Origin: a virus
Length of the DNA stretch: 33,310 bases
IMG/VR virus record: IMGVR_UViG_3300032242_002994
Location: 1-33,310 of that record
Direction: 5' to 3' (one strand)
The notes beneath the pieces are model-generated. The model saw nothing but the letters and a program-made list of their open reading frames with translations. It had not been told where the DNA came from and ran no database searches. The translations under genes and the position numbers were made by a program. Numbering within the stretch: position 1 is the stretch's first letter; each line of letters begins with the position of its first letter. Positions 1 to 33,310 of this stretch are shown piece after piece.

Positions 1-3000
1 ACATCTGGTATGTACAATGGTATGCCGATACAATTTACAGGAACTGTGTTTGGTAATGTTGTGTTAGGAACAACTTATTATGTTATCGGTTCAACTATAA
101 CACCTACATTTTTTAATATTTCCACACAGTCCGGCGGAAGCCCATTTCCATTATCTTCAGCTACCGGTACTATGGGAACTATTGGCGGACAGGCATTAAA
201 CAATATGTTCTATATGCGTAACGGTTCTGGATTACGCAACGTGACCTTAACTGGTTTGTTAGGAACACTTGGCGCACAAAATGCATATCAAACACAACGA
301 CCAACTGGTGGCGCCTATGTTAGTTTAGATCCTGGTACAGGCGTGAACGACACTAGTGCTTGGATCTTCCGCAGAAGTCCTTATGTACAAAACGTAACTA
401 CTTTTGGAACAGGCTGTGTTGGATTAAAGATTGACGGATCGTTACACAACGGCGGAAATAAATCTATTGTATGTAATGACTTTACCCAGGTATTAAGTGA
501 TGGTATAGGTATATGGACTACAAATAGCGGAGCACTATGCGAAGCAGTTAGCGTATTCGCATATTATAACTATGCAGGTTACATGGCTGAAAACGGCGGC
601 AAGATACGTGCTACTAACGGTAATAGCTCTTACGGAACATACGGTGTTATTGCTGAAGGATACGATTCTACAGAAACACCTATCAGTGGTGTTGTGTTTA
701 ACCGTTCTAGTCAAATACAAGCAAGTGTTCAAAGCTCATTGGGTGTTAATGCACAACTATTAAAATTAAGTTATGCTAATGCCGGATCTGGTTATTATGT
801 TACTACGACCAACGTACTATCTTATAGTAATACTTTTAATAATGCCGCATGGACTGCAAACAATATAACTTTTGCTCAGAATTTAACAAGCCCAAATTAT
901 ATTGCCAGTACGTATGTGGGCGAAGCATGGACGTTAACCGGATCATCAACCACATCAGATACTAATTATATCTATCAGAATATTACAATTCCTAACGTTG
1001 GTGCAACATACACTGGAATATCTGGATCTAACATAACAGGTAGCGGAAGTGGCGCAACTTTTAATATTACAGTAAAACCAGCAGGATATACCGTAACAGT
1101 TAATGCAGGTGGCTCTAATTATGTTACAACAAATCAAATAAGAATAACAGGCAGTAGCATCGGTGGAATTGATACCACTAATGATATTATTATTACAGTT
1201 GCAAGCGTTTCTGGTACGACTATACTTACAATCACATCGACTGGTACAGTCCCAGCAGGTGTGACCAAGCCTTATATATTAAGTGCCCATGTAAAACAAC
1301 CTACTAATGGCAGCACTAGTTTTGACATGTATGCATTCTTTAGTACACAACTATGGTCAAGCACAGTGACTTATAAAGTAGGAGATATTGTTCAATCTGG
1401 CGGAAACAATTATACCTGTATCGCAGGAACTACAAATAACGTTCCTCCAAATGCAACATACTGGACACAAACCGGAAGCACTGTAAACTATGGTAGCTAT
1501 GTAAATTATAATTTTACAACTAACACTATAACTTCATTCTCTGGAGATAACGGAGGAAGTATTCCAAGTGCATACGGTGCGATTCCTGTAGCCAATGGTT
1601 GGTATAGAGTATGGATGGCCGTAACTGATGTCAGCGGGCTAGCAGGCAATTTACAACATCGTATCTATACACAAGGAAGATACGCCGCAACTACGGGTAT
1701 TTTAGCGTTGTACGGAGCGCAAGTTCAGATCGATGCAATTACATACGGTTTGTCTTATTATCTTGAAACTCAAGCTACCAAATATACAGCTTATGCAAGC
1801 TATTATGTCACTGGATCGGGAACAGGTGCAGTAATAGTCGGCGATGAGACTCGTAGTCAATCAGTCTTTAATACCCGTGTACTTGCTACCGGCAATGCCG
1901 GCGGCCTAAGTTATCTGACAGCTAGCAATTCTGCACAAGCTGGTAACGATTATTATGTTACATTAGCGGCCGCTGACGTTAACACCATAGGAAATTATTA
2001 TGGTATGCGTATATTCTTATCCAGCGGCCTTGGCACAGGACAATATGGTTTCATTACAGCATATGACTCTGGTACAAAAATAGCATTGGTGGCTAAAGAT
2101 TCTTTTGCAGGGTTAACTATAACTGCATCAGATAACGGAACTGGTAGATTTACTGTTAGCGGAACTGGTGATACGACTCAAATGTATTTGAATCAACGTA
2201 TTCAGTTTATTCCAACTCAGTATGCATTAACAATTACACAAACAAGCTACGGAACACTAACTGCTACTCAATCGTTTGGCGGAACTGTGAATACTATTCG
2301 CGTTAACAGTACTGCTAACTTGAAAGTTGGCGCTACTGTACAGTTTGTTGGAGGGTCTTTACCTACTGCGAACTTAACTGGATCGTTTACGTACTACATA
2401 ACTAATATTGTTAGCACAACAGATTTCCAGATCAGTACAACACTCGGTGGCGGAACATGGCCGTTGAGCAGTGCTACATTCTCATTTAGCGTTGTATATT
2501 CAACCAACACCGGTTACATCTATGGTGTTAATATTACCGGCAACATGGTTCCAAACCAGCCAATCGTATTTTCAGGAGCAACACTAGGAGGCGTATCGAC
2601 AGCTACAACGTATTATATTAATGATATTATCGATAATAATAATTTTACTATTTCAAATAGTCTAGTAACTGTGACTCCTACCGCAAGTAGTAATATTACT
2701 AATGCTTATACTGTATCATCCACCAGTAGTTTGACAACATTTAATCCAATTTATTTTACGGGAACCGTGTTTGGAAATGCTCAACAGAATACCAAATATT
2801 ATGTAAGCAATATTAAATCTGCAACAACATTTAGCATAGTTACAGCTATAATTTCAACAGTTGCTACAGCTACTACGGTTACTAGTAACCTGATCACAGT
2901 AACGTCGACCACGGGGTTCTTAACAAATCAACCGATTGTATTCACTGGTAACACTTTTGGTAATATCCAAACAGAAAAAACTTATTATATTGCGGCTATT

Positions 3001-5490
3001 AACGATGGAGTGTCGTTTACTATAAGTTTAACACCTGGCGGTGCAGTTGTCGGACTAGCTACTGGGGTTGGACAATTATTAGTAAGAACTTCAGGAACTG
3101 ATTTTGCTCTAACTACTACAACTGGCTCTATGACTGGTACAACCACTGCTAATAAGAGACTAGTTACACAAAGTTCTGGTACAATGACCGGTACTATATC
3201 AACTTCGGTGTTTGGCGGAATTACTCAAGGCACACAATATTATGTATTGACTATTCCAACAAGTACAACATTTACCATAACTTCAACTAGCGGCGGAGTT
3301 AGCCCAGTTACATTAACAACCACAACTGGATCTATGACCGCAGTAGCTAGCGGATGGGATCATGTAGTTGCAGGAACAACACCAGCGGCATTATTAGATG
3401 CTTCTACAACATATTATATTGAACCAAGACTTATCTATTCAGATCCGGGATTTACGCAATCAGCAGTTACTATTCCGGCATTGTCAGGCGGCGTTACATA
3501 TACTACAGTAACCTACGGCCAGAACTATTGGATAGCCTTGGCTAGTGGAGGTCAAGTTATTTCAGGATCTAGTGATGGAGTAACATGGGGATCGCTAACA
3601 CTACCGTCGGCTGTTGCAGGCTTTGGCTGGAATAGTTGTGCATACGGTAACGGATACTGGGTCGCAGTAGCACCGGCTGACGCAAGATTTATCGTAAGTT
3701 CAAATAACGGCGCAGGCTGGAGAGTGGTATACAGCCCAAGTGCGGGAGCAACATGGCAAAAAGTTGCATATGGTGCAGGGGTATTTGTAGCCATGGCAGG
3801 CGGTAGCAATCAGACTACAGGAACTAATTCGTGTTATTCTATAGACTTTGGAACAACATGGTGGCAGATTAGCACATTATCTACACGTGATAACTGGCGA
3901 GCTCTAGTATATGGCGCTGGCAAATGGTTAGCTTTGAACAATACTAACTCTGGCGGTTACGGCCTAAACACTAGCGCAGACGGTATCACTTGGACTACTG
4001 GTTCGATAACAGCTCCAGGTGGCACAGCTACCTATTGGGGAGATATGGTTTTTGGCAATGGACGATTTGTTGCAATAGGTGTAAGTGGCAACATGGTCGC
4101 CGCGCTATGTGCTCCTGTTTATAGCCTCGATGGGGGCACAACTTGGATTACTTCAAATATTTCAATTACAGCCAATCGTATTACTTACGGAAATGGTGTA
4201 TTCTTAGCCACGAACAGTGGCAACAGTACTGCATACACCAGTGAAGACGGCTTTAACTGGAAACGACAGACTGTTAGTGCATCTACTTATTCAGCAATAA
4301 CATTTGGTTATGCATCGACTAGTTATAACGGATTGTTTGTCACAGTTGGCGGAGCCAGCTCTGCTAGTACTATTAGTACTGGAGCAACTACAAAAGGTCG
4401 TGCAGTGGTTGTTTCAAATACAATTACAACAATTAATGAATTTGAACCCGGTGCAGGCTATACAAGTGTTCCAACATTGACCATCACAGATCCTAATGCT
4501 ACGGTAATCGCATCGGTAACTCCACGATTAGGAAACGGAGCCGTTGCTAATCCGACGATCGTGGCTAAAGGAACCGGCTATTCATTTAATACCACATACA
4601 TTGGTATTAATGGTAACGGATATAGTAATGATTATCAAACAGGATATACATTAATATTAAATAATTTAACACGTACTCCGGCTCCGGGTGATAACTTAAC
4701 AATCGCAGGTAGTTCACAAAACTATAAAGTTACTAGCTCTAGTATAATGTTTGGAACTGTTGCGCCTAATATCGAAGCTAACGTGCAAATTAATCCTTCA
4801 ATAACAGCCGCTATATCGCCGGAGGATAACACAGCGATTAGTATCCGAACCAAATATAGTCAAGTGCGTTTAACAAATCACGATTTCTTAAGCATTGGCT
4901 TTGGTAACTTTATTAATGCCAATTATCCTAATCAACCAACGGCAACAGGTTTGCAAGCACAGAATCAAACTGTTGAAGTTAACTATGGTCGCGTATTTTA
5001 TTCAAGTACTGACCAAGATGGTAACTTTAAAGTTGGTAACTTATTCGGAGTACAACAAGCAACTGGTATTGTTACATTAAGTGTAAGTCAATTTGGACTA
5101 GGTGGATTAAGTACCTTGAGCTTGGGCGGTATCGCAGTAGGAGGTTCAAGTGTTATTGTTACACAGTTTAGTACAGACGGTACTTTTTCATCTAATAGCG
5201 ACAGCGTGATTCCAACACAACGAGCTATTAAAACATACTTAAATTCACGTTTAAGTCAAGGTGGCTCAAATACATACACAGGTAACTTAATTGCGGGTAG
5301 TGTTCAAGTTGGTAATCCTAACACGATTTCATCCACAGTTCCGATAGGAATTCCGGGTAGCACTTTACAAATACCTACAAGGGTAGTGATTAGTAAACTG
5401 GCAGGAGCAACAGTCGGCGGATATATGTTAACATTACCGTATTTTTCACAATCATTCGGGCACGGAACCGTAGGCCAATCCCAAGCCTAA
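1..5490 (+). CDS. Giant modular virion adhesin/tail-fibre-like protein, 5' truncated
   Basis: The reading frame is open to the left edge; the first ATG, at 10, lies inside a repeat module also found deeper in the protein, so the true start is outside the window. Order of parts: a TTYYV-type beta module; a beta-helix-like segment (about nt 190-760); a jelly-roll-like domain starting LSYSNTFNNAAWT (814-1797) with further modules nested in it; five more TTYYV modules (2310-3350); a propeller/BNR-like stretch with repeated AYGxGxxVA and SxDGxTW motifs (3480-4330); a GxGYTSxPT motif; and a C-terminal domain with STDQDGNFKVGNLFGVQQAT. The last motif is familiar from large structural proteins of T4-like cyanophages. 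It shares this architecture with the next gene, 33 bp downstream. I infer a virion surface protein that binds host polysaccharide. No enzymatic residues were identified. Confidence 0.8.
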   Translation, partial: TSGMYNGMPIQFTGTVFGNVVLGTTYYVIGSTITPTFFNISTQSGGSPFPLSSATGTMGTIGGQALNNMFYMRNGSGLRNVTLTGLLGTLGAQNAYQTQRPTGGAYVSLDPGTGVNDTSAWIFRRSPYVQNVTTFGTGCVGLKIDGSLHNGGNKSIVCNDFTQVLSDGIGIWTTNSGALCEAVSVFAYYNYAGYMAENGGKIRATNGNSSYGTYGVIAEGYDSTETPISGVVFNRSSQIQASVQSSLGVNAQLLKLSYANAGSGYYVTTTNVLSYSNTFNNAAWTANNITFAQNLTSPNYIASTYVGEAWTLTGSSTTSDTNYIYQNITIPNVGATYTGISGSNITGSGSGATFNITVKPAGYTVTVNAGGSNYVTTNQIRITGSSIGGIDTTNDIIITVASVSGTTILTITSTGTVPAGVTKPYILSAHVKQPTNGSTSFDMYAFFSTQLWSSTVTYKVGDIVQSGGNNYTCIAGTTNNVPPNATYWTQTGSTVNYGSYVNYNFTTNTITSFSGDNGGSIPSAYGAIPVANGWYRVWMAVTDVSGLAGNLQHRIYTQGRYAATTGILALYGAQVQIDAITYGLSYYLETQATKYTAYASYYVTGSGTGAVIVGDETRSQSVFNTRVLATGNAGGLSYLTASNSAQAGNDYYVTLAAADVNTIGNYYGMRIFLSSGLGTGQYGFITAYDSGTKIALVAKDSFAGLTITASDNGTGRFTVSGTGDTTQMYLNQRIQFIPTQYALTITQTSYGTLTATQSFGGTVNTIRVNSTANLKVGATVQFVGGSLPTANLTGSFTYYITNIVSTTDFQISTTLGGGTWPLSSATFSFSVVYSTNTGYIYGVNITGNMVPNQPIVFSGATLGGVSTATTYYINDIIDNNNFTISNSLVTVTPTASSNITNAYTVSSTSSLTTFNPIYFTGTVFGNAQQNTKYYVSNIKSATTFSIVTAIISTVATATTVTSNLITVTSTTGFLTNQPIVFTGNTFGNIQTEKTYYIAAINDGVSFTISLTPGGAVVGLATGVGQLLVRTSGTDFALTTTTGSMTGTTTANKRLVTQSSGTMTGTISTSVFGGITQGTQYYVLTIPTSTTFTITSTSGGVSPVTLTTTTGSMTAVASGWDHVVAGTTPAALLDASTTYYIEPRLIYSDPGFTQSAVTIPALSGGVTYTTVTYGQNYWIALASGGQVISGSSDGVTWGSLTLPSAVAGFGWNSCAYGNGYWVAVAPADARFIVSSNNGAGWRVVYSPSAGATWQKVAYGAGVFVAMAGGSNQTTGTNSCYSIDFGTTWWQISTLSTRDNWRALVYGAGKWLALNNTNSGGYGLNTSADGITWTTGSITAPGGTATYWGDMVFGNGRFVAIGVSGNMVAALCAPVYSLDGGTTWITSNISITANRITYGNGVFLATNSGNSTAYTSEDGFNWKRQTVSASTYSAITFGYASTSYNGLFVTVGGASSASTISTGATTKGRAVVVSNTITTINEFEPGAGYTSVPTLTITDPNATVIASVTPRLGNGAVANPTIVAKGTGYSFNTTYIGINGNGYSNDYQTGYTLILNNLTRTPAPGDNLTIAGSSQNYKVTSSSIMFGTVAPNIEANVQINPSITAAISPEDNTAISIRTKYSQVRLTNHDFLSIGFGNFINANYPNQPTATGLQAQNQTVEVNYGRVFYSSTDQDGNFKVGNLFGVQQATGIVTLSVSQFGLGGLSTLSLGGIAVGGSSVIVTQFSTDGTFSSNSDSVIPTQRAIKTYLNSRLSQGGSNTYTGNLIAGSVQVGNPNTISSTVPIGIPGSTLQIPTRVVISKLAGATVGGYMLTLPYFSQSFGHGTVGQSQA
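601..658 (+). repeat. Direct repeat copy 1 (beta-helix segment)
   Basis: This 58-bp stretch matches 11884-11941 at 56 of 58 positions by eye. It encodes KIRATNGNSSYGTYGVIAEG in both giant genes. The surrounding protein is similar but the DNA is less so, so this tract is unusually conserved. Confidence 0.85.
5003..5030 (+). repeat. Direct repeat copy 1 (C-terminal domain)
   Basis: These 28 bp are identical to 15293-15320 and encode the STDQDGNF motif. The similarity continues downstream with scattered silent changes. Confidence 0.8.
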
Positions 5491-5497
5491 CAAGTTA

Positions 5498-5505
5498 GAT
5501 AAATA
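5498..5505 (+). promoter_or_regulatory. Late-promoter-like box GATAAATA
   Basis: GATAAATA lies in the 33-bp gap between the two giant genes and resembles the T4 late promoter TATAAATA. It is followed by a Shine-Dalgarno-like AGAGGA (5511-5516) and the ATG at 5524. The spacing would allow transcription to start just upstream of the ribosome site. The call rests on resemblance and position only. Confidence 0.45.
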
Positions 5506-5523
5506 TTATCAGAGGAATAAAAA

Positions 5524-8500
5524 ATGGCAGAATATAAACTAGGTAGACTTAAATTTGTATGGCAAGGCACATGGACATCTGCCTTTAGTTACACTGTAGA
5601 CGACGTTGTTTATTACAACGGAAAAAGTTACATTTGTGTGGTAAGTCATACATCGTCATCAGTATTTGATACAGATTTAAGTAATACTCCTGCCCGTTGG
5701 AATTTAATGGCGGACGGCCAAACCTGGCTTGGTAATTGGGCAAACGCAACTTATTATGCTAAAGGTTCGTTGGTCAAGTACGGCGGCATAGTATACATCG
5801 CTAATACGTCACATACTAGTGCCGGTACAACTGTTGCGATTACTGCCACAGCATTGGCTATCGGCGGCGGCACAGGCACAATAACATACGCTACCCAACC
5901 AGTCCAGCCATTTTTAGTAGGTTCGACAATTACACTTGCTGGATTTAGTCCTACAACAACTAGTACACCTAGTAATGTTAACTCGACATTCACAGTTGTA
6001 ACTTGTACTACCACACAAGTAACATTTGCAATTACTGGTACATATACGAGTGGCACATTAGGTACAGTATCCGGTACAAGCCAGTTAGCACTAGAAGCAG
6101 ATCAAAGTAAGTGGGATGCATTTGCAAGTTCATTTAACTGGATCGCGGGTGGATGGACAGCGGCAACAAGATATAAAGTAAATGATTTTACTACATACGG
6201 CGGATATTCTTACATTTGTAATACTGCACACGTTTCTGCCGCAACTGCTACTTTAGGTCTCGAAGCAGATCAAAGTAAGTGGGATACCTTTAATGCTGGC
6301 GTTACATATTTAGGTAGTTTCAATACAGGATCGATTCGTTATAAAATAAATGATATTGTTAAGTACGGTGCTGATTTATGGATTTGTACTACGAATCATA
6401 CCAGCGGCACTACAGCATTGGCTAACGTTGCTATTACTAGTAATGGCGGAGCATTTTCATGTACTTCGACCACACTTAATATTGGACAAGCAGTAACAGT
6501 TAGCGGTACACTTACTGGTAGCGGAACTATTACAGGTTATTCAAATCCGACAACATACTATATTAGTGCAACTAATGGAACTACATCATTCACGTTGGCG
6601 ACAACTTATACTAAAGCAATTATTGGAACAGCAGATGTTGGTTCAAGCTCTGGTACTACAGTAGGATTAACCTTTACCCTTGGTGCTGTATTTGATACAA
6701 CCAAATGGTCGGTATTCTTAAATGGTTTTGAATTCTTAAACAGTTATAACGCACAAATACAATATGCTATAGGCGATACTGTAACGTACGGTGGTTATAC
6801 TTATGTTGCTATACAAAACGCATTAAATCAAACTCCTAGCACAGCGACCACATACTGGCAAGCATTTACTACTGGATTTAATTTCCAAGGTGACTGGGCC
6901 ACTGCAACTGCTTACAAAATAGGTAGTGTTGTTCGTCAAGGCGGCTACACTTACCTAGCCATTGCTGACAGCAATAGCAACCAACCTCCAAATGCTACAT
7001 ACTGGGTTTTATTAAATCAAGGATTGCGTTGGAATAACAATAGCCAAACATATACAGGTGTTAGTGCCAGTAACGTAACTGGTTCGGGATCTAGTGCTAC
7101 TTTTAACGTAGTTCGAAATAACAGTGTTTACTCTGTAACAGTTAACGCCGCAGGATCTGGATATACAACTGGTAATCAACTTAAGATTCTTGGAACAAGC
7201 CTTGGCGGCCTAAGTCCTGTAAACGATTTAATATTCAACGTAACGGCCCCAAGCGGTGCAGTAACAGCGGTATCTTCAATCAGCGGTGTTGCTGTAACAT
7301 GGACTTCGGGTCAAGCGTATGTTTCAGGTGATGTGGTACTATACGGCGCAAATAGTTATATTTGCGTATCAAACCACACAGCCAGCGCAGGAAATAAACC
7401 AGATGCAGATACAACCGGCACTTACTGGAATTTATTAACTGCTGGTGCTGAACAAGCACAGCTTACAACTGCTGGTGATACTTTCTATTACAGTGCAACT
7501 GGTCCAGCAAGATTACCTGTTGGCTCCGACGGCCAAGTATTGCGTGTTACTAGCGGCATTCCTAACTGGGGATATTTTGGACAAGTTAATAATATTGTTT
7601 ACGTATCACCATCGGGTACTGACAGAACAGATTTTGGTACTACACCAGAAACTCCATTTAAAACTGTACGCTATGCCGCACAGTTAGTTGAGAACGGTTA
7701 CTTAAATCAAAATGCTTCTGCATTGTTGACAAAGAACAAACAATTTATAATGAAGGAAATTACCAACTGGGTAAATTTCCAATACACATATTCTATTATC
7801 AACACTATTGTTTCCTCAGATGGAACAAGGCCGAATCAGATTACATTAAGTGCAGGTCTAACAACTACTGGTGCTAGTGCAACTGGCGGTATAGCAACAT
7901 TGACATTTGCCACTCAGACTGTACCTCCATTTGCTGTAGGACAAACTATTAGCGTTGTAGGTGTAACACCTAGTGGATATAACGGCACAGCAGTAGTGAC
8001 AGCATGTACGACTGGTAGTGTTAGTTATACTAGTGGTGCAACTGGCTCACAAACTGTAGCAGGTACAGTAGGTGCAACTACTACCAGCATGTATGCTAAC
8101 ATGCCAATAAGTTTCACTGTTACTCAAGGTGGCATAACATCAGGTACAACATATTATGTTAAGACTATCGTTGACTCAACTCACTTTACAGTAAGTGCAA
8201 GTCTTACAAGCGGCGTCGCTGGCACTGTACTATCATTGACAGCAAGCTCAACTGCTATGACAGCTACCTTAGTTTACAATCAAACTAAGTGCGAACGCGA
8301 TACAGGATTAATTTTAGATGCAGTAATATTTGATATGAGTCACGGCGGCACACAACAGATTGTTTATGCGGCCCAAACTTACTATGCAAGCGGATCGGCT
8401 TATATTACAACAGCGTTTGGAACACAAGTTTCAGAAACTGCGGCAGCTTATGTGTACCTAACATCTTTATTAGGTACTGTTATTTCTAATACTGCTCCTG

Positions 8501-11500
8501 CAAGTAATTTCCAAACACTAAACAACGTTGCTACTAAAGCTATTCAAAATATCGATGCAACATTAACAGCTGAAACAACTGCAAGTGCTACCGCTACAAG
8601 TTTAATGACAATATTAACAAGTGCATTAAGCGCAGGTTCAGCAACAGCAATTCCTACAGCAAGTAATCCTAATACAACTATTAGTATTAAGACTGGTACT
8701 TACAACGAAGTATTACCAATTATTATTCCTAAGAATACAGCAATCGTAGGAGACGAATTACGTTCAACTGTAATTCAACCTACTCCGGCTATTGCAACAT
8801 TAGGTGATGATAAGAGCAAGACTATCAGCGCCTTGACACGTATTAAGGCTGTAATTCCAACATTGTTAGCTAACTCAACTGTGACAGCAACTAGTGGAAA
8901 TACACAAACACAAATTACATCATTACCAGCCGGTGATACAGGCAGTACTGCCGCAACCGCCGCAGTAGTTAACTTAACTGGTCTAATGCAGAGTATATTA
9001 AATGGCGGCCTTGGCCAAGCTCCTGCATTTACATTTACTAATCCAACAGGATACAATACTTCATATCTAATAGGTTACGGTGATGCTAAGGCTTTAATTG
9101 TTGGTAACTATCAATTTATGAAAGACGATGTTGGTGGTTACCTAAACACCAACTATAATTCAGTATGGACCGCATTAGGTGCCGCTGGCCAAGCTAACTG
9201 CAAACGCGATATCGGTTACTTGTTAGATGCGATTCAATACGATATGACCTATGGTGGTAATACACAAACTATCATCGCCGCAAGTTCATACTATTCGTAT
9301 AGTGTGTTAACTATTGCCGCAAGTGAAAAGGCAGCGATTTTAGCCGCATATGGTTTCTTAAAAACTGAAATTAGTCAAATTATTCTAAAAACAACAGTTT
9401 CTCCAGTGCAGACTGGTAACACAACTACTCAGTATACAACAGGCACGGCGGGCAGTGCAGGCTCTGCAACATTTGCTCAAGCTCGTGTACAGGATGTAAT
9501 CGACTACATTACTAATAATGCAAGCCCGACAGTAGTTCAACCGACAGCAAGTCTTGCACTAGCATCTTCTTCATTGCAGACAGCTTACAATGCACTAGTA
9601 GCAAAACGCAGTGAAATCCAAGCCGATACAGTTTCTTATGTACAGAAATTTTATCAGTCATTGAATTTTAACTCAGTAACATGTTCACGTGATACTGGAT
9701 ATATTGTTGATGCGTTAGGCTATGACGTTGCACTAGGATCTAACTTTGCTAGTATCGTAGCCGCTAAGTCATACTATAGAGCTATCGCTAGCGCACAAAC
9801 AGTTATCAATAGTCAATTGGCAGCAGAAATTGATGCGATTGGATTTATCGGAGCAAAATCTAAGATAATTATGGCTAGTGGTAGCATTGCTCAAGCAAGT
9901 GCTAACATTGATGATATTATCGCTAGCATTAACGGTCCAGCAACCATTTCTGTAACAGCTACAAACGTAAGCGGTAATAACATTACACTATCTAGTGTAA
10001 CACAAATTGGTACAGCAAACACTATCGTAGCTAATAGCGCGATTGTATTCAGCGTTGGTCTTGGCAATCTAGTTGCAGGTACAACATATTATGTATTAAC
10101 AATTACTGGTAATATCATTACTGTTTCTGCAACCTACGGCGGCTCAACATTTGCCGCAGGCACTACGACACAACTTAGTGGAACAGTCACAGTTGGAAGT
10201 ATTACTGGCACAGGCCCATGGACTGCTACACTTACAAACGTTAGTAGTACAGCAAATATGGCTGTTGGCCAAACAATTTATGCAACAGCTGGTACTGGTA
10301 CATTATACGGTGGAACTCCAACAAGTGTTGTAGTTACAACTATCGTTAGTTCAACTAGTCTTATCTATACAGTCACTGGCGGTACCACTCCTACAGCAGG
10401 AACTATAACAGCTCTTAACTACATCAATCCAACAAGTGGTGTAGTTCCAACAACTGTTACTCCTGTCTTAACAACAGCTACTACAAGTACAAACGTATTA
10501 ACTGTAACTAGCACAGCGGGTATGGTTGTTAATCAACCAATCGTGTTTAGCGGACTACTACCATTAGTTACCGGCACTGCAACAGCTACTACTAGCGGTA
10601 CAAACGTAATAACATTGTCTGCAACTGTGGCCAGTTTAGGTATTGCTAACGGTAATATTGTATATTTTACCGGAACAGTATTTGGAACTATTGTTGCTAA
10701 CCAAACATACTATGTAGTTGGTGCGACTGGCAGTTCTATCTCTCTAGCAAATACATTAGGTGGCAGTGCAATCAGTTTAGTAACCGGCAGTGGTACAATG
10801 AGTGCAGTATTCAACGTAGCTGGTGGCCTAGTAAACGGTACACGCTACTGGGTCAACACAATACCAAGCGGCACAACATTGACTATCACTAGCAGTTATG
10901 CAAGTGGTACAGCATTTGTTATTACTAATACAACAACTAGTATGACTGCCAAAGCAACAGCTGGAGCAAAAGCTATTGTAAACGGTACTAACACTTATAA
11001 CAATACGTTAGCAACTATCCAAGGTGCTGAAATTATTCGTGCTAACTTAAACTTCCTAGCATATGAAGCAACTGCTTATATCACAGCAAGTTACGGCGGC
11101 ACTGTAAGTACAACTACTGCAAGTAATGATAGATTTACAACAGGTTCAGCACATAACTTTGCAGTAGGCGATCCTGTAGTATTCTCGGGAACAACTTATA
11201 CAGGAAGTGGCATAACTGTTGGAACAACATATTATGTTCTAACTGTTCCAAGTGGCACAACATTTACTGTAGGAACAACCGCTAGCGGAACAACTATTGA
11301 TATTACTGCTGATGGTAGCGGATCATCTCTAACAGTTCGTTATAGCTTTGTTGCAAGCGCATGCCGTCGTGATATGACATCGTGGTTAACTGCCGTAATT
11401 TACGATTTAAACTATCCAGGTAATTATAAATCACAATTTGCTTCAACATTATACAACAATGCTGTAGCAGGATCACAATTATCAGACATGTTCTATGTAC

Positions 11501-14500
11501 GTAACGGTACCGGTGTACGTAACATGACATTAAGCGGCCTATCAGGAAGTCTAACCGTAGCAAACAGCTATGGTACAAAACGTCCAACAGCAGGCGCATA
11601 TACTAGCTTAGATCCAGGCTACGGCCCACAAGATAGTCGTGCGTGGATTACAACTAAATCTTGCTATGTTCAAAACGTAACAACGTTTGGTACAGGTTGT
11701 GTAGGTTGTAAGATTGATGGAGCACTACACGCTTCCGGCAATAAATCTATTGTGTCTAACGACTTTACACAAGTACTAAGTGACGGTATCGGAGTATGGT
11801 GTACAGGTACAAACTCTGTAACAGAACTTGTTTCAGTATTCTCATACTACAATTATTCTGGTTACCTAGCAGAGTTAGGTGGTAAGATACGTGCTACTAA
11901 CGGTAATAGCTCTTACGGTACATACGGTGTTATCGCTGAAGGTGGAGATACATACGAAGTAGCATTGAACGCTACATTGAATAACAGATATAACCCAGCA
12001 CAAATTACTAGCGTAATTACCGACGGTGTTAATAAGATTCTACGTTTTGAATACGGCAACGCAGGTATCGGTTATTCAAATACTCAGCATACTATTAGCG
12101 GTTCAGGATATAATGCTACATCGGTAGCAGATGAATTCCGTGACGCTGGAGTATTTGAAACTCGTCTAGTCGATCTAAACGATTCAAACGGCTTTGGCGG
12201 CGCAGGCTATGTAACGCAAGCTAGTGCGGCGCAATTAAGTACCGTTGGCCTTCTTTATATCGCTAACACTGATACAGCACTAGCTGGCGCATATAACGGT
12301 ATGCGTGTTCAACTTACAGCAGGTACTGGTGTTGGACAATATGCTAATATTTTAAACTATTTAAATAGCAACAAGTCTCTTGCAATTTATAAAGATAGTT
12401 TTGCTAACTTAACAGTTACCGCTACTACAGCCTCAAGTGATTTAGTAACAGTAGCAAATACCTCAACATTGTATGCTAATATGCCAATTTATTTTGGAGC
12501 ATCGATTACTGGCGGCCCACAGTCTAATACATTATATTTTGTAAAAACTATTTCTAGTACTACACAATTTACAATTAGTACAACAAGTGGCGGCACAACA
12601 TTTGATATTACCTCTGATGCATCTGCTCAAACTGTAACACTATATGCGGCTGGTTGGGATCATGTTGTTCCAGGAAGTACAGTTAGTAACATTCCAGATC
12701 TGACATCAACCTATATTATCGAACCGCGTATTAGCTATACTGCTCCGGGATATAATGCAACTTCGAGAACACTGCCAGTTTCGGCAAGCTGGACTGGTTT
12801 AACATTTGGCAATAACAAATATGTAGCGGTTTCTACAGGCAGTACCAATTATGCTTACACGGTAGACGGTAAGACTTGGTCTCAAGTTGGTACCTTGGCA
12901 ACCAGTACAGGATGGGGCGACGTTGCATATGGCGGTGGCCAAGGCGCAACAGCCGTAGCAGTTATTGGTGGATTAGGTGGCGCAGGCGCAGTACTAACAG
13001 CAGTGTTAGGAACAAATAACTCATTAGGTAATCCGCAAGCTGACCAGGTTGCAAGTATTACTATTGTAAACGGCGGCTACGGATACACTACAGCACCAAC
13101 TATTTCTATCGTAGCTGGTAGTGGTAGTCAAGCAACTGCTACAGCGATTGTGTTAAACGGCACCATTGTTGCAGTAACGATGGTATCAAACGGTTCTGGA
13201 TATGCTAGTGTTCCAGCAGTGACAGTCTATACGGATCGTTTGACTGCTATCACAATGACCAACTGGGGTAAAGATTATTATACTGCAAATGCCGTGACAG
13301 TTAGTATTACCGGCGGCGGCAGTCCGACTACATTAGCAACTGCTACTGTTACTTTAACTAATAACGGTGTTAGTGCAGTTACATTAACTAACGTAGGTGC
13401 TGGATATACTTCAACTCCTACAGTTACTATCGTAGATACTAATGCAAGATATATTGCTATATCTACAACATCTAATAATACTAACTATTCAACTCCAGCA
13501 AGTCTAGTATCGGCTGTAAGCGTTACTGGATATATCGGTGCAACTAGTACAGTAATGACTATTAGTAGTATTGGCTCTGGTACATTAACTCCGGGTATGT
13601 TGATTACAGGCTCTGGCGTTACTGCTGGCACATATATTGTTAATCAATTAACAGGAACTGTTGGTGGTGCGGGTACTTATACTGTAAGTGTGAGCCAAAC
13701 AGCTGGTAGTTCTGGATCACAGATCACTATTACTTGCCCAGTTTGGGTAGCCGGTACATCAAGCGGCGCAACTAACTACCAAGGCATGGCCTATGGTGGT
13801 GGCGTTTACGTTGTAGTAGGCGGCGCATCTGCAACAGGAACAGCGGCATCAAGTTCAGACAACGGTGCAACATGGGTTACTCGTGCAATATCAGCGTTGA
13901 GTGCAGGTAGTTATAGCTCAGTCGCATACGGCGCAGGTACATTCGTTGCTGTCAATACTGGCGGTAACGTAACAAGTTATTCTACTAACGGTGTGACATG
14001 GACATTAGGTGGAACTTTGCCAACAAGTACTACTTGGACCAGCGTTGCTTACGGTAACGGAAGATTCGTAGCAATCGCGGCAACTGGTGCTCATGCTTAT
14101 AGTATCGATGCAGGTCTTACTTGGACTACATCAAGCTGGGGCGGCGCATCTACTGGTGTATTGGCCGCGGCAAGCACAAGCTGGACTCGTATACGTTACG
14201 GCCAAGGATTGTTCCTAGCAGTAGCTTCTGGCGGTTCAGTGGGCGCAACTAGCCCAGACGGTATCAATTGGATCATTAGAACACTACCAGGTTCATCAAG
14301 TAACTGGACTAATGCGGCATTCGGTAGTATTTCTGGAAACCCATTATGGAGTATTATTAGTAATACTACAGGAACTATAGCAGGTAGCATCCGTACAGGA
14401 TCACAAACACTTGGTCGTGCAAAAGTGACAACAGGTGCAAGCACTATTAATGAAATTCGTATCATTGAGCCAGGCAACGGATATCCAAAAGGTGCAGTTA

Positions 14501-15717
14501 CTGGCACTACAACAAGTACTAACGTAATTGCTGTAGATAATACTGAAAACTTAGTGGATCAACAACCGATAGAATTTGTAGGTTGTACCGCAGCCGGGTT
14601 GGCAATAAACACAATTTATTATGTAATCGGTTCAACTATTGTATCAGGAACATCTTTTAAAGTAGCCACATCGGTAGCCAACGTTGTTTCAAATACACCA
14701 GTTACATTGTCAACTCAAACATTAACAGGTACATGGACTGCGGCTCCGATCGCTACACTAACTGATCCGAATAAGACTAAAGCCGCGGCATTACGTATGC
14801 GTACAGCAACTGGTATATTAGCAAATCCAAGTTTCCCTAACAGGGGTTCTGGAAATATAACAGCTACAGCAAGTACAGGCGGCGGTATTAATGCTTATCT
14901 AGCAGGTGACGGTTCATCGGATCTATATCAAGCAAGTAGTTTCATTAACGTTGCTGGATTGTATAGTATTCCAACTGCGGGTGCAAATATTACATTTTCT
15001 TCAATACCAAATACTTGGTACAAACTAGTTCAAGTAACAAACATACTTGGATCACTTGGTAATTATACTGCTCAGTTCCAGATTAATCCTGCACTAAGCG
15101 TATTACTAGCACCAGCTAACGGCGATGTAATGACTACAAAACTAAAATATAGTCAAGTACGTTTAACTGGACATGACTTCTTGTATATTGGTACAGGCAA
15201 TGCCGCAACTACTAACTATCCTTATGTTAATATCAGTAGTGCGGTACAGGCTAACCAAGCAATTAGCTCGGGTGGTGGACGTACATTCTTTACAAGTACT
15301 GACCAAGATGGTAACTTTAACGTTGGTAACTTGTTCGGAGTCCAACAGGCGACAGGTACTGCTACTTTGAACGCTACAGCGTTTAACCTGGCAGGTTTGA
15401 ACAGCTTGCAGTTGGGTGCTGTTACATTGGGTGTTGGATCTGCGATTATTACGCAATTCTCAACAGACCCGTATTTTACAGCTAACAGCGATAGTATTGT
15501 ACCAACCCAAAAAGCTATTAAATCGTACATTACTAGCCAAATTGGTGGCGGAGCAAGTACCTTGAACGTAAATACCTTAACGGCAGGTACTATATATATT
15601 TCTGGAAATACCATAAAATCTACAGATGGTAACCAAATAAATATAACATCGAAAGTGAATTTTACAGGCGGCATCGACGGAAGTCCAGTTGCCCTTATAT
15701 ATTTCGCACAAAAATAA
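5524..15717 (+). CDS. Giant modular virion adhesin/tail-fibre-like protein (3397 aa)
   Basis: The start is supported by AGAGGA 8 bases upstream. The N-terminal ~640 residues hold about seven modules resembling carbohydrate-binding CBM5/12 (patterns such as WxGxW...Y.xGDxVxYxGxxYICxxxH). Next come a linker with ARLPVGSDGQVL and a beta-helix entry, YVSPSGTDRTDFGTTPETPF. Four C-x-R-D modules follow (nt about 8290, 9200, 9680, 11360), with TTYYV modules interspersed. A beta-helix (about 11480-12070) is closely related to the upstream giant. A propeller-like region (12770-14340) is split by a large insertion containing GxGYTSxPT repeats. The C-terminus carries STDQDGNFNVGNLFGVQQAT. I infer a structural fibre or adhesin with several polysaccharide-binding surfaces. 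The length is extreme for a fibre protein, but the frame is uninterrupted. Confidence 0.85.
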   Translation: MAEYKLGRLKFVWQGTWTSAFSYTVDDVVYYNGKSYICVVSHTSSSVFDTDLSNTPARWNLMADGQTWLGNWANATYYAKGSLVKYGGIVYIANTSHTSAGTTVAITATALAIGGGTGTITYATQPVQPFLVGSTITLAGFSPTTTSTPSNVNSTFTVVTCTTTQVTFAITGTYTSGTLGTVSGTSQLALEADQSKWDAFASSFNWIAGGWTAATRYKVNDFTTYGGYSYICNTAHVSAATATLGLEADQSKWDTFNAGVTYLGSFNTGSIRYKINDIVKYGADLWICTTNHTSGTTALANVAITSNGGAFSCTSTTLNIGQAVTVSGTLTGSGTITGYSNPTTYYISATNGTTSFTLATTYTKAIIGTADVGSSSGTTVGLTFTLGAVFDTTKWSVFLNGFEFLNSYNAQIQYAIGDTVTYGGYTYVAIQNALNQTPSTATTYWQAFTTGFNFQGDWATATAYKIGSVVRQGGYTYLAIADSNSNQPPNATYWVLLNQGLRWNNNSQTYTGVSASNVTGSGSSATFNVVRNNSVYSVTVNAAGSGYTTGNQLKILGTSLGGLSPVNDLIFNVTAPSGAVTAVSSISGVAVTWTSGQAYVSGDVVLYGANSYICVSNHTASAGNKPDADTTGTYWNLLTAGAEQAQLTTAGDTFYYSATGPARLPVGSDGQVLRVTSGIPNWGYFGQVNNIVYVSPSGTDRTDFGTTPETPFKTVRYAAQLVENGYLNQNASALLTKNKQFIMKEITNWVNFQYTYSIINTIVSSDGTRPNQITLSAGLTTTGASATGGIATLTFATQTVPPFAVGQTISVVGVTPSGYNGTAVVTACTTGSVSYTSGATGSQTVAGTVGATTTSMYANMPISFTVTQGGITSGTTYYVKTIVDSTHFTVSASLTSGVAGTVLSLTASSTAMTATLVYNQTKCERDTGLILDAVIFDMSHGGTQQIVYAAQTYYASGSAYITTAFGTQVSETAAAYVYLTSLLGTVISNTAPASNFQTLNNVATKAIQNIDATLTAETTASATATSLMTILTSALSAGSATAIPTASNPNTTISIKTGTYNEVLPIIIPKNTAIVGDELRSTVIQPTPAIATLGDDKSKTISALTRIKAVIPTLLANSTVTATSGNTQTQITSLPAGDTGSTAATAAVVNLTGLMQSILNGGLGQAPAFTFTNPTGYNTSYLIGYGDAKALIVGNYQFMKDDVGGYLNTNYNSVWTALGAAGQANCKRDIGYLLDAIQYDMTYGGNTQTIIAASSYYSYSVLTIAASEKAAILAAYGFLKTEISQIILKTTVSPVQTGNTTTQYTTGTAGSAGSATFAQARVQDVIDYITNNASPTVVQPTASLALASSSLQTAYNALVAKRSEIQADTVSYVQKFYQSLNFNSVTCSRDTGYIVDALGYDVALGSNFASIVAAKSYYRAIASAQTVINSQLAAEIDAIGFIGAKSKIIMASGSIAQASANIDDIIASINGPATISVTATNVSGNNITLSSVTQIGTANTIVANSAIVFSVGLGNLVAGTTYYVLTITGNIITVSATYGGSTFAAGTTTQLSGTVTVGSITGTGPWTATLTNVSSTANMAVGQTIYATAGTGTLYGGTPTSVVVTTIVSSTSLIYTVTGGTTPTAGTITALNYINPTSGVVPTTVTPVLTTATTSTNVLTVTSTAGMVVNQPIVFSGLLPLVTGTATATTSGTNVITLSATVASLGIANGNIVYFTGTVFGTIVANQTYYVVGATGSSISLANTLGGSAISLVTGSGTMSAVFNVAGGLVNGTRYWVNTIPSGTTLTITSSYASGTAFVITNTTTSMTAKATAGAKAIVNGTNTYNNTLATIQGAEIIRANLNFLAYEATAYITASYGGTVSTTTASNDRFTTGSAHNFAVGDPVVFSGTTYTGSGITVGTTYYVLTVPSGTTFTVGTTASGTTIDITADGSGSSLTVRYSFVASACRRDMTSWLTAVIYDLNYPGNYKSQFASTLYNNAVAGSQLSDMFYVRNGTGVRNMTLSGLSGSLTVANSYGTKRPTAGAYTSLDPGYGPQDSRAWITTKSCYVQNVTTFGTGCVGCKIDGALHASGNKSIVSNDFTQVLSDGIGVWCTGTNSVTELVSVFSYYNYSGYLAELGGKIRATNGNSSYGTYGVIAEGGDTYEVALNATLNNRYNPAQITSVITDGVNKILRFEYGNAGIGYSNTQHTISGSGYNATSVADEFRDAGVFETRLVDLNDSNGFGGAGYVTQASAAQLSTVGLLYIANTDTALAGAYNGMRVQLTAGTGVGQYANILNYLNSNKSLAIYKDSFANLTVTATTASSDLVTVANTSTLYANMPIYFGASITGGPQSNTLYFVKTISSTTQFTISTTSGGTTFDITSDASAQTVTLYAAGWDHVVPGSTVSNIPDLTSTYIIEPRISYTAPGYNATSRTLPVSASWTGLTFGNNKYVAVSTGSTNYAYTVDGKTWSQVGTLATSTGWGDVAYGGGQGATAVAVIGGLGGAGAVLTAVLGTNNSLGNPQADQVASITIVNGGYGYTTAPTISIVAGSGSQATATAIVLNGTIVAVTMVSNGSGYASVPAVTVYTDRLTAITMTNWGKDYYTANAVTVSITGGGSPTTLATATVTLTNNGVSAVTLTNVGAGYTSTPTVTIVDTNARYIAISTTSNNTNYSTPASLVSAVSVTGYIGATSTVMTISSIGSGTLTPGMLITGSGVTAGTYIVNQLTGTVGGAGTYTVSVSQTAGSSGSQITITCPVWVAGTSSGATNYQGMAYGGGVYVVVGGASATGTAASSSDNGATWVTRAISALSAGSYSSVAYGAGTFVAVNTGGNVTSYSTNGVTWTLGGTLPTSTTWTSVAYGNGRFVAIAATGAHAYSIDAGLTWTTSSWGGASTGVLAAASTSWTRIRYGQGLFLAVASGGSVGATSPDGINWIIRTLPGSSSNWTNAAFGSISGNPLWSIISNTTGTIAGSIRTGSQTLGRAKVTTGASTINEIRIIEPGNGYPKGAVTGTTTSTNVIAVDNTENLVDQQPIEFVGCTAAGLAINTIYYVIGSTIVSGTSFKVATSVANVVSNTPVTLSTQTLTGTWTAAPIATLTDPNKTKAAALRMRTATGILANPSFPNRGSGNITATASTGGGINAYLAGDGSSDLYQASSFINVAGLYSIPTAGANITFSSIPNTWYKLVQVTNILGSLGNYTAQFQINPALSVLLAPANGDVMTTKLKYSQVRLTGHDFLYIGTGNAATTNYPYVNISSAVQANQAISSGGGRTFFTSTDQDGNFNVGNLFGVQQATGTATLNATAFNLAGLNSLQLGAVTLGVGSAIITQFSTDPYFTANSDSIVPTQKAIKSYITSQIGGGASTLNVNTLTAGTIYISGNTIKSTDGNQINITSKVNFTGGIDGSPVALIYFAQK
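6094..6117 (+). repeat. Intragenic direct repeat copy 1 (EADQSKWD)
   Basis: These 24 bp encode EADQSKWD and are identical to 6262-6285. Both copies end a CBM5/12-like module, which points to recent module duplication inside the gene. Confidence 0.8.
6262..6285 (+). repeat. Intragenic direct repeat copy 2 (EADQSKWD)
   Basis: This is the partner of 6094-6117, at the end of the next CBM5/12-like module. That module lacks the insertion present in the preceding one. Confidence 0.8.
11884..11941 (+). repeat. Direct repeat copy 2 (beta-helix segment)
   Basis: This is the partner of 601-658, in the same reading frame within the second giant gene. It is a likely substrate for homologous exchange between the two paralogues. 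Confidence 0.85.
15293..15320 (+). repeat. Direct repeat copy 2 (C-terminal domain)
   Basis: This is the partner of 5003-5030, in the C-terminal domain of the second giant gene. Confidence 0.8.
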
Positions 15718-15731
15718 CGGAGAAATAAAAC

Positions 15732-16055
15732 ATGGCAACAGGAAGATTATACACAGTCGCACCAGCGGCAACTACGGTAACACCGACATATACAGTCCCG
15801 ACAGGATATTATTCAGTGGTTAACGTTAGTGTTACAAATACTAACACTACTCCAGTGACTATTCGTTTAGCGGTTTGCGGAAATCCAGCAAGCCCACAGC
15901 AGAACGAATATATCGAATACGAAGCAACTATTATTCCAAGAGGTGTACTAGAGCGTACTGGAATAGTAATGGGACCAAACGCAGGCGTAGTGGCCTATGT
16001 CAGTGCAACAGGCGTTAATATAAACGTTTGGGGTATTGAGACATCTACAACTTAA
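15732..16055 (+). CDS. Small beta-rich virion structural protein (hypothetical)
   Basis: This is a 107-residue protein, 14 bp after the second giant gene, with GGAG at 15719-15722 as ribosome site. It is rich in Thr, Val and Asn, has no signal peptide or membrane segment, and shows alternating hydrophobic strands (for example YYSVVNVSVTNTN and TIRLAVCGN) consistent with a single beta-sandwich. A single Cys is present. Position among fibre genes suggests a small tail or fibre accessory protein. I do not recognise a named family. Confidence 0.7.
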   Translation: MATGRLYTVAPAATTVTPTYTVPTGYYSVVNVSVTNTNTTPVTIRLAVCGNPASPQQNEYIEYEATIIPRGVLERTGIVMGPNAGVVAYVSATGVNINVWGIETSTT

Positions 16056-16069
16056 TAGAGAGATAGGAC

Positions 16070-16951
16070 ATGGCACGATATAATTCGCTTTCATCAACAA
16101 CAACAATAAGTGCGGGTGGAGATTTATTATCTCCACTTCGAGGTTCGACTCTTATAACATTTACAGGTACTGGACCTTACACGATTAACATGCCAAGTCC
16201 TGCTTTGTTTCCAGGATATCAAAATCAATATTACAATACCTCCGGTGCTGCCGTAACACTAAGTACTGTCAATGCAGGTACTGGTGTATTTACTGGACAG
16301 CTTGGCGGCGCAAATACAGTGGCGATCCCTAACTTGGCACTAGTGACTGTAGTATCTAACGGTACTGACTATGTTGGATGGTTCGATGCTAACGGCCCAG
16401 TGGCAGCTAGTACATTAAGTGCTAGTTCGACAGTAACCTTAAGCCCAGCAGGCCAGTCAGTAACAATCAGTCCAACTGGTGGTTTAACTATTAGCCCAAG
16501 CACAACTGCTGGTACTATTAATAATACCAGCATTGGACAAACAACAGCGGCCGCTGGGTCATTTACTTCACTATCGTCAACTGGTACAGCAACATTGGCG
16601 GCGATCACCGAGGTATTAAACACTAAAACTGGTGCTACTGGTACAGTAACACATGACTATTCAACTGGCGACGTATTTTATCACTCGAGTATTAGTGCAT
16701 CATTTACAGTTAACTTGACTAATACTCCAACTACAACTGGACGTTCGATCACACTGACACTAATATTATCACAAGGCGGAACTCCGTATATTCCAAACGG
16801 TTTCCAGATCAACGGTACTGGTTATACTATCAACTGGCCGGGCGGTGTAACACCGAGTGGTCGTGCTAGTAAAATAGATATTGCAACGTTTATTATTATA
16901 AACCCATCGGGTACATTTAGTGTCCTTGGACAGTACGGATCATTCGGCTAA
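16070..16951 (+). CDS. Tail-fibre-like structural protein
   Basis: This is a 293-residue protein starting 14 bp after the previous gene. The first ~110 residues look like a beta domain (TFTGTGPYTINMPSPALFPG). Residues about 148-175 carry GTINNTSIGQTTAAAGSFTS, a motif seen repeatedly in T4-like cyanophage structural and fibre proteins, where it precedes a trimeric shaft or tip. The C-terminal part is beta-rich (SITLTLILSQGGTPYIPNGF) and ends in LGQYGSFG. A fibre or receptor-binding accessory role is inferred from this motif and the neighbours. No enzymatic motif was seen. Confidence 0.75.
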   Translation: MARYNSLSSTTTISAGGDLLSPLRGSTLITFTGTGPYTINMPSPALFPGYQNQYYNTSGAAVTLSTVNAGTGVFTGQLGGANTVAIPNLALVTVVSNGTDYVGWFDANGPVAASTLSASSTVTLSPAGQSVTISPTGGLTISPSTTAGTINNTSIGQTTAAAGSFTSLSSTGTATLAAITEVLNTKTGATGTVTHDYSTGDVFYHSSISASFTVNLTNTPTTTGRSITLTLILSQGGTPYIPNGFQINGTGYTINWPGGVTPSGRASKIDIATFIIINPSGTFSVLGQYGSFG

Positions 16952-16972
16952 GATATAATCTAGGAGATATAA

Positions 16973-18208
16973 ATGCCATTATTAGGAACAACAGGTGGTT
17001 CGAGAGAACTAACAGGATCAGGTGGTTACCACCCAGGCGTCGGGCCACAAGATACATCCGGCAGTAGTGCCAGCGGTGGCCTTGGAACTACTACCATTAA
17101 CGGTAACAGCAGTGCAACAACTGTAACCGGCACAAGAGCAACATACGATCCGTTTTATTCAGGCGCTGTTGTTTACACTATTAGCCTTGGTTCTTTACCT
17201 CCAGGATTTAGTTTAAACTCGAGTAGTGGTGTAGTAACTGGTAGTTATACCGTAGCATCAATCAATGCAGACGGTACTGTATACAGCTTTACAATACGTG
17301 CTACAGATGCTTCAGGTTATAACAGTTACACTGAACGTTCTTATACAATTACATTAAGTGCTCCGTTCCAGTGGCGCCAAATTTTAACCACAGGTTATAT
17401 GCTTGGCGGTTATAAAAATTCAGCACTATGGTCAAACGTTAATAGAATTACAAACTCTACCGATACTACAGTTAACTTAGGTGACGGTAATATTGATAAC
17501 AATCACTACAAAGCAGGCTTCCAAGGTTACAATAAGACCTATGTTCTTAACGGTGGCACAACTACTGCGTTCAATGTACGTACTGAAACTAAATCTAACT
17601 CAGGACAAAACGGTTCTGGTTCAAGTTTGACCGCGGGCGGAACAACATTTAACGAACGTAACTATGGATATTCGATGGGTGGCGGAGTTGGACAATGGTA
17701 TAAATGGCAGTTCAGCACAGAAACTTGGATCAATACACACGGCAACGGATATAACGATAACCAATCAGGACATTCAGGTTCAGATCGCGGCGTACAATGG
17801 GGCGAAGGTAGTCAAACTCAACGTGTTTATTTTCCAACAGATGCTATTGCCAACGTTGCCTCTGCTGCCGCTCACGGTCAGCAAAAGGGACAGCCTGCTA
17901 AATGGGGCTACGGTTACGGCGGCAACGAAGGTTCGTGGGCTGGCGGCAACAACTATCGCAAATTTGCATACAGTAGCGAAACTGTAGTTAGTACACACGG
18001 TCGTCCAGGTGGTTGGGGTATGGGCGAGGAAAATCAAATCATGGGGCAAGACTGGGGTTACATGTTAGGACAACATGATCCAAGCGGACAAAATAACCGT
18101 TCTTATCGTTGGAATTTTTCAACAGATAGTGGATATGTTGGCTCTGGTACTATGGAACCAAAAGGTCAAGCTGGATGTAGTTCAGGATGGGGTGGTTGGA
18201 GAGACTAA
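16973..18208 (+). CDS. Gly-rich fibre protein with Ig-like and kelch-like repeats
   Basis: The start is supported by AGGAGA at 16962-16967. The 411-residue product has a Gly/Ser-rich N-terminus, then an Ig/cadherin-like (He_PIG type) domain at about residues 60-130 with SLPPGFSLNSSSGVVTGSY and FTIRATDASGYNSYT. From residue ~135 there are repeated units with GYxxGG/GYMLGG followed by a W/F-containing strand such as YKWQFSTETW, YRKFAYSSETV and YRWNFSTDSG. These resemble kelch-type blades and would form a beta-propeller. This repeat style occurs in fibre proteins of T4-like aquatic phages. The C-terminus is extremely rich in Gly and Trp. I infer a receptor-binding or tip protein. Confidence 0.75.
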   Translation: MPLLGTTGGSRELTGSGGYHPGVGPQDTSGSSASGGLGTTTINGNSSATTVTGTRATYDPFYSGAVVYTISLGSLPPGFSLNSSSGVVTGSYTVASINADGTVYSFTIRATDASGYNSYTERSYTITLSAPFQWRQILTTGYMLGGYKNSALWSNVNRITNSTDTTVNLGDGNIDNNHYKAGFQGYNKTYVLNGGTTTAFNVRTETKSNSGQNGSGSSLTAGGTTFNERNYGYSMGGGVGQWYKWQFSTETWINTHGNGYNDNQSGHSGSDRGVQWGEGSQTQRVYFPTDAIANVASAAAHGQQKGQPAKWGYGYGGNEGSWAGGNNYRKFAYSSETVVSTHGRPGGWGMGEENQIMGQDWGYMLGQHDPSGQNNRSYRWNFSTDSGYVGSGTMEPKGQAGCSSGWGGWRD

Positions 18209-18212
18209 TCGC

Positions 18213-18220
18213 AGTAAATA
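18213..18220 (+). promoter_or_regulatory. Late-promoter-like box AGTAAATA
   Basis: AGTAAATA lies in the 37-bp gap before the 18246 gene, 25 bp upstream of its ATG, and is followed by a ribosome site AGGATA (18235-18240). It shares the TAAATA core with the boxes at 5498, 20329 and 29865. The evidence is resemblance only. Confidence 0.3.
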
Positions 18221-18245
18221 TAGTCACTAATCACAGGATAGAAAA

Positions 18246-19151
18246 ATGAATCAACTTAGCAATTATACAGATAATTTACACGAAAAATACAAGAAGTTTG
18301 ACACCGAGCATGAGGTCATTACTATTTCCGATGAATTGTCAGCGGAAGATCGGTCATTAGTTCAAAACGCATTGAATACTACCTTTCTAAATCCAAAGTA
18401 TAAGTTAAAAAACTTTGTTTCTATGGGCAAACTAACGCCGTATGCTACTATTAGACAATGGCTACTGGAACTTAAAACATCAGAAGAAAATTTAGAAACT
18501 ATGGAGTATACTTTTAGAAAATTAAATCTCCAAGTTGAAATTTTAGAGTTACAAATCCAAAGAGAATCTGATATACTACACAAAAAACAACTAGAACTAG
18601 ATTTAGAAAAAATCAAGTACGATCTGCGAGCAAATGAACGTAGAAGAAAAACTCACTATGTAGAACGCAAACAGTATGTAGATTTAATCACCGAATATTT
18701 AGAAGGCCCAGACGGCAAAACTCCTGAAGGTAAGACTTGGTTAGAAGTGTTTGGCGATTCTACAGAAGAAGATCGATGGGAAGAGCATTACTGGACTGTA
18801 CGTTTAGCCCGACAGGCATCTATGGATATAGTATCATATGGCCGCATTAGTGCCGGTAATATGGAAGCTATTAATCAAATGCCTCCTGAACAACGTAATG
18901 AAACTTTAGCATTATCGCACGAAGTTAGTTTACGTTTAGAAGGCTTAAATGAAGGTATACGTCAACAAGTACATCAGCATTTATTAGCTACTGATACTGA
19001 ATATGCTAAAAATAAAAATAAAGTATTAAGAGATCCTACTGAAATTCGTATCGAAGTGGCGAAAGACATGTTAGGCGATCATACAACCGCAGATATTAAA
19101 CCTAAAGAAGAAAATAATCCAGAGGAACTTTTAGATGTATATCGTCCTTGA
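18246..19151 (+). CDS. Hypothetical phage protein with long coiled coil
   Basis: This is a 301-residue, strongly charged protein. Residues about 75-145 form a long predicted coiled coil (heptad-like Leu/Ile with Glu, Lys and Arg, including VEILELQIQRESDILHKKQL), followed by a helical, acidic C-terminal half ending NNPEELLDVYRP. It has no membrane segment, signal peptide or catalytic motif that I recognise. The gene ends 17 bp inside the next gene, so the two products are probably made together. It follows the fibre genes, so a structural, assembly or chaperone role is possible, but no function is assigned. Confidence 0.75.
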   Translation: MNQLSNYTDNLHEKYKKFDTEHEVITISDELSAEDRSLVQNALNTTFLNPKYKLKNFVSMGKLTPYATIRQWLLELKTSEENLETMEYTFRKLNLQVEILELQIQRESDILHKKQLELDLEKIKYDLRANERRRKTHYVERKQYVDLITEYLEGPDGKTPEGKTWLEVFGDSTEEDRWEEHYWTVRLARQASMDIVSYGRISAGNMEAINQMPPEQRNETLALSHEVSLRLEGLNEGIRQQVHQHLLATDTEYAKNKNKVLRDPTEIRIEVAKDMLGDHTTADIKPKEENNPEELLDVYRP

Positions 19152-19701
19152 AACACTAGCCGGAAACGATCTAAGATTGGTTCCCCAAATAGAAATAATG
19201 CCCCAGTATAAGTACTGGGCATTTGAAGTAGCGTTTATAGATCCTTCATACGAAACGTCGGTAGATCTATCCAACATTGTACATAAAATTGTACCCGAAC
19301 ATGTTGCTCGAGCTTGTAAATTTGCCAGCGCAGATCATTCAGATCGATTGGGAATTGTACAAGGTTCGCAAATTCACGAAGAAATGATGCATGCCACGCT
19401 GGAGCATCATCAAAGTAAACCTAAAGTTTACTATCAGATGACTGAACAAGATATTAACGATGCTATAGAATTTTATAAAGTTGTGCTATCGTTAGCATTA
19501 GAAGTACACTACAGAGATCTTCCATCTGATCAAGCTGCCGCTAATGCCGATACTAAATTAGCTTTACAAAATGAAATTGATTCTATAACTACTATCCTGG
19601 AAGCTAGAGAACTAATGCATACAAAATTTGGTACTGCTTCGTCGCATCTGATAGCAGAACAAAATAACTGGGGATCAACACAAGTTCAGTTATCGCAATG
19701 A
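19135..19701 (+). CDS. Hypothetical phage protein, overlapping both neighbours
   Basis: This is a 188-residue protein. The ATG at 19135 lies within the previous gene, with GAGGAA (19122-19127) as ribosome site, and the TGA overlaps the next ATG (ATGA). The N-terminal ~60 residues look beta-rich (MYIVLETLAGNDLRLVPQIE); the rest is mostly helical with many His (HEEMMHATLEHH). No family was recognised. Tight coupling suggests it works with the coiled-coil protein upstream. A metal-binding role for the His cluster is only a possibility. Confidence 0.7.
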   Translation: MYIVLETLAGNDLRLVPQIEIMPQYKYWAFEVAFIDPSYETSVDLSNIVHKIVPEHVARACKFASADHSDRLGIVQGSQIHEEMMHATLEHHQSKPKVYYQMTEQDINDAIEFYKVVLSLALEVHYRDLPSDQAAANADTKLALQNEIDSITTILEARELMHTKFGTASSHLIAEQNNWGSTQVQLSQ

Positions 19702-20333
19702 TAATAACTGACGATTATGTTGAGATAGAGGACTTTCTTCCTCTTGAAACACAGGAACAATTAAAATCTTATCTAACAAGTCCAAAGTTTCCATGGGCAA
19801 TGAGTCTTGATTCTGTTGACGGCGGCAGAGTAGGTTGGTCAGGCCCTGATAAAAATTTAAATAACATAGATAGTAATACGGCAGTAGGATTCTATCATAC
19901 ATTTGTTTATAAAAGCGAAATTTGTTCAGATCATGCTAATGCGGTAGGATGGATAATGAACGGATTCGAACAAGCGACTGGCGCCCGAGTTTTAATAGAT
20001 AAACTAGACAGAATACGTGCAGGTTTATTTACTAAGCATCCAAGTGTTGATCCACATAAACCGCATGTTGATGCACCATTTCCTGACTATTGGTCAGCAC
20101 TATACTATGTAAACGAGTGTGACGGTGATACCATACTGTATAATCAGACATATCCAAACATAAAATTAGAGGATGTTGATAACACAACCTTTACGATCAA
20201 ACATCGTTTCAAACCAGCTCAAGGCAAGTTAATCGCCTTTGACGGAAAATATTACCACTCTAGTAGTTTTCCCACCCAACAACCATATCGTCTTGCTATC
20301 ACATTTAATTTCTTCCGACGCAAACTAGCTTAA
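19698..20333 (+). CDS. Putative Fe(II)/2-oxoglutarate-dependent oxygenase
   Basis: The 211-residue product fits the double-stranded beta-helix oxygenase fold. H123-x-D125 (in KPHVDAPF) and distal H187 (KYYHSSSFP) would bind iron, and R198 (QPYRLAI) would bind 2-oxoglutarate. The preceding strand pattern (YWSALYYVNECDGDTILY) and GKLIAFDGKYYH are typical of the fold. Members couple 2-oxoglutarate decarboxylation to oxidation, usually hydroxylation, of a protein, nucleic acid or small molecule; the substrate here is unknown. The start overlaps the previous stop (ATGA). It is the first oxygenase of the island, separated from the next gene by 29 bp. Confidence 0.85.
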   Translation: MIITDDYVEIEDFLPLETQEQLKSYLTSPKFPWAMSLDSVDGGRVGWSGPDKNLNNIDSNTAVGFYHTFVYKSEICSDHANAVGWIMNGFEQATGARVLIDKLDRIRAGLFTKHPSVDPHKPHVDAPFPDYWSALYYVNECDGDTILYNQTYPNIKLEDVDNTTFTIKHRFKPAQGKLIAFDGKYYHSSSFPTQQPYRLAITFNFFRRKLA

Positions 20334-20336
20334 ATA
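20329..20336 (+). promoter_or_regulatory. Late-promoter-like box CTTAAATA
   Basis: CTTAAATA overlaps the stop of the preceding oxygenase gene and lies 26 bp upstream of the 20363 ATG, with GAGGA at 20353-20357 between. This is the only non-overlapping junction before the eight-gene overlapping run, so it is the best candidate for that run's own promoter. It resembles phage late promoters but is unproven. Confidence 0.4.
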
Positions 20337-20362
20337 CTCAGCTAGTAACTCTGAGGATTAAC

Positions 20363-20956
20363 ATGATAGAAGATTTCATCGGCATTTTTGACAATGCTAT
20401 CACACCAAAAGAATGTAAAAACTTTATAGAATATTTTGCTAGATTAAAAACTATGAATTTAGTATTTGATCGCCAAACATTAGGAGATGGTGCTCCACAC
20501 GATCGTAATGATGATACTGCATTTATATTAGAACCGGATTGTGTAGAACTTACATTCGGAAATCCTGCTATGGATCCAATGATAACAGCATTTTGGAAAG
20601 GCTATAGAGAGTATATTGAACACTATAGTATCCTAACAGATGGTTGTGATAAACACGGTTTGTGGAGTATTAGATTACAACATACTAAACCCGGCGGCGG
20701 ATATCATCGATGGCATTACGAACAAGGAGCATCTGAAGTATCTCGAAGATTTATAGCATGGATGATTTATCTTAACGATGTTGAAGAAGGCGGTGAGACT
20801 GAATTCCTATATCAAAAACGTCGCGTACAAGCTAAACAAGGAAGATTGGTCATGTGGCCTGCGGCATTTACGCACACTCATCGAGGAAATCCTCCTTTAT
20901 CCGGCGACAAATATATACTAACGGGTTGGTTAGAATTCATGGGTAATTCAAAATGA
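20363..20956 (+). CDS. Putative prolyl-4-hydroxylase-like 2-oxoglutarate/Fe(II) oxygenase
   Basis: The 197-residue product carries GGGYHRWHYEQG, with H118-x-E120 as the probable iron-binding pair (H115 is an alternative first His). The distal His is in FTHTHRGNPP (H171 or H173), and K/Y in SGDKYILTGW is a plausible 2-oxoglutarate contact. The core IAWMIYLNDVEEGGETEF is typical of P4H-like oxygenases, common in T4-like phages. Glu in place of Asp in the H-x-D motif is less usual but chemically acceptable. Ribosome site GAGGA at 20353-20357. Its stop overlaps the next ATG, opening the continuous overlapping gene run. Confidence 0.87.
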   Translation: MIEDFIGIFDNAITPKECKNFIEYFARLKTMNLVFDRQTLGDGAPHDRNDDTAFILEPDCVELTFGNPAMDPMITAFWKGYREYIEHYSILTDGCDKHGLWSIRLQHTKPGGGYHRWHYEQGASEVSRRFIAWMIYLNDVEEGGETEFLYQKRRVQAKQGRLVMWPAAFTHTHRGNPPLSGDKYILTGWLEFMGNSK

Positions 20957-22629
20957 TAACTCCAAAAAAAATATTCAGCATACCATTAAATTTTAAACTG
21001 TCACAAGTGCAGTTTAATCATTTTTACGAGTTCTGCCAGCGTAACAAAGACTGGATTGCTGATATCTATTTTACAAGTCGTATGGCTCCTTTTAAACAAG
21101 ATGCCATGGGTGATGTATTTTTAGTGGAGGAAGAATCAGATATTACTATCGAAGCCGCACTAAACATACAAAAAACTTTAGGTATTCCAATAAGCGCAAC
21201 ATTTAATAACATCTCAGTTCCTCCTACGCAGACTAATTTAGATACATTTATTATCAATTTTAAAAAATTATACGATGCAGGTGTACGAATAGCTACGATT
21301 CCACATACACACTGGGTTGCGACCGGGCAAATACAGCGAGCATTTCCTGAATTATATATTAAAAATACAATCCTACGCGATGTCAGAACAGCAGTCGAAG
21401 TAGTAAATCTAGCCAAATATGGATTTAACTATATTAATCTTGATAGAGATCTAATGCGAGATCGCGATACATTACTACGTTTGAAAGAAGCCAAAGTTTG
21501 GATTAAGCAACATCTAGGCAAGGATATACAATTTAGTTTATTAGCAAATGAAGGTTGCTTAGGTGCATGTTCTATGATGACTGAACATTTTGAATATAAT
21601 AATTCAAGATCAAATACCCAACCACAATATTTTAATGATACAATCAGTCGGGTTAGTTGTCCTAAATGGGACGTGCAAGATCCGTCAGTTGCATTAAAAA
21701 CTGCTAATTTCAGTCCATGGAAAGACGACTGGGATGAATATTTAGACTTGGGAATCGATGTGTTTAAAATGCACGGCCGCGAAAGTGTACAACGACTAGT
21801 GGAAACTATGAATTTAATCGAAAGATATGTTGCAGGAGAAGATATATTAGATGTTTCTTTTGTAAAATGGTCAGACGATACTGGTCTAACTGGTAGACCG
21901 ATTAATGCATGGCGCGAAAAAATTAAAAACTGTAAATTTGACTGCTGGGAATGTCAGTATTGCGATAATATCTACGAAAGAAAAACAGATATTGGCCACA
22001 GCAATCTAACTAAATTTACAGCAGAGTGTATCAGTACCTCTGGAATTCCTACCGTGCATAATAAAATTCCAGGTCTAACAAGTCCCCGTGTACAAACACT
22101 ATTAAATTCTCTTGCTAGCGGTGTTAGTAGTTATTTAGAAATAGGCAGCTATTTAGGCGCCACTGCTTGTGCGGCTTTAAAAGATAATCCATTAAATGCT
22201 TATTTTGTCGATAACTGGCAACAACCTGTACAACCACAACGCGGTGATATAAAACTACCCGCTAACGATCGAGCAGAATTTGAAAAAAATATCAAAGAAT
22301 ACAAAGGTAACAGTAATGTAACAATTTACGATACTGATATGTTTGATGTTAATATTTTTGAAATGAAAGATCAGATACAACTGTTCTTCTACGATGGTCC
22401 ACATGATTTTGAAACCACTCGGCAGGCAGTCATGTATTACTATCCTACATTTGCTAAAGAGGCTATTCTAGTATTTGATGATGCTAACTGGCAAGGAGTA
22501 GTCGATGGCGCCGCAGTTGGTTTACAAGAAGCTGGCGCACAACTGGTTTATGAAAAATTAATGTTAAACTCTGAAGAAAATTCTCGAGAATGGTGGAACG
22601 GTTTATATATTGTGGTCATTAGAAAATGA
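20953..22629 (+). CDS. Fusion: U32-peptidase-like domain + class I SAM methyltransferase
   Basis: This is a 558-residue two-domain protein. Residues ~1-340 resemble the TIM-barrel-like U32 peptidase family, with NEGCLGACSMMTEHF (C202, C206), C236 and a Cys-rich NCKFDCWECQYC (C327, C331, C334, C337). Some U32 members (UbiU, UbiV, TrhP, RlhA) bind [4Fe-4S] and act in hydroxylation of ubiquinone precursors or RNA rather than proteolysis. Residues ~385-558 are a methyltransferase: SSYLEIGSYLGATACAAL (SAM loop) and FFYDGPHDFETT...VFDDANW, like Methyltransf_24. I infer a modifying enzyme with an Fe-S module; the substrate is unknown. It overlaps both neighbours by 4 bp. The U32 assignment is weaker than the methyltransferase one. 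Confidence 0.72.
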   Translation: MITPKKIFSIPLNFKLSQVQFNHFYEFCQRNKDWIADIYFTSRMAPFKQDAMGDVFLVEEESDITIEAALNIQKTLGIPISATFNNISVPPTQTNLDTFIINFKKLYDAGVRIATIPHTHWVATGQIQRAFPELYIKNTILRDVRTAVEVVNLAKYGFNYINLDRDLMRDRDTLLRLKEAKVWIKQHLGKDIQFSLLANEGCLGACSMMTEHFEYNNSRSNTQPQYFNDTISRVSCPKWDVQDPSVALKTANFSPWKDDWDEYLDLGIDVFKMHGRESVQRLVETMNLIERYVAGEDILDVSFVKWSDDTGLTGRPINAWREKIKNCKFDCWECQYCDNIYERKTDIGHSNLTKFTAECISTSGIPTVHNKIPGLTSPRVQTLLNSLASGVSSYLEIGSYLGATACAALKDNPLNAYFVDNWQQPVQPQRGDIKLPANDRAEFEKNIKEYKGNSNVTIYDTDMFDVNIFEMKDQIQLFFYDGPHDFETTRQAVMYYYPTFAKEAILVFDDANWQGVVDGAAVGLQEAGAQLVYEKLMLNSEENSREWWNGLYIVVIRK

Positions 22630-24137
22630 AAATTAACAAAGTAAAAAACATAATAGTTTTCGGTGGTGGAACTAGCGGATGGTTAACTGCGGCTTATATT
22701 ACTAAGAATTTAAAATTTCCCTGTAATGTTACACTGATAGAAAGTACAGAAATGGGTCCTATCGGCGTCGGTGAAGGAACGCAACCTGCTACAGCTAAAT
22801 TCTTATATGACTGCGGGATAGATCCATTAACATGGATGAAACCTAGCCAGGCAAGTTTCAAACTAGGTGTAGAATTCGTAGGATGGACTGATAAAGATTA
22901 TTTTGTGGATAACGATTTTATTGAAAATACTGTAATCGCACCGGATTTGTTTACTATCGATTATTTTATGGGTAAGAACAAGTCAGAATTTATTGACTGG
23001 TTACCGGCATATCAATTAGCTAAAGAAAATAAAAGCCCTAAGCTAGCAGGATTAGATACTAACTTTGCTCATACCGGTGCAAGACAATTCGGTGCTGTAC
23101 ATTTCTCAGCATATGATATCGTCGCGGCCATTAAAGACATTGTACTTGATAAAATTTCATATGCAAACACTAAAATTGTCGACATACATTCTGATGATAA
23201 TGGTATAACTGGATTAACTGGCGAGGATGGTAACACATATACTGCTGATTTGTACATCGATTGTAGTGGATTTAATTCACTATTATTAGAGAAGACTTTA
23301 AAAGTACCATTTGTTTCAGTTAATGATATATTACCATGTGACAAAGCAGTAGTATTACAAACACAATATACAGATCCTGTTTCGGAATGTTTTCCATATA
23401 CTCGTGCAACAGCAATGACAGCCGGTTGGCGGTTCACTATTCCGGTGTTTACTAGAATAGGAAATGGTTACGTTTACAGTTCGAAACACATTAGTTCCGA
23501 AGATGCAGAAGCTGAACTCAGAGCTAGTGTTAACGAATATACTGCACCTGCAAAACATTTGAATATGAAATGCGGAATACACGAATCTGTTACTAGTAAA
23601 AATGTAATAGCTGTAGGATTAAGTGCAGGATTTGTCGAACCACTAGAAGCTACCGGGATAACATTTACTACTAAAGCCGTTGAATTGCTTACTGATGGAC
23701 TAAATGCAACACAGGGATTATGGAGTAACGCAGTACAGCGAGAAATTAACAAATTATACGACGAAATGTTCTGGGAAATTATAGCATTTGTATGGTCTCA
23801 CTATCAATTTAGTACGAAGAAAGACACTCCTTTCTGGAAAGATGTCCATAAGGAAAATTTAGACTTGCTTCCTCCAAAAGTTTCTGCTATAATTAACAAG
23901 TTCCTACCTGAACCACACAGAGATTTTTTAATATCGCCGCTATCCAGTTTTCATACAGGGCAATGGTTTAGTGTACTGAACGCCGGCGATGTTTATAAAA
24001 ATAATAAACAGACATTATTTGGTGATATTGAAAAATATGCAGAATTTTTCATTAAAAATCAATCATATAGAACAGAGTTAATTAAAGAAATGTTTCCTAA
24101 TCATTATGAATTTTTAAAAGAGTGGTATAATCGGTGA
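22626..24137 (+). CDS. Flavin-dependent tryptophan-halogenase-like protein (copy A)
   Basis: The 503 residues match family size. The N-terminal FAD-binding motif is FGGGTSGW (residues 12-19). K79 in ASFKLGVEF sits where the catalytic Lys of PrnA and RebH lies, and E341 in FVEPLEATG matches the catalytic Glu. The usual WxWxIP is W-R-F-T-I-P here (268-273), and the Ser normally following the Glu is Ala (A342). Family members use FADH2, O2 and halide to make HOCl or HOBr that halogenates an aromatic substrate. Two changes at conserved positions mean the substrate or reaction may differ. A partner flavin reductase is not visible in this window. It overlaps both neighbours by 4 bp. Confidence 0.87.
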   Translation: MKINKVKNIIVFGGGTSGWLTAAYITKNLKFPCNVTLIESTEMGPIGVGEGTQPATAKFLYDCGIDPLTWMKPSQASFKLGVEFVGWTDKDYFVDNDFIENTVIAPDLFTIDYFMGKNKSEFIDWLPAYQLAKENKSPKLAGLDTNFAHTGARQFGAVHFSAYDIVAAIKDIVLDKISYANTKIVDIHSDDNGITGLTGEDGNTYTADLYIDCSGFNSLLLEKTLKVPFVSVNDILPCDKAVVLQTQYTDPVSECFPYTRATAMTAGWRFTIPVFTRIGNGYVYSSKHISSEDAEAELRASVNEYTAPAKHLNMKCGIHESVTSKNVIAVGLSAGFVEPLEATGITFTTKAVELLTDGLNATQGLWSNAVQREINKLYDEMFWEIIAFVWSHYQFSTKKDTPFWKDVHKENLDLLPPKVSAIINKFLPEPHRDFLISPLSSFHTGQWFSVLNAGDVYKNNKQTLFGDIEKYAEFFIKNQSYRTELIKEMFPNHYEFLKEWYNR

Positions 24138-24730
24138 TAACACAAGCATGTATATTCAGAGCAGATTTATTTACTAAGGCCGATGTAGGAACAGTTGAAC
24201 AACGATTGGCTCTTGTTGATCAAATTCGTACTGCTAAAAAAGAAGATCCTATCGGAGTTAGTAGATCGAATGATGGATGCTGGAGGAAAAACTTCGACGA
24301 GCAATATCCTTTAGAGAATGCAGACTGGTTACATAGCGAAATTAACGAACTATTAGTACAAGCAGTAAAGTTTTACAGCGCAGAAGACCACATATATGCT
24401 AAAATTAATAGATCCGACAACGTAACGGTTACATGTTGGGCCAATATTAACCAACCTGGTAGTAGAAATTCCTATCATAGCCATAAGGGGAATCACTATG
24501 TTGCATTGTATTATCTGCAAGGAACTACTACCGGGGATTTAATACTGGCTAATCCTGCAAATGTACTAGCAGATTGTAATCTCGATGCTCCGTATACGCA
24601 TGATATGGCATTTTCTCCTAAGGATGGAGATTTAATTTTGTGGCCGGCTTGGGTGCCTCATGAAGTAGAACCTAACTTATCACAACGAGAAAGAATTAAT
24701 ATTGCATTTAATATTAACATTAAATCATGA
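24134..24730 (+). CDS. Putative 2OG-Fe(II) oxygenase, 2OG-FeII_Oxy_5-like
   Basis: The 198-residue product begins with GTG at 24134, overlapping the previous TGA; no in-frame ATG near the start fits better. Motifs: SYHSHKGNHYVALYYLQG with H115-x-H117, DGDLILWPAWVPHEVEP with distal H176, and an Arg in QRERINIAF. The H-x-H rather than H-x-D is typical of this family (TIGR02466/PF13759 style, common in aquatic phages). Its chemistry is not well characterised. It lies between halogenase A and the unassigned 247-residue protein. Confidence 0.8.
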   Translation: MITQACIFRADLFTKADVGTVEQRLALVDQIRTAKKEDPIGVSRSNDGCWRKNFDEQYPLENADWLHSEINELLVQAVKFYSAEDHIYAKINRSDNVTVTCWANINQPGSRNSYHSHKGNHYVALYYLQGTTTGDLILANPANVLADCNLDAPYTHDMAFSPKDGDLILWPAWVPHEVEPNLSQRERINIAFNINIKS

Positions 24731-25470
24731 GAACTTTAGAATTTTTTAATACAATTACCGGAGTAGCTGATACTTTTCCTGTTATTAAATCGGGGGAATA
24801 TAGACCCACCTGGATTAAAACTGCCAAAGATGCTTACAATATTAAAAAAGAAAAGATGGATGGCGATAAGTTTTTTCATGTATATCGATGCCCAGGTATT
24901 TTTGATCTGATGGGATATGGTTATATTGTTACAGCGCCTTGGGATGTTGAAGTTGAAACAAACGGCGATGGAGAAGATTTCCGCTGGCGTGTCCCTGACA
25001 TTCCAGAAATCACTGCACTATTAGAAGATCAACCGGTTGCAGGACATATGGCTGACGCTATTGCAGATTCATTACCACGTCGCCCTGGTCGTTTAAAATC
25101 TGTAATTAAACTAACTACAGGGTGGAATATAATAGCACCTCCGGGTATTAAATTTTTAATCATTCCTATTTCTTATCCTGATAGTTATGAGTTTGAAAGT
25201 GCTCCGGGAATATTAGATCCAGGACTAAGTACAGAATTGAATGCACAATTATTCTGGTATGTACCGAATGGTAGACATGTTATTAAAGCCGGAACACCGT
25301 TGTTTCAATTAATACCCATGACAGACGAATCTTTTAATATAGTAGTTAGAAACGCCACTGATAAAGATAGAGAATGGGTTAAGCGCCGTAGATACTTTAT
25401 CGGTATCAGTTTTAAACCACAGCGAGCTTTATTGAAAAAAGTATACAACCGTATATGGGGTAAAAAATGA
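24727..25470 (+). CDS. Unassigned protein, possible dUTPase-like beta-barrel
   Basis: The 247-residue product has no signal peptide or membrane segment. It resembles small proteins I associate with DUF6065, but I cannot confirm this. The C-terminal half has GWNIIAPPGIKFLI, then GILDPG (from residue ~161) and later VIKAGTPLFQLIPM. The order DPG, beta strand, N, I-x-x-G-x-x-L-x-Q-L recalls the trimeric dUTPase/dCTP-deaminase fold, where the last strand reads like GDRIAQL. The catalytic residues of those enzymes are not evident, so a structural likeness is all I propose. It sits mid-operon with 4-bp overlaps on both sides, implying a role in the same process as the halogenases and oxygenases. 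Confidence 0.7.
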   Translation: MRTLEFFNTITGVADTFPVIKSGEYRPTWIKTAKDAYNIKKEKMDGDKFFHVYRCPGIFDLMGYGYIVTAPWDVEVETNGDGEDFRWRVPDIPEITALLEDQPVAGHMADAIADSLPRRPGRLKSVIKLTTGWNIIAPPGIKFLIIPISYPDSYEFESAPGILDPGLSTELNAQLFWYVPNGRHVIKAGTPLFQLIPMTDESFNIVVRNATDKDREWVKRRRYFIGISFKPQRALLKKVYNRIWGKK

Positions 25471-26081
25471 ACTCAAGACTAGTTTCGTTATTTCCGACTC
25501 CTTTATACTCTTGCGAATTACCTGTAACCGATTTACATAAACAACTAGTGCGCAAGTTAAAATGTAGTCGTCTCGGCGGTGTATGCAATATATCCGATAA
25601 CAAGTTTGTTTTAGATACAGAAGGATTCGCCGATTTAAAACAGATGATCGATATAGAAGTACAAGAGTTTGGAAAAAACGTTTTTAGTCCTAATGAAGAC
25701 GTTAAATTTGTTTTAAAAAATTCTTGGATTATGGAAAATTTACCCGGTGATTATAACTCCAGTCATTTTCATGTTAATAGCCTTATAAGTGGAATAATAT
25801 ATATCGATGTTAACGAAAAATCCGGTAATATAATATTTCACAAAAATATAAACAATCTACATGCAGGCATGTTAGATTTGGGTGTAACAAACTATAATAT
25901 TTTTAATTCATCAGATTTTACAATTACACCAGTAGAAGGACAGTTATTAGTATTTCCCAGCACATTATTCCATCGTGCAAGTATAAACGAATCTGATAAA
26001 ACTAGATATTGCATAGCTTTTAATTATTTTATTACAGGAACATTGAATAAAAACGGCCCCGAGGAGTTAACAATACTATGA
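25467..26081 (+). CDS. Putative 2OG-Fe(II) oxygenase, 2OG-FeII_Oxy_5-like
   Basis: The 204-residue product starts SRLVSLFPTPLYSCELP, the FPTP(L/I)Y opening typical of this family. Motifs: SWIMENLPGDYNSSHFHVNS with H100-x-H102, SGIIYI, EGQLLVFPSTLFHRASI with distal H169, and an Arg in TRYCIAFNYF. The expected role is iron- and 2-oxoglutarate-dependent oxidation of an unknown substrate. It overlaps the genes on both sides (ATGA) and directly precedes halogenase B, so it may act on the same substrate. Confidence 0.82.
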   Translation: MNSRLVSLFPTPLYSCELPVTDLHKQLVRKLKCSRLGGVCNISDNKFVLDTEGFADLKQMIDIEVQEFGKNVFSPNEDVKFVLKNSWIMENLPGDYNSSHFHVNSLISGIIYIDVNEKSGNIIFHKNINNLHAGMLDLGVTNYNIFNSSDFTITPVEGQLLVFPSTLFHRASINESDKTRYCIAFNYFITGTLNKNGPEELTIL

Positions 26082-27664
26082 TAAAACCTGTAAACACTAT
26101 TACTATTGTAGGCGGCGGCAGTGCCGGCTGGATGACAGCGGCAATGTTAATTAAAACATTTCCAGATAAAGTTATCACAGTTATCGAAAGCCCAGACATT
26201 CCTATTGTGGGTGTGGGTGAAAGTACTATCGGACAATTTAAAGATTATACAGATTATTTAGGTATAGACGAAAAAGATTTTATGGAGTTTACAGATGCCA
26301 GTTATAAACTCAGTATTAAATTTACAGACTTTTATGAAAAAGATGCCGGCGGGTTTCATTATCCGTTTAGTGTTCCAGTACTAGAAGGCACTGAACAAGG
26401 TATACACGATTGGTTTTATAAAAAAGCCTTATATCCAGATACTCCTGTGCAAGATTTTGTAGATTGTTATTATCCATCATCTCCGTTACTTAAAACAAAC
26501 AAGTTTACACTTAACCAGCATGGTAATTTTGATAGTTTTAATCCAAAGTATCATAGCGCATATCACTTTGACGCAACTAAGTTCGGTGCATGGTTGCGTG
26601 AAAGATATTGTATCCCCCGCGGAGTTAAGCATGTTCAGAATGAAGTTAAATTTGTACAAACAGGTGCCAAGGGTGTTGAATATTTGTTAATGCAAGACGA
26701 TACAGAACTCACCGCTGATTTATTCATCGACTGCACTGGATTTAAAAGTTTACTATTAGGCCACGCACTAAACGAAGAATTTGAAAGTTATGCCGATATG
26801 TTGCCTAACAATAGAGCATGGGCAACTCGTGTTCCATACCAAGATAAAGAAAAAGAATTAGAACCATATACTAATTGTACTGCTATCGATCATGGGTGGT
26901 GTTGGAATATTCCGCTGTGGTCGCGCATCGGTACGGGTTATGTTTATAGCGACAAGTATGTTACACCAGAACAAGCGTTAGAGGAGTTTAAACAGTACCT
27001 TATGAGTGATAAGGTTACTTGCCCTAAGACAAGAGAACAAGTAGATGCACTAGAATATAAAGATATTCCTATGAAAGTAGGAATCCATAAACGCACCTGG
27101 GTAAAGAATGTAGTAGCGATAGGACTAAGTGCTGGATTTATTGAACCGTTAGAAAGTAACGGACTGTATAGTGTCCATGAATTTTTATGGTCGTTAATAA
27201 AAACTCTCCAACGACCTGCGGTAACACGTTGGGATATAGATGTTTACAATGCAACTATCTTACAGATATTTAGAAATTTTGCAGAATTTGTAGCATTGCA
27301 TTATGCATTAAGTATTCGTAACGATACTAATTATTGGCAAGCTAACAATGATAGAGTTTATAGTCCGGGATTAGATCGAGTAGTGCCGCAGCCTTTCTTT
27401 GGATTTTATGATCTAGCACATAGAAAAATGATTACTGGCAACGTACCTCTTGATGCAGGTATTACACGAATCGCCGCAGGTATGAATTATCCTATTTTAG
27501 ATGCTGTTACTATTGCTTATGAACAAATTCGTAAAGAAACTCCATATGCAGAAAAGTTTGCCAAAAGTTTCGAGACATTTGAAAAGAAAAAAGCATGGTG
27601 GAAGAAAAGTGCAGAAAGTGAACTTACACTTTACGAATATTTGAAAAGAATGTATGGACATTAA
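26078..27664 (+). CDS. Flavin-dependent tryptophan-halogenase-like protein (copy B)
   Basis: The 528-residue product keeps the family signatures: VGGGSAGW (11-18) for FAD, catalytic-type K77 in ASYKLSIKF, a canonical W274-C-W276-N-I-P279, and E359-S360 in FIEPLESNG matching the Glu-Ser pair of PrnA and RebH. It should therefore be competent for flavin-dependent halogenation of an aromatic substrate, with FADH2 supplied by a host or phage reductase. It is clearly diverged from copy A, so a tandem duplication just before this point is unlikely. The gene overlaps the previous one by 4 bp and the next by 11 bp. Confidence 0.9.
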   Translation: MIKPVNTITIVGGGSAGWMTAAMLIKTFPDKVITVIESPDIPIVGVGESTIGQFKDYTDYLGIDEKDFMEFTDASYKLSIKFTDFYEKDAGGFHYPFSVPVLEGTEQGIHDWFYKKALYPDTPVQDFVDCYYPSSPLLKTNKFTLNQHGNFDSFNPKYHSAYHFDATKFGAWLRERYCIPRGVKHVQNEVKFVQTGAKGVEYLLMQDDTELTADLFIDCTGFKSLLLGHALNEEFESYADMLPNNRAWATRVPYQDKEKELEPYTNCTAIDHGWCWNIPLWSRIGTGYVYSDKYVTPEQALEEFKQYLMSDKVTCPKTREQVDALEYKDIPMKVGIHKRTWVKNVVAIGLSAGFIEPLESNGLYSVHEFLWSLIKTLQRPAVTRWDIDVYNATILQIFRNFAEFVALHYALSIRNDTNYWQANNDRVYSPGLDRVVPQPFFGFYDLAHRKMITGNVPLDAGITRIAAGMNYPILDAVTIAYEQIRKETPYAEKFAKSFETFEKKKAWWKKSAESELTLYEYLKRMYGH

Positions 27665-28232
27665 ACTTTTTAATCCTACACCTATTGCTAAAGTTCAAGT
27701 TGATCGAGATACGATTAATAAAATTGACCAATTAAGCGTTAGTTTATTTTCTAAATCTTCTATTACCGAAGATTATCCCGAAACTAACACTACACTGACA
27801 TTACGTGGCGGAGAACAGCGCCGAGTTTTACCGGAAGAATGGCTTGTTAACTGGATTGAAACCCAGGCAAGAGAGTTTCAATTAAAAAGTGAAGTATGGC
27901 CTACTAATTTAATACCTAAACTTGCAAATTGTTGGACTATTGCTCAACCTGAACACAGTTATCAAGTAACGCATACACATCCGCACGGTTCTATCTCGGG
28001 AAATTTATATCTGGAAATTCCAGAATTTAAAGACAACAGTCCGGCGACAGATGGTTGTATAAGTTTTCAGTTGAATCCACCGTCTGTAGATATGACAAAA
28101 TTCATTCATATTAAACCTACAGTAGGCTGTATGTTAATTTTTCCTAGCTGGTTACCGCATCAAGTGTACCCGTGGCAAGGAGCAGGCATGCGCAGAGTAC
28201 TAGCCTGGGACTGTCAGCTCTTGCCCCAATAA
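27654..28232 (+). CDS. Putative 2OG-Fe(II) oxygenase, 2OG-FeII_Oxy_5-like
   Basis: The 192-residue product opens IKLFNPTPIAKVQV and has VTHTHPHGSISGNLYLEIP (H107-x-H109; H111 nearby), then GCMLIFPSWLPHQVYPW with distal H169 and Arg in MRRVLAWD. It overlaps the end of halogenase B by 11 bp, making it the last gene of the overlapping run. Its 3' end overlaps the convergent oxygenase by 19 bp. The substrate is unknown. The family call rests on the HTHP...SG...YL and FPSWLPH pattern. Confidence 0.84.
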   Translation: MDIKLFNPTPIAKVQVDRDTINKIDQLSVSLFSKSSITEDYPETNTTLTLRGGEQRRVLPEEWLVNWIETQAREFQLKSEVWPTNLIPKLANCWTIAQPEHSYQVTHTHPHGSISGNLYLEIPEFKDNSPATDGCISFQLNPPSVDMTKFIHIKPTVGCMLIFPSWLPHQVYPWQGAGMRRVLAWDCQLLPQ

Positions 28233-28744
28233 GTTTTATCAATTTCTTTAGCACCTATAGCAGGCCTTCTATCGTATCGCCAATCAGCGAATGGACCATT
28301 AGCATCTACCCAATGTAAAAATACTTGAGTACATCCGGTTCCAGTATACTCTTCTCGCCAATGTGTTACTTCTATGCCAGGATAAAGTATTGCATCTCCT
28401 TGTTGTAACAACACTGGATCGTGATTTTCAAAACATAACGGCCATGTTTCTCCGCTAACGCACAGACTCATGCTAATTTCACAAGCATTTCTGTCAGTAT
28501 GGGGAGGCATTGTTGCTCCTGTGTAGTATATTCTACAATAACTATAGGTAGGATATAACTCTTTACCTACTATTGCACTAACAGTTTTAGTCAACGATAG
28601 TAATAAATCTTCAGTTGCGGGCAAAGCATACGCACTAAAACTTTTTGGGACTAGTTTATCCCCAAAAGGCCGCTCGTATTTTTTAATATTCAACGCTAGT
28701 TGATCGCATATTTCAACAGAGACTAGATTAGATAAAATTTTCAT
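28214..28744 (-). CDS. Putative 2OG-Fe(II) oxygenase on the opposite strand
   Basis: The 176-residue product has H82-x-D84 in MPPHTDRNACEISMSLCV and distal H128 in YPGIEVTHWREEY, with LLQQGDAILYPG between, as in 2-oxoglutarate oxygenases. Unlike its neighbours it keeps the classical H-x-D and belongs to a different subgroup. It is the only minus-strand gene inside the island. Its 3' end overlaps the upstream oxygenase by 19 bp, and its start is 28 bp from the divergent next gene. It may be a separate acquisition. No strong ribosome site was seen (ACAGG lies just before the ATG). Confidence 0.83.
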   Translation of the reverse strand: MKILSNLVSVEICDQLALNIKKYERPFGDKLVPKSFSAYALPATEDLLLSLTKTVSAIVGKELYPTYSYCRIYYTGATMPPHTDRNACEISMSLCVSGETWPLCFENHDPVLLQQGDAILYPGIEVTHWREEYTGTGCTQVFLHWVDANGPFADWRYDRRPAIGAKEIDKTYWGKS

Positions 28745-28751
28745 CGCCTGT

Positions 28752-28768
28752 TATTTACACCATAAATA
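28752..28768. promoter_or_regulatory. Divergent TAAATA boxes forming an inverted repeat
   Basis: TATTTACACCATAAATA contains TATTTA and TAAATA as a perfect 6-bp inverted repeat with a 5-bp spacer. It fills the 28-bp gap between two divergent oxygenase genes. Read outward, each arm gives a late-promoter-like box (CATAAATA on plus, TGTAAATA on minus) only 4 and 7 bp from the respective ATG. If these are promoters, the transcripts would be nearly leaderless. An operator or chance AT-rich sequence is also possible. Confidence 0.35.
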
Positions 28769-28772
28769 TCTC

Positions 28773-29351
28773 ATGACAATAGAACATTGGTTTTCTACCC
28801 CTATATTTGCTCATGATCTTACTGGAGATAATCTGGAAGACGTGCAGAATGAAATATCGACCTGCATTGAACAAGCACGACACGTATCTTTAACTACAAA
28901 AACACAGTGGGGAGATAGTGTTGCTACAACATTCGATGGCAAAAATGATATCAACATTTACAAATTGGAACTATTAACTGATTTTTTGTTTAGTGCAGTC
29001 GATGAATACATTAAAAATATACAGTATAACGGTCCTGAATTTGAATTAGCGGAATCTTGGTTTAACTTTTACAGCAAAGATGGGTTTCAATATGACCATA
29101 CACATCCAGGCTATAGGGTATCTGGAATATATTACTATTCTACTAACGGAGAAGACGGCAGTGTAAGATTTCAAAATCCCAATGCTTGCATACACGGTCA
29201 TTTGTTCCCGGCAGATGGATCGTCGGCAGAATCAGTTTCATATTCACCTAAGGTAGGAAGGCTATTATTATTTCCTAGCTGGTTAGTACATAGAGTTAAT
29301 AAAAATACTACGGATCACGAACGTATCAGCATAGCGATGAATTTCAAATGA
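28773..29351 (+). CDS. Putative 2OG-Fe(II) oxygenase, 2OG-FeII_Oxy_5-like
   Basis: The 192-residue product opens IEHWFSTPIFAHDL, confirming the start at 28773 even though no Shine-Dalgarno sequence precedes it. Motifs: YDHTHPGYRVSGIYYY with H109-x-H111, GRLLLFPSWLVHRVNKN with distal H173, and Arg in HERISIAMNF. This is one of the clearest members of the family in the window. The stop overlaps the next ATG (ATGA), so the two oxygenases form a short coupled pair. The substrate is unknown. Confidence 0.87.
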   Translation: MTIEHWFSTPIFAHDLTGDNLEDVQNEISTCIEQARHVSLTTKTQWGDSVATTFDGKNDINIYKLELLTDFLFSAVDEYIKNIQYNGPEFELAESWFNFYSKDGFQYDHTHPGYRVSGIYYYSTNGEDGSVRFQNPNACIHGHLFPADGSSAESVSYSPKVGRLLLFPSWLVHRVNKNTTDHERISIAMNFK

Positions 29352-29869
29352 CACATACTTTTGTAAAAGATATCACTTTATTAGAACTGACTGCTAGGCA
29401 ATATAAATTATCAGGCTTAGATCACGATTTACTAGCAAAAGAAGTACTAGCTCACATGGCGGATCGTTTGAGTGACGATCCAAATAGTGGACTAATTGAA
29501 GATAGTGTGTTAGAAATACCCGAAGGTAGTGAAAGTCGGCGTTTAGTAGCTATGGTAGATGAGATAGCGAAAACCAAAGACATGCACACTACAAGTCAGT
29601 GGGGACAAATACACCGTCCATTAGAAAGTACAAATACACATCATCACGGAACCAGTCCGTTCGCATGGGTATATTATGTACAAGTGCCTCCAGGCGCGGG
29701 AGATTTAACATTTTGGTTTTTAGATAGGTTTAGATTTAGTATAAAACCTATTGAAGGTAACCTGATACTATTCCCTGGTTGGATGAATCATAGTGTGGGG
29801 AAAAATCGAAGTAATTATATCCGGATCAGTATCGCCGGAAATTTGACTCAAGCTAGTTTAACTCCATAA
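29348..29869 (+). CDS. Putative 2OG-Fe(II) oxygenase, short divergent member
   Basis: The 173-residue product has NTHHHGTSPFAWVYYVQVP (H98-H99-H100 at the iron position), GNLILFPGWMNHSVGKN with distal H148, and Arg in YIRISIAGNL. The order of motifs matches the preceding gene, to which it is coupled by ATGA, but the overall sequence is distant. The family usually has HTHP here; the HHHG variant may alter iron binding. It is the last gene of the island before the membrane-protein pair. Confidence 0.77.
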   Translation: MTHTFVKDITLLELTARQYKLSGLDHDLLAKEVLAHMADRLSDDPNSGLIEDSVLEIPEGSESRRLVAMVDEIAKTKDMHTTSQWGQIHRPLESTNTHHHGTSPFAWVYYVQVPPGAGDLTFWFLDRFRFSIKPIEGNLILFPGWMNHSVGKNRSNYIRISIAGNLTQASLTP

Positions 29870-29872
29870 ATA
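29865..29872 (+). promoter_or_regulatory. Late-promoter-like box CATAAATA
   Basis: CATAAATA overlaps the preceding stop codon and lies 37 bp upstream of the ATG at 29910. The wording CATAAATATCTC is identical to that at 28761. Just downstream, TATAAT (29881-29886) could act as a sigma70 -10 element, but no matching -35 was found at the right distance. AAGGAGA (29899-29905) is a strong ribosome site. Confidence 0.4.
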
Positions 29873-29909
29873 TCTCGTGCTATAATATTAGTACATTTAA
29901 GGAGAAAAG

Positions 29910-30956
29910 ATGGAATTCATCACAAATGTCCTGCTAAAGGACATATCATACTTATGGATGATATTCTTCATTATGATCACTGCTGGACTAGCAAAAGAGT
30001 ACGCTCTTTTCGCCCCGGCATTCGCCTATGTAAGAAATACATTCCGTAGTAACAAGTTTGTAGTTGTACTCCTAAGTGCGATTGGCGGTATCCTGCCAAT
30101 CGAAGGCCGAGTTACTGTGTCAGCAGGTTTGCTTGATACAGTTGCACCGAAAGAAGGCCCCGGCCGCGAGAAGTTAGGCATTGTAGACTATCTAGCAACG
30201 CATCACTATTATATGTGGTCACCGCTAGAGAAAACTGTAATCCTACCAATTGCGGCATTTGGTCTGACTTATGGTGCATTTATTGGCCTAGTTGCACCCT
30301 TGTTAATTGCCAGCTTGCTGTTCATCAGCATCTACATCTGGACGCAAGTCAAAGATGAAGATCTGGTAATTACTCCGGGAAACTTTAAATTGTCAGCAGT
30401 TTTACGAAACGTGCTTCCAATGTTTATCGCCCTTGGCGTTTACATTTGGGCAGGTGGAGAACAACATGTATTTGCAATTTTTGGTCTACTGACCTTATAC
30501 TATGTAATCATTACTCAACAATGGGGCATTAAGAAATTATTGTCTTACGTTCGATGGGATGTTCTAGCATGGGTAGGTGCAGTTATTATCTTAGGCAATT
30601 ACTTCAAGTCTTATAACGGCGAATTTTTAGCTATGATTAAAACCAGTGGATTAGATCCACATACGTTTGTAGGCATGCTAGCAATTTCAGTTATTGGATT
30701 TGTCGTCAGTTTCTTAATGGGGAGTTCGGGTAAGTTTATCGCTGTTGCTGTTTTAATGGCACAAGTGTTTGGCGTAGAATATTTTTTATGGTTCTTTGCT
30801 ATCGATTTTACCGGCTATCTGTTAAGTCCAACGCATAAGTGTGTTATGATTGGTAATCGCTATTTTGGCACACCGGTCAGCACTTATTATAAAGCATTGG
30901 GCGGATGGGGCTTGCTCTTGTTAGCAACTTCTGCTACAATAATATTTTTATTATAA
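29910..30956 (+). CDS. Polytopic inner-membrane protein, DUF401-like
   Basis: The 348-residue product is strongly hydrophobic with about 8-10 transmembrane segments and no cleavable signal peptide. The conserved-looking segment GGILPIEGRVTVSAGLLD, followed by K...VDY...HHYYMWSPLEKT, recalls the DUF401 integral membrane family, thought to be transporter-like; the match is from memory and uncertain. A second repeat-like segment, SFLMGSSGKFIAVAVLMAQ, sits near the C-terminus. It has a strong ribosome site (AAGGAGA) and is 10 bp from the next gene. It is unusual cargo for a phage, and an auxiliary transport role during infection is inference only. Confidence 0.78.
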   Translation: MEFITNVLLKDISYLWMIFFIMITAGLAKEYALFAPAFAYVRNTFRSNKFVVVLLSAIGGILPIEGRVTVSAGLLDTVAPKEGPGREKLGIVDYLATHHYYMWSPLEKTVILPIAAFGLTYGAFIGLVAPLLIASLLFISIYIWTQVKDEDLVITPGNFKLSAVLRNVLPMFIALGVYIWAGGEQHVFAIFGLLTLYYVIITQQWGIKKLLSYVRWDVLAWVGAVIILGNYFKSYNGEFLAMIKTSGLDPHTFVGMLAISVIGFVVSFLMGSSGKFIAVAVLMAQVFGVEYFLWFFAIDFTGYLLSPTHKCVMIGNRYFGTPVSTYYKALGGWGLLLLATSATIIFLL

Positions 30957-30966
30957 AGGAATCACA

Positions 30967-31557
30967 ATGAAAAAAATCTTCGCAATCTTGGCTTTGGCCT
31001 TTACCGCTTCTGCGTTTGCAGAAAACGGTGTTAACTTTGAGTTCGAACGTGAACGTGGTACAGCATCACCTAACACAATGACGAACACAGTCAAAGTAGC
31101 ACCATTTGTCAAATTAGACAACGGTGTAAAACTTGACCTTCAATTCGGTGCAAGCCGTGATGACGGTACAGTTAGTGGTAGCAATAACGCTCTTGAAAAC
31201 ACAGTGGAAGCTCGTGCTCAAAAGTTGTTTGAAGTTTATCCTGGTCTAAAGTTAGGCGCACGTCTTGGCGTTGGTCAAGTTATCAACGGTGTTAACTCTG
31301 CAGGTAAGACTGTAGACTTTGGTTACTACACAGTTGAGCCAAAAGCCGAATATGCTATCAACGAACAATTGAGTGCATTGGCTTCATGGCGCTATCGTGA
31401 TGCGTTTGCTGACAGCAACAACTATCAGACACGTACATGGAAAGCTGGCTTTGGTTTTGCCGCAACTAAGAAAGACGTAGTTGAAGTTAAGTACTTCGAA
31501 AAGCGTGGCGACTCTAATACCAATGGTGTTGAGTTAGGCTATACACGTAGTTTCTAA
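30967..31557 (+). CDS. Outer-membrane beta-barrel protein with signal peptide
   Basis: The 196-residue product begins with a clear Sec signal peptide (MKKIFAILALAFTASAFA, predicted cleavage after A18). The mature ~178 residues show alternating amphipathic strands and end in GVELGYTRSF; a C-terminal Phe is the usual recognition mark for the BAM machinery. Size fits an eight-stranded barrel like OmpX. AAAGGA (30955-30960) precedes the ATG. Phage-encoded outer-membrane proteins could change surface properties, permeability or superinfection by other phages, but nothing here chooses among these. It pairs with the upstream membrane protein and is followed by a terminator. Confidence 0.85.
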   Translation: MKKIFAILALAFTASAFAENGVNFEFERERGTASPNTMTNTVKVAPFVKLDNGVKLDLQFGASRDDGTVSGSNNALENTVEARAQKLFEVYPGLKLGARLGVGQVINGVNSAGKTVDFGYYTVEPKAEYAINEQLSALASWRYRDAFADSNNYQTRTWKAGFGFAATKKDVVEVKYFEKRGDSNTNGVELGYTRSF

Positions 31558-31575
31558 TTTAATTAGAATCCAAAT

Positions 31576-31600
31576 AAAAGGACCTTCGGGTCCTTTTTTT
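31576..31600 (+). terminator. Rho-independent terminator with UUCG loop
   Basis: GGACC-TTCG-GGTCC forms a perfect 5-bp stem with a stable tetraloop, extended by flanking AAAA/TTTT pairs and followed by a run of seven T. It lies 18 bp after the barrel gene. In reverse it also ends in TTTTATTT, so it may terminate the converging minus-strand transcript too. Confidence 0.93.
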
Positions 31601-32048
31601 ATATTAAGCCAACTAGCTCAAATATTGTTTGTAATTTTGTTCTCATAGCCTTGTTTGAAAAACTATTTTTTAAACCTTGATGTAACGGTTTAGGAGATTG
31701 ATCTAGTATTGCCCATGCCCACGCACTGTGTTCGTCACTTAATACGGGAACAAATTCATCATCGACTAGGCATAGATATGTATGGAAATTGAATACAGCA
31801 TCGTTGCTGACAAATGTTTCAAGCGGAATTGTTTTAATCACATCGGGGAAAGATCCGATTTCTTCGATGATTTCACGCTGTAGCCCCTGCCAAGGATTCT
31901 CACCTTCTATAGTAGTACCACCAACTAGCCCCCAAGTGCCTTGATGTTTACCGTGAGCTTTTTGTAAAAGTAAAAACCTATGAGTATTTCTAGCGTAAAT
32001 TAATGCGCCACTGCATATAATCTTATCTTTTACAATGCTACTCTCCAC
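31599..32048 (-). CDS. Nudix hydrolase
   Basis: The 149-residue product contains the Nudix box from G44 to G65: G44-x5-E50-x7-R58-E59-I-I-E62-E63-I-G65, close to the consensus GX5EX7REUXEEXGU (the last hydrophobic position is Ser). The fold context GTWGLVGG and AWAWAILD is typical. Nudix enzymes hydrolyse nucleoside diphosphates linked to another group, including mutagenic nucleotides, NAD-like compounds or RNA caps; T4-like phages often carry one (T4 NudE). The substrate cannot be read from the sequence. It starts 19 bp inside the end of the gp15-like gene, implying coupled translation. Confidence 0.9.
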   Translation of the reverse strand: MESSIVKDKIICSGALIYARNTHRFLLLQKAHGKHQGTWGLVGGTTIEGENPWQGLQREIIEEIGSFPDVIKTIPLETFVSNDAVFNFHTYLCLVDDEFVPVLSDEHSAWAWAILDQSPKPLHQGLKNSFSNKAMRTKLQTIFELVGLI

Positions 32049-33310
32049 AGACCTGCTCCATATTCGCCTTCAAACGATTTAACCCAGCTTACGCCGTTCC
32101 ATTTGTACTGTACTCCACTGTATATATTCGTTTGATAGAGTAAGGTGTTAGCATTCTGAGTATAATCAAACACAATGGTCCATGCAGAACCACTCCATTC
32201 GATTATATCGTTCGCCTTGGCTACAAAACTACCCCATGCTTGTGTAGTATTTCCAACAGCACCGATATCTTCTATGATTAAAAATCTATCACCTGCACGT
32301 AAATTACTCATACCATTTCCAGGATACACTGTCATAGGATTAATAATAGCATCAAAGGTACCAGCACTATAGCCATTAGTTCTATTATTGCCTGTTGCTG
32401 GTGCTAGAATACTGTTGCTTGGATATGTAGAACTATCTAAAGTGATAGTAACACTAGTGTTATCCAATGGATTTATTGTAAATGTGCCGCCAACTTCAAA
32501 CCCCGTAGATTGCATGAAATATATTTTACTCGATCCTGCTAGATAAGTGCCTTTGCATCCTGCTAAGAAAGCAGACCAGTCTATAGGCACACTTAAATTA
32601 ACGGGCACATCAGTACTGGTGTTTGGCGCACTAACATTGCTACCAGGATTTAATATTTGTGCAGTACTGTTTAATAACAATACTCCGAAATTTCCAGTAT
32701 TTGTAGTGTACTGTGTACTGAGTAAATCGCTCATTGTAGTATCACCGCCCGATGGATCGACGCCAAGTCCTTCAATATATTGATTAACAGGGTCAACACC
32801 AGCCGCTCCGTATATACTAGTAATAATAGTAGCAATAACACCAAGATTCTTAACCTTAGCAGGCGGACTAATCCATATCGGAGCTTCTAATGTTAGTGTT
32901 GCAAGGTCGATAGTATCGTTAGTTCCTACAGGAACTTGTCTGCTAGACCATAATACTTGTGTTAAATCTAATACACTCAAACTAGTCCAATCGATATAGT
33001 TGTCTGTTGTTTGTATTTCTAAACTAGGATTAAACAAAACTAAAATTTGTTCTAGTATTTGTAATTTTTGTTCAGTGCTACTCGACCATATGTCAACACT
33101 TAAAGTTAGTTTGAACGGAGTGGGCATCAATCGTTCTACAGTATAATTTTTACCCTGCCCTTCGCCATAAGTTAAATTACCTGTGACTGGATCCGTGTAT
33201 GTATTACGTTCTCTAACATGTACTTTACCAACATACGTAGCATCTGATAATCTAGTACGATCCAATTGTAAATCTTTAATGTGTACAGCAATACGCGGCA
33301 CACTTTGTAT
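32030..33310 (-). CDS. Tail sheath terminator, T4 gp15-like, 5' truncated
   Basis: The frame is open to the right edge; a GTG at 33299-33301 exists, but the visible start (SVPRIAVHIKDLQLD) aligns with ILPRINLHLVDF about 90 residues into T4 gp15, so the N-terminus is missing. A second match is MPTPFKLTLSVDIWSS and QILEQILVLFNPS (residues ~59-92 from that GTG), corresponding to PSPIKMIYELSIFTR and QIVEQILPYFQP of T4 gp15. gp15 forms a hexamer that caps the contracted-tail sheath and joins head and tail. The ~255-residue C-terminal extension has no counterpart in T4 gp15 (272 residues). It ends YGAGLWRVAL and overlaps the Nudix gene by 19 bp. Confidence 0.75.
   Translation of the reverse strand: MQSVPRIAVHIKDLQLDRTRLSDATYVGKVHVRERNTYTDPVTGNLTYGEGQGKNYTVERLMPTPFKLTLSVDIWSSSTEQKLQILEQILVLFNPSLEIQTTDNYIDWTSLSVLDLTQVLWSSRQVPVGTNDTIDLATLTLEAPIWISPPAKVKNLGVIATIITSIYGAAGVDPVNQYIEGLGVDPSGGDTTMSDLLSTQYTTNTGNFGVLLLNSTAQILNPGSNVSAPNTSTDVPVNLSVPIDWSAFLAGCKGTYLAGSSKIYFMQSTGFEVGGTFTINPLDNTSVTITLDSSTYPSNSILAPATGNNRTNGYSAGTFDAIINPMTVYPGNGMSNLRAGDRFLIIEDIGAVGNTTQAWGSFVAKANDIIEWSGSAWTIVFDYTQNANTLLYQTNIYSGVQYKWNGVSWVKSFEGEYGAGLWRVAL

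Follow-up and report, generated by a model that had tools for sequence, protein, structure and literature searches.

Halogenase, oxygenase and U32-methyltransferase genes behind the tail-fibre-type genes of an aquatic T4-like phage: a possible cassette for fibre maturation

What is modified by the enzymes that a T4-like phage encodes directly 3′ of its tail-fibre-type genes? The question is raised by a 33-kb IMG/VR fragment of an aquatic T4-like phage (33,310 nucleotides, here called the window), in which a block at 19698-29869 encodes two putative flavin-dependent halogenases, eight members of the Fe/2OG-oxygenase superfamily, a U32-methyltransferase (U32-MT) fusion and a dUTPase-fold protein, unk247. 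Judged from these families, the block should place oxygen, halogen and methyl groups onto some target. A giant fibre-like ORF lies upstream, and the genes of the region are as follows:

g411, 16973..18208, + strand: Gly/Ser/Thr-rich fibre-like protein with a putative Ig domain (PF05345, 2.6e-7; phrog_1417, 6e-28); proposed substrate
g301, 18246..19151, + strand: conserved partner (phrog_1409) that may act in assembly or as an adaptor
g188, 19135..19701, + strand: small conserved partner
oxA, 19698..20333, + strand: oxygenase (phrog_274, weak PF13640); H123-x-D125...H187...R198
oxB, 20363..20956, + strand: prolyl-4-hydroxylase-like oxygenase (PF13640, 1.4e-12); H118-x-E120...H173...K183
U32-MT fusion, 20953..22629, + strand: phrog_1458; U32-like TIM barrel at ~3-282, O-methyltransferase at 365-558
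halA, 22626..24137, + strand: putative flavin-dependent halogenase (PF04820, 2e-95); K79/E341; WRFTIP
oxC, 24134..24730, + strand: PF13759 (1e-16), oxygenase fold, HxH...H...R
unk247, 24727..25470, + strand: phrog_7084, dUTPase fold; motif-III-like GILDP present, motif II absent
oxD, 25467..26081, + strand: PF13759 (3.5e-21), oxygenase fold, HxH...H...R
halB, 26078..27664, + strand: putative flavin-dependent halogenase (PF04820, 2.5e-106); K77/E359; WCWNIP; nearest to VirX1 (6qgm)
oxE, 27654..28232, + strand: PF13759 (1.9e-17), oxygenase fold, HxH...H...R
oxF, 28214..28744, - strand: oxygenase (phrog_2954); H82-x-D84...H128
oxG, 28773..29351, + strand: PF13759 (3.6e-21), oxygenase fold, HxH...H...R
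oxH, 29348..29869, + strand: PF13759 (3.3e-13), oxygenase fold, HxH...H...R
DUF401 membrane protein and outer-membrane barrel protein, 29910-31557: directly after the block
gp15-type tail sheath stabiliser, 32030..33301, - strand: PF16724 (3.1e-13); boundary gene that marks a fibre-to-neck location

All genes lie where a preliminary description of this DNA had placed them, and eight of them, spanning 20363-28232, do overlap end to end, six junctions being 4-bp ATGA or GTGA overlaps and the seventh one of 11 bp. The chain extends upstream, with 17 bp shared by g301 and g188, 4 bp (ATGA) by g188 and oxA, and a gap of 29 bp between oxA and oxB; oxF is encoded on the opposite strand and therefore stands outside it. 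Of the late-promoter strings of T4 type, TATAAATA is absent near the cassette and CTAAATA occurs there at or below chance. The window has no Rfam match and no near DNA match to cultured phages.

Both halogenases proposed earlier are borne out by PF04820 matches, a GxGxxG flavin motif and an intact catalytic pair, of which the Lys is kept in 75 of 75 and the Glu in 74 of 75 aligned relatives. WCWNIP in halB fits the WxWxIP motif, and WRFTIP in halA is a variant common to many relatives; such variants are found in known halogenases (PMC8407142). The closest PDB entry to halA is 8fov, and halA is nearer the tryptophan 5-halogenases, while the nearest solved structure to halB is VirX1 (6qgm, E 1.5e-99). 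The similarity of halB to QhpG is weak and falls below NCBIfam cut-offs.

Superfamily membership likewise holds for all eight of the supposed 2OG-type oxygenases: oxB, oxC, oxD, oxE, oxG and oxH match PF13640 or PF13759 above the gathering score, oxA carries an HxD...H...R site invariant in 32 of 32 relatives, and oxF is identified by phrog_2954 and an HxD...H pattern invariant in 13 of 13. The canonical 2OG site is nevertheless confined to oxA, oxB (as HxE) and oxF, because the other five, all PF13759 members, have HxH...H...R in place of the HxD/E...H metal triad; the basic residues for 2OG binding are R198 (oxA) and K183 (oxB). The three-His arrangement is itself conserved, the second His being present in 178 of 181 PF13759 relatives and the whole pattern near-invariant in ~180, and the solved, uncharacterised relatives 3bvc and 2rg4 likewise have HxH in the alignment. 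The family names attached to two of these genes are misleading, phrog_274 (oxA) being misnamed endonuclease V and phrog_2954 (oxF) ferrochelatase. An oxF-type oxygenase is fused to a halogenase in a single 656-aa protein at another locus (L015).

The U32-methyltransferase fusion is upheld by Pfam for its methyltransferase half (PF13578) and by fold for its U32 half, which has no Pfam match, PF01136 included. In the structural model, the U32 half resembles the U32 protein 5d88 (Z 16.3, rmsd 3.3, 228 residues aligned to a target of 247), and it has a weak collinear profile match to RlhA. Seven cysteines (C202, C206, C236, C327, C331, C334 and C337) are invariant in 26 sequences, with a spacing that differs from that of E. 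coli U32 proteins and their four [4Fe-4S]-binding Cys. The best PDB sequence match of the methyltransferase half is TrmR/YrrM (5zw3, E 0.0025; fold Z 15.4), and its fold is also near small-molecule and catechol O-methyltransferases. Free-standing homologues of the U32 half in cells adjoin a type I secretion operon (at L185 and L187) or, at L186, genes for DUF6445 and for a radical-SAM/SPASM protein for which most of the closest models are peptide maturases.

The protein left unassigned in the preliminary description, unk247, is predicted to adopt a dUTPase fold (3lqw, Z 10.5, rmsd 2.9, 115 aligned). A canonical dUTPase is ruled out by the missing motif II, the catalytic ARSS/RSG pattern being found in 1 of 134 relatives; a motif-III-like GxLD is kept in 114 of 134.

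Dozens of IMG/VR phages carry a block of like content in like order, in nearly all cases immediately 3′ of a g411-like gene and its two small partners. Among 61 loci drawn from the best 80 hits, a non-independent sample biased toward the window's relatives, g411 lies at most six genes upstream of U32-MT in 59, g301 at most three in 54 and g188 at most three in 48; homologues of g301 occur in 121 phage records. Within five genes of U32-MT, 14.7% of genes belong to the g411 class versus 1.4% further off (p 3e-15), and 7.2% are halogenases versus 0.2% (p 2e-9), so that across many diverged contigs U32-MT, halogenase, oxygenase and fibre genes are linked better than by chance. Values of pN/pS for the compared genes are 0.09-0.51, with synonymous sites near saturation; together with conserved order and conserved sites, these rule out chance or decay as the origin of the block. 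Scattered homologues or a general loss of active sites had been named as grounds for abandoning the idea of a coupled block. Because homologues instead keep their order across phages and most active sites are intact, the coupling stands.

The association with fibre genes extends to cultured phages. U32-MT lies behind the fibre-like set where no halogenase is nearby (cyanophages P-SSM4, Syn19, P-RSM1, S-RIM12, ACG-2014j and P-HM2), and many cultured halogenase-bearing phages have the halogenase/2OG block 3′ of tail-fibre or fibre-assembly genes. The halogenases of Syn1 and S-B64 do not adjoin fibre genes and that of HTVC008M lies beside terminase, and the link is therefore not universal. Relatives of g411 in cyanophages are labelled 'sericin 1 precursor-like'.

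The reading that we tentatively favour, at a little short of even chances, is that the block serves to mature the fibre-type proteins of the virion. The virion proteins encoded upstream are the best fit of the three targets first offered (a small molecule, a host component or the virion), and g411, presumably a virion protein, or a neighbouring fibre would be the substrate. Under this model, the overlapping genes beside g411, g301 and g188 would be translated and their products would oxidise side chains of the fibre-like protein: the 2OG-family enzymes may hydroxylate the g411-type protein, aromatic residues may be the targets of halogenation (or oxidation) by the halogenases, and any oxygen added by U32-MT could then be capped by its fused O-methyltransferase, with unk247 as a non-catalytic or repurposed helper. 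The benefit might lie in the binding range or stability of the fibres. This reading draws on position, conserved linkage, coupling by 4-bp overlaps, the halogenase-oxygenase fusion and the U32 relatives beside secretion and radical-SAM genes. It also has precedents in QhpG, a halogenase-fold flavoprotein that dihydroxylates Trp inside a protein (PMC7876137), and in the unusually large, accessible active site of VirX1, to which no pathway is assigned (PMC8407142). Counting against it, halogenase-bearing contigs encode g411 proteins with no higher Trp content (2.38 vs 2.23%, p 0.35) and with slightly less Tyr, so the enrichment looked for in either residue was not found. The lack of collagen-like repeats also weighs against it: collagen was rejected as a prolyl-hydroxylase substrate, since G-X-Y runs are absent from the window and rare among neighbours (13 of 1792 ORFs of at least 200 aa). 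The fullest version of the proposal is unlikely: that halogen, hydroxyl and O-methyl groups are placed on the host-recognition fibres by the virus itself, through an unusual U32-hydroxylase/O-methyltransferase fusion and a three-His variant of the 2OG fold, and that such fibres are the native substrate of VirX1-type halogenases.

The main rival, somewhat unlikely in our judgement, is a small-molecule pathway in which a halogenated, hydroxylated and O-methylated metabolite (a defence molecule, signal or modified pigment) is made in the infected cell. Its composition resembles the tailoring genes of natural-product clusters, the methyltransferase half folds near small-molecule enzymes, and antibiotic protection via PrnA has been proposed (PMC2984593; PMC9964418); yet the searched window genes include no scaffold-forming gene (PKS, NRPS or terpene synthase), and the linkage is to fibre-like genes rather than metabolism. 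The wide range of free aromatics halogenated by VirX1 in vitro (PMC8407142) suits such a pathway, but this breadth does not point to a native substrate. It is less probable still that the enzymes, with DUF401 and the barrel protein, modify proteins of the host surface or envelope, for instance against superinfection. The position of those two genes directly after the block and the secretion genes beside U32 relatives would fit, as would DUF401 following unk247 in many contigs without a halogenase. Against this, DUF401 is not enriched near U32-MT (2.3% versus 2.2% further off), and the barrel protein, which has no relative among GTDB genomes, is present in few loci and appears to have been exchanged independently of most cassette genes, its dS against locus L013 being 0.35 where most of theirs are 1.1-3.3.

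RNA modification appears quite improbable. In Bacillus subtilis, TrhP1/TrhP2 and TrmR convert tRNA to ho5U34 and then mo5U34 (PMC6599085), and U32-MT, as a fused hydroxylase and O-methyltransferase on tRNA, would share both folds and the logic of that pathway, with 5zw3 as the top PDB match of one half. The absent PF01136 match, the different Cys pattern and the weak hhalign scores to TrhP/RlhA/UbiU/UbiV (probability 58% at best) argue otherwise, the window holds no tRNA, the linkage is to fibre genes, and the halogenases and eight oxygenases would be left unexplained. Least probable is the published proposal that many 2OG enzymes shift 2-oxoglutarate or nitrogen signalling or serve DNA repair (Sullivan 2010, PMC3037559), which predicts neither the halogenases, U32-MT nor a fixed order behind fibre genes, and in this block five members have no HxD/E site.

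These findings bear on two questions: which substrate viral halogenases such as VirX1 act on in nature, and what the many 2OG genes of aquatic T4-like phages do. Published explanations invoke antibiotic protection, 2OG signalling or DNA repair. By tying these enzymes to fibre-type genes, the conserved block makes the substrate question directly experimental. If the block is a fibre maturation cassette, receptor-binding proteins of aquatic phages would be tailored after translation by oxidation and halogenation, and new halogenases would become available together with a three-His oxygenase family so far unexplored; if it is not, measurements on virion proteins would point instead to a small molecule.

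The suggestion that no phage system of this composition had been described does not hold, as syn9, S-RIM44, P-TIM40 and S-CREM1 carry a like set in the same place, and prnA and 2OG genes were tabulated in 2010 (PMC3037559). In these Kyanoviridae, including Syn10, the source of VirX1, one or two PF04820 halogenases, the dUTPase-fold unk247 family and several to many oxygenases lie 3′ of tail-fibre or fibre-assembly genes, with many of the oxygenases labelled endonuclease V, ferrochelatase or minor coat protein; gp13-gp15 come next in S-RIM44, and an unk247 homologue lies ~1.8 kb from the halogenase match in both Syn10 and syn9. The window has this layout, placing halogenase, unk247 family and several 2OG genes between fibre-like and neck/tail-completion genes. 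In the Kyanoviridae regions read, however, U32-MT and g411/g301 do not adjoin the halogenase, whereas the window unites them with it in an order common to its IMG/VR relatives. The T4-like cyanophage U32-MT module (T4-GC351-354; P-SSM4, Syn19, P-HM2) shares the row of fibre-like gene, g301, U32-MT and often oxA, but unlike the window has no adjoining halogenase or unk247. At the level of single enzymes, VirX1 is the closest counterpart of halB, whereas halA, with WxFxIP, is nearer tryptophan 5-halogenases. The peptidyl-Trp maturation flavoproteins QhpG and LodB are halogenase-like, but halB retains the halogenase Lys/Glu pair and WxWxIP. TrhP1/TrhP2 and TrmR likewise join a U32 hydroxylase and an O-methyltransferase in one pathway, while the window protein is fused, remote in sequence and set among other neighbours.

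The window is a linear virus record of 33,310 bases, and none of the cultured phages compared with it is near at the DNA level. Its two ends carry the following features:

One end of the window: T4-type tail sheath stabiliser (PF16724)
Opposite end from the sheath stabiliser: giant Thr/Ser/Gly-rich fibre-like open reading frames of 1826 and 3397 aa

Every gene listed in the preliminary description of the enzyme island (19698-29869) is present, including the chain of eight overlapping genes from oxB to oxE (six junctions of 4 bp and one of 11 bp), two halogenases that both match PF04820, and eight Fe/2OG-oxygenase superfamily proteins, six recognized via Pfam and two (oxA and oxF) via PHROG profiles and invariant metal-site patterns. 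The PHROG labels "endonuclease V" and "ferrochelatase" on oxA and oxF look like misnomers. Cyanophage genes carrying either label also match island oxygenases (e.g., L003 13704-14213, L004 19937-22183), and these labels in cyanophage records are likely a long-standing misannotation.

Relatives of the U32-like barrel/O-methyltransferase fusion (U32-MT) and of unk247, a gene of dUTPase fold, number at least 508 and 393 in IMG/VR, respectively. The proposed clustering of such genes was borne out in other phage contigs, whose gene strings show a recurring order: one to three copies of g411 (fibre-like), the small conserved genes g301 and g188, [oxA, oxB], U32-MT, [an oxygenase], halogenase, oxC, unk247, more oxygenases, NUDIX, and gp15. 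Across 69 distinct loci taken from best-scoring matches, g411 lies within six genes upstream of U32-MT in 59/61 and g301 within three in 54/61, while downstream a halogenase (37/63) or oxygenase (46/63) follows within four genes and unk247 within eight (37/63). Within five genes of U32-MT, 7.2% of all genes are halogenases, against 0.2% farther out, though p-values for such enrichment overstate independence because the loci are best-scoring, mutually related matches. Both U32-MT and an oxygenase lie within six genes of unk247 in 49 of 51 loci. The gene block is real, conserved, and coherent, and probably functional.

In an AlphaFold2 model of U32-MT (26-sequence alignment, pLDDT 82.6), the predicted N-terminal barrel resembles the U32 protein 5d88 (Z 16.3, 228 aligned residues, rmsd 3.3) and the C-terminal half an O-methyltransferase (5x7f, Z 16.9; TrmR 5zw3, Z 15.4). 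The PF01136 profile gave no match to U32-MT, and when its profile was compared with those of four U32 proteins from E. coli the matches were collinear but weak. Seven cysteines are invariant across the 26 sequences, and fusion is the family rule, since 146/156 members span 500–599 aa. The TrhP-TrmR system of tRNA hydroxylation and methylation likewise pairs U32 with an O-methyltransferase (PMC6599085).

Among aligned halogenases the catalytic Lys (75/75) and Glu (74/75) are retained, with a W-motif of WCWNIP in halB and WRFTIP in halA. The oxygenase sites read HxD...H...R in oxA (32/32 relatives), HxD...H in oxF (13/13), and HxE...H...K in oxB, while the five PF13759 proteins share HxH...H...R, its second-position His present in 178/181 relatives. 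The expectation of intact active sites therefore stands as to conservation, but five of the eight oxygenases depart from the canonical 2OG site; these PF13759 proteins are putative 2OG oxygenases with a conserved yet non-canonical site, and their clear solved relatives (3bvc, 2rg4) are both uncharacterised. The predicted model of unk247 (pLDDT 86.8) adopts a dUTPase fold (Z 10.5; Foldseek E 2e-4). It is unlikely to be a normal dUTPase, as a pattern search found motif II missing in 133/134 relatives, with a motif-III-like GxLD kept (114/134). Its family occurs in 14 cultured-phage records, all from phages also giving halogenase matches.

Three lines favour a protein as the substrate of the island enzymes. 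The constant neighbour of U32-MT is a fibre-like gene. In L015 (8374-10344) a 656-aa reading frame fuses a PF04820 halogenase with an oxF-type oxygenase, so both kinds of chemistry probably share a substrate. In cellular genomes, the U32 half has stand-alone relatives that overlap genes for type I secretion (TolC-like, C39-type ABC, HlyD) in MAGs of Campylobacterota (L185 147-5921, L187 311-6070), and in L186 (2629-5679) a U32-like gene precedes DUF6445 and a gene of the radical-SAM/SPASM type akin to peptide maturases, possibly an uncharacterised peptide-modification locus. Other such relatives, in sequences read by eye, instead adjoin CRISPR type III (L188) or sulfate-assimilation genes (L183). 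QhpG, a halogenase-fold enzyme acting on Trp within a protein, offers a precedent (PMC7876137). A direct test for Trp/Tyr enrichment in g411 when a halogenase is present was negative. On this balance, maturation of fibre proteins is tentatively proposed, at somewhat less than an even chance, and tailoring of a small molecule is the main rival, though less likely. With this block, the natural function of viral halogenases becomes open to testing.

Elsewhere in the window, 29910-31557 encodes a DUF401 membrane protein and a small outer-membrane barrel that appears to carry a signal peptide; both proteins share 93% identity with their counterparts in L007/L013. The dS of the barrel gene is 0.35 versus 1.1–3.3 for most neighbouring genes, as if it had been exchanged independently of them. 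The T4 late-promoter-like TATAAATA is possibly avoided, with 0 occurrences in 1-33310 versus 5.9 expected from dinucleotide shuffles.

Relatives of halA also occur in four Campylobacter phage and two human-faecal phage records of the phage collection; L016 (6965-11205) encodes a halogenase and an oxF-type gene followed by a carbamoyltransferase, and a Dehalococcoidia MAG includes a P-HM2-like phage contig (L180). In S-CREM1 (L190 7645-17124) a collagen-like protein lies two genes ahead of the halogenase, followed by an unk247 homologue and nine oxygenase/JmjC genes.

The component genes have been on record since at least 2010, when they were suggested to protect against antibiotics or to serve in 2OG signalling or repair (PMC3037559, PMC2984593); no test of any of these proposals was found. 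The earlier statement that no described phage system of this composition was known is not supported. In syn9, S-RIM44, P-TIM40, and S-CREM1, one or more halogenases stand downstream of fibre genes together with unk247 and numerous oxygenases. The fibre-like set and U32-MT are retained, with no halogenase next to them, in P-SSM4, Syn19, P-RSM1, S-RIM12, ACG-2014j, and P-HM2. The window joins both sets, fibre-like/U32-MT and halogenase/unk247/oxygenase.
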